Source: Betaproteobacteria bacterium (GTDB lineage Bacteria; Pseudomonadota; Gammaproteobacteria; Burkholderiales; Thiobacillaceae). From it: a stretch of 64,000 bases of DNA. The stretch covers positions 165,248 to 229,247 of the forward strand of contig JACRNB010000008.1 of the NCBI GenBank assembly GCA_016219425.1, in the 5' to 3' direction. Within the stretch, counting starts at the first letter, position 1; each line of letters opens with the position of its first letter. The notes under the pieces are model-generated. The model had not been told where the DNA came from and did no database searches. It saw only the letters and a program-made list of their open reading frames with translations. Positions 1 through 64,000 of the stretch are shown here, in pieces. A program made the translations under genes and the position numbers.

Positions 1-1
1 C

Positions 2-208
2 AGCGCGCAGTTCCCCGAAGTGGCCGAGGCCCTGGTCTGGTTGGGCCGATACGGCGAAGCGCGCATGACCGGCTCCGGGGCCTGCGTGTTTGCACCCTTT
101 GCCGACCGGGCGGCGGCGGAAGCGGTGTTTCGCCAGCGCCCCGAGCATCTGAACGGTTTTGTCGCCGACGGCGTCGATCAGCATCCCTTGATCGACTACG
201 CCGGTTGA
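2..208 (+). CDS. ispE: IspE, C-terminal end (partial)
   Basis: This is the last 68 or so codons of 4-diphosphocytidyl-2-C-methyl-D-erythritol kinase, the ATP-dependent (GHMP-kinase family) enzyme of the non-mevalonate isoprenoid pathway. The glycine-rich motif ARMTGSGACVFAPF is the hallmark of the IspE C-terminal half. The start lies before the window. In betaproteobacteria ispE normally precedes tRNA-Gln and prs, exactly as seen here, which supports both the call and the taxonomic guess. Confidence 0.9.
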   Translation, partial: SAQFPEVAEALVWLGRYGEARMTGSGACVFAPFADRAAAEAVFRQRPEHLNGFVADGVDQHPLIDYAG

Positions 209-211
209 ACT

Positions 212-286
212 TGGGGAGTCGCCAAGTGGTAAGGCACCGGATTTTGATTCCGGCATTCGTAGGTTCGATCCCTACCTCCCCAGCCA
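212..286 (+). tRNA. tRNA-Gln (anticodon TTG)
   Basis: A complete 75-base cloverleaf starts TGGGGAGTC and ends with the pairing arm CTCCCCA followed by an encoded CCA. The anticodon loop TTTTGAT (242-248) has TTG at 244-246, reading CAA/CAG. The T loop GTTCGATCC is normal. It lies four bases after the ispE stop codon, so the two are probably transcribed together. Confidence 0.97.
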
Positions 287-292
287 CTCACG

Positions 293-320
293 GCGTGCAG
301 CGCAGGCTGCACGCTTTTTT
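293..320 (+). terminator. Rho-independent terminator after tRNA-Gln
   Basis: GCGTGCAGC (293-301) pairs with GCTGCACGC (306-314) over a four-base loop and is followed by six T residues. It would end the ispE/tRNA transcript, although prs begins only 30 bases later and may be partly fed by read-through. Confidence 0.85.
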
Positions 321-349
321 GTTTATGGACTGACGGCGCGAGGCTCGCA

Positions 350-1300
350 GTGGCATACGACAGCTTGATGGTGTTTACCGGCAACGCCCATCCCAAGCTC
401 GCCGAGGATGTGGCCAAAAACCTCAACATGCGTTTGGGGCGCGCCACCGTGGGCCGCTTCTCTGACGGCGAGATCACCGTCGAGATCATGGAGAACGTGC
501 GCGGCAAGGACGTGTTCGTGCTCCAGTCCACCTGCGCCCCCACCAACGAGAGCCTGATGGAGATCATGCTCATGGTGGACGCCCTGCGCCGCTCCTCCGC
601 CGGACGCATCACCGCCGCCATTCCCTACTTCGGTTACGCGCGCCAGGACCGCCGCGTGCGTTCCGCTCGGGTGCCCATCACCGCGCGCGTGGTGGCCGAC
701 ATGCTCACCGTGGTGGGCGTGGACCGCGTCCTCACCATGGACCTCCACTCGGACCAGATCCAGGGCTTCTTCGACATCCCGGTGGACAACATCTATTCCA
801 CCCCCATCCTCATGGGCGACATCTGGAAGCAGGACTACGAGAACCTGATGGTGGTCTCCCCCGACGTCGGCGGCGTGGTGCGCGCGCGCGCCGTGGCCAA
901 GCGCCTGGAGTGCGACCTGGCCATCATCGACAAGCGCCGTCCCAAGCCCAACGTGGCCAAGGTCATGCACATCATCGGCGACGTGAAGGACCGCACCTGT
1001 CTGATCATGGATGACATGGTGGATACCGCGAACACCCTGTGCGAGGCCGCCAACGCGCTCAAGGAACACGGCGCGAAGAAGGTGATGGCCTACTGCACCC
1101 ACCCGGTCCTGTCCGGCAGCGCCATCAGCCGCATCAGCAATTCCGCCCTGGACGAACTGGTGGTGACGGACACCATCCCCCTGCGTGACGAGGCCAAGGC
1201 CTGTTCACGCATCCGCCAGCTTTCCTGCGCCAGCCTGCTGGCCGAGACCATTCGCCGCATCAGCGCGGAAGATTCCGTGAGTTCGCTGTTCCTGGAATAG
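350..1300 (+). CDS. prs: Ribose-phosphate pyrophosphokinase
   Basis: This cytosolic enzyme makes phosphoribosyl pyrophosphate from ribose 5-phosphate and ATP, feeding purine, pyrimidine, histidine, tryptophan and NAD synthesis. The 316-residue length is standard for class I PRPP synthases. The metal/ribose-5-phosphate segment [17 protein letters not shown] and the PRPP-binding loop [13 protein letters not shown] are clear. The start is GTG, chosen because the next residues [12 protein letters not shown] align with the usual N terminus. The DTANT loop differs from the common DTAGT by one residue, which is a tolerated variation. Confidence 0.97.
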
Positions 1301-1315
1301 CGCGCTCACTTTTCC

Positions 1316-1339
1316 GGGTCGCCTGGTCGCGGGCGACCC
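1316..1339 (+). other. Hairpin between prs and rplY
   Basis: GGGTCGC (1316-1322) pairs with GCGACCC (1333-1339). Only a weak pyrimidine tract (TCTTC) follows, so this is at best an attenuating or mRNA-processing hairpin just before the rplY ribosome-binding site (AGGAG). Confidence 0.3.
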
Positions 1340-1360
1340 TCTTCAACTAGGAGTACTGCA

Positions 1361-1966
1361 ATGCAATTCGAACTCAACGCCACCAAGCGTGACGTACAGG
1401 GCACCGGAGCGAGCCGCCGCCTGCGTCATGCCAGCCGCGTCCCCGGCATCGTCTATGGCGCCGGCAAGGCCCCCCAGTCCATCGACGTGGACCACAAGGA
1501 GCTCTACTTCAGCATGAAGAACGAGGCCTTCCACTCCACCGTGCTCAGCCTCAACCTGGACGGCGCCAAGGAATCCGTGCTCCTGCGCGATTTCCAGATG
1601 CACCCCTACAAGCCCCTGATCCTGCATGTGGACTTCCTGCGCGTGGACGCCACCCACAAGATCCACGTCAAGGTGCCGCTGCACTTCAAGAACGCGGACG
1701 TCTCCCCCGGCGTGAAGCTGTCCGGCGGCGTGGTCAGCCACGTCATGACCGAGGTGGACATCGCCTGTCTGCCTGCCAACCTGCCCGAGTTCATCGAAGT
1801 GGACCTGATCAAGCTGGAATCCGGCCACTCCATGCACCTGTCCCACCTGACGCTCCCCGCCGGCGTGGAACTGCCCCAGCTGGCGCGCGGCGATGACCCC
1901 ACCGTGGTCACCATCCTGGGCGCCAAGGCGGAATCCGCCGAGGGCGAGGCCCCCGCCGCCGCCTGA
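1361..1966 (+). CDS. rplY: 50S ribosomal protein L25/general stress protein Ctc
   Basis: This is the 201-residue long (TL5/Ctc) form of L25, which binds 5S rRNA in the central protuberance of the large subunit. The N-terminal L25 domain covers about residues 1-95 (motif [20 protein letters not shown]). A beta-rich C-terminal domain with the typical HVDFLRVD stretch and an acidic, alanine-rich tail follows. AGGAG lies eight bases before the ATG. Its TGA overlaps the pth ATG by one base, indicating coupled translation, and the prs-rplY-pth order is conserved in beta- and gammaproteobacteria. Confidence 0.96.
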
Positions 1967-2553
1967 TGTCCCCAGCGGCCCCGCGCCTCATCGTCGGCCT
2001 CGGCAACCCCGGGGCCGACTACTCCGAAACCCGGCACAACGCCGGGTTTTGGCTTTGTGAGCGTCTCGCGGCGCAACTCGACGCCGCCTTCGCCAACGAA
2101 TCCCGCTTTCACGGACGCGCCGCCCAGGCGCGTAGCGCCGGGGTCTGGCTGCTCATGCCCCAGACCTTCATGAACCGCTCCGGACTATCGGTCGGCGCGT
2201 TCATCCGCTTCCACCGCATCCAGCCCGGCGAGATCCTGGTGCTGCATGACGAGCTCGACCTCCCGCCCGGCCAGTTGCGCCTCAAGTTCGGCGGCGGCCT
2301 GGGCGGCCACAACGGCCTCAAGGACATCACCGCCCACCTGGGTACGCAGGATTTCTGGCGGCTGCGCATCGGCATCGGCCATCCGGGCGACCGCAACGAG
2401 GTGGTGAACTACGTCCTCAAACCCCCGCGCAAGGAAGAACGCGCGGAGATCGACGCCGCCCTCGACCGTGCCCTGGATCTCTGGTCCTGGATTGCCAAAG
2501 GCGACTGGAATGCCGCCATGCAGCGCGCCAACCAGCGCCACGCTGCAAGCTAA
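1966..2553 (+). CDS. pth: Peptidyl-tRNA hydrolase
   Basis: Pth releases peptides from peptidyl-tRNA that has dropped off ribosomes, recycling tRNA. The N-terminal motif [19 protein letters not shown] contains the catalytic His of the family. The segment [20 protein letters not shown], with the conserved Asp, and the GGHNGLKDI loop are intact. At 195 residues it is full length. The ATG overlaps the rplY stop (TGATG). The downstream gene is convergent. Confidence 0.97.
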
Positions 2554-2576
2554 GGAAGCCTCCTGCCAGAGGCCGC

Positions 2577-3845
2577 TTACCCCTCGCTGACCACGCAGTT
2601 GCGGCCCTGGCCCTTGGCGCGATACAGGGCGCGATCCGCGCGTTCCAGCATCTCGAACGCCGCCTCAAGGTGGCGATACCTCGCCACGCCGATGCTGGCG
2701 GTAATGCGGATATTCGGTTCGAACGCGGTCTCCGCCACCGCCGTGCGCAGCTTCTCGGCCATTTTTTTCGCCCCCTCCAGGTCGAGGTAGGGCGACACCA
2801 CCAGAAACTCCTCGCCCCCCCAGCGCCCGAAGATGTCGGAGGCGCGCAGATTCAGGCTCACCACCTCGGCAAAGCGTCGCAACACGGCATCGCCGGCGGG
2901 GTGGCCATGCTGGTCGTTGACCTGCTTGAAGAGGTCCAGATCCAGCAACAGCACGGACAGGGGATGGCCAAAACGGGCCGCGCCGCTGGTGAGTTCCCGG
3001 ATGCGCCGGGTCATGCCCAGGCGATTGAACACGCCGGTCAACGCATCGGTCACGGACAGACGCTCCAGATCCTCGTTCTGGGCCAGGATCTGCCGCTGCT
3101 GGGAGTCGATGCGCCGGATCAGGAAGGTAATCAGCGCATACAGCCCGGCCAGCACCAGGAAGGTGACCAGGCTGAGGGTATTGGCCATCTGGTCCCCGGC
3201 GCGGGTGATTTCCTGCATGGGGACGCGGATGGAGATCAGGGCGCGGATGGTATTCGGGCTCTCATGAAAGCCGGCCCGGTCGCCATACATGGCGATCAAC
3301 TCGGCAGGGGCGTCCTTGGGGTCGCCATGGCACTTCATGCACCCCGCATTGGAGCGCTCGATGGGCACCGCCAGGTACAGCCATTTCTGCCCGCCCTCCT
3401 CGATCACGCCCTGGTATTCCTTCAGGGCGCCCTGGTTCATCTGCCGCAGCAAGCGCGACTCTGCGGCGTCCGCCTGATTGACCGGGTTGCGCGGGTTCTC
3501 CGAGGCGAGCTTGAAGTAGATCGGCTCCAGCCCGTGCCTGCGCCGCTGCTCATTGAGCAGCTCCTTGATGCGGCGGGAGATGTAGGTAAAAGACATCACC
3601 TCGGGCGCGAAGTACCCCTCGTACAGCTTCTTTTCCCGCTTCAGGCGATAGATCTCGGGGCGCTGGATGGTGGTCACATAGGCGTGCGTGGCGCGGTGCA
3701 CCAGCAGGGCATTGAGCGCGAGTTTCCTGGCCTCCCCCTCGGCGTAGACATCCGCCCGCTGATGGAACAGCGCAACCAGCCCGGAAAAGGCCAGGGCGAA
3801 CAGAACGAACAACGCAATCAGCGTGTTGCGGTAGCGGGGCTGCAT
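2577..3845 (-). CDS. Membrane diguanylate cyclase with Tll0287-like haem domain
   Basis: This inner-membrane signalling enzyme is predicted to make cyclic di-GMP. With the ATG at 3845 it has 422 residues: a TM helix at about 8-25, a periplasmic DUF3365/Tll0287-like domain containing the haem c motif GCMKCHGDP, a second TM near 195-215, then a GGDEF domain. The active-site motif is GGEEF, and the inhibitory site RASD lies exactly five residues before it, so product inhibition should work. An upstream ATG at 3908 would add 21 residues. I chose 3845 because GAGAGAGG precedes it and the TM follows at once. A redox- or gas-sensing role is inferred from the haem motif. Confidence 0.85.
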   Translation of the reverse strand: MQPRYRNTLIALFVLFALAFSGLVALFHQRADVYAEGEARKLALNALLVHRATHAYVTTIQRPEIYRLKREKKLYEGYFAPEVMSFTYISRRIKELLNEQRRRHGLEPIYFKLASENPRNPVNQADAAESRLLRQMNQGALKEYQGVIEEGGQKWLYLAVPIERSNAGCMKCHGDPKDAPAELIAMYGDRAGFHESPNTIRALISIRVPMQEITRAGDQMANTLSLVTFLVLAGLYALITFLIRRIDSQQRQILAQNEDLERLSVTDALTGVFNRLGMTRRIRELTSGAARFGHPLSVLLLDLDLFKQVNDQHGHPAGDAVLRRFAEVVSLNLRASDIFGRWGGEEFLVVSPYLDLEGAKKMAEKLRTAVAETAFEPNIRITASIGVARYRHLEAAFEMLERADRALYRAKGQGRNCVVSEG

Positions 3846-3974
3846 CCTCTCTCTCGGCGGGAACCGTCCTCTCATTATTGGTGATCGCCGCGGAATCGCT
3901 CTGGCCAATTCGTCCCTGCGGAACGGCGGGAAACTGCACTACCATTCGCCCACCCTGCACGCACCGAGCTTCGT

Positions 3975-4226
3975 ATGAACACCCTGGAAGACGTCAAACA
4001 CCTCCTCGACCACGCCCTGCAACTGGGCGGTCGCGCCAGCGCCATGCAGGCCGACTCCCCCCTGTTGGGCGCCCTGCCCGAACTGGATTCCATGGCCGTG
4101 GTGAACGTCATCGCCAGCCTGGAAGAGCACTTCGGCATCAGCGTCCTCGACGACGACATCAACGCCGACACCTTCGCCACCCTCGGCAGCCTCGCCGCCT
4201 TCGTGGACAGCAAACTGGCGGCATGA
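3975..4226 (+). CDS. Acyl carrier protein, exosortase-A type
   Basis: The 83-residue acidic protein has the phosphopantetheine attachment segment LPELDSMAVVNVIASLEEHF, with the modifiable Ser in DSM. It fits the ACP found with hydrolases 1 and 2 in exosortase-A (XrtA/EpsH) polysaccharide loci. The following hydrolase gene overlaps it by four bases (ATGA), supporting a shared function. No exosortase, acyl-CoA ligase or glycosyltransferase is nearby, so this is an outlying piece of that system or has been recruited elsewhere. Confidence 0.85.
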   Translation: MNTLEDVKHLLDHALQLGGRASAMQADSPLLGALPELDSMAVVNVIASLEEHFGISVLDDDINADTFATLGSLAAFVDSKLAA

Positions 4227-5944
4227 GCGCGCTCGCGCCGTTCGCCCTGGACCCTTTTTTTCTGGACGCGGACGGGCGCCGCCTGTTCGCCCTGCACCTC
4301 GCCCCGGAAGGTCCGCCGCAAGGCATCGCGCTCTACCTGCACCCGTTCGCCGAAGAAATGCACAAGTCGCGCCGCATGGCCGCCGTGCAGGCGCGCGCGC
4401 TCGCGGCGGCGGGCTGGGCCGTGCTCCAGATCGACCTCACCGGCTGCGGCGACAGCGACGGCGACTTTGCCGATGCGAACTGGGAGCGCTGGTTGCAGGA
4501 CGCCCGCGCCGCCCACGACTGGCTGCGGCAACGCTGGCAACTGCCCATACACCTCTGGGGCCTGCGCAGCGGCGCACTGCTCGCGGCGGACCTGGCCGCG
4601 CGCCTGCCGGAAGCGCCCGCCGGCCTGCTGCTGTGGCAGCCGGTGTTGAACGGCAACGCCTTCCTCACCCAATTCCTGCGCATCCGCCTGGGCAGCGACC
4701 TGATCGCCGGGGGCAAGGCGCAGACCGGGGTGGACGGCCTGCGTGCACAACTGGCGGCGGGCGAGACCCTGGAGATCGGCGGCTACGCCCTCGCCCCGGA
4801 CCTGGCCGCCGCCCTCGACCGCCTGCAACTCCAACCCCTCGCGCCGCCCTGCCCGGTGTACTGGCTGGAGGTCGCCGCCGGGGCCGAGCGCCCCCTCTCC
4901 CCCGCCGCCCGGCGCGTGGTCGAAGCCTGGCAGGCGGCAGGCGTGAACGTCAGCGCCCGCAGCGTGCCCGGCGACGGCTTCTGGCTGACGCAGGAGATCA
5001 CCGAATGCCCGGCGCTGATCCAGGCCACGCTGGACGCCCTCCCCCAGACCAACCCCGTAGGGCCGGCTTCAGCCGGCCAAGGCGGAATGAACCCCGCCCC
5101 ACTGGCGTCTCCCACCCCCGAACACCCGCTCGTCTTCCCCTGCGAGGGCGAGCGCCTGCTGGGCCTCCTGACCCAGCCGGAGCGCCCGGCGGATGTCGGC
5201 GTGGTGATCGTGGTGGGCGGCCCGCAATACCGCGCCGGCAGCCATCGCCAGTTCACCCTGCTGGCGCGTGCACTGGCGCGGCGCGGCTTCCCCAGCCTGC
5301 GCTTCGACTACCGCGGCCTGGGCGACAGTGAAGGCGCGATGCGTGATTTCGAGGCGATAGCCGATGACCTGCGCGCCGCCGTGGACGCCCTGCTTGCCCA
5401 CACACCGGGTTTGAAAAGCGTCGTCCTCTGGGGCCTGTGCGACGCCGCCTCCGCCGCGCTCATGTACGCGCCGACGGACGCGCGCGTGAGCGGCCTGATC
5501 CTGCTCAACCCCTGGGTGCATACCGAACGCGCCGCCGCGCAGGCCCAGGTGCGCCACTACTACCTGGCGCGCCTGAGCAGCCCCGAGTTCTGGCGCAAGC
5601 TGGTTTCAGGCCGCCTCAACCCGGTGCGCGTTCTGGGCGACCTGGGGCGCACGGTGCGGCTGATACTGGGCAGGAAACCGGCGACGGCGGCGGACACGCG
5701 CCACTTCATCGAGCGCATGAAATCCGGTCTCGCCGCCTGGCGGGGCCGCACCCTGTGCGTGTTGAGCGGCAACGACCTCACCGCCCAGGAATTCGACGCC
5801 CTGACCCAGAGCGACTGGCGCGGGCTGTGCGCCCGGCCCGGCTACTCCACGCACCGCATCGCAAGCGCCAACCACACCTTCTCCACCCGGGCCTGGCGCG
5901 ACGAGGTGACGGAGGAAACGGCGCGCTGGCTGCGGCCCATGTAG
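4223..5944 (+). CDS. Fused exosortase-A-associated hydrolase 2-hydrolase 1
   Basis: The 573-residue protein contains two alpha/beta-hydrolase domains. Residues 1-270 match exosortase-A hydrolase 2 (ALYLHPFAEEMHKSRRMAA, with nucleophile elbow GLRSG). Residues 295-573 match hydrolase 1 (VVIVVGGPQYRAGSHRQF, with the unusual elbow GLCDAAS). In other genomes these are normally separate neighbouring genes. The linker NPVGPASAGQGGMNPAPL is encoded by a palindromic repeat at 5057-5083, with an in-frame ATG just after it that could be the ancestral start of hydrolase 1. The ATG overlaps the ACP stop. The TAG stop is the first codon inside another repeat. The substrate is unknown; an acyl or thioester on the ACP is plausible. 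Confidence 0.85.
   Translation: MSALAPFALDPFFLDADGRRLFALHLAPEGPPQGIALYLHPFAEEMHKSRRMAAVQARALAAAGWAVLQIDLTGCGDSDGDFADANWERWLQDARAAHDWLRQRWQLPIHLWGLRSGALLAADLAARLPEAPAGLLLWQPVLNGNAFLTQFLRIRLGSDLIAGGKAQTGVDGLRAQLAAGETLEIGGYALAPDLAAALDRLQLQPLAPPCPVYWLEVAAGAERPLSPAARRVVEAWQAAGVNVSARSVPGDGFWLTQEITECPALIQATLDALPQTNPVGPASAGQGGMNPAPLASPTPEHPLVFPCEGERLLGLLTQPERPADVGVVIVVGGPQYRAGSHRQFTLLARALARRGFPSLRFDYRGLGDSEGAMRDFEAIADDLRAAVDALLAHTPGLKSVVLWGLCDAASAALMYAPTDARVSGLILLNPWVHTERAAAQAQVRHYYLARLSSPEFWRKLVSGRLNPVRVLGDLGRTVRLILGRKPATAADTRHFIERMKSGLAAWRGRTLCVLSGNDLTAQEFDALTQSDWRGLCARPGYSTHRIASANHTFSTRAWRDEVTEETARWLRPM
5057..5083. repeat. Intragenic GTAGGGCCGG palindrome
   Basis: A perfect palindrome GGCCGGCTTCAGCCGGCC (5061-5078) preceded by GTAG lies in frame inside the fused hydrolase gene, at the domain junction. 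A near-identical copy is inside the second VWA gene at 60110-60135. Confidence 0.85.
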
Positions 5945-6007
5945 CGCCGGCATCCCTGCCGGCTCTTTCAGGTTCACGGCACATGCCGGCAAGGATGCCG
6001 GCGCTAC
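5941..6007. repeat. Paired GTAGCGCCGGCATCC repeat between convergent genes
   Basis: GTAGCGCCGGCATCCCTGCC begins at 5941 and its inverted copy ends at 6006, forming a long stem. Bases 2-4 of each arm (TAG) are the stop codons of the two convergent genes, the hydrolase fusion (5942-5944) and ribD (6006-6004). It probably also acts as a bidirectional mRNA 3'-end structure. Other copies are at 32146-32225, 52004-52117 and 62967-62994. Confidence 0.9.
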
Positions 6008-7075
6008 ACAGGCCGCAGCGTCAGGCGCAGATCGCCGCCCAGCATGCGCTGGTCGATCAGACTGAAGCCCCGGCGTCCGGCCATGTCGGTCAACTCCGGC
6101 AGGTTGAACACGCCGCGCGCCGCACTGCCCAGCACCAGGGGCGCCAGGTAGGCCACCCACTCATCCACCAGACCCGCCTCCAGCAGCGCCCCGTTGAGGG
6201 TGGCGCCCGCCTCGACGTGCAGCTCGTTGACGCCGCGCCGGCCCAGTTCGGCCAGCAGCGCCGCGAGGTTGATGCGCGCGTCGGCGGCGGGCAGGCAGAG
6301 GCATTCCGCCCCCGCCGCCTCCAGCGCCGCGCGCCGCCCCGCTTCCGCCTCGGCGGCGCACGCCAGCAATACGCCGCCGCCGGCCAGGATGCGCGCCACG
6401 GGCGGCGTGCGCAGGCGGCCATCGAGGATCACCCGTAACGGCTGACGCGGGGTTTCCACGCCGCGCACGTTCATCTGCGGGTCGTCCGCCAGCACCGTGC
6501 CCACGCCGGTGAGGAGGGCGCAGGCGCGGGCGCGCAGAAGCTGCACGTCCTGGCGCGCCGCCGCGCCGGTGATCCACTTCGATTCCCCGTTCAGGAGCGC
6601 GGTGCGGCCATCCAGCGACGAGGCCGTTTTCACCCGCACCCAGGGGCGCGCGCGCGTCATGCGCGAGATGAAGCCGGGGTTCAGCTCGCGCGCCGCCGCC
6701 TCCAGAAGACCCGCCTGGGCGTTGACCCCGGCCAGGGTGAGCAGGGCGATGCCGCCCCCCGCCACCTGCGGGTTGGGGTCGCGCATCGCCGCCACCACGC
6801 GCGCTACGCCGGCGTCGATGAGGGCATTGGCGCAGGGCGGGGTGCGCCCGTGGTGGCTGCACGGCTCCAGGGTGACGTAGGCAGTGGCCCCGCGCGCCCG
6901 TTCCCCCGCCTGGCGCAGGGCATGCACCTCGGCGTGCGGCTCGCCCGCGCGTTCATGCCAGCCCTCGCCCGCCACGACCCCGTCGCGCACGATGACGCAG
7001 CCGACGCGGGGGTTCGGGGTGGTGGTGTTGAGCCCGCGCTCCGCCAGGCGCAGGGCGTGCGCCATGTGGGCGTGG
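6004..7075 (-). CDS. ribD: Riboflavin biosynthesis protein RibD
   Basis: This bifunctional cytosolic enzyme deaminates 2,5-diamino-6-ribosylamino-4(3H)-pyrimidinone 5'-phosphate and then reduces the sugar. The N-terminal deaminase has the zinc motifs GEPHAEVHAL and LEPCSHHGRTPPC. The C-terminal reductase starts near residue 145 (RVKTASSLDGRTALLNGES) and has ELHVEAGATLNGALL. The ATG at 7075 gives 357 residues (MAHALRLAERGLNTTTPNP). A TTG at 7104 would add nine. The region upstream overlaps the methyltransferase tail, so ribD may be translated from the restriction-modification transcript. The TAG stop is supplied by a repeat. Confidence 0.93.
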
Positions 7076-7108
7076 TCGGCGGCGGAGAAGGGCGGGGGGG
7101 GCAAGGCG

Positions 7109-7816
7109 TTAAGGAAACAGCGGCGGAAACAGCGGCGGAAACAGCGGCAGCTCGACGTTCGCGGGCTCAAGAAACCCGGAGGTCGTCCCGGTCTGGGAGT
7201 GGTTGGCGTAGGTGGCCCAGGTCGGGAAATAGTCGTCGGACTGGTCGCCCCAGGTGGTCCAGCCAGGGCGGCTGCCGCGCGCGAACAACTCCAGCCGGGG
7301 GCCGGGGCTGCATGCCTCGATCAGCGGGTATTGCTCGTCCGGCTTGCGCGAGTGCTCGCGCTTCATGGTCTTGAGGATGTTGACCTGACGGCGTCCGGGG
7401 GCGAGGGTGCGGGCGTTCTTGCCGCGCACGCCGAACAGCAGCAGTTCGGTGGTGTTGCGGAAGTAGAAGCCCACACCGCGCCCGTCCGGGCCGCCGTCCT
7501 TGCGTATCTTGTGCCAGACCAGGTTGGACTTGTATGCGAAGCCCCAGGCGGCCATCACCTGCAAACCCTCGGGCAGGAGCGCATTGGGCACCCAGAGGTA
7601 GAGATGGGCGGGTTCGTCCGCCACCTGCGCCACCGGCAGGGCCATGATTTCCGGCAGGGTCATGGTGCGGTAGCGGGACAGGCGTTTGTGCTCCGGGGCC
7701 ATCTTGCCGGTGCGGTTCTGGAACTGCCAGGGCGGGTCGGCCAGGATGGTCTGGAATTTCTGGCCGCCGCAGCGCGCCAGGAGGTCCGCCGAAGGGTCGA
7801 GCAGGGGTGCGTTCAT
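7109..7816 (-). CDS. MT-A70 family DNA adenine methyltransferase
   Basis: The 235-residue protein is predicted to transfer a methyl group from S-adenosylmethionine to N6 of adenine. The catalytic motif DPPW (ILADPPWQFQNRTG) and the downstream segment GFYFRNTTELLLFGVRGK are characteristic of the MT-A70 group used by some type II restriction systems. Its ATG overlaps the endonuclease stop (ATGA), so the two are translationally coupled with the endonuclease gene first. The C terminus is an LFPP repeat from a 12-bp tandem array. It is best read as the protective partner of the BglII-like enzyme. Confidence 0.87.
   Translation of the reverse strand: MNAPLLDPSADLLARCGGQKFQTILADPPWQFQNRTGKMAPEHKRLSRYRTMTLPEIMALPVAQVADEPAHLYLWVPNALLPEGLQVMAAWGFAYKSNLVWHKIRKDGGPDGRGVGFYFRNTTELLLFGVRGKNARTLAPGRRQVNILKTMKREHSRKPDEQYPLIEACSPGPRLELFARGSRPGWTTWGDQSDDYFPTWATYANHSQTGTTSGFLEPANVELPLFPPLFPPLFP
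7113..7148 (+). repeat. 12-bp tandem repeat, three copies
   Basis: GGAAACAGCGGC is repeated three times without mismatch. On the minus strand it encodes the methyltransferase C-terminal tail LFPPLFPPLFP just before its stop. The 12-bp unit keeps frame when the copy number changes. Confidence 0.9.
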
Positions 7817-8457
7817 GGCGGCCAGTCCGAGATCAGTTTGGGGGTGATGCCGAGGGCGAGTACGGGGCAGCCGCCATTGCGTCCGGCGCGCAGGCGATAT
7901 TGCAGCTTGCCCATCCAGGTGGTGCTGGCCCCGTACTTGTGCATGACATCGAGTTGCTTGAACACCGGGTTCAGCGATTCGCTGCGCGTCAGCAGCACGG
8001 CGGCGCTGATGACCCCGGCCTCGTGGAACGCGCGGAAGGCGTAGAGGTCGCGGTCGAAGGTCTGGTCCTTGCTGTTCCATTCCAGGTCGAAGGCGATGCG
8101 GTTCTTGACGTAATCCACCTTGTGGCCGTCCAGGTAGTCGTCGATACGCAGGGTGCGCACCGATTTTTCAGTCCCGTGAGATTCCAGAGTAATCAGCAGG
8201 TCGCCCTTGATCCTGGTCTCCAGCCATTCCCTGGGGCGCAACAGCGTCGATAGCCGTTTCGGGATGCTGGATTCGTTCCCTCCGGGGGTGACGATGTCGG
8301 CTTGCGTCAGGCGGAATTCCAGTAGCGCCTGCACCAGTTCATCCAGTTCCGCCCGGCAGCCTGCATGCATCACTTCCGCCGCGTGGCGGTAGTTGTGAAC
8401 CTCATAGAGGTCCAGCAGGGCGTCAGGCAGGTAGGCGGCGAGTTCCATGGCCGGCAT
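7813..8457 (-). CDS. BglII/BstYI-family type II restriction endonuclease
   Basis: The 214-residue protein resembles the BglII/BstYI endonuclease family. The segment NRIAFDLEWNSKDQTFDRDL carries the acidic metal-binding residues (D-x-E-x-N). The C-terminal stretch KYGASTTWMGKLQYRLRAG and GGCPVLALGITPKLI is typical of this family's conserved end. The recognition site cannot be read from sequence; relatives cut GATC-centred sites. The start could be 8457 (MPAMELAAYL) or 8448 (MELAAYL); neither has a strong ribosome-binding site, which may keep expression low. It overlaps the methyltransferase by four bases. Confidence 0.85.
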   Translation of the reverse strand: MPAMELAAYLPDALLDLYEVHNYRHAAEVMHAGCRAELDELVQALLEFRLTQADIVTPGGNESSIPKRLSTLLRPREWLETRIKGDLLITLESHGTEKSVRTLRIDDYLDGHKVDYVKNRIAFDLEWNSKDQTFDRDLYAFRAFHEAGVISAAVLLTRSESLNPVFKQLDVMHKYGASTTWMGKLQYRLRAGRNGGCPVLALGITPKLISDWPP

Positions 8458-8551
8458 TTTAGGGCTGGGCTCGTTGCCCAACGCACGAAATCGCGGGCGC
8501 TTCCAAGAAACGTGGTCAACCCATTGAGCGATGCAGGCGAGGGCGCCTGCG

Positions 8552-11500
8552 CTACCCCCGCGCCAGCCGCGCCACCGTTTCCGGCACCCGTTCGGCGGGG
8601 ATGGGGGCGGAGAGCAGGTAGCCCTGGGCGTAGGTGCAGCCCATGTTTTGCAGCATGTCGTACTGGGCTGCGGTTTCCACCCCTTCCGCCACCACCTCCA
8701 GCCCCAGGCGCTGGCAGATGGTGAGGATGCCTTCCACCAGGGCCAGGTCGCTGGGGTCATGCGTCATGTCGCGCACGAAGGTTTTGTCGATCTTGACGTG
8801 GTCCACCGGCAGGCGTTTGAGGTAGGCCAGGGAGGAATAGCCGGTGCCGAAGTCGTCCAGGGAGAGTTTGAAGCCCGCCGCCCGTACCGAGGCGAGCCAT
8901 TGTCGGGTGCGGTCGGTGTCCGCCAGCACCACGCCTTCGGTGATCTCCAGGATCAGGTCGTCCGGGCTCAGGCCGTGCCGCGCGACGATGGCGGCGATCT
9001 GTTCCGGCGGCAGGCCGTCGGGGATCTGGCGCACGGAGACATTGACCGCCACCCGGATGTCCAGCCCCTGGGCGCGCCATTGCGCCAGTTGGTCACAGGC
9101 GCGGTCCACCACCCACACGCCCAATTCGCGGATCAGACCAATTTCTTCCGCGAGCGGGATGAATACGTCCGGCGGCACCATGCCGCGCTCCGCATGGGGC
9201 CAGCGCAGCAGGGCTTCCAGGCTGGTGGTGCGGGGCTGGGCGCCGAGCCGGGTGATGGGCTGGTAGTGCAGGCGCAGTTCTTCGCGCGCGAAGGCGTGGC
9301 GCAACTCGGTTTCCAGGCTGCGCCGTTCCAGGGCGTGCCGGGTCATGGCCGCTTCGAAGAACTGGAAGTTGTTGCGTCCGGAGTCCTTGGCCCGGTACAT
9401 GGCCAGGTCGGCGTTGCGGAACAGGGTGGAGACGTCGTTGCCGTCGTCCGGGAACACGGTGATGCCGACGCTGGCGCCGATGCGCACCTCGTTGCCTTCC
9501 AGCAGGAAGGGGGCGACCAGGGCTTCGATGATCTTGCCCGCCACCATGGCGGCGTCGTCGCTGTGGTCGATGCCGTCCAGGGTGAGGACGAACTCGTCGC
9601 CGCCCAGCCGCGCTACCGTGTCGCTGATGCGTACACAGCCGCGGATCACGGCGGCGGCCTCTTGCAGCAGTCGGTCGCCCAGGGCGTGGCCCAGGGTGTC
9701 GTTGACCTGTTTGAAGTGGTCCAGGTCGAGGAACAGCACGGCTACCTTGCGTTGGTCCCGCTGCGCCTGTTGCAACGCCAGTTCCAGGCGCTCCATGAGC
9801 AGGCTGCGGTTGGGCAGGCCGGTGAGGACGTCATAGTTGGCGCGGTAGCGCACCTCTTCTTCGGTCAGCTTGCGCCGGGTGATGTCGCTGAACACGGAGA
9901 CGTATTCGATGATCTGTCCATACGGGTCGCGCACGGCGGTGATGCTTTGCCATTCGGGGTAGATCTTGCCGTTCTTGCGCCGGTTCCAGACTTCGCCCTC
10001 CCAGCGTCCCTGGTGTTGCAGGGCGTGCCAGAGGGCGTGGTAGTAGTCGGCGTCGTGGTGGCCGGATTTGAGCAGGCGCGGGGTGTGGCCGATGGCCTCC
10101 GCGGGCGTGTAGCCGGTGATCTCGGTGAAGGCGGGGTTGACGGCCTTGATGATGCCGTCGGCGCCGGTGACCATGATCGCTTCGGTGCTTGCGGCGAAAA
10201 CCGTGGCCGCCTGGCGCAGACGTTCTTCCGATTCCTTCTGTTCGGTGATGTCGGTGAGGGTGCCGATGACGCGGCGGGCCGTGCCGTCGTCTTCCCGCTC
10301 GATGACCTTGCCGCGCGCCAGGAACCAGCGCCAGGCGCCGTTCTTGCAGCGCATGCGGCGTTCGCTGGTGAAGAACTCGTTTTTTCCTTCCAGACAGGCC
10401 ATCAATTCGCCCTGGCACGGGGCCAATTCTTCGGGATGGGTGCGGTCGCACCACTCGCGCAGGGTGTCGCCGATCTCCTCCTCGGCGTAGCCCAGCATGG
10501 TCTTCCAGGCGGGTGAGTAGTACATGCGGCCCGTGCTGACATCCAGATCCCAGACCCCGTGGCCGGCCCCTTCCAGGGCGAATTGCCAGCGCTGTTCGGA
10601 TTCCCGCAGGGCCAGCTCCGCCTGTCGCCGCGCGGTGATGTCCCGCGCGAAGCCGGCGGTGCCCAGCAGCCGGCCTTCCGGGTCGAACACGGCGGTCTTG
10701 AAGGTCTCGATCAGGCGGCGGCCCTGAAGGGTTTCGATGGGTTCTTCCACCAGGATGCTTTTGCATTCCGTCATGACCTCCTGGTCGCCCGCGCGGTAGC
10801 GTTGCGCGATGTCGTCCGGCCAGAGGTCGAGATCGCTCTTGCCGGTCAGCCAGGACTTGTCGGAGACGCCGCAGGCCTGCGCCACCAGGGCGTTGGCGGT
10901 CAGGTAACGGCTCTGGGCATCCTTGAGCCAGACCATCATGGGCAGGTTGTCCAGCAGCGCGCTGAGATAGGCCTCCCGCTCCTTCAGCAGGTCCGAGGCG
11001 CGACGGCGCAGGGTGACATCCCGGTATACCCACAGGTGGCCATGCCGCTTGTCGTTGAGCCGTATGGGGACGTAATCGCGTTTCAGGATGCGCCCGTCGC
11101 CCAGCACCCACTCCTCCTCCAGGACCAGTTCCCTGCGCGTCACCAGTTCGCCTATGCGCGCCAGGAACGGTTCCGGGGCGACGAACAGGTGCGCAATCTT
11201 TTCCATCACGCCGATGCAGTCCGTCCCGAGCAGGGAGGCGGGCGCTCCGGGGAGTCCGAAGAGGTCGCAAAAGCGCTGATTGGCGGCCAGCACCCGCCGC
11301 TCCCCATCCGCCATCAGCACCGCGCTTTGCAGGTTGTCCACCAGGGAGGTGAAGTAGGCGTGGCTTTCCTGATGCAGGGAAATGTCGGAGAAGGTGACCA
11401 CCACATGCGGCGAACCGGAGTCGGCGCTCCTTTCCAGCAGGCGGCTGCTGACCGATAGCCAGATGCGACCGCGAACCGGGTGGCTGACCCCCATGACCAC

Positions 11501-11830
11501 CCCGGTGCGGGGCTGGCCGGTATGCAGCGTGACCATGGACGGGTGGTCCTCTGCGGGATACGGGCTGCCGTCTTCGTGCACGGGACGCCAGGACGGGTCC
11601 ATGGCCATGCGCCCCAGAATCTCGTCCGCAGAGAGGCCGAGGATGCGTTCCGCCGCCGGGTTGCTGGCCGTGATGCATCCCCGTGCGTCCAGCATCACCA
11701 GTCCTTCGGCCATGCTGTCCATCATGGCGCGGGCCAACGTTCCTCCCGCACGCAGGCGGCGATTACGCCGCCAGACGACGAAGAGCGCGCCGACCAGAAT
11801 CAGGCCGGCCAGGAGGAGGAGGAAATGCAT
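8552..11830 (-). CDS. Multi-PAS GGDEF-EAL sensor protein
   Basis: The 1092-residue protein starts with a single TM helix (MHFLLLLAGLILVGALFVVW). About five PAS/PAC domains follow (for example GRMAMDPSWRPVHEDGSPYP, SRYLTANALVAQACGVSDK and AVNPAFTEITGYTPAEAIGH). Then come a GGDEF domain with intact GGDEF (near residue 800) and a C-terminal EAL domain with EALLRW, DDFGTGYSS, KIDKTFV and EGVET. All key EAL residues are present, with ITEG in place of the usual ITES. It is predicted to make and/or degrade cyclic di-GMP according to PAS inputs. The reading frame stays open far upstream, but the TM start at 11830 is the natural beginning. Confidence 0.9.
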   Translation of the reverse strand: MHFLLLLAGLILVGALFVVWRRNRRLRAGGTLARAMMDSMAEGLVMLDARGCITASNPAAERILGLSADEILGRMAMDPSWRPVHEDGSPYPAEDHPSMVTLHTGQPRTGVVMGVSHPVRGRIWLSVSSRLLERSADSGSPHVVVTFSDISLHQESHAYFTSLVDNLQSAVLMADGERRVLAANQRFCDLFGLPGAPASLLGTDCIGVMEKIAHLFVAPEPFLARIGELVTRRELVLEEEWVLGDGRILKRDYVPIRLNDKRHGHLWVYRDVTLRRRASDLLKEREAYLSALLDNLPMMVWLKDAQSRYLTANALVAQACGVSDKSWLTGKSDLDLWPDDIAQRYRAGDQEVMTECKSILVEEPIETLQGRRLIETFKTAVFDPEGRLLGTAGFARDITARRQAELALRESEQRWQFALEGAGHGVWDLDVSTGRMYYSPAWKTMLGYAEEEIGDTLREWCDRTHPEELAPCQGELMACLEGKNEFFTSERRMRCKNGAWRWFLARGKVIEREDDGTARRVIGTLTDITEQKESEERLRQAATVFAASTEAIMVTGADGIIKAVNPAFTEITGYTPAEAIGHTPRLLKSGHHDADYYHALWHALQHQGRWEGEVWNRRKNGKIYPEWQSITAVRDPYGQIIEYVSVFSDITRRKLTEEEVRYRANYDVLTGLPNRSLLMERLELALQQAQRDQRKVAVLFLDLDHFKQVNDTLGHALGDRLLQEAAAVIRGCVRISDTVARLGGDEFVLTLDGIDHSDDAAMVAGKIIEALVAPFLLEGNEVRIGASVGITVFPDDGNDVSTLFRNADLAMYRAKDSGRNNFQFFEAAMTRHALERRSLETELRHAFAREELRLHYQPITRLGAQPRTTSLEALLRWPHAERGMVPPDVFIPLAEEIGLIRELGVWVVDRACDQLAQWRAQGLDIRVAVNVSVRQIPDGLPPEQIAAIVARHGLSPDDLILEITEGVVLADTDRTRQWLASVRAAGFKLSLDDFGTGYSSLAYLKRLPVDHVKIDKTFVRDMTHDPSDLALVEGILTICQRLGLEVVAEGVETAAQYDMLQNMGCTYAQGYLLSAPIPAERVPETVARLARG

Positions 11831-11995
11831 GCATCCGTCCGTCAGGGGAGATAAGGGCTTATCGGCTTGCACACCGGCAACTTGAACCTGGTATAGGCCA
11901 GGAGACCGCATCCCTGCTGGGGTAATGGGTAATAAGGGGGGGTGCGGGGCCATGTAGAATGCCGCACCATTTTTCCGCCGGGGCCTGCGCCCGCC

Positions 11996-13381
11996 ATGAA
12001 AGCCGCCGCCAACCCCCTTCTGCCCTCCGAACGTCGCGCCGCCATCTCCCTTGCCGGCATCTTCGGCCTGCGCATGCTGGGCATGTTCCTGATCCTGCCC
12101 GTGTTCGCCCTCTATGCCGTCACCCTGCCCGGCGGCGACGACCACACCCTGGTGGGATTGGCCCTGGGCATCTACGGCCTGACCCAGGCGCTGCTGATGA
12201 TCCCCTTCGGCATGGCCTCGGATCGCATCGGGCGCAAGCCGGTCATCATCTTCGGCCTGGTCATCTTCGCCCTGGGCAGCTTCCTGGCCGCCTCCGCCGA
12301 TACCCTGATGGGGGTGCTTCTCGGGCGCGCCCTGCAAGGGGCAGGGGCGATCTCCGCCGCCGTCACCGCGCTGCTGGCGGACCTGACGCGGGAAGAGAAG
12401 CGCACCCAGGCCATGGCCATGATCGGCAGCACCATCGGCCTCGCCTTCGCCTTCTCGCTCGCCGCCGGCCCCGCCTTCTATCGCTGGATCGGCGTGCCCG
12501 GCATGTTCGCCATGACCGGCGTGCTGGCACTGGCCGCCATCCTGGTGGTCCGCTACGTCACCCCGGACCCCGGCCCCGCCGCGTTTCACTCCGACGCCGA
12601 GGCCAATCCGGCGCGCTTGCGCGATGTCCTGCGTAACCGCGAACTCCTGCGCCTGAACTGGGGCATCTTCGCCCTGCATGCGGCGCAGATGGCGATGTTT
12701 GTGGTGGTCCCCTTCGCCCTGCGCGACGGCGGGCTGGCGGCGGAACAGCATTGGCAGGTGTATCTGCCGGTGCTGCTGGGCTCGTTCGTGATCCTGATCC
12801 CGGCCATCATTTATGGAGAAAAGCGCGGCGAACTGAAGAAGGTGTTCGTCGCCTCCGTGGCCCTCATGTTCGTCGCCCAGATCGGCCTGGCCTTCTCCAT
12901 GCATCTGTTCTGGGGCGTGGTGGCGGCGCTGTTCGCCTACTTCATCGCCTTCAACATCCTGGAGGCGAGCCTGCCTTCGCTGATCTCCAAGATCGCCCCG
13001 CCCGAGGCCAAAGGCACGGCCATGGGGGTCTACAACACCTCGCAGGCATTCGGGTTATTCTTCGGCGGCCTCGCGGGCGGCTGGCTGGCGCAGCATCAGG
13101 GGTTCGGCGCGGTGTTTGCGTTCTGCGCCCTGCTCATGGGCCTGTGGCTCGTTGTCGCGGCAGGCATGACGCCGCCGCCGCGGGTGAAGACCCAACTCTT
13201 CCACATCGGCCATCTTGATCAACTGGAAGCCCAGGCTTTGGCGACGCGGCTCACTGTGTTCACCGGCGTGGAAAGCGTGACGGTGATGCCCGCCGAAGGC
13301 GCCGTGCTGCTCAAGGTGAGCCAGACCGGCTGGGACGAGGAAGGCGTGAAACATCTTTTGAACTTGAAAGGGGGCAGTTGA
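11996..13381 (+). CDS. YajR-like MFS transporter
   Basis: The 461-residue inner-membrane protein has 12 predicted helices and the MFS loop motif GMASDRIGRKPVI between helices 2 and 3. A soluble tail at about 395-461 (FHIGHLDQLEAQALATRL and VESVTVMPAEGAVLLKVS) resembles the ferredoxin-like YAM domain of E. coli YajR. The substrate is unknown. The ATG at 11996 is preferred over the GTG at 11942, which would add a non-hydrophobic leader. It is followed directly by ssb, with no intervening base, as in many betaproteobacteria. Confidence 0.88.
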   Translation: MKAAANPLLPSERRAAISLAGIFGLRMLGMFLILPVFALYAVTLPGGDDHTLVGLALGIYGLTQALLMIPFGMASDRIGRKPVIIFGLVIFALGSFLAASADTLMGVLLGRALQGAGAISAAVTALLADLTREEKRTQAMAMIGSTIGLAFAFSLAAGPAFYRWIGVPGMFAMTGVLALAAILVVRYVTPDPGPAAFHSDAEANPARLRDVLRNRELLRLNWGIFALHAAQMAMFVVVPFALRDGGLAAEQHWQVYLPVLLGSFVILIPAIIYGEKRGELKKVFVASVALMFVAQIGLAFSMHLFWGVVAALFAYFIAFNILEASLPSLISKIAPPEAKGTAMGVYNTSQAFGLFFGGLAGGWLAQHQGFGAVFAFCALLMGLWLVVAAGMTPPPRVKTQLFHIGHLDQLEAQALATRLTVFTGVESVTVMPAEGAVLLKVSQTGWDEEGVKHLLNLKGGS

Positions 13382-13849
13382 ATGGCATCCGTGAACAAAG
13401 TAATCCTGATCGGCAACCTGGGGCGCGACCCGGAGATGCGTTACCTGCCCAGCGGCGACGCCGTGGCCAACCTGCGCCTTGCCACCACCGACAACTGGAA
13501 GGACAAGGAAGGCAACAAGCAGGAAACCACCGAGTGGCACAGCGTCGCGTTCTTCGGCAAACAGGCCGAGATCTGCGGCCAGTACCTGAAGAAGGGCAGT
13601 CAGATCTATGTGGAAGGCAGCCTGCGCACACGCAAGTGGCAGGACAAGGAAGGCAACGACCGCTACACCACCGAGATTCGCGGCGACCGCATGCAGATGC
13701 TGGGCGGGCGCGGCGGCGGCGGCGGACAGGGCGCGTCGTATGACGAGGGCGGATTCGACTCCGCGCCGTCGGCCCCGCCCGCATCCGGCGGCAATCGTCC
13801 CGCTCCGGCCCCTGCCGGCGGTGGCTTCGACGACGATATCCCGTTCTAG
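13382..13849 (+). CDS. ssb: Single-stranded DNA-binding protein
   Basis: SSB coats single-stranded DNA during replication, repair and recombination. The 155-residue protein has an N-terminal OB fold ([40 protein letters not shown]), a glycine-rich disordered linker and the protein-interaction tail DDDIPF. Its ATG begins on the base after the preceding stop codon. A strong terminator follows. Confidence 0.97.
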
Positions 13850-13866
13850 GAACGAGCTTTCACCAT

Positions 13867-13896
13867 GAAAAACGGCCTCCGCGGAGGCCGTTTTTC
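13867..13896. terminator. Bidirectional terminator between ssb and the DUF11 gene
   Basis: AAAAACGGCCTCC (from 13868) pairs with GGAGGCCGTTTTT, giving a perfect stem with A and T tracts on both sides. It serves ssb on the plus strand and the DUF11 gene on the minus strand. Confidence 0.92.
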
Positions 13897-13921
13897 ATGG
13901 GGGCGCCTGTCCTGAAGCGCA

Positions 13922-15061
13922 TCAATATTGCAGGGTGGCCTCGGTTTCCGACACGGGGCGCTTGAACGGCTCCGCCAGCAGGTCCACCTTGAAGCGCACA
14001 TCGGCGGCCTTGTCGGCCCGCACCGTGATGCGCCACACCGCTTCCTGTTTCGGCTCCAGACTGGCCAGAGGTTTGCTGGCCAGCACGGCGCCGTTGCGCT
14101 GCATCGGGGTGGGGCCGGTTGCGGCGAGGAAGGTCTGACCATCCTCCAGAGTGGCGTGGACGCGCAGTGTGCGCAGGGTTTCGGAGCCCTGGTTCAGCAC
14201 CCGGATCTCGTACACCACGTCCTGCCCCACGGGCACGGGGTCGCGCAGGTCGATGACCTCCAGCAGCACGGCGGGGATGCCGCGTATCCGCGTGGTGCAG
14301 GGGGTTGCCGCCGGCAAGCCGCCCGACGTCTGGGTGGTGAAACTCGCCAGGCCGGCGCGGATGGGGCGGAAGGTGGCGCAGGCGCTCTGCTCCGCGCCGG
14401 GCGCCACGGGGGGCAGGGTCCAGGTCACCCGGTCTGTCGGCGCAGGGGTCGCCGGATCAACCAGTTCCATCCCGGCGGGGACGAGGGTGGTGAGCGCGGC
14501 CCCGGCGGCGGGGGCGTTGCCGGTGTTGGCGATGCGGTGGCAGAGGGTGACGGGACGCGCAACCAAGCCTTCCTCCGGCGCATCGCAGCTCAGGGACAGG
14601 CGCGGGCGCTGCTGCTCTTCCACCCAGAAATTGCTGCACGCCTTGGGCGTGACCACGCGGTAGACGCGGTCGCCGGATTCGACCAGGAATTCGTAGGCCG
14701 GCAAGGGCGCTTCCCCGGCCCAGAGCACTTCATGCAGCAGGGCCGCCTTGCCCTGGATGCGGGTGGACATGGCCGGTAGCCGCGCGCCCACGGGGTAGCT
14801 CACCTCCCGAATCTCGGCGCGGGCCAGGGCCGCCTGGAAGTCCTGGAGCGAACCGAGATAGCCGGACATGCGCAGGATGGCGGCCACATCGGCGCGCAGA
14901 TCTTCCCGCGCCAGCGTCCGGCGCAGGTCGTCCGGGGTGGAAAGGGGCTCGGCAAAGCGGGTGGCGGGGTTGCCCAGGCGGGTGGCGCGATGGGGTTCCG
15001 CCTGGACCACCCCGCACAGGCAGGCCAGCAGCAGCAGGGCGATGAAGCGCAGCCGACGCAT
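13922..15061 (-). CDS. Secreted DUF11-domain protein
   Basis: The 379-residue protein has a signal peptide ([21 protein letters not shown]). The C-terminal half contains two beta-sandwich DUF11-type repeats (LCHRIANTGNAPAAGAALTT and DVVYEIRVLNQGSETLRTLR) like those of large surface and cell-wall proteins. The N-terminal half (residues 25-150) is not recognised. The ATG overlaps the nrdR stop (TGATG), so it is expressed with nrdR. No membrane anchor is visible, suggesting a periplasmic or exported protein. The function is unknown. Confidence 0.75.
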   Translation of the reverse strand: MRRLRFIALLLLACLCGVVQAEPHRATRLGNPATRFAEPLSTPDDLRRTLAREDLRADVAAILRMSGYLGSLQDFQAALARAEIREVSYPVGARLPAMSTRIQGKAALLHEVLWAGEAPLPAYEFLVESGDRVYRVVTPKACSNFWVEEQQRPRLSLSCDAPEEGLVARPVTLCHRIANTGNAPAAGAALTTLVPAGMELVDPATPAPTDRVTWTLPPVAPGAEQSACATFRPIRAGLASFTTQTSGGLPAATPCTTRIRGIPAVLLEVIDLRDPVPVGQDVVYEIRVLNQGSETLRTLRVHATLEDGQTFLAATGPTPMQRNGAVLASKPLASLEPKQEAVWRITVRADKAADVRFKVDLLAEPFKRPVSETEATLQY

Positions 15062-15528
15062 CACGGGGTTTCCTTGTGGGTGTGGCTGACCTCGCGGATC
15101 GCGTCGCGGAAGTCCGCCACGTCCTGGAAGCTGCGGTAGACCGAGGCGAAGCGGATGTAGGCCACCTTGTCGAGCTTGCGCAGGGCCGCCATCACCATTT
15201 CGCCCAGGGTGCGCGCGGGCACTTCCTTCTCGCCCATGGCCAGGAGCTTCTGGCGGATCAGATCCACCGCCTCATCCACCAGTTCGGCGGACACGGGGCG
15301 CTTGTGCAGGGCGCGGCGGAAGCCCTCGCGCAGCTTGGGTTCGGAAAACTCCTCGCGCGTGCCGTTGCTCTTGACGATCTGCGGCAGGCGCACCTCGGCA
15401 GTCTCATAGGTGGTGAAGCGCTTGTCGCAGGCCGCGCAACGGCGGCGGCGGCGGATGCTGACGCCATCCTCCGACAGGCGCGTCTCCACCACCTGGGTGT
15501 CGGAGACGCCGCAGAAGGGGCATTTCAC
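15061..15528 (-). CDS. nrdR: Transcriptional repressor NrdR
   Basis: NrdR senses ATP/dATP and represses ribonucleotide reductase genes by binding NrdR boxes. The zinc ribbon CPFCG...CAACDKRF and the ATP-cone region ([20 protein letters not shown]) are intact in 155 residues. The start is GTG, giving MKCPFCG, the standard N terminus. It overlaps the upstream small gene by four bases (GTGA). It usually follows glyA directly in related bacteria; here two unrelated genes lie between. Confidence 0.96.
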
Positions 15529-15728
15529 TGCTTGCTATCGGTAGGTGCGGGAACAGAAACGCCAGGCACTGGGGCGGGGCGGAACCCGGAACCACCGGTG
15601 GGCGGAACAGGTTGGCCGATGGCCTGACTGCTGGTGGGTTGGTAGCCTCTGTCGAGGGGTTGATAACCGTCGGTACAGCGCGTCGTAGTTCCCTGCCTGG
15701 GGGTGGGGGGATTCGGTTTTATCGTCAT
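15525..15728 (-). CDS. Small proline-rich protein with YQP motifs
   Basis: The 67-residue proline-rich protein has the repeated motif GYQP ([12 protein letters not shown]) and a low-complexity tail ([16 protein letters not shown]). It has no signal peptide or TM. AAGGAG lies nine bases before the ATG. It follows the DUF6338 gene with four bases between and overlaps the nrdR GTG. Its function is unknown; the close coupling suggests a partner of the DUF6338 membrane protein. Base composition is lower in GC than the flanks, pointing to joint acquisition. Confidence 0.65.
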
Positions 15729-15732
15729 CGCA

Positions 15733-16326
15733 TTAATCTCCTTGGGGAAAGTATTCAAAGAACTCGATAGCGCGAATATCCGCTCCGAGAATGATCGCAC
15801 CCCGAGACTGAGGTATCGCCCGTTTGAAAGCGCGATTTGCATCCAGTTCCCAGAGCTCCTCCAAATACAGTTGCTCCGGCGCGGGCCAGGAGGAAGCAAA
15901 CGATCTCTCGTCATACCTGCCACCCACCACTGAGCCGTCATTCAGATGAACGATGATCCATGCGGGTTCGCGCTTGGAGAAAACATAATCCCATGGGCGG
16001 ACGAGAGGATGGATGGCAAATCTGCTCAGCCAAGGGCGTGTGCGCAACCATTTCCAGAAGATGGGCCATAAGGTCGGAAAGATGACAAATATGGTGACTA
16101 TGGCCACAAGAGAAGCGGCGCCGTTCAACTCATTCCTAAGCAGGGGCACGATTACCCAAGCCAGGGCGGAGAAATTCAAGGCGCTGTAGGAGACGATTTC
16201 GACCAACGAGCTATCGAAACCACGCCTCTCACCGGGAACCAGCAGATCCCAAACCTTTAGAGAAACAAAGCCGGGGACGACAAACATCAGGAACAAAGGC
16301 AGTTTTTCTGTTGACCAGATGTCCAT
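15733..16326 (-). CDS. DUF6338 membrane protein
   Basis: The 197-residue protein has about three N-terminal TM helices (LPLFLMFVVPGFVSLKVWDL, a segment near ALNFSALAWVIVPLL, and SLVAIVTIFVIFPTLWPIFW). A cytoplasmic C-terminal domain with an SH3-like feel follows (AWIIVHLNDGSVVGGRYDER and EFFEYFPQ). It fits the DUF6338 family. The G+C of this gene is visibly lower (about 48-58% in blocks I counted) than the surrounding genes, and it interrupts the common glyA-nrdR pair. Both facts suggest horizontal arrival. A defence or stress role is only a guess. Confidence 0.7.
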   Translation of the reverse strand: MDIWSTEKLPLFLMFVVPGFVSLKVWDLLVPGERRGFDSSLVEIVSYSALNFSALAWVIVPLLRNELNGAASLVAIVTIFVIFPTLWPIFWKWLRTRPWLSRFAIHPLVRPWDYVFSKREPAWIIVHLNDGSVVGGRYDERSFASSWPAPEQLYLEELWELDANRAFKRAIPQSRGAIILGADIRAIEFFEYFPQGD

Positions 16327-16352
16327 CGCTCCCCCTTCTCAAAACGGAAAAA

Positions 16353-17600
16353 TTACTTCCCGTACACCGGGAACTTGGCCGTCAGCTTCGCCACTTCGCC
16401 CTGCACGCGCTGGATCACGGCCTCATCGTTGGGGGCGTCGAGCACATCGGCGACCAGATGCGCCAGCTTCTCCGCTTCCAGCTCCTTGAAACCGCGCGTG
16501 GTCATGGCGGGCGAGCCGATGCGGATGCCGCTGGTGACCATGGGCTTCTGCGGGTCGTTGGGGATGGCGTTCTTGTTCACCGTGATGTGGGCGCGGCCCA
16601 GGGCGGCCTCGGCCTCCTTGCCGGTGAGGTTCTTGGCGCGCAGGTCCACCAGGAAGACGTGGCTCTCGGTGCGCCCGGAGACGATGCGCAGGCCGCGCTC
16701 GGTGAGCACCTTGCACATCACCAGGGCGTTGTCGATCACCTGCTCCTGGTAGTGCTTGAACTCCTTGGTGGCCGCCTCCTTGAAGGCAGTGGCCTTGCCG
16801 GCGATGACGTGCATCAGCGGGCCGCCTTGCAGGCCGGGGAAGATGGCGCTGTTGAGGGCCTTTTCGTGCTCGGCCTTCATCAGGATGATGCCGCCGCGCG
16901 GGCCGCGCAGGGTCTTGTGGGTGGTGGAGGTGACCACGTCGGCATGCGGCACCGGGTTGGGGTAGACCCCGGCGGCGATCAGGCCGGCGTAGTGCGCCAT
17001 GTCCACCATGAAGATCGCGCCGATTTCCTTCGCCACCTTGGCGAAACGGGCGAAGTCGATGCGCAGGGCGTAGGCCGATGCGCCGGCGATGATGAGGCGG
17101 GGTTTGTGCTCGCGCGCCTTGGCTTCCATGGCGTCGTAGTCGATCTCTTCCTTGGCGTTGAGGCCGTAGGACACCACGTTGAACCACTTGCCGGACATGT
17201 TGAGCGCCATGCCGTGGGTGAGGTGGCCGCCTTCGGCCAGGCTCATGCCCATGATGGTGTCGCCGGGTTTGCAGAAGGCCATGAGCACGGCCTGGTTGGC
17301 TTGCGAGCCGGAGTTGGGTTGCACGTTGGCGGCTTCGGCGCCGAACAGCTTCTTCAGCCGGTCGATGGCCAGTTGTTCCGCCACATCCACATGCTCGCAG
17401 CCGCCGTAGTAGCGCTTGCCGGGGTAGCCCTCGGCGTACTTGTTGGTGAGCTGGGAACCCTGGGCCTCCATCACCGCATGGCTGACGTAGTTCTCGGAGG
17501 CGATGAGTTCGATATGTTCTTCCTGGCGATGGGCTTCGGCCTGGATGGCGGCCCACAGTTCGGGATCGGTCTGGCTAAGGGTTTGGGAGGCGGAGAACAT
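16353..17600 (-). CDS. glyA: Serine hydroxymethyltransferase
   Basis: GlyA interconverts serine and glycine while charging tetrahydrofolate with a one-carbon unit. The 415-residue protein begins [19 protein letters not shown] and has the glycine-rich [13 protein letters not shown] segment and the PLP-binding lysine in [14 protein letters not shown]. The length and all motifs are normal for a soluble homodimeric/tetrameric PLP enzyme. It lies upstream of the DUF6338 pair on the same strand. Confidence 0.97.
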
Positions 17601-17670
17601 GGCGTTGCGACCTGAAATGATGAAGAAAGCGCGATTTTAACCGTGCCGGGGGGGTGAATCAGGGGGCGAA

Positions 17671-18021
17671 TCAGGCGCGAAAGATGAAAAACACCGCCCC
17701 TACCAGACACAGCCCCGCCCACAGGTAGTTCCAGGACAGCGGCTCGCGCAGGTAGAGCACGGCGAAGGGGACGAAGACCAGCAGGGTGATGACCTCCTGC
17801 ATGATCTTCAGTTGCGGCAGGGAGAGGGTCTGGAAGCCGATGCGGTTGGCCGGCACCTGCAACATGTACTCGAAGAAGGCCACGCCCCAGCTCACCAGGG
17901 CGGCTATCCACCAGGGCTTGTCGTTCAGGTGTTTGAGGTGGGCGTACCAGGCCACCGTCATGAACAGGTTGGACAGGGCCAGGAGGAAGGCGGTCTGGAG
18001 GATGTGGGTGTTGAAGGGCAT
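17671..18021 (-). CDS. DUF486 (DMT-like) membrane protein
   Basis: The 116-residue protein is almost entirely four TM helices (TAFLLALSNLFMTVAWYAHL, WWIAALVSWGVAFFEYMLQV, ITLLVFVPFAVLYL, YLWAGLCLVGAVFFIF). It matches the small DUF486 family related to drug/metabolite transporters. It stands alone between glyA and the chemoreceptor. The substrate is unknown. Confidence 0.88.
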   Translation of the reverse strand: MPFNTHILQTAFLLALSNLFMTVAWYAHLKHLNDKPWWIAALVSWGVAFFEYMLQVPANRIGFQTLSLPQLKIMQEVITLLVFVPFAVLYLREPLSWNYLWAGLCLVGAVFFIFRA

Positions 18022-18092
18022 GGCGTGCGAAGTGTGCCCTTGAAATCGCGGCGCTCCGTAAAAAAAGTGAACCGGGGGCCGCGTCTTCGGCG

Positions 18093-19721
18093 TCAGACCT
18101 GGAAACGGGCCATCAGGCCATTGAGTTGCCCGGCCAGGCTGGAAACCTGGCTCGCGGTATGGCTGGTCTGCTGGCTTGCGCTGGAGTTGGTTTCCGTCAT
18201 TTGCGCAATCTGCTCGACGCGCACCGCCACATCCCTGGCCGCGGCGCTTTGTTCGGACAGGGCAAGCTGGATCTCGTGCACGGCGCGCACCACATCGGAC
18301 GCACGCTGCTCGATCTGGTCAATGGCCCCGCCCGCCTTGCGCGCCAGTTCCTCGCCTTGATTGGCGCGGTTCACATCCGCCTGCATCGCATCGACCGCGC
18401 GCTGGGCGCCGGCCTGGATGCGGCTGATCATGCCGCTGATCTGCTGCGTGGAAGACGAGGTGCGTTCGGCCAGTTTGCGCACCTCATCCGCCACGACGGC
18501 AAAACCGCGTCCCTGTTCTCCGGCCCGGGCCGCTTCGATGGCGGCATTGAGCGCCAGCAGATTGGTCTGGTCGGCGATCTCCTTGATGACGTTGACGATG
18601 CCGCTGATTTCGCTGGAAAGCTCGCCCAGTTCACCCACGATGGAGGCGGACTGGCGCGCCCCCTCGGCGATGGCCGCCATCTCCTGCGCGGCGTTGCGCG
18701 TGACGTCGCGCCCCTCGCGCGAAGCCTCGCCGGAGCGGATCGCCAAGTCGTTGGATTCAGAGGCGTGTTCCCGCATCTGGTCGATGGATACCGACAATTG
18801 CTCCATGGATGCCGCCATGCCTGCGGCGGATTCGGCCTGTCCGTTGCTGGCGCCCGCCACGTTGGCGCTGGCGCCGGCCAGGGCGCCCGCCATGCTTTCC
18901 AATGCAGAGGCGCCGTCGCGCACTTGCACGACGACATCGCGCAGGTGGTTTTGCATGATCCCCAGACCATTTAGCAAAAGGCTGATCTCATCCTTGCCGT
19001 TGGCATGGATCAACTGCGTCAGGTTGAAACGGGATACCGCCTCCACGGCGATCTGGGCGGCGGTCAACTGGCGTGAGAGGCGAACCTGGAATATCCACGT
19101 CACCATGCCCACCAAGCCTATGGCCGCCACGAAAACGACGCCCACTACCCAGGCCAGCCGACCGGCCTTGCGGCTGACCTCCTGAAGCTGCGTATGCGCC
19201 GCGCCCTGGTAGAACGGCATGAATTGTTCGAGCGGCTTGATGAAACCGGAATGCACTTGCGGCCACTCGTCCTCCAGGATGCTCTTTACCGTTCCCAGGT
19301 CATCGCCCTGATAGGCCGTCAGCAGCTTGACCATGAGCGCGTCCAGCCCGGACATGCCCTTGTCCATCTTTTCCAGCAAGGCTTTTTCTTCCTTCGGCAA
19401 CGCCTGGCTTCCGGCCAGCGTGTAGAACTTTGCCCACTCCCCCGGCAGCACCGTGCGCACCTCTTTGAGATGGTTGGCGGAACCCACGGTCGGCAACTGT
19501 CCCAGGGCCACGCCGGCGATGCGGAAGCGCACCTCCTTGATGCGGCGTTCGACGTTCTGCAACAGGGTCAGCGGCGCAATGGCCTGCGAATTGACCGCAT
19601 CCAGTTGCACGGCGCTGTCGCGCACCGAATGGATCGCCATTCCTCCCAGCGTCACCATGCCAAGCAGCGTCACGCCGGACATCAGGTAAAGCAAACCGCG
19701 CAAGGTATGAAACAAGTGCAT
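18093..19721 (-). CDS. Methyl-accepting chemotaxis protein
   Basis: The 542-residue chemoreceptor has TM1 at about 10-30, a periplasmic four-helix-bundle sensor, TM2 at about 188-212 ([20 protein letters not shown]), a HAMP-like linker and a cytoplasmic signalling hairpin. The highly conserved tip is present ([20 protein letters not shown], then [20 protein letters not shown]). The ligand is not evident. No che genes are in the window. Confidence 0.95.
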
Positions 19722-19788
19722 GACCTCTCTCCTCTACGTTCTCCGCGCCCCGCGCGACCCCGGCGGGGAACGGGCCGGCCACAACAGA

Positions 19789-20229
19789 TCACTCGGTCGG
19801 AAAGCCGCCGCCTTCCCAGGCGGGCATGCCGTCGCGGAACCAGTTCACTTGCTTGTAACCGGCCTTGATGGCGGCATCGGCGGCCTTGTATCCCTTCCAG
19901 CAGGGCGAACCGTTGCAATAGAAGACGAGCGGTTTGCCCTTGTCGCCGGGCAGTTTGGCCAGATCAAATTTGTCTGCGGGGACGATCTTGGACGCCTTGG
20001 GGTGCGTTTCCTTGTAGGGCGCGTTGACGGCGCCCTTGATGTGCTTCTCTGCGTATTCGGCGGCCACGCGGGCATCCACAAAGATCGCCCCCTTGTCATG
20101 CAGAGCTTTGGCTTTGGCCGCATCGACATAGGTTCCGCCGGGGATGTTCGTCGGCGTCTCCTCCACCGCCCAGGCCGCGCCGGTCAGGAAAGTAACGCTC
20201 AGAAATGACAACAGGGAAGCAATGCGCAT
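19789..20229 (-). CDS. Periplasmic rhodanese-like protein
   Basis: The 146-residue protein has a signal peptide (MRIASLLSFLSVTFLTGAAWA) and one rhodanese domain. The active loop CNGSPCWKGY has the catalytic cysteine followed by a second cysteine. It probably handles periplasmic sulfane sulfur, in keeping with the sulfur genes elsewhere in the window. The ATG at 20229 is chosen because GGAG precedes it and the signal peptide starts there; the frame extends 16 codons further. Confidence 0.88.
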   Translation of the reverse strand: MRIASLLSFLSVTFLTGAAWAVEETPTNIPGGTYVDAAKAKALHDKGAIFVDARVAAEYAEKHIKGAVNAPYKETHPKASKIVPADKFDLAKLPGDKGKPLVFYCNGSPCWKGYKAADAAIKAGYKQVNWFRDGMPAWEGGGFPTE

Positions 20230-20357
20230 GGGAGTCTCCTTGAGTGGGTTGAGCCGCAATGGCTCATCAGGGCGCACCTGGGCAGAGCCGACCGGTAGAA
20301 ACGTACCGGGACGCGGTAGCCCTATATCGGACGCACCACTTCAATACTTGAGACGCT

Positions 20358-21539
20358 TTATCCGGGCTTTTTTCTGGCGCTGATCAGCACGTTGCGCGGG
20401 GTCATCCGTCGGTCGCAAAAGGTTCGCACCGCCACGTGATAGCCGCTCCGTTCCAGAAACACCGCCCGGTCCAGCGCCAGCCACACCTCCAGTGGACGCC
20501 GGAACGCCAGCCGCACCAGTTCCAGCCGCGCGACCTCGCGCAATCGCCGCCACCCCGCCGCCTCCAGCGCCGCCCAGTCCGGCGCGGGCGGCAGGACGAC
20601 GCCCTCGCGCGCCGCCATGCGCGTAATCCAGCCCGCAAACCCCAACGCCAGCCACGCCCCCGGCGCCGGCTTGAAGGTGCGTGTGCGCGCCCCGCCCGCC
20701 GCCGCTCGCAGTTCCAGAAAGGCCAGCTTCCACGCCCGCGCCCGGTCGCGCAGGCGGCGCTCGCGGGCGCCCGCCGTCACGCTCTCGGTCACCGCCAGAT
20801 GCAGCTCGTCGCGCGTGAGGCGCAGCCCCGCATCCGGGTTGAGCGGCGCGTACTCCGGCTGGGCGATGCGGTAATAACAACAGGGGGCCAGGTCCAGCGC
20901 TGGCGCGCCCTGCGCCGCCGCCCCGCGCAGCAGGGCCAGATGCAGATCGCCGCAGGCGTGCAGGGCCACGGCATGACGGCCCGCCAGGTGGTGCGCCGAG
21001 GCGGCGGCCAGGGCGTCGCCCTGCAGAAAGTTCTGCGCCAGCCCGGCATGCCGCGCCAGATCTATGCCTGCCTCCACCAGCGCGCCGTCGATCTCCAGGC
21101 TTGCCACCGGATGCGGCTGCCGCCACGCCAGCAGCCGCCCCAGGTGCCCCTTGCCCGCGCACCACTCCAGCAGCGGGTGGCGCACCTCCCCCACGGCGGC
21201 GGAGAAGGCGGTGATCTGCGCCTGCTTGCGCCCCGGCACATGGGCGAGCAGGCGTTCCGGCGGCGCATCGGGCAAGGCCGCGCTCTGCGCCAGCGCGATC
21301 AGCCCATGCAGCGCCGCCAGCTCCGGTCGCCACGCCGCCAGCAGGTCGATGAGGCCTTGCGCGTCGTCCGCCAGGCGCGCCGCTTCGGCCTCGGGCAAGG
21401 CCAGCAGGCGCTCGCTCAGGCCCGGTAGCGCCTCGCACCAGGCCGGGCGCGGCGTGTGGAAGGGGGCGGGACGCCAGAGATCATCCTGGGCGGCGAGCAG
21501 CGCGCCCAGGGCGGCAAAGTGCGCTTCCAGATCCGTCAT
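20358..21539 (-). CDS. SAM-dependent methyltransferase, Methyltransf_32-like
   Basis: The 393-residue cytosolic protein has a class I SAM fold. The motif HPLLEWCAGKGHLGRLLAW, the acidic strand VASLEIDG, the LHACGDLHLALL segment and APCCYYR are typical of the GSTCD/Methyltransf_32-like group. The substrate is unknown. It ends close to the rhodanese region and diverges from the cytochrome gene at 21672. Confidence 0.8.
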   Translation of the reverse strand: MTDLEAHFAALGALLAAQDDLWRPAPFHTPRPAWCEALPGLSERLLALPEAEAARLADDAQGLIDLLAAWRPELAALHGLIALAQSAALPDAPPERLLAHVPGRKQAQITAFSAAVGEVRHPLLEWCAGKGHLGRLLAWRQPHPVASLEIDGALVEAGIDLARHAGLAQNFLQGDALAAASAHHLAGRHAVALHACGDLHLALLRGAAAQGAPALDLAPCCYYRIAQPEYAPLNPDAGLRLTRDELHLAVTESVTAGARERRLRDRARAWKLAFLELRAAAGGARTRTFKPAPGAWLALGFAGWITRMAAREGVVLPPAPDWAALEAAGWRRLREVARLELVRLAFRRPLEVWLALDRAVFLERSGYHVAVRTFCDRRMTPRNVLISARKKPG

Positions 21540-21671
21540 TGTGCGGTGCGATTCGGTCTTGTCGGCCCGGCGGGTGGGTCTACCATCCGGGGCTGCCGAG
21601 GAGGTGCGCAGTCTTTTGCGCTTCGCGCTTTTTTGGCGACACACGACCTTTCGACATTCCAAGGAGACGCC

Positions 21672-22124
21672 ATGAAACCCTCGTTAGCCATGATCCTTCC
21701 CGCCCTGTTGATGACCGTTCCGGCCCAGGCGGAAGACAGTACCTATGCCAAACATGTCCGCCCGCTCTGGGAAGCGAAGTGCATGGCCTGTCATGGAGAA
21801 AGGTCGCCCTATCTGGCCGAGTTTCTGAGCAAGAAGGAGCATTACACCAAGTTATCGCTGGGGCCGCGCATGGATTCGTACCCTGCCCTGGTCATGTATG
21901 TGGGCTGGCCCGACACCGGCGCCTTCATGCGGCGTCTGGATGACGGCAAGAACGCCAAGAACGGGAAGCCGGGCAACATGTATGTGCACCTGGGCGCGGA
22001 CGAGGCGGAGCGTCAGAAGAACCTCGCCGTGATGAAGGCCTGGGTGGGCGAAGGGGGCTGGGTGTTGTCCAAGTTCAAGGATCTGACGCGGGAAGACCTG
22101 GGCAAGATGCAGGTCAAGGAGTAA
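21672..22124 (+). CDS. Periplasmic monohaem cytochrome c
   Basis: The 150-residue protein has a signal peptide (MKPSLAMILPALLMTVPAQA) and one haem c attachment motif (CMACHG) near residue 38. Methionines further on (SYPALVMYVGWP, GKPGNMYVHLG) could give the axial ligand. AAGGAG precedes the ATG. It resembles small cytochromes of unknown partner found in sulfur- and iron-oxidising betaproteobacteria. It has its own terminator. Confidence 0.82.
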   Translation: MKPSLAMILPALLMTVPAQAEDSTYAKHVRPLWEAKCMACHGERSPYLAEFLSKKEHYTKLSLGPRMDSYPALVMYVGWPDTGAFMRRLDDGKNAKNGKPGNMYVHLGADEAERQKNLAVMKAWVGEGGWVLSKFKDLTREDLGKMQVKE

Positions 22125-22156
22125 GCCCGGCAGCCCCGTCCGCGGCGGGGCTGAAC

Positions 22157-22193
22157 ACACCCAAGCCCCTTTCAGGCGCTTGGGTGTTTTTTT
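22157..22193 (+). terminator. Terminator after the cytochrome c gene
   Basis: ACACCCAAGC (22157-22166) pairs with GCTTGGGTGT (22178-22187) and is followed by a run of T. It overlaps the last codons of the convergent hyfI-like gene. Confidence 0.88.
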
Positions 22194-22729
22194 GCAGAAG
22201 CGCCTGCGCCGCTCACCGCGGCCAGGATGCCCGCCAGCAGCGCCGCCGGCGTGGGCGGGCAGCCGGGCACTTCCACATCCACCGGGATGACGTTGGCGAT
22301 CTTGCCGCAACTGGCGTAGTTGGGGCCGAACATCGCGCCCACGCTGCCGCAGCCGCCGGCGCAATCGCCCATGGCCACCACCCACTTGGGTTCCGGGGTG
22401 GCGTCGTAGGTGCGTTTCAAGGCGGTCTCCAGGTTGCGCGAGACCGGGCCGGTGACCAGCAGCACGTCCACATGGCGCGGGCTGGCGGCGAATTTCACGC
22501 CCAGGCCTTCGATGTTGTAGTGCGGGCCGCCCAAGGCGTGAATCTCCAACTCGCAGCCGTTGCAGGAGCCGGCGTCCACATGGCGGATGGCGACCGCCTG
22601 GCCGAATACCTTGAGGATTTCCTCGTGCAGTTCCTGCTCCCGCGTGCGCAGGGAGAGGTCGGCGGCGGGGGGCGCTTCCGAGACGATGCCGGTCTTGAAG
22701 ATCTTCTGGAGGATGAGATGGGTGGCCAT
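22172..22729 (-). CDS. HyfI/NuoB-like iron-sulfur subunit
   Basis: The 185-residue soluble subunit matches the small subunit of group 4 [NiFe]-hydrogenases and complex I. The cysteines for the proximal [4Fe-4S] cluster are retained (GSCNGCELEI, MGDCAGGCG, EVPGCPP). It is the last gene of the SulP/carbonic anhydrase/Hyf-like operon, two bases after the large subunit. It should pass electrons to or from the modified large subunit. No ferredoxin-like HyfA/NuoI partner is in the operon, so the electron donor is unclear. Confidence 0.9.
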   Translation of the reverse strand: MATHLILQKIFKTGIVSEAPPAADLSLRTREQELHEEILKVFGQAVAIRHVDAGSCNGCELEIHALGGPHYNIEGLGVKFAASPRHVDVLLVTGPVSRNLETALKRTYDATPEPKWVVAMGDCAGGCGSVGAMFGPNYASCGKIANVIPVDVEVPGCPPTPAALLAGILAAVSGAGASAKKHPSA

Positions 22730-22731
22730 GG

Positions 22732-24264
22732 TTACAAGTCCTGCCCGCTGTAGCTCAGGTTGAAGGATTTATTGATGAGCGGGAAGTCGGGGACGATGTT
22801 GCCCAGCACCCCCACTTCCAGCAGCGGCCAGTTTTGCCAGGAGGGGTCGTGCGGGTGGACGCGGTCGAGCCGGCCATCGGCGCCGATCCGCACCGCCACC
22901 AGCACCTCGCCGCGCCAGCCTTCCACCCAGCCCAAGCCCTCGCAGGGGGCGCTGACGGGGGCGAGGGGCGCATGCAGCGGCCCCGCCGGCAGATGCCGGG
23001 CGATCTCGCGGATCAGGCGCAGCGATTCGACCACTTCGGCGAAACGCACCTCGGCGCGGGCGAGCACGTCGCCCTTGCGGTGGGTGGCCATGTTCACCTC
23101 CAGGCGGTCGTAAGGGGCCTGGGGGAACTGGGCGCGGGCGTCCCAGGCCTGGGCGCTGGCGCGACCCGCCAGGCCGGTCAACCCCAGGCGCGCCGCCAGG
23201 GCGGGCTTGCAGATTCCGGTGTTGGCGAAGCGGTCCTGCAGGCCGGCGTGTTCGTCGTAGATGGTCTTGAGCTCGCGCACCTCGGCTTCAAGGCGGTCGG
23301 CGGCGGCCAGCAGCGCCGGCGCATCCGCCAGGTCTGCGGCGACGCCGCCGGGGAGGATGCAGTCGAACAGGTAACGGTGGCCGAACAGTTGGGCGCTGAG
23401 GCGCAGCCAGTCTTCCTTCAGCCGCCAGAACTGCATGAAGCCGAACGAGAGCGCCACGTCGTTGCCCAGGTAGCCCAGGTCGCCCAGATGGTTGGCGATG
23501 CGCTCGATCTCCAGGAACAGGGCGCGCAGCCAGACCGCGCGCTCGGGGACGGCGCTGCCCGTGGCCTGCTCGACGGCTATGCAGTAGGCCCAGGCGAAGG
23601 CGCTATGGCTGTCGCCGGAGACGCGTCCGGCCAGACGCGCGCCGGCGGCGAGGTCCATGCCTTCGAAGCGTTTTTCCACGCCCTGGTGGGTGTAGCCCAG
23701 GCGCTGTTCCAGCTTGAGGATGCGGTCGCCGATGATGGAGAAGCGGAAGTGGCCGGGCTCGATGGTTCCCGCATGGATCGGGCCGACCGGGATCTCGTGG
23801 ACGCCCTCGCCCTCCACCCGCAGGAAGGGGTAGCCATCCACTGGCGTAGCGCCGGTGGCCGCGACGAAATCGCGGCGCAGGGGGAACTCTTCCGCGCCCC
23901 AGGCGTTGTGGCGCAGCCATTTGCGCGCGTCCACCGCGCCCTCCGCGCGCAGGCCCAGGAGGTCGAAGGTCGCCCGCTGCATACGGTCGGCCTGGGGGAA
24001 CAGGGCGGACAGGTCCGGGTAGGCGGGTGCGGCAGCGGCAAGCGCTGCGCTCACCCAGGCCAGGCCGTTGGCGGTGATGCAGGCGATGTGGAGGGAATAT
24101 CCGTCGCCCAGATGCCGGTCATCCGCACCCCATAAGGCGACGAGCTGGCCGCCTTCCTCCTTCACCGCCTGGGCCAGTTCGGGCAGGCGGGCGGCCTCGA
24201 TCTGGCCGCGCCAGAGGTGGGGGGCTAAGGCGGTGAGATTCCAGTCCTGCTTGTTGATTTGCAT
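22732..24264 (-). CDS. HyfG/NuoCD-like large subunit lacking NiFe ligands
   Basis: The 510-residue protein fuses a NuoC-like N-terminal domain to a NuoD/hydrogenase large-subunit domain (PVGPIHAGTIEPGHFRFSI, YTHQGVEKRFEGMD). In true group 4 hydrogenases nickel is held by two CxxC motifs. Here the first reads RVSGDSHSAFAWAY, both cysteines replaced by serine, and the C terminus NKSFNLSYSGQDL has none. It therefore cannot carry a NiFe centre and belongs with the energy-converting hydrogenase-related (Ehr) type of complex. It abuts HyfF with one base between. Confidence 0.9.
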   Translation of the reverse strand: MQINKQDWNLTALAPHLWRGQIEAARLPELAQAVKEEGGQLVALWGADDRHLGDGYSLHIACITANGLAWVSAALAAAAPAYPDLSALFPQADRMQRATFDLLGLRAEGAVDARKWLRHNAWGAEEFPLRRDFVAATGATPVDGYPFLRVEGEGVHEIPVGPIHAGTIEPGHFRFSIIGDRILKLEQRLGYTHQGVEKRFEGMDLAAGARLAGRVSGDSHSAFAWAYCIAVEQATGSAVPERAVWLRALFLEIERIANHLGDLGYLGNDVALSFGFMQFWRLKEDWLRLSAQLFGHRYLFDCILPGGVAADLADAPALLAAADRLEAEVRELKTIYDEHAGLQDRFANTGICKPALAARLGLTGLAGRASAQAWDARAQFPQAPYDRLEVNMATHRKGDVLARAEVRFAEVVESLRLIREIARHLPAGPLHAPLAPVSAPCEGLGWVEGWRGEVLVAVRIGADGRLDRVHPHDPSWQNWPLLEVGVLGNIVPDFPLINKSFNLSYSGQDL

Positions 24265-24265
24265 C

Positions 24266-25720
24266 TCAGCCTCCCAGCAGCGCCGCCGCCTGGCGATACC
24301 ACGTCGCCAGATAGGGCGGGATGAACAGTCCCAGCATCAGCACCAGGCCCAGGTGGATGAACACCGGGGTGAGGGCGGGCTGGTAAGGCAGCCGGGGCAT
24401 CTCGGTCTCGCCGAACACCATGGGCTGCACCTTGCCGAAGATCGAGGCGAACGCCACGCCCAGCGCCAAGAGCAGGAAGGGCGTGGCCCAGGGGTGCTCG
24501 TGCATGGCGGTGGTGATGATGAGGAACTCGCTGGCGAACACGCCGAAGGGCGGTACGCCGAGGATGGCAATCGTGCCCAGCATCAGGCCCCAGCCGATGG
24601 TGGGGTTGGTCTTGATCAGGCCGCGGATGTCGTCCATCAACTGCGTACCCGCCTTCTGGGTGGCGTGGCCCACGGCGAAGAAGATGGCGGACTTGGTGAG
24701 CGAGTGCATGGTCATGTGCAGCAGGCCGGCGAAGCTCGCCACCGCCCCGCCCATGCCGAAGGCGAAGGTGACGAGGCCCATGTGCTCGATGGAGGAGTAG
24801 GCAAACATGCGCTTCACGTCGGTCTGGCGCTTGATGAGAAAGGCGGCCAGCACCACCGAGAGCAGGCCGAAACCCATCATCAGGTTGCCGGCCATGTCTG
24901 TGCCCAGGGCGCCGTCCACCAGCACCTTGGAGCGCATCACCGCATACAGGGCCACGTTCAGCAGCAGGCCGGAGAGCACGGCGGAGACCGGCGTGGGGCC
25001 TTCGGCGTGGGCGTCGGGCAGCCAGTTGTGCAGGGGCGCCAAGCCCACCTTGGTGCCGTAACCCACCAGCAGGAATACGAAGGCGAGTTGCAGCACGGTG
25101 GGTTCCAGTTGCGTCTTGACCTCGTTCAGGTGGGTCCAGAGCAGGGCGGTGCCGCCGGAGCCCAGGACTTTTTCCGCCGCGAAGTAGAGCAGGATGGTGC
25201 CGAACAGGGCCTGGGCGATGCCCACGCCGCACAGGATGAAGTACTTCCACGCCGCTTCCAGCGAGGCCGGGCTGCGGTACAGGGACACCAGCAGCACCGT
25301 GGCCAGGGTGGCCGCTTCCATCGACACCCACAGGATGCCCATGTTGTTGGTGGTGAGCGCCAGCAGCATGGCGGCGATGAAAATCTGATAACTGCTGTGA
25401 TACAGGCGCAGGCGCTTGTCGTTGAGGCGGCCATGCTCCTTCTCGATGCGCATGTAGGGGCGCGAGAACAGCGACGTGGTGAAGGCCACGAAGGCGGTCA
25501 GCGCCACCAGGAAGACGTTGAACGGGTCGATGAAGAACCAGCCTTCGCCGCCCACCGTCATGGGGCCGTGCTCGATGATGCGGGCGGTGAGCGCCGCCGC
25601 CGCGATCAGCGTCAGCAGGCTGAACAGGGCGTTGATCTCGGGGGCATTGCGGCGATTGCCCCAGAGCGCCAGAAAGACCCCGCCACTGAGGGGGATGCCG
25701 AGTAACCAGTAGATTTCCAT
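24266..25720 (-). CDS. HyfF-like antiporter-type membrane subunit
   Basis: The 484-residue polytopic protein (about 13-14 helices) belongs to the NuoL/M/N-Mrp family and is closest to HyfF. Characteristic segments include LLVGYGTKVGLAPLHNWLPD, DAHAEGPTPVSAVLSGLLLN and MFAYSSIEHMGLV, with the conserved charged residues used for proton movement. It would form one of two ion-translocating modules. A CGTCATTCCCGCG repeat separates it from HyfE. Confidence 0.92.
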   Translation of the reverse strand: MEIYWLLGIPLSGGVFLALWGNRRNAPEINALFSLLTLIAAAALTARIIEHGPMTVGGEGWFFIDPFNVFLVALTAFVAFTTSLFSRPYMRIEKEHGRLNDKRLRLYHSSYQIFIAAMLLALTTNNMGILWVSMEAATLATVLLVSLYRSPASLEAAWKYFILCGVGIAQALFGTILLYFAAEKVLGSGGTALLWTHLNEVKTQLEPTVLQLAFVFLLVGYGTKVGLAPLHNWLPDAHAEGPTPVSAVLSGLLLNVALYAVMRSKVLVDGALGTDMAGNLMMGFGLLSVVLAAFLIKRQTDVKRMFAYSSIEHMGLVTFAFGMGGAVASFAGLLHMTMHSLTKSAIFFAVGHATQKAGTQLMDDIRGLIKTNPTIGWGLMLGTIAILGVPPFGVFASEFLIITTAMHEHPWATPFLLLALGVAFASIFGKVQPMVFGETEMPRLPYQPALTPVFIHLGLVLMLGLFIPPYLATWYRQAAALLGG

Positions 25721-25740
25721 GGCTTATTGGTCCACTACGC

Positions 25741-25828
25741 CGTCATTCCCGCGCACGCGGGAATCCAGGTCGTTCATCAAACTGCAATCAGAGTTACGCA
25801 CTGGATTCCCGCGTTCGCGGGAATGACG
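25741..25828. repeat. CGTCATTCCCGCG inverted repeat
   Basis: CGTCATTCCCGCG...CGCGGGAATCCAG (25741-25769) is followed by its inverted counterpart ending GGGAATGACG at 25828. It sits in the HyfE-HyfF gap inside the operon. A relative is at 46936-47042. Confidence 0.88.
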
Positions 25829-25854
25829 GGTGCGCGGGGCGGCTGGCAATGTGC

Positions 25855-26517
25855 TCATCGCTCTTTCAGCTTTTCCATGTGTTTCAGGTCCAGCGAATCG
25901 AAGGTCTCGCGGATCTGGAAGAAGAAGATGCCCAGCACGAACACGCCCACCAGCACGTCCAGGGCCACGCCCATCTCCACCACCATGGGCATGCCGTAGG
26001 TGGCGCTGGTGGCGGCGAAGAACAGGCCGTTTTCCATGGCCAGAAAGCCGATCACCTGGGGGATGGCCTTGCTGCGGGTGATCATCATGAGGAAGGCGAG
26101 CAGCACGCTGGCCATGGCGATCCCCAAGGTGGAGCGGGTCACGGTGCCGGACATCTGCGAGATGGGCATGGCCAGATTGAAGGCGAAGATCACCAGCACG
26201 ATGCCGATCAACATGGTGGTGGGGATGGTGATCATGGGTTCCACGTCGCGGTCCACGTCCAGCTTGCGGATCAGGCGGAAGAAGTAATAGGGCATGGCAA
26301 AGACCTTCAGCCCCAGGGTCAGCGCCGCCGAGTAGTACAGGTGATGCTGGCCGGTGGACCAGGCGACGATGGCGGTGGATAGAGAAAGCGCCGCGCCCTG
26401 CACGGCGAACAGCGTCACCAGCCCGGCAATGCGGCGCTGCGACAGCATGGCGAAGGAGATCAGCAGCAGCAGGGCGGCCAGCAGGTTGACGACTTGCAGG
26501 GGGTAGGACAGGGCCAC
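25855..26517 (-). CDS. HyfE-like membrane subunit
   Basis: The 220-residue protein has about six to seven TM helices, including a NuoK-like core (MGVALDVLVGVFVLGIFFFQ near the C terminus). It corresponds to HyfE of hydrogenase 4-type complexes. The start is GTG (VALSYPLQVVNLLAALLL) because GGAGG lies about six bases before it; the upstream open frame is repeat-derived and not TM-like. Confidence 0.88.
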   Translation of the reverse strand: MALSYPLQVVNLLAALLLLISFAMLSQRRIAGLVTLFAVQGAALSLSTAIVAWSTGQHHLYYSAALTLGLKVFAMPYYFFRLIRKLDVDRDVEPMITIPTTMLIGIVLVIFAFNLAMPISQMSGTVTRSTLGIAMASVLLAFLMMITRSKAIPQVIGFLAMENGLFFAATSATYGMPMVVEMGVALDVLVGVFVLGIFFFQIRETFDSLDLKHMEKLKER

Positions 26518-26537
26518 TTCAGACCTCCGCGGTTTCG

Positions 26538-26670
26538 CTCCCCTCCCCCCTGGAGGGGGAGGGGCTGGGGGAGAGGGGGCGGGCGCGCCAGCGCCCGTGT
26601 TGAGAGTTCGCAAGCGATGCCTTGCATCGCTCACCCTCTCCCCGACCCTCCCCCCTCAAGGGGGAGGGAG
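26538..26670. repeat. CCCTCCCCC-type paired repeat (MITE-like)
   Basis: A left arm with CCCTCCCCCCTGGAGGGGGA and a right arm ending CCCTCAAGGGGGAGGGAG face each other across about 50 bases, giving a stem of about 130 bases in the HyfC-HyfE gap. The same family is at 34513-34650 and 57027-57154. Confidence 0.88.
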
Positions 26671-26690
26671 AAATGCGCATCACGCTCACG

Positions 26691-27635
26691 TCAGACCTCC
26701 AGCAGGAAATGGATCAACATGCCCAGCACCCCCAGCAGGAAGGCGGTGCCGAGAAACTCCGGCGCGCGGAACAGCCGCACCTTGGCGGAGATGGCCTCCA
26801 GCAGCGACAGGGCCGCGCCGCCCGCCATCATCTTCAGCAACAGGGCCAGCACGGCCAGCGGCAGGGCGTAGAGATCGCCGCGCGGGGCGATGCCCCAGGG
26901 TACGAACAGGGCGATGCCGAGGGCGGAATAGGTGAACAGCTTCAAGGCCACGGCCCATTCGATCAGCGCCAGATGGCGCGCCGAGTACTCCAGGATCATG
27001 GCCTCGTGGATCATGGTCAGTTCCAGGTGGGTGGTGGGGTTGTCCACCGGGATGCGCGCGTTTTCCGCCGTGGACACCATCCAGAACGCCACCGCCGCGA
27101 ACGCCATGCTGGGGTAGATGACGAACTGCTTGTGCGCCAGGGCCTCGACGATGGTGGGCAGTTCGGTGGAGTGGGAGATCAGGCTGGCGGTGAAGAACAC
27201 CATCAGCAGCGCCGGTTCGGCCAGAAAGGAGACCAGCATCTCGCGCCGCGCGCCCAAGGTTCCGAAGGAGGTGCCGATGTCCATGGCGGCCAGGGCCAGA
27301 AACACCCGCGCCAGGGCAAACACCCCCACCAGGGCGATGGCGTCCGCCGCCGGGGAGAACGGCAGGTCGTTGGCGATGGTGGGCACCAGACCCGCCGCCA
27401 GGGCCATGCAGGCGAACACCATGTAGGGCGCGAAGCGGAACAGGGGCGAGGCGTTGTGGGCGATCACCACATCCTTGTGGAACAGCTTTTTCAGGGTGCG
27501 ATAGGGCTGCGTGAGGGGCGGCGCGCTGCGACCTTGCAGCCAGGCGCGGCACTGGTTGACCCAGCCCATGAGCAGCGGCGCCAGCAGGATGGCGGCGAGG
27601 GTCTGGGCGATTTGCAGGAGGATGCCGGTGCTCAT
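26691..27635 (-). CDS. HyfC/NuoH-like membrane subunit
   Basis: The 314-residue protein with about eight helices is the NuoH/HyfC homologue that docks the soluble arm to the membrane arm. The conserved loop MIHEAMILEYSARHLALIEW and STAENARIPVDNPTTHLELT are diagnostic. ATG 27635 (MSTGILLQIAQTL) is used; an earlier in-frame ATG would read through a repeat. Confidence 0.92.
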   Translation of the reverse strand: MSTGILLQIAQTLAAILLAPLLMGWVNQCRAWLQGRSAPPLTQPYRTLKKLFHKDVVIAHNASPLFRFAPYMVFACMALAAGLVPTIANDLPFSPAADAIALVGVFALARVFLALAAMDIGTSFGTLGARREMLVSFLAEPALLMVFFTASLISHSTELPTIVEALAHKQFVIYPSMAFAAVAFWMVSTAENARIPVDNPTTHLELTMIHEAMILEYSARHLALIEWAVALKLFTYSALGIALFVPWGIAPRGDLYALPLAVLALLLKMMAGGAALSLLEAISAKVRLFRAPEFLGTAFLLGVLGMLIHFLLEV

Positions 27636-27641
27636 CGCAAC

Positions 27642-27668
27642 TCCCCCCTTTTCCAAAAGGGGGGTTCA
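27642..27668. repeat. CCCCCCTTTT palindrome in HyfB-HyfC gap
   Basis: CCCCCCTTTTCCAAAAGGGGGG is a near-perfect palindrome followed by TTCAA. The same family occurs at 32685-32706 and 58422-58494. Confidence 0.8.
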
Positions 27669-27693
27669 AAACACAGGTTGTCTCGCATGGTGC

Positions 27694-29703
27694 TCACCGC
27701 GTAACAAAAACAAGCAAAAAGATCAGGGTGGCAAAGCTGTAGATCAGGTACCACTGGATGCGCCCGTGTTGCAGGCGACCGGCCTTGTCGGAAAGCCACG
27801 CGGCCACGTCGGCGATGGGCTGGTACAGCAGCACCCAGAGCTTGTCGCGGCTGTCGCCCCGGTAGCGGGGGTGGCGGTCGAACGGGTCCGGGGTCTCGCG
27901 TTCCACGCGCATGAAGCTGCTGAAGATCTGGCGGATGGGCTGGCCGAAGCCCTCGGCGCTGTCCTGCATGCGCGCATCCTGTTCCGGGTAGCCGCAATCC
28001 CACGGGTCGGCGCGGCGGATGCGTCCGTGATAGACCCGGCGCACCCAGATGAACACCAGCAACAGCGTTACCAGCACCACGGCGAAGAACACCAGCGGCG
28101 CGTAGCTGGCGCGTTCCGCATCCACCGGTGCGAGCAGGAACCAGGAGCCGTCGTTGACCAGGGTCTGGCCGGTCAACAGGCGGACCACCGGGGCCAGGGC
28201 GGCGATGACCTGGGCCGGGAACAGGCCCAGGGCGACGCAGCCCGCCGCCAGCCAGATCATCCCCAAGCGTTCGCGCCAGCCCGCCTCATGGGCCTTCGCC
28301 ACCGCCCCGGAGCGCGCCACGCCGAGAAAGGTGACGCCGAAGAACTTCACCATCACATAGGCCGCCAGGGCCGCGGCCAGGGCCACGGAAGCGGCGGCCA
28401 CCGGGATCACCATGTTGAGGTAGCTCTGGTTCAGGCCCGGGGTGAGCAGAAACGCCTGCAACAACAGCCATTCCGAGACGAAACCGTTGAGCGGCGGCAG
28501 GCCGGCGATGGCCAGCGCGCCGATCAGGGTCAGCCAGGCGGTCCAGGGCATGACCCGCATCAGGCCGCCCAACTTGTCCATGTTGCGTTCGCCGGTGGCG
28601 TGCAGCACCGCGCCCGCGCCGGTGAACAGCAGACCCTTGAAAAAAGCGTGGTTGAGGGCGTGGTAGAGCATGGCCGTGAGGGACAGGGCCGCCAGCGCGC
28701 CCTTGCCGTCGGTGTAGAAGATCAGGGTGAGGCCGAAACCGGCCAGCAGTACGCCGATGTTCTCGATGGAGGACCAGGCCAGCAGGCGTTTCATGTCCGA
28801 TTGCACGGCGGCAAAGATCACGCCGTAGAGCGCGGTGACCAGACCCAGGGCCAGCGCCAGCGCGCCCCACCAGCCCAGTTGCACGTTGAGCAGGTCGAAG
28901 GTGACGCGCAAGAGGCCGTAGATGGCGGTCTTCAGCATCACCCCGGACATCAGGGCGGAAACCGGCGAGGGCGCCGCCGGGTGCGCCTCGGGCAGCCAGA
29001 CGTGCATGGGCACCAGGCCCGCCTTGGCGCCGAAGCCGAACAGGGCCAGGAGGAAGGCGACGGAGGCCCAGAACGGCGTCATCTCGGCCAGACGCATGGT
29101 GTCGAAGGTGTAATCGCCCGCCCCTTCCACCCCGCCGCCTTGCAGGACGCCGAAACACAGCAGCAGCGCCACCGCGCCGACGTGGGCAATGAGCAGATAG
29201 AGAAAACCGGCGCGGCGGATGTCCGGCTGGTCGTGGTCGGTGGTGACCAGGAAGTAGGAAGACAGCGCCATCACCTCCCACGCCACCATGAAGGCGTAGG
29301 CGTCATCCGCCAGCAGCACCGTGGTCATGCCCGCCAGAAACAGGTGGTACCAGAGCAGCAGCAGGGCCAGGGAGCCGGATTCCTGGTGACGGAAATAGCC
29401 CCAGGCGTAGAGGGTCACGCCGAACGCCGCGCCCCCGAGCAGGATCAGGAAGAAGGCGGAGAGTTCGTCCAGGCGCAGATGGAAGGGCAGGTCCGGCAGG
29501 CCGATGGGCAGGACGATGGCGCTGGCGTGGCCCAGCAGCGCCATGGCCCCGATGGCGGCGAGCCCCAGGGCCACGATTGCGCCGAGCGGGAAGATCAGGT
29601 TCAACAGGCCGCGCAGGCGTTGCACCAGCAGGGCCGCCAGGCCCAGACCCAACCAGCACAGCACACCGGCCCAGGCCAGTTGCACTAGAGATAGATCCAT
29701 CAT
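27694..29703 (-). CDS. HyfB-like antiporter-type membrane subunit
   Basis: The 669-residue NuoL-type protein has about 16 helices. FGFGAKAGLVPMHVWLPEAH, PAAPSPVSALMSGVMLKTAI and LLAWSSIENIGVLLAGFG are the classic transporter motifs, and a second segment HALNHAFFKGLLFTGAGAV is present. It matches HyfB of hydrogenase 4 and the DabB family more generally. It is the first Hyf-like gene after the carbonic anhydrase, four bases from its stop. ATG 29703 is preferred; 29718 would overlap the preceding gene. Confidence 0.92.
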   Translation of the reverse strand: MMDLSLVQLAWAGVLCWLGLGLAALLVQRLRGLLNLIFPLGAIVALGLAAIGAMALLGHASAIVLPIGLPDLPFHLRLDELSAFFLILLGGAAFGVTLYAWGYFRHQESGSLALLLLWYHLFLAGMTTVLLADDAYAFMVAWEVMALSSYFLVTTDHDQPDIRRAGFLYLLIAHVGAVALLLCFGVLQGGGVEGAGDYTFDTMRLAEMTPFWASVAFLLALFGFGAKAGLVPMHVWLPEAHPAAPSPVSALMSGVMLKTAIYGLLRVTFDLLNVQLGWWGALALALGLVTALYGVIFAAVQSDMKRLLAWSSIENIGVLLAGFGLTLIFYTDGKGALAALSLTAMLYHALNHAFFKGLLFTGAGAVLHATGERNMDKLGGLMRVMPWTAWLTLIGALAIAGLPPLNGFVSEWLLLQAFLLTPGLNQSYLNMVIPVAAASVALAAALAAYVMVKFFGVTFLGVARSGAVAKAHEAGWRERLGMIWLAAGCVALGLFPAQVIAALAPVVRLLTGQTLVNDGSWFLLAPVDAERASYAPLVFFAVVLVTLLLVFIWVRRVYHGRIRRADPWDCGYPEQDARMQDSAEGFGQPIRQIFSSFMRVERETPDPFDRHPRYRGDSRDKLWVLLYQPIADVAAWLSDKAGRLQHGRIQWYLIYSFATLIFLLVFVTR

Positions 29704-29707
29704 CGGT

Positions 29708-30268
29708 TCAGAACTCATTTCGTATGCGTTTGTAGCCCTTCACCAACTCATGATTGGCCTGGGCCACGCTTTCCGAGAAGCCGGCCTGGTCGGGCGTGAC
29801 CCGCTGAATCGTGGCCAGGTCGGCATCGGAGTGGATGTTGCTGGTGGAGGGGATGTAGAAGCCCGGCGGTACGTTGCAGCCTTCCACCACGGAGTTGTGC
29901 CGCACCACGGAGCCATCTCCCACGGCGCAGTTGAACAGGACCGAGTTGAAGCCGATGAAGACGTTGTCGCCCACTGTGCAGGGGCCATGCACGATGGAGC
30001 GATGGGCGATGGAGGTGCCGGAGCCGATCACCACGCCGCCGCCCGCCTTGCAATGGATCACGACGCCATCCTGGATGTTGGAATCGGCGCCGATCACGAT
30101 GGGTTCCATCTCGCCGTTTTCGTCCACCTCGTCCGCGCGGATGACGGCGTAGGGGCCGATGAACACATGCTCCATGACGATGACCTTGCCGCACAGGATG
30201 GCGGTGGGATCAACGAAGGCGGTTTCATGGATCTGGGGGATGTGGCCGGAGGGGTTGCGACGGATCAT
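29708..30268 (-). CDS. Gamma-class carbonic anhydrase
   Basis: The 186-residue left-handed beta-helix protein has hexapeptide repeats (GPYAVIRADE, IVIGADSNIQDGVVIH). It aligns well with archaeal Cam. Arg44, Asp46 and Glu47 (IRADE), Gln66, and zinc ligands His72, His89 and His94 (VIH; SIAHRSIVHGP) are all present. The acidic loop of Cam is missing, as in CamH. It lacks a signal peptide, so it should act in the cytoplasm or on the inner face of the membrane. It lies between a SulP transporter and hyfB in one operon, which argues for a role in CO2/bicarbonate handling. Confidence 0.92.
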   Translation of the reverse strand: MIRRNPSGHIPQIHETAFVDPTAILCGKVIVMEHVFIGPYAVIRADEVDENGEMEPIVIGADSNIQDGVVIHCKAGGGVVIGSGTSIAHRSIVHGPCTVGDNVFIGFNSVLFNCAVGDGSVVRHNSVVEGCNVPPGFYIPSTSNIHSDADLATIQRVTPDQAGFSESVAQANHELVKGYKRIRNEF

Positions 30269-30401
30269 GGCGGGGCGCTCTTTGGCAAGGGGAGAACAGG
30301 GGGATTCTAGTTCTCCGCATTGCGGGCGCTGCGGGCCGCCGGGGCTTGCTCCGGCTCCGTGATTCAACCCAACCAGTTTCAGAATCGTTGCCATGGCGGG
30401 G

Positions 30402-32126
30402 TCAGGCTGCCGCTTTCACCAGACAGAACAGGTCATCCTTCGCCACATCCCCCAGTCGCTCGTAGATCGCCGCCAGGGCCTGATCCTCGGTGGCGAAGAT
30501 GTTGGCCTGGGTGATGAGGTCGAACAGCCCGGTGGCGCGCATCACGTCCAGCACCTGCTTCTTGAGCCCCGAGAACACCAGTTCCACGCCCGCGCCGCGC
30601 AGGCGTTCCACCAGGTGATGGATCACCTCCTCGCCGGAGGCGTCCAACTGGTTGATGCCATCGCCCACCACCAGGAAATAGGTTGCCTTGGGGTGGTCCG
30701 CGAGGGCGGTGAGCACGGTGTCCTCAAAGAACGACACGTTGGCGAAATAGAGCTGGCCGTCGAAGCGCATGGCCACCACATGCTCGCTGGTGGGCAGGCC
30801 GGGGTTGACGCTGATATCGCGCAGGGTGCCGTCCTTGTAACGGCCCAACTGCGCCACGCGCGGCTTCATGGTGCGCATCAGGAACAGGACCAGGGCCAGC
30901 CCTGCGCCCACCATGATGCCGTTGTCCAGGTGCGGGGCGAACGCCAGGGTGGCGATGAAGGTGACCACGGCGGCGATGCCGTCATGCCGGTTGGCGTGCC
31001 AGGCGTGCTTCACCGCCTGGAAGTTCACCAGCCCGATCACCGCCATGATGATGATGGCGGCCAGCACCGCCTGCGGCAGGTGGTACAGCAGCGGGGTGAG
31101 GAACAGCAGCGTGAGCAGCACGAACAGCGCGGTGAACACCGAACTCATGCCGGTCTTGGCCCCCGCGTTGATGTTCACCGCCGAACGCGAGAACGAACCG
31201 GAGCCCGGAAACGCCTGGGTGAAGGAGCCGGCGATGTTGGCCAGGCCCTGGCCCACCAGTTCCTGGTTGGGGTCCAGGCGCTGCTTGGTCCTGGCGGCGA
31301 TGGCCTTGGCGATGGAAATGGCTTCCATGAAGCCCACCAGCGAGATCACCAGGGCGGCGGAGAGCAGCGAGCCCAGCTTGTCCATGTCCAGACGCGGCGC
31401 GGCGACGCTGGGCAGGCCCTCGGGGATGGCGCCCACCACCTTGCCGCCCAGGGTCTGCTCGAACCCCATCGCCCAGGACAGGGTCGTGGTCAGCGCTACC
31501 GCGATCAGCACGCCGGGCCATTTCGGCTGGTATTTGCGGATCGCCCACATCAGGGCGATGGCCGCCACGCCCATGGCCAGGGTGGGCAGGTGGGTGTCGC
31601 CGATCAGGCGCGCCACGCCGACGATGTCCTGGATGAAATGCTCGCTGCGCCCCATCGGTACGCCGAACAGTTTGGACACCTGCGACAGGCCGATGATGAT
31701 GGCCGCCGCGTTGGTGAAGCCGACGATGACCGGGTGCGACAGGAAGTTGACGATCACGCCCAGTTTGAACACCCCCAGCAGCAACTGGATCACCCCCACC
31801 AGCAGCGCCAGCATGATGGCCAGGGCGACGAAGTCGGGCGAGCCGGGTGCGGCGAACACCGTGAGCGAGGAGGCCGTCAGCAAGGACACCACCGCCACCG
31901 GCCCGGTGCCCAACTGGTTGGACGAGCCCCACAGCGCCGCCACCGCCACCGGCAGAAAGGCCGCGTAGAGGCCGTAATAGGCGGGCAGCCCCGCCAGTTG
32001 CGCGTAGGCCATGGACTGGGGGATGAGCACCAGGGCCACGGTGATGCCCGCCATGAAGTCGGCCTTGAGGATGTCCCCCTTCATGGGGAACCAGCGCAGG
32101 AAGGGGAGGAAACGGGTCAATGGCAT
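30402..32126 (-). CDS. SulP anion transporter 1 (candidate bicarbonate transporter)
   Basis: The 574-residue inner-membrane transporter has a SulP core (IPQSMAYAQLAGLPAYYGLY, GSFSRSAVNINAGAKTGMSS) and a C-terminal STAS domain (about 440-560) with the INQLDASGEE loop, whose Ser is the usual regulatory phosphorylation site. SulP members carry sulfate, bicarbonate or other anions. Being co-transcribed with a gamma carbonic anhydrase and a Hyf-like complex favours bicarbonate. Its C-terminal third is very similar to SulP2 at 37885. Confidence 0.88.
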   Translation of the reverse strand: MPLTRFLPFLRWFPMKGDILKADFMAGITVALVLIPQSMAYAQLAGLPAYYGLYAAFLPVAVAALWGSSNQLGTGPVAVVSLLTASSLTVFAAPGSPDFVALAIMLALLVGVIQLLLGVFKLGVIVNFLSHPVIVGFTNAAAIIIGLSQVSKLFGVPMGRSEHFIQDIVGVARLIGDTHLPTLAMGVAAIALMWAIRKYQPKWPGVLIAVALTTTLSWAMGFEQTLGGKVVGAIPEGLPSVAAPRLDMDKLGSLLSAALVISLVGFMEAISIAKAIAARTKQRLDPNQELVGQGLANIAGSFTQAFPGSGSFSRSAVNINAGAKTGMSSVFTALFVLLTLLFLTPLLYHLPQAVLAAIIIMAVIGLVNFQAVKHAWHANRHDGIAAVVTFIATLAFAPHLDNGIMVGAGLALVLFLMRTMKPRVAQLGRYKDGTLRDISVNPGLPTSEHVVAMRFDGQLYFANVSFFEDTVLTALADHPKATYFLVVGDGINQLDASGEEVIHHLVERLRGAGVELVFSGLKKQVLDVMRATGLFDLITQANIFATEDQALAAIYERLGDVAKDDLFCLVKAAA

Positions 32127-32145
32127 GGCAACGGGTCCATCAGAG

Positions 32146-32225
32146 GTAGCGCCGGCATTCTTGCCGGCATGTGCGCCGTGAGGCGGGCTTGCAGCCCGCG
32201 TTGCCGGCAAGGATGCCGGCGCTAC
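32146..32225. repeat. GTAGCGCCGGCATTC repeat pair
   Basis: GTAGCGCCGGCATTCTTGCC at the left is matched by an inverted copy ending GCGCTAC at 32225. A smaller palindrome (GCGGGCTTGCAGCCCGC) is nested inside. It fills the gap between the Usp-like gene and SulP1. Confidence 0.88.
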
Positions 32226-32249
32226 ACGGGGGGGACGGGCGGAAACGGC

Positions 32250-32621
32250 TCATGGCTCTTCCGGCAGGTTCGGGTGATCGGAAGCGGCCACCAGCGGGCA
32301 TTCCAGCTTGCTCCAGGGGTCGCCGCCTTCCTTGGCCCAGGCGGCGGGACGCCCCACCACCACGGAGGTCACGCATTCATGGCGGCGCGCGTGTTCCACC
32401 ACGCGGCGCGCGTCCAGGCCGGGGGCCGGGGTCAGGCGGCAGACCACGCCGTCCTGCTCCAGCGCCGCCAGACGCACCTCCAGCTCGGCCCAGTCCGGGC
32501 GCGCCGGGTCCGCCAGCACCTCCAGCTCCGCCTCCATGCGCCGACACAGCGAAGCGCCCACCGACAGCAGGCGCTCCACCGGCGAGACCGGACGCAGGGC
32601 GACGACGATGCGACGTTTCAT
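32250..32621 (-). CDS. UspA-like small protein
   Basis: The 123-residue cytosolic protein starts with a UspA-type strand (MKRRIVVALRPVSPVERLLS), has a central helix-rich part, and ends with HECVTSVVVGRPAAWA and CPLVAASD. This fits a divergent universal stress protein fold, though the ATP-binding G-x2-G-x9-G(S/T) motif is not clear. It is upstream of SulP1 in the same transcript. A similar small protein precedes SulP3, so it may be a regulatory partner of these transporters. Confidence 0.6.
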   Translation of the reverse strand: MKRRIVVALRPVSPVERLLSVGASLCRRMEAELEVLADPARPDWAELEVRLAALEQDGVVCRLTPAPGLDARRVVEHARRHECVTSVVVGRPAAWAKEGGDPWSKLECPLVAASDHPNLPEEP

Positions 32622-32787
32622 TCAGCGGGCAAAACGTAGGATGCGGTAAGCCGCCAGGCGCACCGCATCGAACCAGGCAGCCACTCCCCCCTTTTGCACA
32701 GGGGGGTTCAAGGGCATTTCCCAGCCCAGTCCCCGTGCGGACTGGAGGCGTTCTTCAAGCAGGGTTTGAAGCGGTGTGGCGCGCATG
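32622..32787 (-). CDS. Possible small leader ORF
   Basis: An open frame of about 55 codons (MRATPLQTLLEERLQSARGL at its start) ends with TGA immediately before the Usp-like ATG, which would couple their translation. Part of it (PLNPPVQKGG) is encoded by a CCCCCCTTTTGCAC repeat. It lies downstream of the predicted sigma-54 start. No ribosome-binding site is convincing and no family is recognised, so it may be only leader RNA. Confidence 0.3.
32685..32706. repeat. CCCCCCTTTTGCACA palindrome
   Basis: TCCCCCCTTTTGCACAGGGG is followed by GGTTCAAGGG. It is a member of the same family as 27642 and 58422. Confidence 0.75.
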
Positions 32788-32821
32788 GCAGCGTCCGGTT
32801 GCATTCGACGTGTTGCCATTA

Positions 32822-32836
32822 GCAGCAAGCGTGCCA
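32822..32836 (-). promoter_or_regulatory. Candidate sigma-54 promoter of the SulP1/CA/Hyf-like operon
   Basis: On the minus strand TGGCACGCTTGCTGC matches the sigma-54 consensus TGGCACG-N4-TTGC except for one T, with the required ten bases between GG and GC. The start would be near 32811, about 190 bases before the Usp-like ATG. A sigma-54-type regulator gene lies just across the divergent kinase gene. Confidence 0.7.
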
Positions 32837-32900
32837 TCCCGATAAACCGCCCTAACCCATTGAAATTGCGTGGTCATTACGCGGCGCGCCGAATATGCGA

Positions 32901-32915
32901 GTTTCATATTGCAAC
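32901..32915. promoter_or_regulatory. Candidate regulator site GTTTC-N5-GCAAC
   Basis: GTTTCATATTGCAAC is an imperfect inverted repeat 90-104 bases upstream of the predicted sigma-54 start and 22 bases before the kinase ATG. It is close to GTTGCATTACGCAAC before SulP2 (37849) and to GTTTC-N6-GAAAC before the SulP3 operon (43066). It is proposed as a binding site for one or both NtrC-type regulators. Confidence 0.45.
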
Positions 32916-32936
32916 ACCGCTGTTACACTCTGCCCC

Positions 32937-34502
32937 ATGCGTTCCCTGCAAGCCAAGATCGTCTTTGTCTACCTCGCCCTGGCCGCGCTCATCGTCGGGC
33001 TTTCGGCGGTGGCGCTGTTCGAGCTCGACCGCATCGCCGACAAGGCGCGCGAGGGCGGCAAGGTGGCGGAGCTGTTCGACGCCACGCTGGAGATGCGCCG
33101 TTTCGAGAAGAACCACTTCCTCTACGCCCAGGCCAGCGATCTGGCCGAACACGCCCGTTTCGTCGCCCGCGCGCAGGAACTGCTGCGACGCGACGCCGCC
33201 GTGATCGATGCGCTTGCCGGCGCCAACGCCGCCGCCGGCCTGCAACGCGACCTCTCGCACTACGCCGTGGCCATGGAGGCGCACGCCCAGACCCCGTTCG
33301 ACGAGGCCATCGCCGCCGCCGTGCGCGCCCTGGGCAACCGCATCGTCACGGCGGGGGAACGTCTGGCGACGCGCGAACGCGAGTCGATGAACGCCGCCCT
33401 GGCGGCGCACCGGCGCAACCTGCTGGTCTCGCTGGCGGTGGTCGCCGCCCTGCTGGGCCTGACCGGGTTCCTGCTCGCGCGCCAGGTGACGCGTCCGCTC
33501 CAGGCGATGGAGACGCGCATGGAGGCGGTGGCCAACGGCCAGCTCACGCGCCTGGCCCTGGATAGCCCGGAACGCGAATTCGTCTCCCTGGCCGAGGCCT
33601 TCAACCACGTCCTCGACGAGCTGGAGCGCCGCCAGCACACCCTGGTGCGGGCGGAAAAGCTCGCTTCGCTGGGGACGCTGCTCTCCGGCGTGGCGCATGA
33701 GTTGAACAACCCGCTGTCCAACATCTCCTCCTCCGCCCAAATCCTGAAAGAAGACCTGCCCCCCTCCCCCACCGGGGGAGGGGCTGGGGGTGAGGGAGCA
33801 ACGCATCCAGCTCCGCGCCCATCCAGCGGCCCCGGCATGCAGGCCGGGGCGCGCCCTGCAAGGGAGGGAGCAACATTGGACAAGTCTCAAGCCTTCCATC
33901 GCCAACTCATCGAAGACATCGACGCCGAGACCCTGCGCGCGCGCCGCATCGTGCGCACCCTGCTGGACTATGCCGGGGACCGTGAATTCAAACCCGCGCC
34001 GGTGGTTCTGGGCGAACTGGTGGAGGAGACGCTGCGCTTCCTCAAGGCCAAGCGCCCGCCCGGCGTGGAAGTGCGCGTGGAGATCGCGCCGGACCTCACG
34101 GTGAGCGGCGACCGCCCGCGTCTGCAACAAGTGCTGCTCAACCTCATGGTCAACGCCTTCGACGCCATCGGCGCCCATGGCGCCCTGGACATCACGGCGC
34201 GCGCGGGCGTGGTCGGCAAGGGCGACGGTTTCCCCGCCCTCTCCGGCCAATGCCGCCCCGGCAGCGCGGTGGTGGACCTCCTCCTCGCCGACAGCGGCCC
34301 CGGCATCCCGCCGGAACTCCTGTCCCGCGTCTTCGACCCCTTCTTCACCACCAAGGCCATCGGCCACGGCAGCGGCCTGGGGCTGTTCATCACCTTTGAA
34401 ATCGTCGAAGAGCACGGCGGCTGCATCGCCGTGAGCAACCGTCCCGAGGGCGGTGCGGAGTTCCGCCTCCGCCTGCCCGGACAGGAGGCCGGCCATGGGT
34501 GA
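32937..34502 (+). CDS. Sensor histidine kinase 1 of the SulP-linked system
   Basis: The 521-residue membrane kinase has TM1 at about 7-27, a periplasmic helical sensor with the HBM-like motif LEMRRFEKNHFLYA, TM2 at about 160-182, HAMP, a DHp domain with phospho-acceptor His254 (GVAHELNNPLSNI) and an ATPase domain (NLMVNAFDAIGA, DSGPGIPPE, GHGSGLGLF). Residues 274-314 (PPSPTGGGAGGEGATHPAPR and on) are an in-frame repeat insertion in the turn between the two DHp helices, absent from the paralogue at 41383. It pairs with the regulator at 34668 and is divergent from the SulP1 operon. Confidence 0.9.
   Translation: MRSLQAKIVFVYLALAALIVGLSAVALFELDRIADKAREGGKVAELFDATLEMRRFEKNHFLYAQASDLAEHARFVARAQELLRRDAAVIDALAGANAAAGLQRDLSHYAVAMEAHAQTPFDEAIAAAVRALGNRIVTAGERLATRERESMNAALAAHRRNLLVSLAVVAALLGLTGFLLARQVTRPLQAMETRMEAVANGQLTRLALDSPEREFVSLAEAFNHVLDELERRQHTLVRAEKLASLGTLLSGVAHELNNPLSNISSSAQILKEDLPPSPTGGGAGGEGATHPAPRPSSGPGMQAGARPAREGATLDKSQAFHRQLIEDIDAETLRARRIVRTLLDYAGDREFKPAPVVLGELVEETLRFLKAKRPPGVEVRVEIAPDLTVSGDRPRLQQVLLNLMVNAFDAIGAHGALDITARAGVVGKGDGFPALSGQCRPGSAVVDLLLADSGPGIPPELLSRVFDPFFTTKAIGHGSGLGLFITFEIVEEHGGCIAVSNRPEGGAEFRLRLPGQEAGHG
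33758..33880. repeat. In-frame repeat insertion within kinase 1
   Basis: CCCCCTCCCCCACCGGGGGA (from about 33760), a GGGGCTGGGGGTGAGGGAG stretch, and a CCCCGGCATGCAGGCCGGGG palindrome make up about 120 bases with no counterpart in kinase 2. It carries no stop codon in the kinase frame. Confidence 0.85.
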
Positions 34503-34512
34503 TGACGCGCTT

Positions 34513-34650
34513 TTCCCCCTCCCCCTTGAGGGGGGAGGGCCGGGGAGAGGGTGGTTCCATCCTCTGATTGATTTCCCCGCTTACCTCACCCAAGGCGGGC
34601 TGCGCCCGCACCACCCTCTCCCCCCACCCCTCCCCCCTCAAGGGGGAAGC
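34513..34650. repeat. CCCTCCCCC-type paired repeat between kinase 1 and regulator 1
   Basis: The left arm CCCCCTCCCCCTTGAGGGGG and the right arm CCCTCCCCCCTCAAGGGGGA form a stem of about 138 bases that occupies almost the whole gap between the two genes. Confidence 0.88.
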
Positions 34651-34667
34651 GAGAACTGGATTTCGAC

Positions 34668-36020
34668 ATGACTGCCCGCCTCCTCCTCGTCGATGACGAA
34701 AAAATCGCCCTGCGCAACCTGGAACACGTCCTCAGCAAGGAGGGCTACCAGATCACCGCCACGCAAAGCGGCCCCCACGCCCTGGAGCTGCTGGACGGCC
34801 AGCCCTTCGACCTGGTGCTCACCGACATGAAGATGGACAAGGTGGACGGGATGCAGCTTCTGCGCCGCTGCAAGGCGCAGCACCCGGACACCGAGGTCAT
34901 CATGATCACCGGCTACGCCACCCTGGAAACCGCCGTGGCGGCGATGAAGGAAGGCGCGTTTCACTACATCGCCAAGCCCTTCCGCCTGGACGAGGTGCGC
35001 CAGACCGTGGCCGAGGCGCTGGAGAAGCTGCGCCTGAAACGCGAGAACCGCGCCCTGCGCGCCCAGCTCGACGCATTTGAAGGCCGCAGCCGCGTCATCA
35101 CCCGCGATGGCGGCATGCAGAAGCTGCTGGACATGGCGCGCCAGGTCGCCCCCACCGGCTGCAACGTCCTCATCACCGGCGAATCCGGCACCGGCAAAGA
35201 GCTATTCGCGCGCTGCCTGCACGAGCACGGCGGACGTCCCGACGGCCCCTTTCTCGCCATCAACTGCGGCGCGTTCAACGAGGAACTGCTCGCCAACGAA
35301 CTGTTCGGCCACGAGAAGGGCGCATTCACCGGCGCGGTGGGCAAGACCGGCCTGCTGGCGGCGGCGCACGGCGGCACGCTGTTTCTGGACGAGGTGACGG
35401 AGATGTCGCTGGCCATGCAGGTAAAGCTGCTGCGCGCGATCCAGGAGAAAGAGGTGCTGCCGGTAGGCTCCACGCGCCCGCAAAAGGTGGACGTGCGCTT
35501 CATCGCTGCGAGCAACCGGGATATGAAGGGGTGGGTGGCGGACGGGCGCTTCCGGCAAGACCTGTACTACCGCCTCAACGTGGTCAACCTGCACATCCCG
35601 CCCCTGTCGCAGCGACGCGAGGACATCCCGCTCTTGGCGCAGCACTTTCTCGACCGCGCCGCCCCGGTGATGGGCAAGCCGGTGCGCACGATCTCGGAAG
35701 ACGCCCTGGCCCTGCTCAAGGCCTACGACTTCCCCGGCAACGTGCGCGAGCTGGAAAACATCATCGAACGCGGCGTGGCCCTGTGCCAGGGCGACACCCT
35801 GGAGGCCGCCCACCTGCCGGACGACCTGCGCGACCTCACCATCCGCGCCTTCCGCCGCCGCGACGGGCGCGTGGTCCCGCTGGAAGAACAAGAGCGGGAG
35901 TACATCCTCTGGGTACTGGACGAGGCCCGCGGCAACCAGACCCTGGCAGCGCAGATGCTGGGGATAGACCGGGTTTCGCTGTGGCGGAAGTTGAAGAAGT
36001 ATGGGGAGGAGCGGGGGTAG
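34668..36020 (+). CDS. NtrC-family response regulator 1 (sigma-54 activator)
   Basis: The 450-residue protein has a receiver domain with Asp53 (LVLTDMKM) and Lys in HYIAKPF, an AAA+ domain with Walker A GESGTGKE, the sigma-54 contact loop GAFTGA and Walker B GGTLFLDEV, and a Fis-type HTH (NQTLAAQMLGIDRVSLWRKL). It should activate sigma-54 promoters when phosphorylated by kinase 1. The recognition helix GIDRVSLWR is identical to that of regulator 2 at 40031, implying overlapping DNA targets. Confidence 0.95.
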   Translation: MTARLLLVDDEKIALRNLEHVLSKEGYQITATQSGPHALELLDGQPFDLVLTDMKMDKVDGMQLLRRCKAQHPDTEVIMITGYATLETAVAAMKEGAFHYIAKPFRLDEVRQTVAEALEKLRLKRENRALRAQLDAFEGRSRVITRDGGMQKLLDMARQVAPTGCNVLITGESGTGKELFARCLHEHGGRPDGPFLAINCGAFNEELLANELFGHEKGAFTGAVGKTGLLAAAHGGTLFLDEVTEMSLAMQVKLLRAIQEKEVLPVGSTRPQKVDVRFIAASNRDMKGWVADGRFRQDLYYRLNVVNLHIPPLSQRREDIPLLAQHFLDRAAPVMGKPVRTISEDALALLKAYDFPGNVRELENIIERGVALCQGDTLEAAHLPDDLRDLTIRAFRRRDGRVVPLEEQEREYILWVLDEARGNQTLAAQMLGIDRVSLWRKLKKYGEERG

Positions 36021-36069
36021 GCGTTCCAGCCTGGTTACTGCTGTCGGTGCGCGCTGACAGCCTCTCTCC

Positions 36070-36097
36070 GTAGGAGCCCGGCTGCGCCGGGCGATGC
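36070..36097. repeat. GTAGGAGCCCGGCTGCGCCGGGCGAT repeat
   Basis: A single REP-like copy with the palindrome GCCCGGCTGCGCCGGGC lies between regulator 1 and the next gene. Related copies are at 60623-60811 and 61513-61584. Confidence 0.85.
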
Positions 36098-36161
36098 CTT
36101 TCACGGTGCGCGGGTGGAGCGCCCTGCTGTTACCCTGCCACCCCCATCCCAAGGAGTGAAC

Positions 36162-36845
36162 ATGAAAGCCCTGCTAGCCCTTTGCCTGTTTATCGCCGCC
36201 CCCCTCGTTTTTGCGGGCGAAACTGCCGCCACGGTCAAGGGCGTGGTGCTGGAGACCCTGAACTCGGGCGGATATACCTACCTGCGGTTGAAGACCAAGG
36301 AGGGCGAGACCTGGGCGGCGGTGAATCGGGCGCAGGTGGCCAAGGGGGCGGAAGTCACCATTGAGAGTGCGATGGTGATGGAGAACTTCGAGAGCAAATC
36401 GCTCAAGAAAACCTTCCCGAAGATTGTGTTCGGCGCCGTGGCGGGCGCGGGCAAACTGGCTCCGGGCGCTGGCTTGCCGGTGGGGCGCACGGGCGCCAAC
36501 AAGCCCGTGGAGGTCGCCGACGTTGCGGTTCCCAAGGCCGTCGGCGCCAACGCCCGCACCGTGGCGGAGATCGTCACCAGGGGCGCGGAGTTGAAGGACA
36601 AGCCCGTGCAGGTGCGCGGCAAGGTCGTCAAATACAACTCGGGCATCCTGGGTCGGAACTGGGTTCATCTGCGCGACGGCTCGGGTTCCGCCGCCGACGG
36701 TTCCAACGATGTGCTGGTCACCACAGCAAGCCACGCCAAGCCCGGCGACGTGGTGACCGCGAGCGGCACGGTCCGTATCAACAAGGACTTCGGCGCCGGT
36801 TACGCCTACAAGGTGATGATCGAAGAGGCCTCGCTTCAGCCCTGA
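36162..36845 (+). CDS. Secreted NrfJ-like OB-fold protein
   Basis: The 227-residue protein has a signal peptide (MKALLALCLFIAAPLVFAGE) and two OB-like parts. The first (VKGVVLETLNSGGYTYLRLK, KTFPKIVFG) matches the periplasmic NrfJ-type segment, and the second (DKPVQVRGKVVKYNSGILGR, NWVHLRDGSG, VVTASGTV) is a typical bacterial OB fold. Such proteins occur beside multihaem cytochrome genes, but the role is unproven. AAGGAG precedes the ATG. Confidence 0.75.
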   Translation: MKALLALCLFIAAPLVFAGETAATVKGVVLETLNSGGYTYLRLKTKEGETWAAVNRAQVAKGAEVTIESAMVMENFESKSLKKTFPKIVFGAVAGAGKLAPGAGLPVGRTGANKPVEVADVAVPKAVGANARTVAEIVTRGAELKDKPVQVRGKVVKYNSGILGRNWVHLRDGSGSAADGSNDVLVTTASHAKPGDVVTASGTVRINKDFGAGYAYKVMIEEASLQP

Positions 36846-36883
36846 TCGGTTGCGATGGGCGCTGCCAGACGCCCGTTTCTCTT

Positions 36884-37297
36884 TTACTGGGGCAAAGATT
36901 CCAACAGTTCATTCATCTTCTTGAAGCGAGGGGCCTGAACTCCTTGGGCCAGGCCTCGGGCCTGGTCGCGGGCGCCGGACATCATGGCCGGGATGATTTC
37001 GTCATCGCGGGTCTTCTTGAACGCTTCCCATACGGCTTTGAACTGGGTCAATTTGGGCTGGAGGGCGGCATTCTTCATGGCTGCGTCCAGCAGGGCGTCC
37101 AGATCCTTGCTGGATTTCAGGGCTTCTTCGTAACGCATTTCCAGGACGGTGCGGTCGGCCTCGCTCAACATGACCATGGTGTGTTGCCGGGTCACGGCCA
37201 GGGTGGACTGGATGTCCGCCACTTGGCCGGCTTGGACGGGGTGGCTCAAGGCGCTGCAAAAGAAAATGGTCAGCAAGGCATTCAGGGCGGTTTTCAT
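36884..37297 (-). CDS. Secreted helical protein, unknown function
   Basis: The 137-residue protein has a signal peptide (MKTALNALLTIFFCSALSHP, cut near VQA). The mature part is almost all helix (LAVTRQHTMVMLSEADRTVL, LTQFKAVWEAFKKTRDDEII), like the four-helix sensor bundles of chemoreceptors or type IV pilus sensor N termini. No membrane anchor is seen. It is a stand-alone gene between two plus-strand genes. Confidence 0.7.
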   Translation of the reverse strand: MKTALNALLTIFFCSALSHPVQAGQVADIQSTLAVTRQHTMVMLSEADRTVLEMRYEEALKSSKDLDALLDAAMKNAALQPKLTQFKAVWEAFKKTRDDEIIPAMMSGARDQARGLAQGVQAPRFKKMNELLESLPQ

Positions 37298-37376
37298 GCT
37301 TTTTTCCTTGGTCAGGATGGACTTGCCGGAGTCTACCTAGAATGCGGCTCTCTCCCTCCCTATTGCCACGCACCCC

Positions 37377-37781
37377 ATGCGCCCTCACCACGCCGTCCCC
37401 CCGGAAGAGGTGGAAATCACCGCCATCCGCGCTCAGGGCGCGGGCGGGCAGAACGTCAACAAGGTCTCCAACGCGGTGCATCTGCGTTTCGACATCGCCG
37501 CCTCGTCCCTGCCGGCGGAGGTGCGCGAACGGCTCCTCAAACTCGGGGATCAGCGCATCAGCAAGGAGGGCGTGGTCATCATCAAGGCCCAGGAGTTCCG
37601 CAGCCTGGAGAAAAACCGGGCCGAGGCCTTGCGTCGGCTGGAAGAACTCATCGAGCGGGCGGCGTTCACGCCCAAGGCGCGTCGCCCCACCAAACCCACT
37701 CGTTCGGCAGTCAAGAAGCGCCTGGAAGGCAAGGCGCGGCGGGCGTCGCTGAAGGCGGGACGGGGAAGAATCGAGGAATGA
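37377..37781 (+). CDS. arfB: Ribosome rescue factor ArfB (YaeJ)
   Basis: ArfB is a peptidyl-tRNA hydrolase that frees ribosomes stalled at the 3' end of broken mRNA. The 134-residue protein has the catalytic GGQ (residues 23-25, AQGAGGQNVNKVSNAVHLRF) and a basic C-terminal tail (KARRPTKPTRSAVKKRLEGK) that enters the empty mRNA channel. The length and layout are standard. It is unrelated in function to its neighbours. Confidence 0.95.
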   Translation: MRPHHAVPPEEVEITAIRAQGAGGQNVNKVSNAVHLRFDIAASSLPAEVRERLLKLGDQRISKEGVVIIKAQEFRSLEKNRAEALRRLEELIERAAFTPKARRPTKPTRSAVKKRLEGKARRASLKAGRGRIEE

Positions 37782-37848
37782 GGTGAACGCTCCGCGCATG
37801 GGCGGGCCTGACCGTATTTGCTAAACTGCTGCGATTCCCAATGGCATG

Positions 37849-37863
37849 GTTGCATTACGCAAC
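37849..37863. promoter_or_regulatory. Candidate regulator site before SulP2
   Basis: GTTGCATTACGCAAC is a perfect GTTGC/GCAAC inverted repeat ending 21 bases before the SulP2 ATG. It closely resembles GTTTCATATTGCAAC at 32901. No sigma-54 promoter with correct spacing was found here. Confidence 0.45.
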
Positions 37864-37884
37864 AATCACAACAGGCATCTCAGC

Positions 37885-40008
37885 ATGAACAACCCGTGGC
37901 TGCTTCGCATCTTCCCGTTCCTCGCTTGGTTTCCCGTCAGTTCGGTCCTCTTGCGGGGGGACATCATCGCCGGCATCACCGGGGCGCTGGTGTTGGTTCC
38001 CAAGGCGATGGCCTATGCGCAGTTGTCGGGTCTGCCTGTGTATTTCGGCCTGTATGTAGCCTTCATCCCGGCCATCCTGGGGGCGATGTGGGGGTCGTCG
38101 CGGCAGCTTTCCACCGGCCCGGTGGCCATTGTCTCGTTGATGACGGCGGCGGCCATCTCGCCCCTGGCGGCGCCGTTCTCGGAAGAGTTCATCGGCCTGG
38201 CCCTGTTGCTCTCTCTGATGGTGGGCATCATCCAGTTCACCCTGGGCGCGGTGAAGCTGGGCACCATCGTCAACTTCGTCTCCCACCCCGTCATTCTCGG
38301 TTTCATGAATGCGGCGGCGTTCATCATCGCCCTGTCGCAGCTGGACATGCTGCTGGGCATCCCCAAGGGGCGCAGCGACTCCTTCCTGTATGACATCTGG
38401 GAGATGTTCGGCTACCTGCCCCAGACCCATCTGCCTACCCTCGTCATGTCGGTGTTCGCCCTGGCCCTGATGCTGGGGCTGAAGAAGATCCCCGCCCTGT
38501 CCAAGCTGTCCGTGCTGATCGCCGTGGTGGTGACCATCGTGGTGAGCGCCGTCATGAGCTTCGAGCACAAGACCAAGGCCACGCCGGACCTGTTTGCAGA
38601 CCAGACCGCCCAGGAACTGGTGACCGCCTATGCCGGCACTGACAAGCGCATCCTGGAGATGAACGCCGAAGTGATCGCCCTGGCCGGTCAGGTGCGCCAG
38701 GCCAAAAAGGACCATGACGCCCGCACCGCCGCCGACCTGGAATACACCATCGACGTCTACAAGCTCGACATCGCCACCCTGGAAGGCGAGAACAAGGAAC
38801 GCCTGCACGTCATCCGCAAGATGAACTTCGAGCGCGCCAAGGCGGACGAAAAGGAGGCGGCCAAGCTCTATCTGGTGGGCCAGGTTCCCGCCGGCGTGGA
38901 GAGCGATGGCCGCCATTGGCACATCAAGAAGATCGAGAAGGGCGAGGTGCGTCTGGTGGGCGGCGGCGACGTGGTGGGCAAGATCCCCGCCGGTCTGCCC
39001 GCCTTCCGCATCCCGCCCCTGTCCCTGGACGCCATCGTTTCCCTGCTCTCGGCGGCGCTGATCATCGCCCTGGTGGCGTTCATGGAATCCATCTCCATGG
39101 CCAAGGCCATCGCCGCCCAGACCAAGCAGCGCCTGGACCCGAACCAGGAACTCATCGGCCAGGGTCTGGCCAACATCGGCGGCTCCTTCTTCCAGGCCTA
39201 TCCCGCCTGCGGCTCCTTCACCGGCTCCGCCATCAACCTCCAGGCCGGGGCCAAGACCGGCTTCGCCATGGTGTTCAACGGCCTGTTCGTCACCGTCACC
39301 CTGCTGTTCCTGACCGAGTACCTGTATTACCTGCCCAAGGCCACCCTGGCGGTCATCATCCTGCTCGCCGTCACCAGCCTGATCACCCCCAAGGCGCTCA
39401 AGCACACCTGGCAGGCCAGCCGGTTCGACGGCATCGTGGCGGGCGTCACCTTTGTCATCACCCTGATTGCTGCGCCGCATCTGGACAAGGGCATCCTGAT
39501 CGGCGCCTCCCTCGCCATCATCCTGTACCTGTACCGCACCATGAAGCCGCGCGTTGCCCAACTGGGCCGCTTCAAGGACGGCACCCTGCGCGACATCAAG
39601 GTGAACCCGGACCTGCCCACCAGCCCGCACATCATCGCCCTGCGTTTTGACGGCTCGCTGTACTTCGCCAACATCGCCTACTTCGAGGACTCGGTGCTGG
39701 AGATGGTGGCCGCCAAGCCCGACGCCAAGTACCTGCTGGTGGTGGGCGACGCCATCAATCAGCTCGACGCCTCCGGCGAAGAAGTGGTGCACCACCTGGT
39801 GGAACGGCTGCGTGAAGGCGGCATTGAGGTCGTGTTCTCCGGCCTCAAGAAGCAGATCCTGGACGTGATGCGCTCCACCGGCCTGTTCGATCTCATCAGC
39901 CAGGCCAACATCTTCGCTACCGAAGACCAGGCCATCGCCGCCATCTACGAGCGTCTGGGTGAAGAAGCCAGGGAAGACCTGTTCTGCATGGTGCCGGCGC
40001 GGGCCTGA
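37885..40008 (+). CDS. SulP anion transporter 2 with coiled-coil insert
   Basis: The 707-residue transporter shares the SulP core (VPKAMAYAQLSGLPVYFGLY, GSFTGSAINLQAGAKTGFAM) and a C-terminal STAS domain (INQLDASGEEVVHHLVERLR) with SulP1. Residues of about 228-360 are an extra hydrophilic block rich in Lys, Glu and Ala (NAEVIALAGQVRQAKKDHDA, NKERLHVIRKMNFERAKADE), predicted to form coiled coil, inserted where SulP1 has a loop of about ten residues. The start ATG at 37885 gives MNNPWLLRIFPF; an upstream in-frame ATG lies over the candidate operator. Convergent with regulator 2. Confidence 0.88.
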   Translation: MNNPWLLRIFPFLAWFPVSSVLLRGDIIAGITGALVLVPKAMAYAQLSGLPVYFGLYVAFIPAILGAMWGSSRQLSTGPVAIVSLMTAAAISPLAAPFSEEFIGLALLLSLMVGIIQFTLGAVKLGTIVNFVSHPVILGFMNAAAFIIALSQLDMLLGIPKGRSDSFLYDIWEMFGYLPQTHLPTLVMSVFALALMLGLKKIPALSKLSVLIAVVVTIVVSAVMSFEHKTKATPDLFADQTAQELVTAYAGTDKRILEMNAEVIALAGQVRQAKKDHDARTAADLEYTIDVYKLDIATLEGENKERLHVIRKMNFERAKADEKEAAKLYLVGQVPAGVESDGRHWHIKKIEKGEVRLVGGGDVVGKIPAGLPAFRIPPLSLDAIVSLLSAALIIALVAFMESISMAKAIAAQTKQRLDPNQELIGQGLANIGGSFFQAYPACGSFTGSAINLQAGAKTGFAMVFNGLFVTVTLLFLTEYLYYLPKATLAVIILLAVTSLITPKALKHTWQASRFDGIVAGVTFVITLIAAPHLDKGILIGASLAIILYLYRTMKPRVAQLGRFKDGTLRDIKVNPDLPTSPHIIALRFDGSLYFANIAYFEDSVLEMVAAKPDAKYLLVVGDAINQLDASGEEVVHHLVERLREGGIEVVFSGLKKQILDVMRSTGLFDLISQANIFATEDQAIAAIYERLGEEAREDLFCMVPARA

Positions 40009-40030
40009 GCGCCTTTGCAGGCTCCCAGGT

Positions 40031-41386
40031 TCATTCCAGCCCGTAACGCTTGATACGCCGCCACAGCGACACCCGGTCGATACCCAGGATGTCGGCGGTC
40101 TGATTGCGGTTGCCGCCGGTGTGTTCCAGCACCTGGGCGATATGGGCCGCCTCGTTTTTCTCCAGGGTCAACAGTTCGCCGCCGCCGCCGGGCGCGGCGA
40201 CGCGCAGGGTCAGGCCTTGCAGACTTTCCGGCAGGTGCGCCAGTTGCAGCGTATCCCCTTGAGCCAGGGCGACGCCGCGCTCCATCAGGTTGGCCAGTTC
40301 CCGCACATTGCCGGGGTAGTCATAGCGGCTCAACAGCCTCAGCGCGTCCGGAGCGATATTCGCCACGGGCCTGCCCATGGCCAGGGCGAATTTCTTGAGG
40401 AAGTAGAACGCCAGCAGCGGGATGTCGTCGCGCCGTTCGCGCAGGGGCGGCAGGGTGAGATTGACCACGTTGAGGCGGTAGTACAGGTCTGCGCGGAAGC
40501 GGCCACTGGCCACCCCATCCTGTAGATCACGGTTGCTGGCGGCGATGAATCGCACATCCACCTTTACCGGCTCCACGCCCCCCACACGCAGCAGCTCCCG
40601 CTCCTGGATCACCCGCAACAGCTTGACCTGCATGGCGGTGGACATTTCCGTCACTTCATCGAGAAACAGTGTGCCGCCTTCCGCCATTTCAATCAGGCCG
40701 CGTTTGCTGCGATCCGCCCCGGTGAACGCGCCCTTTTCGTGGCCGAACAGTTCGTTGGTCAGGAGTTCCGCCTGCAATGCACCGCAGTTCACCGCGACAA
40801 AGCGCCCCTCCCGGCGGCTGCTGTGGGCATGCACCGTGCGCGCCAGCAATTCCTTGCCCGTGCCCGACTCCCCTGTCACCAGCACATTGCAGTCGGTGGG
40901 GCCGATCTGCCGGGCGGTATCCAGCAGGCGCAGCATGGCGGCATCCTGGGTAACGAGGTTGAGGCGGCCCTCATAACCCTCAATGCGCCGTTTCAGGTGT
41001 CGGTTCTCCCGCTTGAGCAGCACCACATCCAGCGCCCCCTTCACCACCTGGCGCACCTCATCCAGGCGGTAGGGCTTGGCGATGTAATGGAACGCGCCTT
41101 CCTTCATGGCCTCCACCGCGGAATCCAGGGTGGCATGACCGGTGATGACGATGACCTCGCATTCCGGCTGCACCAGTCTGGCCCGGCGTAACAGGGCCAG
41201 GCCGTCCACCCCCTTCATGCGCAGGTCGGTCAGGATCAGTTCGAACTCCCGTTGCTGGATTTCCTGCAAGCCCGCCGCGCCGCTTTGCCGTGCGGTGACG
41301 TCATAGCCCTCCTTGCGCAACAGGTGGCTCAGGTTTTTCAGGGCGGCGGCCTCGTCGTCCACCACCAGGATTCGCGGGGCGGTCAT
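40031..41386 (-). CDS. NtrC-family response regulator 2 (sigma-54 activator)
   Basis: The 451-residue paralogue of regulator 1 has receiver Asp54 (LILTDLRM), Walker A GESGTGKE, the GAFTGA loop, Walker B GGTLFLDEV and a C-terminal HTH (NRNQTADILGIDRVSLWRRI). The ATG overlaps the kinase 2 stop (ATGA). Its position between SulP2 and SulP3 and its near-identical recognition helix to regulator 1 suggest it acts on the SulP operons. Confidence 0.95.
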   Translation of the reverse strand: MTAPRILVVDDEAAALKNLSHLLRKEGYDVTARQSGAAGLQEIQQREFELILTDLRMKGVDGLALLRRARLVQPECEVIVITGHATLDSAVEAMKEGAFHYIAKPYRLDEVRQVVKGALDVVLLKRENRHLKRRIEGYEGRLNLVTQDAAMLRLLDTARQIGPTDCNVLVTGESGTGKELLARTVHAHSSRREGRFVAVNCGALQAELLTNELFGHEKGAFTGADRSKRGLIEMAEGGTLFLDEVTEMSTAMQVKLLRVIQERELLRVGGVEPVKVDVRFIAASNRDLQDGVASGRFRADLYYRLNVVNLTLPPLRERRDDIPLLAFYFLKKFALAMGRPVANIAPDALRLLSRYDYPGNVRELANLMERGVALAQGDTLQLAHLPESLQGLTLRVAAPGGGGELLTLEKNEAAHIAQVLEHTGGNRNQTADILGIDRVSLWRRIKRYGLE

Positions 41387-42846
41387 GGGCGGGCTCCGTC
41401 CTCGGGCAGCCACAGGGCAAAGCACGCGCCCCCCTCGGGCGGGCTGGAGACGGCGATGGCGCCGCCGTGTTCCTGCACGATCTCCCCCACGATGTAGAGT
41501 CCCAGCCCGGTACCTTCCCCTGGTGCACGGGTGGTGAAGAAGGGGTCGAACACCTGGCCGATGCGCCCCGGCGGGATGCCGGGACCGTCATCGCGCACCC
41601 GGATCAGCACGGCGCGCTCCGCCTCGCGGGGAGAGCCCAACACCTGCACCGTTCCGGTTGTCGCCTCCCCTGGCGGCCAGTCTCTCGGCCCTGCCGCCGC
41701 CGCTTGAATCAGCACACGCCCCGCCCCCGCATCAAGCGCATTCTGGATCAGGTTGATGAACACCTGCTGGAGCCGCTGCGGGTCCACCCGCAGTTGCAGC
41801 TCCCCGGACAGATCAAGGCGCACTGCCGCGTCCGAGGGCAGGCGCGGATGCAGCAGCAGCAAGGTTTTCTCCAGCACCTCCCGCAACGAGGTCGGTTGGG
41901 TTTCCTGGGATGGGCGGCGGCTGTAATCCAGCAGGATGCGCACGATATGGCGCGCACGTTCGGTCTCGTTGTCGATCTGGCGCAGCCAGGATTGCAGTTC
42001 GGCGCGCAGCGGGGGCGAGGCGGCATCACATTCTTCCAGCGCGATCTGGGCCGCCCCCGAGATGTTGCCCAGAGGATTATTGAGCTCATGCGCCACGCCG
42101 GAGGCCAACGTCCCCAGGGCCGCGAGCTTTTCCGATTGCAGCACCTGGCGGCGGCGCAGTTCCAACTCCTCCAGCATGTGGTTGAGGGCCTGGGTGAAGG
42201 ACACGATCTCGCGATCCGACGAGACCATGGTGAAGGCGTGGAAGCGCCCCTGGGCAAGGGGCTCCAGCTGCTCTTCCAGCTGTCGCAGGGGCCGTCCCAC
42301 CACCCGGTACAGCACCTGCCCCCCCGCCAAGGCCATCAACACCAGCACCCCCACGGACCACAGCAGGGCATGGCGGGACTGCCGTACGCTGCCCCCCAGG
42401 CTGGTCCGCTCCCGTTCCGCCAGGGTCTCGCTCAGGGTGAGGATGACGTGGCCTGCGCTACGCACGGAGGCCTCCCTGGGCTCATTTCCCGCCAGACCGT
42501 TGTCCCCCAGTTCTCGGCGATACCGTTCCAGGGCCTTGCCCAGGGCAGGCAGTTCATCCGCCAGCGCCAGTTCGGACAGCAACGCCCGGTCCTGCGCCAG
42601 CTGCCAGTCCAGGCGTAGAGCCAGTTGTTGCGTTGCCGCCAGGTCTTCGTCGGCGCGGTAGAGCAGGAAGTTCTTCTCGTGCCGCCGCATCTCCTGCGCG
42701 GTTTCCTGAAACGCCGCGACCTGCGCCCCCTCATGCACCCGCTGTTCCAGGTAGCGCAGGCTGGCGGAGGCGAACAACACAAAGGCCCCGACCCCCAGGG
42801 CGAGCGCCAGGTAGATGAGGACGATCTTGCCGCGGATGCTGTTCAT
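41383..42846 (-). CDS. Sensor histidine kinase 2 of the SulP-linked system
   Basis: The 487-residue kinase has TM1 (KIVLIYLALALGVGAFVLFA), a periplasmic helical sensor with MRRHEKNFLLYRADED, TM2 near 165-185, HAMP, DHp with His253 (GVAHELNNPLGNI) and an ATPase domain (NLIQNALDAG, RDDGPGIPPG, GEGTGLGLY). Domain layout and sensor motif match kinase 1 but without the repeat insertion. It is divergent from the SulP3 operon and overlaps regulator 2. Confidence 0.93.
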   Translation of the reverse strand: MNSIRGKIVLIYLALALGVGAFVLFASASLRYLEQRVHEGAQVAAFQETAQEMRRHEKNFLLYRADEDLAATQQLALRLDWQLAQDRALLSELALADELPALGKALERYRRELGDNGLAGNEPREASVRSAGHVILTLSETLAERERTSLGGSVRQSRHALLWSVGVLVLMALAGGQVLYRVVGRPLRQLEEQLEPLAQGRFHAFTMVSSDREIVSFTQALNHMLEELELRRRQVLQSEKLAALGTLASGVAHELNNPLGNISGAAQIALEECDAASPPLRAELQSWLRQIDNETERARHIVRILLDYSRRPSQETQPTSLREVLEKTLLLLHPRLPSDAAVRLDLSGELQLRVDPQRLQQVFINLIQNALDAGAGRVLIQAAAAGPRDWPPGEATTGTVQVLGSPREAERAVLIRVRDDGPGIPPGRIGQVFDPFFTTRAPGEGTGLGLYIVGEIVQEHGGAIAVSSPPEGGACFALWLPEDGARP

Positions 42847-42856
42847 GTATGTTTCC

Positions 42857-42866
42857 GTTTCGAAAC
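42857..42866. promoter_or_regulatory. GTTTCGAAAC palindrome in kinase 2 leader
   Basis: A perfect ten-base palindrome lies 11 bases upstream of the kinase 2 ATG and shares its half-sites (GTTTC/GAAAC) with the element at 43066. Possible autoregulatory site. Confidence 0.3.
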
Positions 42867-43065
42867 GTGTTTCCCGTTGCTAACGCCAGGCTTGCACCCA
42901 TCCCCTGCCTGGGGTGCGGGGTGTACGCGCAGAGAATCTTATATTCTTCGTTAAAACAATGACATAAGTTGATTATGCGCTGTTTTGCAGCGGTGGGAAC
43001 GTCCTGGGTTTTGCGCTTATCCAGGCCCGGTACGCATGTTGAAGAGGCAGTGAGTTGCCACGGAT

Positions 43066-43081
43066 GTTTCAAAATGGAAAC
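43066..43081. promoter_or_regulatory. Candidate regulator site GTTTC-N6-GAAAC
   Basis: GTTTCAAAATGGAAAC is an inverted repeat about 92-107 bases upstream of the predicted SulP3-operon start, the same distance as the site at 32901 from its promoter. The rest of the 42847-43175 gap is AT-richer than the coding DNA and shows no gene. Confidence 0.45.
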
Positions 43082-43146
43082 GCCACTGTCTTGGCGACGA
43101 ATTCGTAACATCAAATAAAAACAACGGGTTGCGTGGTTCGTCCGCT

Positions 43147-43161
43147 TGGCATGGGCTTTGC
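43147..43161 (+). promoter_or_regulatory. Candidate sigma-54 promoter of the SulP3 operon
   Basis: TGGCATGGGCTTTGC has the sigma-54 pattern TGGCA-N6-TTGC with exactly ten bases between GG and GC. The start would be near 43173, just before the first gene of the operon. Confidence 0.72.
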
Positions 43162-43196
43162 GAAAGGATGGCCCCATGTTTCCACGGATAGCGGCC

Positions 43197-43757
43197 ATGA
43201 CCACTCTGACCGAGCAACTCAAACAGGCCCTCGACGCCCTCGCGTTTGCAGACCTGGGCGAACGCATTGGGCGGCGCGAGAAACACGCGGCCCTGTTCCC
43301 CGTCTCCGCTTCCCCCTCAAGTCGCACGCCCTGCCGCCTCAAGAACGACCAGACCCCCACGGGGGGCGGCTCGGGCGATTTTCCCGAGTCGATTCCCCAG
43401 CGCTGGATCGCCCTGGGTGTGGGCGATGCGCTGTCCGCGCCGGTGATGCGCTACGTCATCGGCGCCTGCCGCCGCATGCAGGCGGGGCTGCTGCTGCTTT
43501 CCGTGGATGCCCTGCGGGTGCGTACGCTGCTGACGGACTATCTGCCTGCTTTGCAGGGCATTGAATGCCGTACCGAGGAACTGTCCGGCAGCGCCCCCTC
43601 CGCCGTGCAACAGGCGCTTCACCTGCACCGCGGCGTGCTGTTTGCCGTAACCGGGGAAGAAAACAACCCCCTGCGTTCCCTGCTGAGTGGTCGTCGCGCC
43701 GCGCGCCCGCCGGTGCCGGTGGTGGTGGTGAGCGAAAAGACGACCAGGGGGGAGTGA
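43197..43757 (+). CDS. UspA-like protein preceding SulP3
   Basis: The 186-residue cytosolic protein (MTTLTEQLKQALDALAFADL) has a helical N terminus and a C-terminal alpha/beta part (RRMQAGLLLLSVDALRVRTL, GVLFAVTGEENNPLRSLLSG, PVPVVVVSEK) that resembles a divergent UspA fold. An ATG at 43176 is also possible but would leave almost no leader after the predicted sigma-54 start. It parallels the Usp-like gene before SulP1. It is translationally coupled (TGATG) to the next gene. Confidence 0.6.
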   Translation: MTTLTEQLKQALDALAFADLGERIGRREKHAALFPVSASPSSRTPCRLKNDQTPTGGGSGDFPESIPQRWIALGVGDALSAPVMRYVIGACRRMQAGLLLLSVDALRVRTLLTDYLPALQGIECRTEELSGSAPSAVQQALHLHRGVLFAVTGEENNPLRSLLSGRRAARPPVPVVVVSEKTTRGE

Positions 43758-43954
43758 TGCGTCTGTCCCCCTCCTGGCTCTTGCCCCTGGCCATCAGCCT
43801 GGTGCTGGCGGCCCTGGCCTGGTTGAACCGCGACCTGCTGGCCCCCCCCTCCGGCCTCTCCCTCCAGGAGCGCGCACCCCCCCATTCGGGCTTCTGCGCC
43901 GCCTCCACCTGTGCAGGCATGGCGTTTTATCCGCCGCGCCGATTTTTTTCCTGA
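43757..43954 (+). CDS. Small membrane protein upstream of SulP3
   Basis: The 65-residue protein has one N-terminal hydrophobic helix (SWLLPLAISLVLAALAWLN) followed by a short soluble tail with two cysteines (FCAASTCAG). Its ATG overlaps the stop of the Usp-like gene, and SulP3 starts 29 bases later. It could be a single-pass accessory of the transporter. No family is recognised. Confidence 0.55.
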   Translation: MRLSPSWLLPLAISLVLAALAWLNRDLLAPPSGLSLQERAPPHSGFCAASTCAGMAFYPPRRFFS

Positions 43955-43983
43955 GTTGAACCGGGTCTTCCCCCTCCTACCCC

Positions 43984-45756
43984 ATGTCCATGCCACGCAT
44001 CGAAAATCTTCCCCTCTGGGCGCGCCCCCTGTTTCCCTTCCTGCATTGGCTGCCGCGCGTGAATCGCGGCAGCGTCCGGGCCGACGCCATGGCCGGCCTG
44101 ACCGGCGCGCTGGTGGCCCTGCCACAAGGCGTGGCGTTTGCCACCATCGCCGGCATGCCGCCGGAATACGGCCTTTATGCCGGCATGATCCCGGCCATCA
44201 TCGCCGCCCTGTTCGGGTCCAGTTGGCATCTGGTTTCCGGCCCCACCACAGCGGCCTCCATCGTCCTGTTCTCGGTGCTCGCACCCCATGCCGAGCCGGG
44301 CTCAGCCCAGTACGTCAGCCTGGCGCTTACCCTGACCTTTCTGGTGGGCCTGATTCAGATCGTCATGGGCCTGGCGCGGCTGGGAACCCTGGTCAACTTC
44401 ATCTCCCATTCCGTGGTCACCGGATTCACCGCAGGGGCCGCCATCCTCATTGCGACGAATCAGGTGAAGCACTTCACCGGTCTGGCCGTGCCCAGAGGGG
44501 CCTCGTTTTCCGATACCTGGAGCCAGGTTTTCAACCATCTGGCCGAGATCCAGCCGGGGATTTTCGCCGTGGGCCTGGCCACCCTGCTGTTGGGCGTGGC
44601 CGTCAAGCACTGGCGACCGCAATGGCCCTACATGATCGTGGCGATGCTGGGAGGCTCCGCCCTGGCCGCAGCCCTCAGCGCCTGGAAAGGCGTGGCGCTG
44701 CCCACGGTGGGTGCGCTGCCCGCCGTGTTGCCGCCGCTGTCCGCACCTCACCTGGACGCGGAAAACATCCGCGCCGTCGCCTCCGGCGTGGTGGCCGTGA
44801 CCTTGCTGGCGCTGACCGAAGCCGTATCCATCGCCCGCGCCCTGGCGGCGCGTTCCGGCCAGCATGTGGACGGGAACCAGGAATTCGTCGGCCAGGGACT
44901 TTCCAACCTGTTCGGCAGCTTCTTCTCCGGCTATGTCGCCACCGGCTCCTTCAACCGCAGCGGCGTGAACTACGCAGCGGGCGCCCGAACTCCCCTGGCC
45001 GCCATGCTGGCGGGGCTGTTCCTGCTGGTGCTGGTGTTGTTTGTCGCCCCCTGGGCGCAGTACCTGCCCAACGCGGCCATGGCCGGCATCCTGTTCCTGG
45101 TGGCCTGGGGGCTGATCGACTTTGCGGAGATCTTCCATGTCCTCAAAACCAGCCGCGCCGAATCCGCCATCCTGCTTTCCACCTTCGCCTCCACCCTCTT
45201 TCTGACGCTGGAAGAGGCCATCATCCTTGGGGTGTTGATGTCGCTTTCCCTGTATTTATCCCGCACCTCCAAACCCCAGGTGCGGGTGCGCGTACCCAAT
45301 CCACACAGCAGCAAGCGCAAGTTCACGGATGCCGCCAATGCGCCGGAATGTCCGCAGCTACGTTTTGTGCGCATCGACGGTTCCGTGTTCTTCGGCGCCA
45401 CCTCGCATATCCGCGAGGCCCTGGCGGAACAGGATCAGCGTCATCCGGAACAAAAACATGTCGCCATCGTCGCCCACGGCATCAACTTCCTGGACCTGGC
45501 CGGCGCCCACTTCCTGGCGGAAGAAGCCAAGGCGCGACGCGAACGCGGCGGCGGGCTGTATTTCATCGGCATCAAGGACACGGTGCAGGAGCAACTGGCG
45601 GAGAGCGGCGCGCTCAAGGACATCGGCGGGGCCAACCTGTTCGATTCCAAGACCGAAGCGATTGCAGAAGTCTTCCGTCGCCTGAACCCCCGCGTCTGCG
45701 CCGACTGCACTGCGCGCGTCTTCCGCGAGTGCGGCGCGCAACGACCTCCCGCATGA
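43984..45756 (+). CDS. SulP anion transporter 3
   Basis: The 590-residue SulP-family transporter (LPQGVAFATIAGMPPEYGLY, ATGSFNRSGVNYAAGARTPL) ends in a STAS domain (LRFVRIDGSVFFGATSHIRE) and a cysteine-containing tail (RVCADCTARVFREC). In the STAS loop the usual DxS is DLA (INFLDLAGAHF), so the regulatory serine is missing. It is more distant from SulP1 and SulP2 than they are from each other. It is the last gene of a predicted sigma-54 operon. The substrate is not defined by sequence. Confidence 0.88.
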   Translation: MSMPRIENLPLWARPLFPFLHWLPRVNRGSVRADAMAGLTGALVALPQGVAFATIAGMPPEYGLYAGMIPAIIAALFGSSWHLVSGPTTAASIVLFSVLAPHAEPGSAQYVSLALTLTFLVGLIQIVMGLARLGTLVNFISHSVVTGFTAGAAILIATNQVKHFTGLAVPRGASFSDTWSQVFNHLAEIQPGIFAVGLATLLLGVAVKHWRPQWPYMIVAMLGGSALAAALSAWKGVALPTVGALPAVLPPLSAPHLDAENIRAVASGVVAVTLLALTEAVSIARALAARSGQHVDGNQEFVGQGLSNLFGSFFSGYVATGSFNRSGVNYAAGARTPLAAMLAGLFLLVLVLFVAPWAQYLPNAAMAGILFLVAWGLIDFAEIFHVLKTSRAESAILLSTFASTLFLTLEEAIILGVLMSLSLYLSRTSKPQVRVRVPNPHSSKRKFTDAANAPECPQLRFVRIDGSVFFGATSHIREALAEQDQRHPEQKHVAIVAHGINFLDLAGAHFLAEEAKARRERGGGLYFIGIKDTVQEQLAESGALKDIGGANLFDSKTEAIAEVFRRLNPRVCADCTARVFRECGAQRPPA

Positions 45757-45768
45757 GCCTGCTCAGGC

Positions 45769-46329
45769 CTATTTCACGCCGGGCAGGTGCGCTTGCAGTT
45801 GCTTGATTACCGACTCGTGATCGAACTCCCGCCCGCCTACGGCGCGGAAGATCACCTTTCCTGACGGGTCCGCCACAAAGGTGGTGGGCAGGCCCTTCAC
45901 CTTCCACGCCTGCATGGCGGCGGAATCCCGATCCAGCAGGATGCGGAATTCCGGGCCGGGCTCCAGTTGCCCGGTGAAGGCGAACACCGTATCGACGTCT
46001 TCCCCCACATCCACCGCCAGCACTTCCAGGCCCTGCGGCCCCAACTGACGGCGCAGGCGTTCCAGCGACGGCATCTCGCGCCGGCAGGGGGGGCACCAGG
46101 TCGCCCAGAAATTCACCACCACCAGCTTCCCCCGTAACGCCGCCAGGTCCACGGTCTTGCCGTCCAGGTCCGGCAGACGCAGGGCCGGGGCCGGCTTGGG
46201 CTCCGCCAGTACGGTCAGGGCGCGGGACAGAGGCGGCAGATCAGCCGCCGCCACCCACCCCGCGCACATCAGGCACCCCAGCAGGCACAGCCGCCCCAGA
46301 ACACGATCAACGCGCACAGCGAACCTCAT
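45769..46329 (-). CDS. TlpA-like periplasmic thioredoxin
   Basis: The 186-residue protein has an N-terminal signal or anchor (VLGRLCLLGCLMCAGWVAA) and a thioredoxin fold with the active site WCPPC (VVVNFWATWCPPCRREMPSL) and cis-Pro loop GLPTTFVAD. It probably reduces periplasmic disulfides, for instance during cytochrome maturation. The ATG at 46329 lies inside the upstream gene, an overlap of 23 bases indicating coupling. Confidence 0.9.
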   Translation of the reverse strand: MRFAVRVDRVLGRLCLLGCLMCAGWVAAADLPPLSRALTVLAEPKPAPALRLPDLDGKTVDLAALRGKLVVVNFWATWCPPCRREMPSLERLRRQLGPQGLEVLAVDVGEDVDTVFAFTGQLEPGPEFRILLDRDSAAMQAWKVKGLPTTFVADPSGKVIFRAVGGREFDHESVIKQLQAHLPGVK

Positions 46330-46861
46330 CCAGCTTCCCCTCAACGGTCTTGCCCGCCACGTTCCAGCGGACGACGAGATCAAATCCCGCCCCCGGCGTC
46401 AGGCCGGTGGCCAACATGCCCTGGTTCCACTCCCCCACGGCGTACTCCTGCTCGGGCGGGAACTGCGCCCAGCGGAAGGCAATGCGCGCCGGTTCGCTCA
46501 CACCCAAGGCCGTCCACTGCCCCATCCAGACGGCCACGTCCGGCGGCGGATGGACGCCGCCGGCATGGCGCACGCCCCAATCCGCCAGCCGGAAGGTCAG
46601 CTCCCCCGGTGCGGACTCGTTACGCAGCACGGTCATGAACACGCAGGCCCCGGCGAAGCGCTCCGCCGCCGCCGGCGGAAAGCCGCGATTGAGATAAAAG
46701 GCCAGCACCTGATCCGGCAGGAGTTGGGTCAGTGATACGGCAACGCCCTGGGTGCGGGTCTCCCAGGAGAGCGCACCGGTATCCGGGTCGGTTCGGCGCT
46801 GGGTCTCGGCCTGGGCCGGAGCGACCAGCAGCGCCAGCAGCAAGGCAAACAAAAGATTCAT
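46307..46861 (-). CDS. Secreted protein of unknown function
   Basis: The 184-residue protein has a signal peptide (MNLLFALLLALLVAPAQAET) and a mature domain rich in beta strands and aromatics (VAVWMGQWTALGVSEPARIA, AFRWAQFPPEQEYAVGEWNQ). Two cysteines remain (GACVF and the C-terminal CAR), possible substrates of the overlapping TlpA-like protein. Homologues are not recognised by name. Confidence 0.7.
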   Translation of the reverse strand: MNLLFALLLALLVAPAQAETQRRTDPDTGALSWETRTQGVAVSLTQLLPDQVLAFYLNRGFPPAAAERFAGACVFMTVLRNESAPGELTFRLADWGVRHAGGVHPPPDVAVWMGQWTALGVSEPARIAFRWAQFPPEQEYAVGEWNQGMLATGLTPGAGFDLVVRWNVAGKTVEGKLDEVRCAR

Positions 46862-46876
46862 CCTGGAAACCTCAGC

Positions 46877-46927
46877 AGGTGCGAATTCATTCGCACAGAT
46901 GTTTGTTGTGCGAATGAATTCGCACCT
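46877..46927. repeat. AGGTGCGAATTCATTCGCAC inverted pair
   Basis: The 20-base palindromic unit and its inverted copy flank an 11-base spacer, giving a perfect hairpin upstream of the secreted-protein gene. A second copy is at 50066-50117. Confidence 0.92.
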
Positions 46928-46935
46928 ACAGGTGG

Positions 46936-47042
46936 GCGCCTCGAAAAACCCGTCATTCCCGCGGATGCGGGAATCCAGGTTGTTGATTTCACCGGGTTCT
47001 CGCTTTCGCGGGAATAACGAACCCAGGGTTTTTCGATGCGCC
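46936..47042. repeat. CGTCATTCCCGCG element with CTCGAAAAACCC ends
   Basis: The inner pair CGTCATTCCCGCGGATGCGG / CGCTTTCGCGGGAATAACG lies between outer arms GCGCCTCGAAAAACCC and GGGTTTTTCGATGCGC. A degenerate copy (CTCGAAAAACCC...CGTCGTTCCCGC) is present in the BatD N-terminal coding region near 61467. Confidence 0.85.
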
Positions 47043-47054
47043 CAGGTATGGGCG

Positions 47055-47711
47055 TCACGACGGCTTGTCCGCTGCCGCCACGATCACGCCGCCCCAAGGC
47101 AAACGTTCCGTCAACAAATGCTCTGCGGTGCGCGTCAGCCATCCCTGCCGCCATCCCCATCCCGGCAGAAAGACGGCAGAGCGCAGGCGGAGGTTTACCA
47201 GCCCAAGCGCCTCCAGGGCGAGAGTCAATTCGTCCCATTCATGCCAGTACGCCCCGGCATAACCGCCCGCGCCGCCGGCCCGGCCCTTGCCGCGCCAAAG
47301 CAGGCTGCGCCGGTTCAGCACCCCCACCACCACGCGCCGCCGCGCCACGCGCGCCATTTCAGCCAGGGCCTGACGCCAGTCGTCCACAAAGCACAGCGCG
47401 GTCATCGAGACCACCCGGTCAAACGCGGCGTCGGCAAACGGCAGGGCGCGGGCGTTGCCCTCCAGATAGCGCTCGTTGCGGCCATGGGCGCGGGCGTAGG
47501 CCAGACGCGACGGGTCTTGGTCCAGTCCCGTCACCAGCCAGCCGTTGCGGAGGGCGAAGCGGCGCGTGAACCAGCCCGTGCCGCAGCCCACGTCCAGCAG
47601 GGTTTCGTGGGGGAGCAGCCCGGCCAGACGCTGAAGCAGACGCAATTCGGTGGCGCCGATCCAGCGACCGCGCGGCGTGCCGTACCAGGCCTCGTAGCCC
47701 TCGGGGGTCAC
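47055..47711 (-). CDS. SAM-dependent methyltransferase
   Basis: The 218-residue class I methyltransferase has motif I LLDVGCGTGWFTRRFA, acidic motif VTGLDQDPSRL and motif IV AFDRVVSMTALCFVDDW. It has UbiE-type similarity, but the substrate is unknown. The GTG start overlaps the cysteine desulfurase stop (GTGA); a longer frame running through that gene is an artefact of high GC. Confidence 0.85.
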   Translation of the reverse strand: MTPEGYEAWYGTPRGRWIGATELRLLQRLAGLLPHETLLDVGCGTGWFTRRFALRNGWLVTGLDQDPSRLAYARAHGRNERYLEGNARALPFADAAFDRVVSMTALCFVDDWRQALAEMARVARRRVVVGVLNRRSLLWRGKGRAGGAGGYAGAYWHEWDELTLALEALGLVNLRLRSAVFLPGWGWRQGWLTRTAEHLLTERLPWGGVIVAAADKPS

Positions 47712-48841
47712 GCCGCCAGTTGCCGCCAGGCGGCGATCAGGGCGGTGGCGGCGGTCTCGATCTCCGCTGCCGTGCTGGTGCGTCCCAGCGACAAGCGCAC
47801 CGCCCCGGCGGCGCGCTCGGCGGACAGGCCCATCGCCCCCAGCACGCCGCTGGCGGCATGTTGCCCGGCGTGGCAGGCGGAGCCGGTGGAGGCCGCCAGC
47901 CCCGGTGCGGCGGCCAGCACCTGCCAGCCGGCCACGCCGGGGAAGGAGAGGTTGAGGGTGTTGGGCAGGCGCTCCGTCGCCGGGCCGTTCAGGGCCAGGC
48001 CGGGGATGGCCGCGGTCAGACGCTGGTGCAAGCGCTCGCGCAGCTCGCACAGGCGCGCCGATTCCGCCTCCAGCTCCATCCGCGCCAGCCGGGCGGCCTC
48101 GCCCAGGGCGACGAGGTGGGGCACGTTCTCGGTGCCGGGGCGCAAGCCCCCCTCGTGCCCGGCCCCGAACTGGATGGCCTGGAGGGGCGTGCCGGTGCGG
48201 GCGTACAGCGCGCCCACCCCCTTGGGCGCGTAGAACTTGTGCCCGGCGAGCGTCAACAGGTCGCAGCTCAGGGCGTTCACGTCCACGGCGATCTTGCCCG
48301 CCGCCTGCGCCGCATCCACATGCAGCAGCGCGCCCGCCGCGCGCGCACGGGCGGCGATGGCCGCCACCGGCTGGATCGCGCCCACCTCGTTGTTGGCCAA
48401 CATGACGGAAACCAGGGCGGTTTCGGCGTCGAGGTCGATCCTGGCGGCATCGACCCGGCCCGTGGCGTCGACCGGAATCGACGCTACCCGCCACCCCTCC
48501 CCGGCCAGATGCCGCATGGGCTGGGACACGGCGGGGTGTTCGACGGCGGAATACAGCAGGCGGTCGCGGCGACCGCCCCGGAGCGCGTGCGCCACGCCCA
48601 GAATGGCCAGGTTGTTGGCCTCGGTGGCGTGGGCGGTGAACAGGATTTCATCCGCCCGCGCGCCGATCAGCGCCGCCACCTGTTCCCGCGCCAAGGTCAC
48701 CGCCGCCTTCGCGGCGCGGCCAAAGATGTGGTCGGATGACGGATTTCCGTACCCCTCGCGCAGCCAGGGCAGCATGGCCTCCAGCACGCGCGGGTCCACC
48801 GGGGTGGTGGCGTTGTAGTCGAGGTAGATGGGGCCGGTCAT
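47708..48841 (-). CDS. Cysteine desulfurase (NifS/IscS family)
   Basis: This PLP enzyme removes sulfur from cysteine to form a protein persulfide. The 377-residue protein has the N-terminal motif YLDYNATTPVDPRV, PLP-lysine Lys202 in TLAGHKFYAPKG and the catalytic cysteine Cys323 in STGSACHAGQ. The gene overlaps the trans-sulfuration enzyme by four bases (ATGA). It is not beside iscU/iscA, so it probably serves sulfur trafficking or tRNA thiolation rather than the main cluster-assembly operon. Confidence 0.93.
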   Translation of the reverse strand: MTGPIYLDYNATTPVDPRVLEAMLPWLREGYGNPSSDHIFGRAAKAAVTLAREQVAALIGARADEILFTAHATEANNLAILGVAHALRGGRRDRLLYSAVEHPAVSQPMRHLAGEGWRVASIPVDATGRVDAARIDLDAETALVSVMLANNEVGAIQPVAAIAARARAAGALLHVDAAQAAGKIAVDVNALSCDLLTLAGHKFYAPKGVGALYARTGTPLQAIQFGAGHEGGLRPGTENVPHLVALGEAARLARMELEAESARLCELRERLHQRLTAAIPGLALNGPATERLPNTLNLSFPGVAGWQVLAAAPGLAASTGSACHAGQHAASGVLGAMGLSAERAAGAVRLSLGRTSTAAEIETAATALIAAWRQLAA

Positions 48842-49998
48842 CCCAGCGCCTGCGCCAGATCGGCGATCAGGTCATCCGCCTCTTCCAGGCCCACCGACAG
48901 CCGCAGCATGGCGTCGGAGATGCCGCGCCGGGTGCGTTCCTCCGGGGTCAGGCCGTGGTGGGTGGTGGTGCTGGGCTGGGTCACCAGACTCTCCACGCCG
49001 CCCAGAGAGGGGGCCAGGGCGAACAGTTTCAGCTTGTCCGCAGATCGCGTAGCCGCCTCTCCGCCACCCTTGACTTCAATCGTCAGCATGCCGCCGTAGC
49101 CCTTCATCTGTCGCTGCGCCAGGGCGTGTCCGGCGAAGTCCGGCAGGCCGGGGTAGAGCACGCGCTCCACCTGCGGATGGGCCTGCATCGCCAGGGCGAC
49201 CTTCATGGCCGTGGCGTTCTGGCGCTCCACCCGCAGCGGCAGGGTGCGCAGGCTGCGTGCGAGCAGGGCGGCGATCTCGGGGGCGATGGTCTGGCCCAGG
49301 TTCTTGCGCCAGTTCCACACCGGCATGACCAACTCCTTGCGCCCCATCAGCGCCCCGGCGGTGAGGTCGGAATGGCCGCCCAGGTACTTGGTGGCGGAAT
49401 GCACCACGAAATCCGCGCCCAGGGCCAGGGGGTTCTGGTTCACCGGCGAGGCGAAGGTGTTGTCCACCGCCACCAGGGCGCCGTGGGCGTGGGCCAATTC
49501 ACTGATCGCGGCGATGTCGAACTGCTCCAGGGCCGGGTTGGTGGGGGTCTCGAAGAACACCAGACCGACGCCGCGTTGCAATAGCCCCGGCAGCCGATCC
49601 AGCTCCGAACCCAGCAGCAGGTGGGTGGGGATGCCCAGTTGCGGCAACTGGCTGGCCACCAGTTCCAGGGTGCCGCCATAGGCATCGCCCAGGCAGACCA
49701 CGCCCTGGCGGCCATGGGTGAGGAACAGGGCCGATTCCGCCGCCATGCCGGAACAGAAGGCCAGCGCCGCCTCCGCCCCTTCGATGGCGGCCAGCTTCTC
49801 CTCCAGCGCCTGGATGGTGGGGTTGAGGCCGTAACGGGTATACAGCGCCCCGGCGCGACGCCCCTCCACCACATCCAGGATGGCGGCGGTGCTGGAAAAC
49901 TTGAACGTGGTGCTGGTGTAGAGCGGCGTGTGCGGCGAGCCGTGGGGGTCGGCGAGTTCGCCGGCGTGGACGCAGAGGGTGGCGAGATGGGTGGTCAT
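48838..49998 (-). CDS. Cystathionine gamma-synthase/beta-lyase family enzyme
   Basis: The 386-residue PLP enzyme belongs to the Cys/Met metabolism family. SGMAAESALFL, VDNTFASPVNQNPLALGADF, the PLP lysine in VVHSATKYLGGHSD and SLGGVESLVTQPS are all present. Sequence alone does not separate cystathionine gamma-synthase, gamma-lyase or O-acetylhomoserine sulfhydrylase, so no gene symbol is given. It is the first gene of a three-gene run with the desulfurase and methyltransferase. Confidence 0.9.
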   Translation of the reverse strand: MTTHLATLCVHAGELADPHGSPHTPLYTSTTFKFSSTAAILDVVEGRRAGALYTRYGLNPTIQALEEKLAAIEGAEAALAFCSGMAAESALFLTHGRQGVVCLGDAYGGTLELVASQLPQLGIPTHLLLGSELDRLPGLLQRGVGLVFFETPTNPALEQFDIAAISELAHAHGALVAVDNTFASPVNQNPLALGADFVVHSATKYLGGHSDLTAGALMGRKELVMPVWNWRKNLGQTIAPEIAALLARSLRTLPLRVERQNATAMKVALAMQAHPQVERVLYPGLPDFAGHALAQRQMKGYGGMLTIEVKGGGEAATRSADKLKLFALAPSLGGVESLVTQPSTTTHHGLTPEERTRRGISDAMLRLSVGLEEADDLIADLAQALG

Positions 49999-50065
49999 GG
50001 GGGGCTCCTAAAAACCGCAGTCAGCGGAGAAATTCATGGCGATTCGATAGGTCGGGCGTGGCGCG

Positions 50066-50117
50066 GTAGGTGCGAATTCATTCGCACTGGAATTTGTGCG
50101 AATGAATTCGCACCTAC
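50066..50117. repeat. GTAGGTGCGAATTCATTCGC inverted pair
   Basis: This is the second copy of the pair at 46877, here with intact GTAG ends, in the gap between the trans-sulfuration gene and a small ORF. Confidence 0.92.
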
Positions 50118-50125
50118 GGGACGGC

Positions 50126-50455
50126 TCATCCCTCCTCTTCCAGCATGCGCTCCAGCGGCGCCTCCAGGGCCTCGATCAGACCCGGCATCGCCTCCTCCTG
50201 CAGGCCGCTGGCAAGCAAACCGGCCAGCACATCCGCCGGCATCAGGATTACGCCGTCCTCGGGCTGGACCGCCGCGCCGTTCAGCCACAGGCTGGGAAAG
50301 CCCTCACCGTGGGCGTCGCGCGTTGCGGTAAAGACCAGTTCGGCGCGCGCCTCCAGATGGCGTTCGAGCACCTCGGCGTAGCCGGCGTACAGGGTGCAGC
50401 GGCCCCCGGGCGGCGTTTGGGAAATGACCCGGACAAGTAACGGCGTTTTATCCAC
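50126..50455 (-). CDS. Small protein of unknown function next to TauE
   Basis: The 109-residue cytosolic protein has an alpha/beta beginning (TPLLVRVISQTPPGGRCTLY, HLEARAELVFTATRDAHGEG) and a helical end. One cysteine is near the N terminus. The shape could be a degenerate thioredoxin-like or Rdx-like fold, but no motif is convincing. It overlaps the TauE stop by eight bases, so it belongs to that transcript. Confidence 0.65.
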   Translation of the reverse strand: MDKTPLLVRVISQTPPGGRCTLYAGYAEVLERHLEARAELVFTATRDAHGEGFPSLWLNGAAVQPEDGVILMPADVLAGLLASGLQEEAMPGLIEALEAPLERMLEEEG

Positions 50456-51251
50456 CGAGTACGCTCTTGAACAGGATGTAGCTGGCCACCACCACCAGGA
50501 ACCAGGCGAAGGCCGTTTTCAGCATGGCCTGGGAGATGCGGTTGGCGAAATGCGAGCCGAGAAAGCTGCCTGCCACAGTGACCGCGGTAAAGCTGCCCAT
50601 CACGCCCCAGTCGATGGCCACGCCGCCCATGTAGCCGAGGAAGCCCGCATAGGACTTGGCGGCGACGATCACCAATGAGGTGCCCACCGCTGTTTTCATG
50701 GGGATGCCGGAGAGCAGCACCAGGGCCGGCACGATGAGGAAGCCGCCGCCCACGCCCACCAGCCCGGTCAACACGCCGACGCCGATGCCGTGCAGGGCGA
50801 TGTGGCCCATGCAGGGGGAGAAGAAATCATGGCAACCGCCCAGGGCCAGCGTACCGCCGCCGGTGCTGACCACGCCGCCCGCCGCCGGAGCCGCGATCCG
50901 CGTCGGCTTCAACATGCGCCAGGCGGCGGCGTACATCACCAGGGCGAACAGGCCCAACTGGATCACCACCGGCGTCAGCAGCCCCAGACGCGCCCCGGCG
51001 AAGGTGCCCGCCACGCCAAAGATCCCGAACACCAGGGCGACGCGGACATCCACCAGGCCCCTGCGCCAGTTGTCCAGGCCGGTCACGGTGGCGGTGACCG
51101 CCACCACGCCCAGGCTCATGGCGATGGCCGACTTGGGCTCCACATGCAGCAGGTAGAGCAGCGCGGGCAGGGCGATGATGGAGCCGCCGCTGCCGAACAG
51201 TCCAAGTACGATGCCGGTGGCCAGCCCGGCGAGGATGGCAAAGGGGTCCAT
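50448..51251 (-). CDS. TauE/SafE-family anion exporter
   Basis: The 267-residue inner-membrane protein with about eight helices has the two TauE/SafE half-motifs [19 protein letters not shown] and [20 protein letters not shown]. This family exports sulfite, sulfonates or related anions. It lies divergent from the ArsR-rhodanese regulator and persulfide dioxygenase, so sulfite made by the dioxygenase is a likely cargo. Confidence 0.88.
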
Positions 51252-51326
51252 GGCGCTTCCTCCGAAAAAAGGGGTTGAGGTGGCGGGGATTGACGGCTAA
51301 CATTCAAACGACCATTGGAGTATTGG

Positions 51327-51995
51327 ATGGAAGATTCCGGAAGGCAAGTAAAAGATGTGCTCTATGCCCAGGTGGCGCGGATCGGCAAGGCGGTGAGCAG
51401 TCCCAAGCGCCTGGAGTTGATCGAGCTGCTGGCGCAGGGCGAGAAGCCGGTGGAGCGGTTGGCGACGGAAGCGGAGATCTCGCTGAAGCTGGCCAGCGCC
51501 CACCTCAAAGAGTTGCGCCTGGCGCATCTGGTGGAGACGCGCAAGGACGGCAAGAACGTCTTCTACCGGCTCTCCAGTGAGGCGGTGGCGGACTTCTGGG
51601 TAGCCATCCGTTCCCTGGCGGAAGACCGTCTGCTGGGCCTGCGGGCGGCGCTGGCGAAGTTGCAGGAACACGTCCACGAGCTGACGCCGGTTTCGCGCGA
51701 TGACCTGCTGGCGCGGGCGCGGGAGGGCGAGTTGATGGTGCTGGATGTGCGTCCGGTGCAGGAATTCCAGGCCGGGCACCTGCCCTACGCCCGCTCTCTG
51801 CCGCTGGACGAGTTGCGTCAGCGTCTGGCGGACTTGCCGCGCGACAAGCCGGTGGTGGCCTACTGCCGGGGGCCGTTCTGCCTGATGGCGGTGGAGGCGG
51901 TGGAGTTGTTGCGCAAGGAAGGATTCCAGGCCATCCGCCTGGAGGATGGCGTGGCGGAATGGCGCGCGCACGGGTTGCCGGTGGAAACCGCCTGA
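51327..51995 (+). CDS. ArsR-family regulator fused to rhodanese
   Basis: The 222-residue protein joins an ArsR winged helix (residues 10-100; SSPKRLELIELLAQGEKPVE, HLKELRLAHLVETRKDGKNV) to a rhodanese domain with active loop CRGPFC (Cys180 and Cys185). There are no cysteines in the ArsR part, so any persulfide or metal signal must be read by the rhodanese loop. ATG 51327 has GGAG six bases upstream; an earlier TTG is less likely. It probably controls the divergent TauE gene and the downstream dioxygenase. Confidence 0.9.
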   Translation: MEDSGRQVKDVLYAQVARIGKAVSSPKRLELIELLAQGEKPVERLATEAEISLKLASAHLKELRLAHLVETRKDGKNVFYRLSSEAVADFWVAIRSLAEDRLLGLRAALAKLQEHVHELTPVSRDDLLARAREGELMVLDVRPVQEFQAGHLPYARSLPLDELRQRLADLPRDKPVVAYCRGPFCLMAVEAVELLRKEGFQAIRLEDGVAEWRAHGLPVETA

Positions 51996-52003
51996 ACCGA
52001 CCC

Positions 52004-52117
52004 GTAGCGCCGGCATCCCTGCCTGCGGGAACAAGCAGCGGTAGGTCGGGTTAGCGCAGCGTAACCCGACTAACCCGACATGAGGCAGGAACAAGCCGGC
52101 AGGGATGCCGGCGCTAC
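52004..52117. repeat. Nested GTAGCGCCGGCATCC and GTAGGTCGGGTTAGC repeats
   Basis: An outer pair (GTAGCGCCGGCATCCCTGCC and its inverse ending GCGCTAC at 52117) encloses a different palindrome GTAGGTCGGGTTAGCGCAGC...GTAACCCGAC at 52041-52070, as if one element had inserted into another. Confidence 0.88.
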
Positions 52118-52172
52118 AAGGGCTCACCGGTCTGGCCGGTGAGCGTGATTCGGTTCACTGAGGAGACTGACC

Positions 52173-52919
52173 ATGTTTTTCCGCCAACTGGCCACCCGCG
52201 AGGCCACCCTTTCCTATCTCTTTGGCTGCGGCACCTGCCATGTCGCCGTGGTCGTGGACCCGGTGCTGGGGGATGAGGACTGGTTCCTGGCCGAGGCCGC
52301 GAAGCAGGACGTGAAGATCACCCACGTCATCGACACCCACGTCCACGCCGACCACTACTCCGGCGGGCGCGCCCTGGCGGAACGCTGCGGCGGGGTCTAC
52401 TGCCTGCACGAGGCCAACGCCGGACGGGTGCATTTCCCGTTCGAGCCGCTGACAGACGGCCAGCGCATCGACATCGGCAACGTCTACATCGACGTGCTCC
52501 ACACCCCCGGCCACACCCCGGATTCGATCTGCCTGCTGGTGACGGACAAGCGCCGCATGGGCGACGCCGCGCCGGAACCCTGGTTCGTGGTCACAGGCGA
52601 TACCCTGTTCGTCGGCGCCATCGGACGCCCCGACCTGGCGGGCAAGGAAACGGAAATGGCCGGCCAGATCTGGGACAGCGTGCAAACCAAACTGCTCACC
52701 CTGCCCGACGCGGTGGAGATCTACGGCGGCCACGTCGCCGGCAGCGTGTGCGGCGCGGGCATCTCGGGCAAACCCAGTTCCACCATCGGCTTCGAGAAAC
52801 GCTGGAACGCCATGCTGAGCATGTCCCGTGAGGCCTTCATCAAAGCCCTCACCCAGGAAATTCCGCCCCGGCCCGCCGAGATGGACCGCATGGTCCAGGC
52901 CAACCTGGGCGTCCCATGA
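52173..52919 (+). CDS. Persulfide dioxygenase-like metallo-beta-lactamase fold protein
   Basis: The 248-residue protein fits the ETHE1/Blh-type sulfur dioxygenases that oxidise glutathione persulfide to sulfite. Metal and fold motifs are THVHADHYSG (His56, His58, Asp60, His61), HTPGHTPDS (His114), TGDTLFVGAIGRPDLAG (Asp143) and GGHVAGSVCG near the C terminus. It follows the ArsR-rhodanese gene and overlaps the MFS gene (ATGA), forming a sulfide/persulfide-handling module. Confidence 0.88.
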   Translation: MFFRQLATREATLSYLFGCGTCHVAVVVDPVLGDEDWFLAEAAKQDVKITHVIDTHVHADHYSGGRALAERCGGVYCLHEANAGRVHFPFEPLTDGQRIDIGNVYIDVLHTPGHTPDSICLLVTDKRRMGDAAPEPWFVVTGDTLFVGAIGRPDLAGKETEMAGQIWDSVQTKLLTLPDAVEIYGGHVAGSVCGAGISGKPSSTIGFEKRWNAMLSMSREAFIKALTQEIPPRPAEMDRMVQANLGVP

Positions 52920-54205
52920 ACCACGGCATCCGCGACAACCTCGCGCAATTCATTCACCAGGTCGTCCAGGTGTTCTTCGTCGGCCTCACCCTGGGGATGA
53001 TGCGCACCGTCATCCCCGCCCTGTCGGAGACCGAATTCGGCGTACCGCGCGGCTCCTTCCTGCTGCTCACCAGCTTCGTGGTGGCCTTCGGCGCGGTGAA
53101 GGGGGCGCTCAACTTCGTGGCCGGGCGGCTGTCGGAACGGGTCGGCAGGAGGCGGGTGCTGTTCTGGGGCTGGCTTGCCGCCGTGCCCATCCCGGTGATG
53201 ATCTACTTCGCCCCCTCCTGGGGCTGGATCGTCGCCGCCACCGTGCTGCTGGGCGTCAACCAGGGCTTCACCTGGTCCATGACCCAGACCTCCAAGATCG
53301 ACCTCGCGCGCGGCGACCAGCGCGGCTTCGCCATCGGCGTCAACGAGTTCTCCGGCTATGTCGGTGTCGCCATCGCCGGCATCCTCACCGCCTACCTGGC
53401 GGAACACCTGGGCGCGCGCGCCGGCCTGCTCTGGTTCGGCCTGGCCAGCGTCGGCGCGGCGGGCATCGCCACCCTGTTGTGGGTGGAGGAAACCCTGCCC
53501 TGGGCGCGGCTCGAAGCCAAACAGCACGCCGCCGCCAGCGCGCCCGGGTCTGGGTATCGCCCCCGCTATCCAGCGGGCGTCAGCGCCCGGCCCGACACCT
53601 GGGAGATGTTCACCCTGCTGTCCTGGCGCGACCGTCGCCTCGCCGCCTTCTGCCAGGCCGGGCTGATCGAAAAGTTCGTGGACGCCTGGATGTGGGTCAT
53701 CGCCCCGGTGTGGCTCTACCAGCGCGGTCTCACCCTGCCCCAGATCGGCTGGACCGTGGGCGCCTACGGCCTGGTCTGGGGCGTGGCCCAGTTCTTCACC
53801 GGGCGTCTGTCCGACCGCATCGGGCGGCTCAAGCCCATCGTCGGCGGCATGATCCTGTGCGGCGTGGGCGTCGGTCTCATGCCCCTGTTCCCCTCCCCCC
53901 TGGGCCTCACCCTGGCGGCGGCCCTGTCCGGCCTGGGCATGGCCCTGCTCTACCCCAACCTCTCCGCCGCCGTGGCCGACATCGCCCACCCGGACTGGCG
54001 CGGTTCCGCCATCGGCATCTACCGCTTCTGGCGCGACTTCGGCTACGCCGTGGGCGCGCTGCTCCTGGGCCTGACCGCCAGCCTCACGGGCGCGCTGGAG
54101 ATCACCGCCTGGCTGGTGGCCGGGTCGATGGTGGCTTCAGGTCTGGCGGTGTGGCTGCTGGCGGAAGAAACGCACCCGCGCCTGAACCCGGCGCCAAATA
54201 GGTAG
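52916..54205 (+). CDS. MFS transporter of the persulfide module
   Basis: The 429-residue inner-membrane protein has about 12 helices and the MFS loops GRLSERVGRRRVLFWG and GRLSDRIGRLKPIVGG. The substrate is unknown; translational coupling to the persulfide dioxygenase suggests export or uptake of a sulfur compound. Its TAG stop is formed by the first bases of a GTAGCCTGGATGGAGCG repeat. Confidence 0.88.
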   Translation: MNHGIRDNLAQFIHQVVQVFFVGLTLGMMRTVIPALSETEFGVPRGSFLLLTSFVVAFGAVKGALNFVAGRLSERVGRRRVLFWGWLAAVPIPVMIYFAPSWGWIVAATVLLGVNQGFTWSMTQTSKIDLARGDQRGFAIGVNEFSGYVGVAIAGILTAYLAEHLGARAGLLWFGLASVGAAGIATLLWVEETLPWARLEAKQHAAASAPGSGYRPRYPAGVSARPDTWEMFTLLSWRDRRLAAFCQAGLIEKFVDAWMWVIAPVWLYQRGLTLPQIGWTVGAYGLVWGVAQFFTGRLSDRIGRLKPIVGGMILCGVGVGLMPLFPSPLGLTLAAALSGLGMALLYPNLSAAVADIAHPDWRGSAIGIYRFWRDFGYAVGALLLGLTASLTGALEITAWLVAGSMVASGLAVWLLAEETHPRLNPAPNR

Positions 54206-54236
54206 CCTGGATGGAGCGCAGCGGAATCCGGGGAAT
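54202..54236. repeat. GTAGCCTGGATGGAGCGCAG repeat
   Basis: A single copy of a GTAG-starting repeat ending GGAATCCGGGG has its TAG as the stop codon of the preceding transporter gene. The broken toxin gene follows directly. Confidence 0.75.
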
Positions 54237-54247
54237 TTCGCGGTGCG

Positions 54248-54378
54248 ATGCAAGTCATGGCGGACAAGGCCATGACGGTGAAACGGGACAAGGTGGGGCC
54301 GCCTTCGGGCGCATCGACGTGGCTGCGCTGGTGGAGGTGGAGCGTTGTCTGGCGCTGTTCTTGGGCATCGCCAAGTAA
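54248..54378 (+). pseudogene. Remnant of a MazF/PemK-type toxin gene
   Basis: In one frame the DNA reads MQVMADKAMTVKRDKVGPP, and after a one-base shift near 54300 it continues FGRIDVAALVEVERCLALFL to a TAA. Together these match the C-terminal part of MazF/PemK endoribonuclease toxins. The N-terminal half is missing, its place taken by the GTAGCC repeat, and no antitoxin is adjacent. The frame would be restored by one extra C in the CCGCCTTC stretch. The rest of 54379-54522 shows no gene. Confidence 0.7.
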
Positions 54379-54522
54379 ACCCAGGAGCCTGTCGGGGGCG
54401 TTTTGCAGCCGACGATTCCACAGTCCGCAGACTCCCAGGATGAGCGCTTGTGCAATCGACCCTATTTCACCGCCGATGTCCTTCCACCCGGCGACCCAGG
54501 CCGCCTCAGGTTGACCAAAGCA

Positions 54523-54804
54523 TCACTTCCGGAAGTCGTTGAGCACTGAGCCGTAGGTATCCACATCGCCCTTCTCGGGGCCGGCGGAAGGTTTGATGTT
54601 GCCGGCCTGGACATCCAGGATGACCCAGCCGTAAGTGCCGCCGCTACCCCGTTCCAGCTTGGCGGGAGAGAAAGCGGTGCCGACGAAGCCGCCAGCGTGG
54701 TCGTTGAGGATGCTTTGCCGCATGTCGGGGTTGCTGTCCCAGTCATTGGCGAAGGCGGAAGTGGCGGCAAATGCCAGAACTGCGAAGGGGATGAGCGCTT
54801 TCAT
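54523..54804 (-). CDS. Small secreted protein, unknown function
   Basis: The 93-residue protein has a signal peptide (MKALIPFAVLAFAATSAFAN) and a short mature part (DWDSNPDMRQSILNDHAGGF, GSVLNDFRK). No cysteines, metal motifs or lipobox are seen. It stands alone with an AT-richer upstream region, consistent with its own promoter. Family not recognised. Confidence 0.6.
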   Translation of the reverse strand: MKALIPFAVLAFAATSAFANDWDSNPDMRQSILNDHAGGFVGTAFSPAKLERGSGGTYGWVILDVQAGNIKPSAGPEKGDVDTYGSVLNDFRK

Positions 54805-54996
54805 GATGGACTCCTTGTATCGGTTCCAAAATCGCATCACGTCGAGTGATGCTGATACCCAGTATGGATACCGACCCCATCGAGAACCTGACGTGGCGAT
54901 TACAAATGCGTCAACTCCGCATTCGGGAACGGATATCCGCGCCAAAGGCGGCTACCGTGAAGCTATGACCCCGCCCGGAGGTACTGGAGACGCTGA

Positions 54997-55929
54997 ATGC
55001 AACACGGCCTGAGGATCTTGCTGTTGGTGATCGTTTTGCCCTGGGGCGCAGCCGTCCTCGCGCAGCAACCTGACTGGAGCGCACGGGTGTTCAAGCTGAC
55101 AGTCACCCGCGTGGATGGCGCGACGGAACTGGGCTCCGCCGTGCCTTTGGGCGGAGAGAAACTGGTCACCAACTGCCATGTACTGCGTCAGGCGGCGCGC
55201 ATCGAAGTGCGCCTGGGCGACGCCGACCGGCTGGCGCTGAGCGATCAGCGCGACGCCTACCGCGACATGTGTTTCCTCACGCTGCCTGGACTTCGGGCGC
55301 CGCCGATGCCGATGATCGACATCGGTGCAACCCGTGTCGGCATGGAGGTCATGGCGGCGGGTTATTCGTCCGGTGAACTGGCCATCGGCAAGGGCAGGAT
55401 CGTGGGTCTGCACCATTGCGAATGCGATGGCGGCAAGATCATCCAGACCTCGGCGGCCTTCGACCGGGGCGCCAGCGGCGGCGGCCTGTTCGACACGCAA
55501 GGTCGCCTGACGGGCGTTCTCACCTTCAAGGCCAAATCGGGCGGCAATTTCCACTTCGCCCTGCCGGTGGGCTGGCTGCGGCATGCCGCCATTCCGCCGG
55601 TCACCCCCGCCGGCACCGGTGAAGACAGCTTCTGGGAACGGCCAGGCCGGGAGAGCGGGTACTTCCTGGCCGCCTGCGACCTGGGCGCGCAACGGAAGTG
55701 GCAAGCGCTCACGCATCTGGCGCGGGAATGGACGCAACAGGAGCCCAACAACCCCGAGGCCTGGATGGCGCTGGGCCGCGCCCTCAAGGGCATGGGCCAG
55801 AACGAAGCGGCGGTGGCGCCCCTGCAACGGGCGTTGCTGCTGGATTCGACGCACGCCGAGGCGAAATGGGCCATGGACGAACTGGAATTCGAGCTGGGAC
55901 GCAGCCTGTCGGAGCCGGACGGCCTATGA
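54997..55929 (+). CDS. Periplasmic trypsin-like serine protease with TPR tail
   Basis: The 310-residue protein has a signal peptide (MQHGLRILLLVIVLPWGAAV, with AQQ following) and a trypsin/HtrA-like domain. His is in KLVTNCHVL, Asp in YRDMCFLTL, and Ser in RGASGGGLFD, so the triad looks complete. The C-terminal 90 residues contain TPR-like helices (NPEAWMALGRALKGMGQNEA, AVAPLQRALLLDSTHAEAKW). No PDZ domain is present. The target is unknown. The following 120 bases before moxR contain no recognised element. Confidence 0.82.
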   Translation: MQHGLRILLLVIVLPWGAAVLAQQPDWSARVFKLTVTRVDGATELGSAVPLGGEKLVTNCHVLRQAARIEVRLGDADRLALSDQRDAYRDMCFLTLPGLRAPPMPMIDIGATRVGMEVMAAGYSSGELAIGKGRIVGLHHCECDGGKIIQTSAAFDRGASGGGLFDTQGRLTGVLTFKAKSGGNFHFALPVGWLRHAAIPPVTPAGTGEDSFWERPGRESGYFLAACDLGAQRKWQALTHLAREWTQQEPNNPEAWMALGRALKGMGQNEAAVAPLQRALLLDSTHAEAKWAMDELEFELGRSLSEPDGL

Positions 55930-56049
55930 CCGGGCATCAGGCGGGAAAAGGCCGCCAAGGGCGCGGTCTGGTTCAATTGACGCATACCGCCGCGCCCTGA
56001 CCTGAGCTACGTTTCGTCCCCCCGCATCCAACACGAAAGAGCGCACCGC

Positions 56050-57012
56050 ATGGACCCCCGCGTCGCCATCGCCGCCCTGCGCCAGGCCCTGGCCAGCATC
56101 ATCGTCGGCCAGCACACCCTGCTCGACCGTCTCCTCATCGGCCTCCTCACCGGCGGCCATGTCCTGGTGGAAGGGCTGCCCGGTCTGGCCAAGACCACGG
56201 CGGTGAAGACCCTGGCGGCGGGCGTGGCGGCGCGTTTCCGGCGCATCCAGTTCACCCCCGACCTGCTGCCGGGCGACCTCACCGGCACCGACATCTACGA
56301 CCCGCGTGAATCGCGTTTCCACTTCGTCGCCGGCCCGTTGTTCAACGAGATCATCCTCGCCGACGAGATCAACCGCGCCCCCGCCAAGGTCCAGTCCGCC
56401 CTGCTGGAGGCCATGCAGGAACGCCAGATCACGGTAGGCGGCGAGAGCCGCGCCCTGCCGGAACTGTTCATGGTGATGGCGACGCAGAACCCGCTGGAAC
56501 AGGCCGGCACCTACCCCTTGCCCGAGGCGCAACTCGACCGTTTTCTGCTCCACGTCCGCCTGGACTACCCCAGCGCCGACGAAGAGGTGGAGATCCTGCG
56601 CCGCGACCGCGCCCTGCACCTCTCGGACGGCAAGGCGCATCTCGCCCCCGTGCTCGACGTAGCCGCTGTGCTGGCGGCGCGGGAGGAAGTGGCGCGGGTG
56701 CATCTGGCGGAAGCGGTGGAGGCCTGGATCGTCGCCCTGGTGCGCGCCACCCGCACGGCGGGGGCGTGGAACCCGGCTTGGCAAGGCGCGGTGGAAGTCG
56801 GCGCCAGCCCCCGCGCCGCCCTCGCCATTGCCCACGCCGCCGCCGCGCTGGCCTGGATGCGCGGACGCGACTACGTCACCCCGGACGACGTGCGCGAGGT
56901 CGCCCCCGACTGCCTGCGCCACCGTCTGGTCATGGGCCTGGACGCCCGCCTCCAGGGCCTGGAGCGGGACGCCCTCATCCAGGGCCTGCTGGACGCGGTC
57001 CCCGCGCCGTGA
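56050..57012 (+). CDS. MoxR-family AAA+ ATPase
   Basis: The 320-residue ATPase has Walker A EGLPGLAKTTAVKTLA, Walker B IILADEINRAPAKVQSALLE and sensor motif MATQNPLEQAGTYPLPEAQL. MoxR proteins work as chaperones with von Willebrand A (VWA) partners. It heads a seven-gene operon with DUF58, DUF4381, two VWA proteins, a TPR protein and BatD. It overlaps the next gene by four bases (GTGA). Confidence 0.95.
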   Translation: MDPRVAIAALRQALASIIVGQHTLLDRLLIGLLTGGHVLVEGLPGLAKTTAVKTLAAGVAARFRRIQFTPDLLPGDLTGTDIYDPRESRFHFVAGPLFNEIILADEINRAPAKVQSALLEAMQERQITVGGESRALPELFMVMATQNPLEQAGTYPLPEAQLDRFLLHVRLDYPSADEEVEILRRDRALHLSDGKAHLAPVLDVAAVLAAREEVARVHLAEAVEAWIVALVRATRTAGAWNPAWQGAVEVGASPRAALAIAHAAAALAWMRGRDYVTPDDVREVAPDCLRHRLVMGLDARLQGLERDALIQGLLDAVPAP

Positions 57013-58070
57013 AGATGTCGCCAAAGCCCCTCCCCCTTGAGGAGGGAGGAGTTGGGGAGAGGGTGGCGGCGGCGCAAGCCGCCATCGTGCGTCTATTCAG
57101 AAAAACGCAAAGGCCCACCCTCTCCCCGGCGCTCCCTCCTCAAGGGGGAGGGAGCGCCCTGCTCACGCCTGCCGAGATCACCGCCCTCGCCGCCCAGGCC
57201 CGCCTGTTGGCGCGCCTGCCGCAGCGCCGCGAGGTGCACGACCACCACGCCGGAGACTGGCCTTCGGCGCGCCTCGGGCGCGGGCTGGACTTCGAGGAAT
57301 CGCGCCCCTACGCCCCCGGCGACGACATCCGCGACATGGACTGGCGCACCACCGCGCGCCTCTCGCACCTGTATGTAAAGACCTACCGCGAAGAACGCCA
57401 GCCGGTGCTGCATCTGGTGGTGGATCGCGGCCCCGCCATGCGCTTCGGCACCCGTCGCCGCCTCAAGGCGACCCAGGCCGCGCGCCTCGCCGCCCTGGTC
57501 GCCTTCGCCGCCGCCGAACGCAACGCCGCCGTCTCCGCCAGCTTCTGGGAAGCCCAGGACCACGACCTCCCCCCCGCCCACGGACGCCACGCCGCCCTCG
57601 CCATCGCCCGCGCCGCCGCCGCGCCCTGCCCACCCCTCCCCCCCCGGGGGAGGGGTGGGGGAGCAACACCCGCCAACCCACCCGCGCAAGAACACCGCCT
57701 CGCCCGCCTCGCCGCCGACCTCCCGCGCGGTGCGCGCGTCCTGTTGCTCACCGACCTCTCCTGGCTGGAAGACCGCCACGCCCCCGCCCTGGCGCGCCTG
57801 GGCGAACGCTGCGACGTACAGGTACTGCAAATCGTCGATGCGGCGGAACGCGCCCTGCCGGACATCGGCCTGGCCCAGGTGCTGGACCTCGCCCGCGCCC
57901 GCCCGCGCTGGCTCGACACCCGCGCCAGCGCCGCCGCCCACGCCCAGGCCTTCCAGGCGCGCCAGGAATATCTGACCGGGCTGCTCGCTCGCGCCGGCAT
58001 CGCCCACCGCCTGGTCGGGGCGGAGGAAGAGGCGCTGCTGCCTTGTCTCACCCTGGAAAACCATGCCTGA
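57009..58070 (+). CDS. DUF58 protein
   Basis: The 353-residue protein has the DUF58 signature (GRGLDFEESRPYAPGDDIRD, MDWRTTARLSHLYVKTYREE) in a cytoplasmic VWA-like domain. The GTG start overlaps the moxR stop. The first 50 or so residues (KPLPLEEGGVGERVAAAQAA and on) are encoded by a CCCTCCCCC-type repeat pair, and a second repeat at 57629-57662 encodes CPPLPPRGRGGG inside the VWA domain. The core resumes at LLTPAEITALAAQARLL, so the original start may have been there. Confidence 0.88.
   Translation: MKMSPKPLPLEEGGVGERVAAAQAAIVRLFRKTQRPTLSPALPPQGGGSALLTPAEITALAAQARLLARLPQRREVHDHHAGDWPSARLGRGLDFEESRPYAPGDDIRDMDWRTTARLSHLYVKTYREERQPVLHLVVDRGPAMRFGTRRRLKATQAARLAALVAFAAAERNAAVSASFWEAQDHDLPPAHGRHAALAIARAAAAPCPPLPPRGRGGGATPANPPAQEHRLARLAADLPRGARVLLLTDLSWLEDRHAPALARLGERCDVQVLQIVDAAERALPDIGLAQVLDLARARPRWLDTRASAAAHAQAFQARQEYLTGLLARAGIAHRLVGAEEEALLPCLTLENHA
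57027..57154. repeat. CCCTCCCCC-type paired repeat in DUF58 N-terminal coding region
   Basis: The left arm CCCCTCCCCCTTGAGGAGGG and the right arm CCCTCCTCAAGGGGGAGGGA face each other, the same family as 26538 and 34513. It is read through in frame. Confidence 0.88.
57629..57662. repeat. Internal palindrome in the DUF58 gene
   Basis: CCCACCCCTCCCCCCCCGGG pairs with GGGGGAGGGGTGGGG as a near-perfect palindrome. It encodes a Pro/Gly/Arg-rich loop in a domain that otherwise has short loops. Confidence 0.8.
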
Positions 58071-58509
58071 CCCGCACAAAGACCTGGCCCCCATCATCGA
58101 ACCGCCGTTTCCGCCCGTCCCGGTTGCGGAATTTCCCTGGCTGCCGGCAACAAGCCTGGTCCTCCTCGCACTGCTGGCCCTGGGCCTCTGGCTCTGGCGG
58201 CGCGGGGCCACACGCCGCGCCCTGCGCCGCCTGGCGCACGCCCCCGACCCCATCGCCGCCGCCCACGCCCTGGCGCGTCTCAGTGTCCAGATCGCCCCGC
58301 CCATGCCGCAGACCTGGAAGCGCGAACTCGAACGCCTGCGCTTCGGCCCCCCCGCCGACGATGGCGCCAGCACCCTGGCGCGCCTGTGCGAAGCCGCCCT
58401 CGACGCCAGCCCCCGCGCCCTCCCCCTTTGCACAAGGGGGAAGGAGGGGGATTTGACCCCGGCAGACGCCAGCCCCCCTTTTTCAAAGGGGGGGGACGCG
58501 CCGCGCTGA
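58063..58509 (+). CDS. DUF4381 membrane protein
   Basis: The 148-residue protein has a short periplasmic start (EPPFPPVPVAEFPWLP), one TM helix (TSLVLLALLALGLWLW) and a cytoplasmic helical domain (IAAAHALARLSVQIAP). This fits DUF4381, found between DUF58 and VWA genes in Bat operons. The last 25-30 residues (LPLCTRGKEGDLTPADASPP) come from a CCCCCTTT repeat, so the native C terminus was probably altered. It overlaps the DUF58 stop by eight bases. Confidence 0.82.
   Translation: MPDPHKDLAPIIEPPFPPVPVAEFPWLPATSLVLLALLALGLWLWRRGATRRALRRLAHAPDPIAAAHALARLSVQIAPPMPQTWKRELERLRFGPPADDGASTLARLCEAALDASPRALPLCTRGKEGDLTPADASPPFSKGGDAPR
58422..58494. repeat. CCCCCTTTGCACAAGGGGG repeat pair in DUF4381 3' end
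   Basis: Two palindromes (58422-58440 and 58473-58494) of the same family as 27642 and 32685 lie inside the coding region. A further GC-rich hairpin with CGCTTTGCTCG follows in the 58510-58592 gap. Confidence 0.82.
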
Positions 58510-58592
58510 GATGAAACAGCCCCCTTACTCGCTTTGCTCGTTTCCCCCCGAGGGGGAGGTCAGTTCCTTCGGGACGGCCGTGCGGAACTGAC

Positions 58593-59558
58593 ATGGAACT
58601 CGCCGCCCCCCTCTGGCTCCTGCTGCTGCCCCTCCCCCTGGTCTGGGGCGCGCTCGCCTGGCGTAGCGCCGCCGAAGGCGAGCCCCAGAGCGCACTGCCG
58701 CGCCACCCCGGCCTGTCCGACCTGGACGCCGCCACGCCCCCCGGCCCGCGCCTGCCTGTCCTGCTCACCGCCCTGGGGTTCGCGCTCCTGGTCCTCGCCC
58801 TGGCCCAACCGCGCCAGATCGGCGTCTGGATCACCCCGCCGCCGGAAGGCCGCGACATCGCACTGGTGATCGACACCTCCCTCACCATGAGCATCGACGA
58901 CTTTGAACAACAGGGCCGCAAGGTTGCCCGCCTCACCGTGCTCAAGGCCGCCCTGGCGCGCTTTGTCGCCGCCCGCCCGCACGACCGCATCGGCCTCCTG
59001 GCGTTCGGGGCCGAGGCCGCCACCCTCACCCCGCCCACCTTCGACCACGCCCACGTCCAGGCCCAACTCGCGCGTCTGCAAGTCGGCATGGCGGGGGAAA
59101 ACACCGCCCTGGGCGACGCCCTGGGGCTGGCGCTCAAAGACCTGAAGCAACACCGCCTGCGCCCTGCGATCCTCCTCGCCAGCGACGGCGAGCCTTCCAA
59201 CACCGGCGACATGACCCCCGCCGAGGCGGTGGCCGTGGCGCGCCAACTGGGGGCGGCCATCCACACCCTGCAAGTCGGCAGCGACCTGTTCGCCGCAGGC
59301 CGCAGCGCCCCGCCGCCAGAGGCCGATCCTCAACCGGGGCTGGCCGACATCGCCCGCCTCACCGGCGGCCAGTACGCCCAGGCCAGGGACGCCAACGATG
59401 TGGAGACCATGATCCGCGCCGTGGACCGGCACGAAAAAACCCTGGCCCGCCCGGCGCGGGAACGGGAGACGCGCGAGTGGTATCTGCTGCCCCTGCTGCT
59501 GGGCGCGTCCAGCCTCACCCTGGCGCGCGTACTGGCGCTGCGTGGGGGGCGGGCATGA
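58593..59558 (+). CDS. VWA-domain membrane protein (BatA-like)
   Basis: The 321-residue protein has N-terminal helices (APLWLLLLPLPLVWGALAW, LTALGFALLVLALAQPRQIG), a VWA domain with the metal-site motif DIALVIDTSLTMSIDD and AILLASDGEPSNTGD, and a C-terminal TM (WYLLPLLLGASSLTLARVLA). This is the BatA layout. It overlaps the next VWA gene by four bases (ATGA). Role: probable envelope complex with MoxR; linked to stress tolerance in other bacteria. Confidence 0.9.
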   Translation: MELAAPLWLLLLPLPLVWGALAWRSAAEGEPQSALPRHPGLSDLDAATPPGPRLPVLLTALGFALLVLALAQPRQIGVWITPPPEGRDIALVIDTSLTMSIDDFEQQGRKVARLTVLKAALARFVAARPHDRIGLLAFGAEAATLTPPTFDHAHVQAQLARLQVGMAGENTALGDALGLALKDLKQHRLRPAILLASDGEPSNTGDMTPAEAVAVARQLGAAIHTLQVGSDLFAAGRSAPPPEADPQPGLADIARLTGGQYAQARDANDVETMIRAVDRHEKTLARPARERETREWYLLPLLLGASSLTLARVLALRGGRA

Positions 59559-60592
59559 ACCTGGACCCCGTGAGCTGGGCCACGCCCTGGGCCGCCCTGC
59601 TGCTGCTGGCGCCGCTCTTCCAGGCGCTGCTCGCCCGCCGCGCGCGCCAGCGCCTGGAGCGCTGGGCCGAACCCCACCTGCACCCCTGGGCGCTGGAGGC
59701 GCGGCCCCGCACCCATGACCGGCGGCGTTGGCTGGCCTGGCCCGCCTGGGCGCTGCTGGCCCTGGCCGCCGCCGGGCCGCGCCAGCCGCTGGACCTGCCG
59801 CCGGGCGAGCGCGCCCAGCCGCGCCACGACCTCACCCTCATGGCGCTGCTGGATGTCTCCGCCTCCATGGCCGCCGCCGACACCGCCCCCACCCGCCTGG
59901 AACGCGCGCGTCTGGAACTGACGGACCTGAGCCGACGCCTGCGCGGTGAGCGCATCGGCCTGCTGCTCTATGCCGGCGAGGCGGGCCTGCTGCTGCCCCC
60001 CAGCGACGACCCCGCCCTGTTCGCCCGCGCCCTGGCCCAGGCCGGGCCGGACCTGCTGGAGAAACCCGGCACGAATCTGGCGGCGGCCCTGGCATTGGCG
60101 CTCCCCCCCGTAGGGCCGGATTCATCCGGCCAGACGACGGGAGGACAGAGGTCCGTCCCCCAGGCCGTGCTCCTGCTCACCGACGCCGAGACCGGCAGCC
60201 TTACCGACGCCGCCCGCGCCGCCGCGCAACGGCTGGGCGCGGCGCACATCCCCCTCTACATCCTGGGCCTGGGCACGGAGGCAGGCGCGCCCATCCCCCT
60301 GCCGGACGGCGGTTTTGCAGAAGCCGACGGCGTCCAGGTGCAAAGTCGCGCCGACCCCGCCGCCTGGCGCGCCCTGGCCCGCGCCAGCGGGGGCGAGTAC
60401 GTCCCGGTGCAGGACGGCGACGGCGATTGGGCCGCCCTCTATGACCAGGGCATCGCCCGCCTGCCGGGCCGCCCCGTGCCGGCGGAACGCGCCCGCGCCT
60501 GGCGCAGGCTGCATCACGGGCCCCTGGCGGCGGCGCTGCTGCTGTTCGCGGCGGCGTGGTGGCCGTCCTCACGTCCGCGGGAGAGCCGATGA
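59555..60592 (+). CDS. VWA-domain membrane protein (BatB-like)
   Basis: The 345-residue protein has the BatB layout: two N-terminal helices, a VWA domain with the complete metal motif DVSASM (LTLMALLDVSASMAAADTAP), VLLLTDAETGSLTDA, and a TM at the C terminus (LAAALLLFAAAWW). The segment PPVGPDSSGQTTGGQRSVPQ within the VWA domain is encoded by a GTAGGGCCGG repeat at 60110-60135 and looks like a loop insertion. Confidence 0.88.
   Translation: MNLDPVSWATPWAALLLLAPLFQALLARRARQRLERWAEPHLHPWALEARPRTHDRRRWLAWPAWALLALAAAGPRQPLDLPPGERAQPRHDLTLMALLDVSASMAAADTAPTRLERARLELTDLSRRLRGERIGLLLYAGEAGLLLPPSDDPALFARALAQAGPDLLEKPGTNLAAALALALPPVGPDSSGQTTGGQRSVPQAVLLLTDAETGSLTDAARAAAQRLGAAHIPLYILGLGTEAGAPIPLPDGGFAEADGVQVQSRADPAAWRALARASGGEYVPVQDGDGDWAALYDQGIARLPGRPVPAERARAWRRLHHGPLAAALLLFAAAWWPSSRPRESR
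60110..60135. repeat. Intragenic GTAGGGCCGG palindrome
   Basis: The perfect palindrome GGCCGGATTCATCCGGCC (60114-60131) is the same family as the repeat at 5057, again in frame inside a gene. Confidence 0.85.
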
Positions 60593-60811
60593 GCCGCCAC
60601 ACGCAAACCGCCGAGACGAGCTGTAGGAGCCCGGCTGTGCCGGGCGATTCCACCTTTGCATGCGTCGCATCGCCCGGCACAGCCGGGCTCCTACGAGGGC
60701 TGCTGCGCCTGCTTTTTGCGGGAGAGCCGATGAGCCGCCGCGCGCAAACCGCCGAGACGTGCGATTCCACCTTTGCCGGCGTCGCATCGCCCGGCGTAGC
60801 CGGGCTCCTAC
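60577..60811. repeat. 141-bp direct duplication with GTAGGAGCCCGGC repeats
   Basis: GCGGGAGAGCCGATGAGCCG...CGAGACG occurs at 60577 and again at 60718, exactly 141 bases (47 codons) apart, each with an in-frame ATG. Between them is an inverted GTAGGAGCCCGGCTGTGCCG pair (60623-60694), and a third half-copy (60786-60811) follows. Confidence 0.88.
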
Positions 60812-61446
60812 AGGGGGTGCTGTGCCTGTTTTTTGTTCTTCCTGCCCACGCCGGTCCCTGGCTCGACCAGATGCAGGGCGGCGTCGCCTCCTGGCAGGCC
60901 AGGGACTACGCCGCCGCCGGACGCCAGTTCAGCGCTGCCCTGCTGCTGGCGGGCAACGAGCGCGAACGCGCCGACGCCCTCTACAACCTGGGCGGCGCCC
61001 ACTACGCCCAGGGGCGCTGGGGCGTTGCCGTGGAGGCGTATCAGACTGTGCTGCGCGCCCGTCCCGGCGACCCGCGCGCCAGTGCCAACCTGGCCGAGGC
61101 GCAGCGTCAGGCCGCGCGCTTCCGCAACAGCAACCCCGCCGCCAGCGACCTGCGCGGACGCCGGGGCCAGCTCATGCAGGGCGTGGTGAACCTGGATTGG
61201 GAGCGCGAAAGCGCGGTGAAGGAGTTGGCAACGAAACCCGGCGGAACCCTGACGGATCGCACCCAGGCCGATGCCGCTCAACTCAACGCCCAGGCTGCCG
61301 CCCAGGCGCAGGTGGCGGCGGATGCGCGCCGCCTGCAATCCGGCCTGCGCAAGCTGGAGTGGCTGCAAGAGCGTCCCCGCACCCTGCTGCGCGGCTTGTT
61401 GCAGCAGGACAGGGGCGCGGCGGCGCAGGAGGGGAACCCGTGGTGA
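60589..61446 (+). CDS. TPR protein (BatC-like) with repeat-encoded leader
   Basis: With the ATG at 60589 (overlapping the BatB stop) the protein has 285 residues; the duplicated ATG at 60730 gives 238. The hydrophobic signal core GLLQGVLCLFFVLPAHAG is preceded by 40-80 residues encoded by repeats (SPAVPGDSTFACVASPGTAG). The mature part has TPR helices (ALYNLGGAHYAQGRWGVAVE, AYQTVLRARPGDPRASANLA) and a charged tail. It likely scaffolds the Bat complex in the periplasm or at the membrane. Which ATG is used is uncertain; the second is closer to a normal signal peptide. Confidence 0.82.
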   Translation: MSRHTQTAETSCRSPAVPGDSTFACVASPGTAGLLRGLLRLLFAGEPMSRRAQTAETCDSTFAGVASPGVAGLLQGVLCLFFVLPAHAGPWLDQMQGGVASWQARDYAAAGRQFSAALLLAGNERERADALYNLGGAHYAQGRWGVAVEAYQTVLRARPGDPRASANLAEAQRQAARFRNSNPAASDLRGRRGQLMQGVVNLDWERESAVKELATKPGGTLTDRTQADAAQLNAQAAAQAQVAADARRLQSGLRKLEWLQERPRTLLRGLLQQDRGAAAQEGNPW

Positions 61447-62957
61447 GCCCCCGCCTTACTTGGGGGCCTCGAAAAACCCCGGATTCGTCGTTCCCGCCCT
61501 CGGCCCCCACTTGTAGGAGCCCGGCTGTGCCGGGCGATGCGACGGTGGCGAGGGTGGAATCGCCCGGCATAGCCGGGTTCCTACAGGGGGTGGCGTGCCT
61601 GCTCCTTGCCTTCCCCGCCCACGCCGCCTCCTATCGCCTGGAGCCGTCCCGCATCGCCCTGGGCGAGCCTGTCACCCTCACCTTGCAGGCCGCGCCGGAG
61701 AAGCTGGCGGCCCTGGACCTCGCTCCGTTACGGCGCGATTTCGAGCTGCGCGGTCAGACCATGAACCAGAACGGGCGCACCGCTTCCCTGGCGCTCACCC
61801 TCTATCCCCTGCGTACCGGCCCTCTGGCCCTGCCCGCCCTGGGGCTGCCGGGGCGTCCTCCGTCGGTAAAGGTGGAGGAGCAGTCGTCCGACACTCCCCG
61901 CGTCCGCCTCAGCCTGACCACGGACCCCGCCGAACCCCTGGTGCGCCAGCCTGTGCGCCTGACCCTGGAGGCCTGCGACGATGGCAGCCTGACCTGGCAG
62001 CGCCCGGTGTTCCCGACCCGCGAGGGCCAGCACCTGCGCGCCCTGAACGAGCAACAGGCGGACGTGGAACGGGCGGGCGAACGCTGCACCGCGCACCGCT
62101 GGCACTGGGCGCTGATCCCCACGGCGGCGGGCGCGCTGCCGCTCCAGCCGCCCATGCTGGAGGCGGGCAAGCTGGGGCGGCCCTTGCGCTTTCCGCCCCC
62201 GCTTGCCGTCGTCAACGTGCGCCCCGCCCCGGCCTGGTTGTCGCCCGAGGCGGCGGTGGGGCCGGTGCAGGTGCAGGCCGAGTCCCTGCCCGAGACCTGG
62301 CCGCTGGACCGTCCCCTGGCCTGGCGGCTGGAAGTGGCGGGCGGTTATGGCGCAGAGGCGCTGAAATCCCTGCTGGCCCTGCAACTCGCCTCTCACCCCG
62401 TCTGGCTCAAGTACCCGCCGGAGGTGCATCCGCTGCCCGGCGACGCCGCCGCGCCGCGCTATGCCGTCACCCTGACCCTGCGGGCGGACGCCGCCGGGGC
62501 CGTGACGCTGCCCGCCCTGCGCCTGCCCTGGTTCGACCCCGCCGGGGGGCGTTTGCAGGCGGTGGAACTGCCAGCGCGGGCGGTGCGCATCATCAACCCC
62601 CTCCACGCACAACTGGCCTGGGGCGCGGGGGGGCTCGCCGCCCTGGCGCTGCTGGCCCTGGCGGGACGCAGACTGGCCCGCGCCCTGCGCTGGCGCGCCG
62701 CGCGGCGGCGGGGGCTGGCGCGGATCGAGGCGGCGCAGGACATGGCGGCGGTGCTCGCGGCGGTGCGGGGTTTCAGCCTGGAACCCGCAGGGCGTCCGGC
62801 CTCTACCCTGGGCGCATGGCGGGCGCCGCGTGCAGCAGGGGTGGAGGCATTGCGGGAGGCGCTCGCGCAGGCGGGCTACAGTCGCCACGAGGGGGATTGG
62901 CGCGAGATGCGCCAGCAGGCGCGGACGGTTCTGGCGCGGGCGCGTCCGCACAGATGA
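61443..62957 (+). CDS. BatD-like oxygen-tolerance protein
   Basis: The 504-residue protein starts at a GTG that overlaps the BatC stop. About 45 residues largely encoded by repeats precede the hydrophobic core GFLQGVACLLLAFPAHAASY. The mature region contains Ig-like beta domains (YRLEPSRIALGEPVTLTLQA, LVRQPVRLTLEACDDG), and a TM near 390-410 (GGLAALALLALAGRRLARAL) is followed by a cytoplasmic helical tail. It completes the Bat operon. A stem-loop and terminator region follow. Confidence 0.85.
   Translation: MSPRLTWGPRKTPDSSFPPSAPTCRSPAVPGDATVARVESPGIAGFLQGVACLLLAFPAHAASYRLEPSRIALGEPVTLTLQAAPEKLAALDLAPLRRDFELRGQTMNQNGRTASLALTLYPLRTGPLALPALGLPGRPPSVKVEEQSSDTPRVRLSLTTDPAEPLVRQPVRLTLEACDDGSLTWQRPVFPTREGQHLRALNEQQADVERAGERCTAHRWHWALIPTAAGALPLQPPMLEAGKLGRPLRFPPPLAVVNVRPAPAWLSPEAAVGPVQVQAESLPETWPLDRPLAWRLEVAGGYGAEALKSLLALQLASHPVWLKYPPEVHPLPGDAAAPRYAVTLTLRADAAGAVTLPALRLPWFDPAGGRLQAVELPARAVRIINPLHAQLAWGAGGLAALALLALAGRRLARALRWRAARRRGLARIEAAQDMAAVLAAVRGFSLEPAGRPASTLGAWRAPRAAGVEALREALAQAGYSRHEGDWREMRQQARTVLARARPHR
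61513..61584. repeat. GTAGGAGCCCGGCTGTGCCG inverted pair in batD leader
   Basis: The inverted pair (61513-61538 and 61559-61584) is in frame and encodes SPAVPGDATVARVESPGIAG just before the signal-peptide core, the same placement as in the BatC gene. Confidence 0.9.
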
Positions 62958-62966
62958 ACCGCAGCG

Positions 62967-62994
62967 GTAGCGCCGGCATCCTTGCCGGCGCTAC
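62967..62994. repeat. Single compact GTAGCGCCGGCATCC hairpin
   Basis: GTAGCGCCGGCATCCTTGCC runs directly into GGCGCTAC, a one-hairpin version of the family, ten bases after the BatD stop. Confidence 0.85.
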
Positions 62995-63024
62995 AAAAAA
63001 AACCGCCGGACCTGCCGGCGGTTT
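62995..63024 (-). terminator. Terminator of the multihaem cytochrome gene
   Basis: On the minus strand AAACCGCCGGCAGGTCCGGC continues into GGTTT and a T-run (the A-tract at 62995-63000). The stem AAACCGCCGG/CCGGCGGTTT is perfect. It sits 20 bases after the cytochrome stop codon. Confidence 0.85.
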
Positions 63025-63045
63025 CTGCGGGACGTCCGCTGCGAA

Positions 63046-64000
63046 TCAGAGTGCGCTGGTGTTATGGCACGCCGCGCCGCAGGGGTTGGTGTAGGGGATC
63101 GGCATGGCCTTGCCCGGTTCCACGCCCTTCACACCGATATTGCTCTTGAGCGGTACGTCATACAGGTGAGAGGTGATGTCGTTGAGCCAGTAGTTCTTGC
63201 CGTCCTTGCCCGTCATGCCCTTGCCTAGCCCGGCGCCGGTCTGCATGGTCTTGGTGTCATGGCAGTTGGCGCAGGTGATCTTGCTCGGCTCGACATTGCA
63301 CTTGGTCTTGTCCATCACATGCTTGCCCATCTCGGTCTTGCCCTGGTGGCAGGTGGTGCAGGCCTGAACCGACTTGGCATCCGCCTTCATCTGGTGCGGG
63401 AACTTGGCCTTGCCGTGCGTATCGTGGCAATCGGAACAAGACACCAGATGGTTGCCGTTGCGGTGCTTGGAGGACTTGATGAAGTCGGTGTACTGCTGGT
63501 GGTGCGACTTGGAGTGCAGCCCGTCCGCCCAGTAGTCCCCCTTGGCTGCGTCTTCCCGCGTGGTGTACTGGTTCAGGTAGACGTTGCGGCTGGTCCCCGG
63601 CAGCATCATCTTCCACTCGGTATTGACCGGCTGGTCATTCTTCAGATTGCCCTGGGGACGGCTGTGGCACTGGCCGCAGATCATGGTTTCGCGTTCCGCC
63701 GCCAGCTTGTTGGGGCTGACGATGCTGGCCGACTTCGTGCCCTTGGGCGCCTTGGTGTGGACCGAGCCGGGGCCGTGACAGCTCTCGCAACCGCCGTTGA
63801 TCTCGTTGGGCTTGCCGTCGCCGTCGATGTCCAGTTCGCCATCCGGGTCGTTGGCGGAGCCGGCGATGTAGTCGCCCGCTGCGGTCTTGGTCAGGCTGTA
63901 GCCGTTGTAGTGGCAGGAGGCGCATTCCTTGTCGAAGGACTTGGCCTGGGACGGGTTGGCCAGCTTCCTGGTCTCTTCGTTGTAGAGCCAGTCGGCGTGG
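63046..64000 (-). CDS. Multihaem c-type cytochrome, C-terminal part
   Basis: The gene enters from beyond the window; 318 codons are visible. Haem c motifs seen in order are CASCH, CESCH, CGQCH, CSDCH, CTTCH and CANCH, and a final C-x3-CH (CGAACH) near the C terminus. Extra His residues (GLHSKSHHQQY, KHRNGNHLV, GPGSVHTKAP) could be distal ligands. The spacing ESCHGPGSVH...CGQCHSRP is shared with large periplasmic electron carriers of the MtrA/DmsE and octahaem groups, but the family cannot be fixed from this part. The CTTCHQGKTEMGKHVMDKTK stretch is lysine-rich. Confidence 0.85.
   Translation of the reverse strand, partial: HADWLYNEETRKLANPSQAKSFDKECASCHYNGYSLTKTAAGDYIAGSANDPDGELDIDGDGKPNEINGGCESCHGPGSVHTKAPKGTKSASIVSPNKLAAERETMICGQCHSRPQGNLKNDQPVNTEWKMMLPGTSRNVYLNQYTTREDAAKGDYWADGLHSKSHHQQYTDFIKSSKHRNGNHLVSCSDCHDTHGKAKFPHQMKADAKSVQACTTCHQGKTEMGKHVMDKTKCNVEPSKITCANCHDTKTMQTGAGLGKGMTGKDGKNYWLNDITSHLYDVPLKSNIGVKGVEPGKAMPIPYTNPCGAACHNTSAL

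Follow-up and report, generated by a model that had tools for sequence, protein, structure and literature searches.

A nine-gene operon and its control region

The window, by which we mean the whole stretch of 64,000 nucleotides that was analysed, derives from a bacterium close to Thiobacillus. On its minus strand, genes for a Usp-like protein, a SulP transporter, a gamma carbonic anhydrase (gCA) and HyfB, HyfC, HyfE, HyfF, HyfG and HyfI form a single run. The ORF list and the Pfam and NCBIfam matches confirmed all nine genes, the strand and the order that had been described in an earlier, sequence-only reading of this DNA. That reading had placed the whole run within positions 22172–32126; the Usp-like gene lies beyond this range, at 32250–32621. 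This first gene of the operon, taken from the ORF list, encodes a small protein of 123 aa with no match in Pfam or NCBIfam, and it is kept upstream of the module in seven loci, where it precedes either SulP or TauE/SafE. It is followed by the gene for the SulP anion transporter with its STAS domain (30402–32126; PF00916 Sulfate_transp, 2e-109; PF01740 STAS, 1e-15), whose start at 32126 was chosen by comparison with relatives, and by that for the gCA (29708–30268; 186 aa), for which relatives likewise indicated 30268 as the better start. Pfam (Hexapep, 6e-19), solved structures and an alignment identify the latter protein as a Cam/CcmM-like enzyme, and the stop of its gene overlaps the called start of hyfB by 11 bases.

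The remaining six genes encode a complex I-like assembly. HyfB (27694–29718) and HyfF (24266–25720) are antiporter-like subunits that match Pfam Proton_antipo_M and exceed the NCBIfam cut-offs for hydrogenase 4 subunits, whereas the membrane subunit HyfE (25855–26517) falls below its NCBIfam cut-off and was also recognised by alignment; its start was shifted inward from that of the ORF at 26634 to 26517, judged from relatives. HyfC (26691–27656) is NuoH-like (Pfam NADHdh), HyfG (22732–24264) is a NuoC/NuoD-like fusion (Pfam 30 kDa and 49 kDa) and HyfI (22172–22729) is NuoB-like (Pfam Oxidored_q6), each with support from alignment. The gaps had been described as repeat-filled, and some do hold inverted or direct repeats (27637–27663, 32146–32225 and 25740–25829), the last, between hyfE and hyfF, being an inverted repeat with 34-nt arms found by a repeat search.

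In the divergent gap upstream of the operon, a pattern search found a sigma54 -24/-12-like site (TGGCACGCTTGCTGCT; 32821–32836, minus strand). Because such patterns are not enriched across the window (37 found versus 37.75 expected), the conserved place of the site alone counts: a site of this type, matching at least 9 of 11 positions, is present in 12 of the 15 corresponding gaps, the window counted in. On the plus strand, the gap is bordered by a gene for a sensor histidine kinase (32895–34502; the histidine kinase models shown are all below cut-off), which adjoins the operon in relatives too. Beyond it lies a gene for a sigma54-dependent, NtrC-type response regulator with a GAFTGA motif (34668–36020), to which the AtoC, ZraR and NtrC models give 423–392 bits, under their cut-offs. 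The conserved sigma54-type site beside this two-component pair counts in favour of a role for the operon in inorganic-carbon (Ci) acquisition.

Residues kept and lost in the encoded proteins

A structure search returned formate hydrogenlyase subunit 5 as the closest solved relative of HyfG (9e-89). Compared with that protein, HyfG is devoid of all four NiFe cysteines, RVCGIC being replaced by RVSGDS and DPCYSC by NLSYSG, so that the earlier statement that the Hyf-like part has no NiFe ligands holds, and the two NiFe-binding CxxC motifs that define a [NiFe] group 4 hydrogenase are absent. The loss is widespread: the first motif carries a cysteine in 8 of 190 aligned HyfG sequences and none in the other 182. 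By alignment, HyfG does not keep the complex I-type quinone site either, which is marked by the equivalents of Nqo4 His38 and Tyr87: RVSGDS aligns with RMDYLH and GPxHAGxIE with GPQHPSTHG. An AlphaFold model of HyfG was set aside because segments 118–121, 138–194 and 491–510 had pLDDT values below 50.

Other functional residues are retained. The cluster cysteines of HyfI (C56, C59, C123 and C157) are at least 97% conserved in 191 sequences, as are E148, K232, K310 and E416 of HyfB (176 sequences) and E135, K224, K303 and E398 of HyfF (190 sequences). Group-4-like subunits without Ni/Fe-coordinating residues, together with antiporter-like subunits, are the features by which Ehr complexes are described in the accessible part of PMC6349859, and the window's complex shows them all. 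Judged from these alignments, HyfBCEFGI is a conserved non-hydrogenase rather than a decayed hydrogenase.

The gCA keeps R44, D46, E47, Q66, D67, H72, H89 and H94, all invariant in the ten copies aligned out of 12 known (one broken and one cut by a contig end were excluded). The three zinc histidines and the active-site motif residues noted previously are thus in place, as are the Arg, Asp and Gln that mark the Cam/CcmM type. The nearest solved structures are Cam- and CcmM-type enzymes (117–92 bits, best chains), mitochondrial gCAs matching more weakly (64–40 bits); the NCBIfam carbonic anhydrase models shown were all below cut-off. For SulP, an NCBIfam subfamily model lies above its cut-off at 443 bits, but the BicA model scores 144 bits where its cut-off is 880, and the DauA model is likewise far below its own. 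Bicarbonate is therefore a putative substrate of this SulP, a point against the proposed role in Ci acquisition.

Gene neighbourhoods and co-occurrence with RuBisCO

How widely is this arrangement shared? At least 578 stretches in the public genome set matched the Hyf complex, a figure drawn from two patterns, so that one gene may count twice. Genes in the fetched loci were called with a codon-usage script, which may miss or misplace genes; with these calls, the gene immediately before hyfB encodes SulP in 27 of 131 cases when on the same strand and in 0 of 43 when on the opposite strand, compared with 2 of 1080 downstream genes. After removal of near-duplicates (10 of 212 loci), the counts were 26 of 122 and 2 of 1017. 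Among the next-upstream same-strand genes within 450 bp (n = 110), 28 encode SulP and five gCA, and gCA is present on 11 of the 202 non-duplicate stretches. Conservation thus reaches past close relatives. Most copies of the module adjoin neither gene, and many adjoin housekeeping or regulator genes (recG, metG, regulators). Since such copies stand alone, the complex should be able to function with no carbonic anhydrase gene of its own and could use another carbonic anhydrase of the cell.

Other neighbours also relate to carbon fixation. In a Thiomonas MAG (L109), RuBisCO (form II model, 909 bits), cbbQ-like and cbbO-like genes directly follow hyfI, and in two further loci (L054 and L182) a CsoSCA-like carbonic anhydrase gene, a CbbR-like gene and cbbLS lie downstream. 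The CbbQ, CbbO, CbbS and CbbR labels denote similarity to seeds named by sight; NCBIfam supports RuBisCO in L007, L109 and L054, places CbbR below cut-off and gives no support for CbbO. TauE/SafE takes the place of SulP in four loci (Pfam on one only), SulP is upstream in five methanotroph-titled loci (Pfam-confirmed in three), and records titled as sulfur oxidisers, Thiobacillus and Thioalkalivibrio for example, are among the carriers. Among the 51 of 76 unexplained upstream genes that were scanned, neither a recurring dehydrogenase partner nor a formate dehydrogenase family appeared in the 25 of 53 families listed.

Across 300 genomes of the order, RuBisCO occurs in 56 of 80 Hyf carriers versus 54 of 220 others (OR 7.2, p 1e-12), and the association persists by genus (30/13/20/71, p 1.4e-7); for DabA in the same genomes it is weaker (OR 2.7). 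These counts depend on cut-offs chosen after the tables had been inspected: at least 390 bits for Hyf, which dropped six of 86 matches in the order sample and five of 63 in the phylum sample, where one truncated match of 310 bits was kept, and E below 1e-100 for RuBisCO in the order sample, which dropped 20 of 130 matches as form IV-like or fragments. Form I/II RuBisCO is absent from 24 of the 80 carriers. Ci-type markers, accepted anywhere on a fetched stretch of up to 20 kb and with contig ends scored as lacking them, were found in 22 of 50 RuBisCO-bearing carriers, leaving 28 with none on the stretch read, versus one of 22 RuBisCO-less carriers; eight of the 80 carrier loci were left unread. 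With tree correction, too few marker–RuBisCO pairs were informative, and the link lacked power. In the HyfG tree, well-supported branches carry at least six changes of the Ci-marker label, so the linkage to Ci genes has been made or lost repeatedly.

We considered and rejected a mutual exclusion of DabA and Hyf in RuBisCO-bearing genomes (both 14, Hyf only 42, DabA only 21, neither 33), which was not significant overall (OR 0.52, p 0.15); in three families, none of the 22 genomes has both. The window's own genome has one form II RuBisCO. A search of it for DabA (PF10070) at 1e-20 found no match, and thus no DAB system, and a search run without a positive control found no CsoSCA-like gene.

Proposed role and comparison with known systems

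What might such an operon do? A role in Ci acquisition is more probable than not. In its full form, our preferred reading, to which we give slightly better than an even chance, is that usp-sulP-gCA-hyfBCEFGI is a Ci acquisition operon of a CBB-cycle autotroph, in which HyfBCEFGI would be a complex I-like proton translocator that descends from a group 4 hydrogenase and has given up handling hydrogen. SulP would bring in HCO3-, and on the inner side of the membrane gCA would interconvert CO2 and HCO3-. The complex would link this interconversion to the movement of protons: it would take away the proton that hydration releases, or it would spend proton-motive force to pull hydration forward, such that HCO3- would accumulate for RuBisCO. 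Vectorial hydration of CO2 is an inference. The energy-coupled Ci uptake system proposed in the sequence-only reading is thus retained as far as its tie to inorganic carbon goes, through neighbours and RuBisCO co-occurrence, but not as a fixed machine containing a carbonic anhydrase, given how few stretches carry gCA and how many copies of the module have housekeeping or regulator genes as neighbours. Of the alternative offered there, a plain Ehr energy-conserving complex with an accidental neighbour, the purely accidental neighbourhood is unlikely in view of the SulP, gCA, CsoSCA-like and RuBisCO neighbours and the co-occurrence.

The strongest competitor, although we regard it as rather unlikely, is a general energy-conserving complex of the Ehr type, in which electrons would pass from a low-potential donor through the HyfI cluster to an acceptor while protons are pumped, SulP and gCA being a mere grouping of autotroph genes. 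The conserved cluster cysteines and the published description of Ehr complexes speak for it, as do the stand-alone copies and the carriers without RuBisCO. The last two also count against the Ci reading, and so does the redox cluster of HyfI, which a hydratase driven purely by proton-motive force would not need. Against it stand the position of SulP directly upstream, far over the local background, the repeated label changes on the HyfG tree and the lack of a recurring dehydrogenase among the upstream families listed. A more specific idea, which we hold only tentatively and rate a shade lower, is that HyfBCEFGI forms, next to NDH-1MS and DAB, a third class of energised machines that turn CO2 into bicarbonate, one that derives from a hydrogenase. 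What was once the NiFe pocket (R-[VI]-S-G-D-S and F-N-L-S-Y-S-G) would then have turned into a new site. By itself or together with a partner carbonic anhydrase, that site would link the hydration of CO2, or the build-up of bicarbonate, to the movement of protons; the class would extend over Beta- and Gammaproteobacteria, Mariprofundus-like bacteria and Nitrospirae. Improbable, in our estimation, is an anion-efflux or pH-homeostasis operon, in which SulP or TauE/SafE would export sulfate or sulfite from sulfur oxidation, the complex would supply or relieve proton-motive force and the carbonic anhydrase would serve pH control: the TauE/SafE replacements and sulfur-oxidiser carriers would fit, but the methanotroph-titled loci with SulP and the CsoSCA-like and RuBisCO genes near the module would not. 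A formate hydrogenlyase-like or formate-oxidising complex, suggested by the closest solved HyfG relative and proposed in the available parts of the literature for Acidithiobacillus, Nitrospira and Desulfobacterium, is very unlikely given the missing NiFe cysteines, the absence of a HyfA/HyfH-type ferredoxin gene from the operon and of formate dehydrogenase from the upstream families listed, and a hydrogenase classifier that, in the accessible text, scored the A. ferrooxidans cluster as non-hydrogenase.

The complex has no agreed function, yet it carries hydrogenase 4 names. If it serves Ci supply as in our preferred reading, it would be a missing piece of CO2 acquisition in form II RuBisCO autotrophs without DAB, and the common hydrogenase 4 annotation would need correcting.

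Published hyfBCEFGI clusters in A. ferrooxidans (AFE2149-54), C. necator (H16_A2196-A2201), C. metallidurans (Rmet_4666-4671) and Nitrospira have the same six gene names; for Cupriavidus and Nitrospira the likeness rests on those names, whereas the A. ferrooxidans cluster is stated, in the portion available, to be group-4-like without NiFe residues, as in the window. In the excerpts at hand, such clusters are read as hydrogenases, as formate-oxidising or as having no role in lithotrophy, and those excerpts link them to SulP, carbonic anhydrase or DIC uptake in A. caldus only, where a copy beside a beta-carbonic anhydrase is interpreted as evolving H2 in the service of pH/CO2 homeostasis, and where carbon-fixation genes are said to co-occur with a core copy. 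By locus tags in the sections seen, AFE2149-54 directly precedes cbbM (AFE_2155), and hyf likewise directly precedes cbbM in strain NFP31. Two partially available accounts weigh against the Ci reading: no group 4 subunit was identified in A. ferrooxidans on H2, where CbbM was the most abundant RuBisCO, and the C. metallidurans genome paper considers it very improbable that the hyf genes of strains CH34 and H16 have a part in lithotrophic growth.

Formate hydrogenlyase and hydrogenase 4 share homologous HyfB, C, E, F, G and I with the window's operon, which differs in having no NiFe ligands, HyfA, HyfD or HyfH. DAB (DabA-DabB) likewise ties an antiporter-like subunit to carbonic anhydrase activity and autotrophy, but the window has a six-subunit complex with an iron-sulfur subunit and a gamma-type carbonic anhydrase, in a genome that gave no DabA match. 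The cyanobacterial NDH-1MS complexes, which take up CO2, are likewise membrane complexes of the complex I type with ties to CO2 hydration. The window's operon, however, falls on the hydrogenase-4 side of this family and, by alignment, has not kept the residues of the quinone site; Pfam and NCBIfam name none of its nine genes as a CupA/CupB-type or NdhI-type subunit. In plant mitochondrial complex I, a gCA domain is joined to a complex I-like machine, although the window's gCA is closer to Cam and CcmM than to the mitochondrial enzymes.

An operon on the minus strand and its likely control

All nine genes of the operon (a Usp-like gene, SulP, a gamma carbonic anhydrase (gCA) and hyfB-C-E-F-G-I) lie on the minus strand in the order described by the sequence-only reading. 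Pfam domain searches supported SulP, gCA, HyfB, HyfC, HyfF, HyfG and HyfI, and the HyfE match to its NCBIfam model fell below the cut-off. The small gene at 32250-32621, which had no match in Pfam or NCBIfam, is called Usp-like from its context only. In L102:576-4436 (L-numbers denote fetched loci of relatives carrying a Hyf module), SulP and a Pfam-supported Usp domain share one 1286-aa frame upstream of hyfB. The closest named relative, among the matches listed, is a Thiobacillus MAG (HyfG identity 76%). The host genome (3.1 Mb, 16 contigs) encodes one beta carbonic anhydrase and a single RuBisCO large subunit (452 aa), which matched NCBIfam PRK13475, presumably the form II model, at 864 bits; the adjoining AAA gene is read as cbbQ-like, and a profile search of this genome gave no match to DabA.

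The window also contains a second SulP (37846-40008, +), whose transporter domain is split in Pfam by an insert of ~115 residues and which, of the window's proteins, most resembles the SulPs linked to hyf in L039, L044, L050, L054, L073 and others. A third SulP (43984-45756, +) and a second regulator/kinase pair (40031-41425 and 41383-42846, both −), resembling the first by sight, lie within 14 kb of the operon. A small CxxCH protein (21456-22124, +), c-type cytochrome-like by sight, is convergent with hyfI.

The intergenic region that separates the operon from the divergent kinase holds TGGCAC-N5-CTGCT at 32836-32821. Among 15 gaps (the window counted) picked for a divergent kinase or regulator, most of them from one family, this site matched at 10 of 11 positions in nine and at 9 of 11 in three; those of L048, L049 (71 bp) and L220 held no site at 9 or more positions. 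The window rate of two one-mismatch matches per 64 kb predicts about 0.1 for the 5.5 kb that these gaps span. Because the site is conserved and a gene for an NtrC-type regulator adjoins it, the operon is likely to be under sigma54 control.

Residues of the Hyf complex and the carbonic anhydrases

Judged by its residues, the Hyf complex is not a hydrogenase. An alignment with formate hydrogenlyase subunit 5 (301 bits) covers most of HyfG, and the proposed absence of NiFe ligands was borne out, in that RVSGDS replaces RVCGIC and NLSYSG replaces DPCYSC. The first motif reads R-x-S-G-D-[STA] in at least 168 of 190 HyfG rows (12 commonest motifs), with a cysteine within it in eight. Against Nqo4, the RVSGDS stretch lies opposite RMDYLH, and GPxHAGxIE opposite GPQHPSTHG; these mismatches indicate that the quinone-holding residues of complex I, which we take to be His38 and Tyr87 (Nqo4 numbering), are not kept. 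HyfI C56, C59, C123 and C157 are conserved at ≥97% (191 rows). Since the NiFe and quinone residues are lost and the motif and cluster are conserved, the site adjoining the HyfI cluster is, on this evidence, conserved yet new. The two antiporter-type subunits claimed earlier were also recovered: HyfB keeps E148, K232, K310 and E416 (176 rows) and HyfF keeps E135, K224, K303 and E398 (190 rows), which we take to be the usual pump residues of such subunits.

By the same kind of evidence, the operon gCA is of an active type. Its claimed catalytic residues (Arg, Asp, Glu, Gln, Asp and three His) do not vary among the 10 copies aligned, of 12, and the nearest solved structures are dGCA1 (117 bits), Cam (~100) and CcmM (94-75), with mitochondrial gCAs at 64-40 bits. 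The L063 copy (2761-3027), shortened to 88 aa ahead of a diverged Hyf module, is probably decayed. A compact free-standing CsoSCA relative (~353 aa) occurs near the modules of L044, L045 (3693-4748), L054 (12810-13871), L073, L182, L186 and L227, with C51, D53, R55, H111 and C121 invariant in six aligned copies. It matched Pfam CsoSCA_cat (2e-5) and, among solved structures, CsoSCA chains alone (E ≤ 1; best 1.6e-7); the NCBIfam shell carbonic anhydrase model gave 39 bits (cut-off 241).

Spread and neighbours of the module

A genome-set scan returned at least 585 stretches matching two peptide patterns, at least 578 being relatives; the titles of the best 80 of these name Beta- and Gammaproteobacteria, Nitrospirae, Mariprofundus, one Desulfobacterales and two Acidobacteria-titled MAGs. 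A strong Hyf copy occurs in 13 of 23 genomes searched of the window's genus. In the relatives, the SulP/gCA/hyf order is conserved in part: SulP recurs upstream of hyfB, and gCA is present in 11 loci (L040, L041, L060, L063 (broken), L073, L184, L185, L193, L198, L209 and L227). Over 212 loci, SulP took the same-strand −1 place in 27/131, the opposite-strand −1 place in 0/43 and 2/1080 downstream positions (Fisher p 2e-25 against same-strand −1); without 10 near-duplicates, the −1 and downstream counts were 26/122 and 2/1017 (p 1e-24), the loci still being non-independent. In L040, L041, L063 and L184, a TauE/SafE-like permease occupies the SulP position, possibly as another bicarbonate transporter. 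Beside it lie a small membrane protein (109 aa in L040, with no Pfam match) and, in the first three loci, a tandem Usp; in L040 this set occupies 2745-5031.

RuBisCO-type genes were also found: cbbL and cbbS in L054 and L182 and, in L109, a form II gene with a cbbQ-like and a cbbO-like gene after it; L045 and L052 carry cbbQ/cbbO-like genes, and L073 has one that is cbbO-like. On a FastTree phylogeny of 188 HyfG rows, the presence of an inorganic-carbon marker (such as a SulP, carbonic anhydrase or RuBisCO-type gene on the stretch of up to 20 kb) changes 13 times, at least six on well-supported branches (shuffled mean 37). Upstream of hyfB, single or few loci carry other CO2-releasing or CO2-fixing enzymes: oxalyl-CoA decarboxylase (L062:3038-4795, above cut-off), PEP carboxykinase (L098:2743-4395) and a malic enzyme-like gene (L088, L090, L096, by sight). 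Tandem Hyf modules occur in L064, L088, L089 and L189, the other module being more distant from the window's.

Carbon supply, published accounts and known systems

Does the operon serve carbon supply? Across 300 genomes of the order, form I/II RuBisCO occurs in 56/80 module carriers (≥390 bits) versus 54/220 non-carriers (OR 7.2, p 1e-12), and DabA, from a known complex for dissolved inorganic carbon (DIC), gives OR 2.7. In all of these comparisons kinship was handled by a genus count only, in which 30 genera have both, 13 have Hyf without RuBisCO, 20 have RuBisCO without Hyf and 71 have neither (p 1.4e-7), the pairwise tree test having too few pairs. In 299 genomes of the phylum, the counts were 35/58 versus 48/241 (OR 6.1, p 5e-9), one family, f76, supplying 31 of the 58 carriers. 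Markers accompany the module in 22/50 carriers with RuBisCO versus 1/22 without (72 loci read, p 5e-4).

Other results argue against a carbon role. Form I/II RuBisCO is lacking in 24 of the 80 carriers, and 28 of the 50 RuBisCO-bearing carriers show no marker on the stretch read; in 51 upstream genes scanned where no marker is present, the commonest functional matches were methionyl-tRNA synthetase (8) and RecG (5). A small regulator gene lies directly 5′ of hyfB in f76 and several other families outside the class. In the parts of the papers at hand, no Hyf subunits were identified in A. ferrooxidans on H2, although CbbM exceeded the other RuBisCOs in abundance there (PMC7735108), and a lithotrophic role of the C. 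metallidurans hyf genes was judged very unlikely (PMC2864759). The six genes of the complex thus form an independent unit, repeatedly joined to inorganic-carbon genes, with gCA as an optional partner.

Published interpretations, as far as the available portions of the sources go, differ. The A. ferrooxidans genes (AFE2149-54) were labelled a group 4 hydrogenase (PMC2621215) and an A. caldus copy adjoining a carbonic anhydrase an H2-evolving enzyme (PMC3826726); a later study of the A. ferrooxidans cluster considered it a non-hydrogenase and suggested formate oxidation (PMC7735108). The cbb5 operon is AFE_2155-2158 (PMC6458275), so the tags following hyf are cbb5, and strain NFP31 has the same adjacency (PMC8759370). 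Six hyf genes named identically to the window's are described in C. necator H16 and C. metallidurans (PMC2864759) and likewise in Nitrospira (PMC5596200). The consulted part of a 2024 DIC-toolkit review lists the cyanobacterial NADH dehydrogenase-associated carbonic anhydrase and lacks the terms 'hydrogenase', 'NDH', 'NuoL' and 'complex I' (PMC10880623). We found no proposal of a DIC role for the Hyf complex in the literature searched, in the parts of it available, subscription papers and preprints lying outside its scope.

On balance, we consider that the operon probably serves inorganic-carbon supply, and it is plausible that the complex would do so by proton-coupled handling of CO2 and bicarbonate. 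Because the HyfI cluster is kept, we argue that the cycle still involves electron transfer, and because the quinone residues of complex I are lost, that the acceptor is other than the usual quinone. By this kept cluster and electron transfer, the Hyf complex would be closer to NDH-1MS, the cyanobacterial CO2-uptake complex, than to DabA-DabB.
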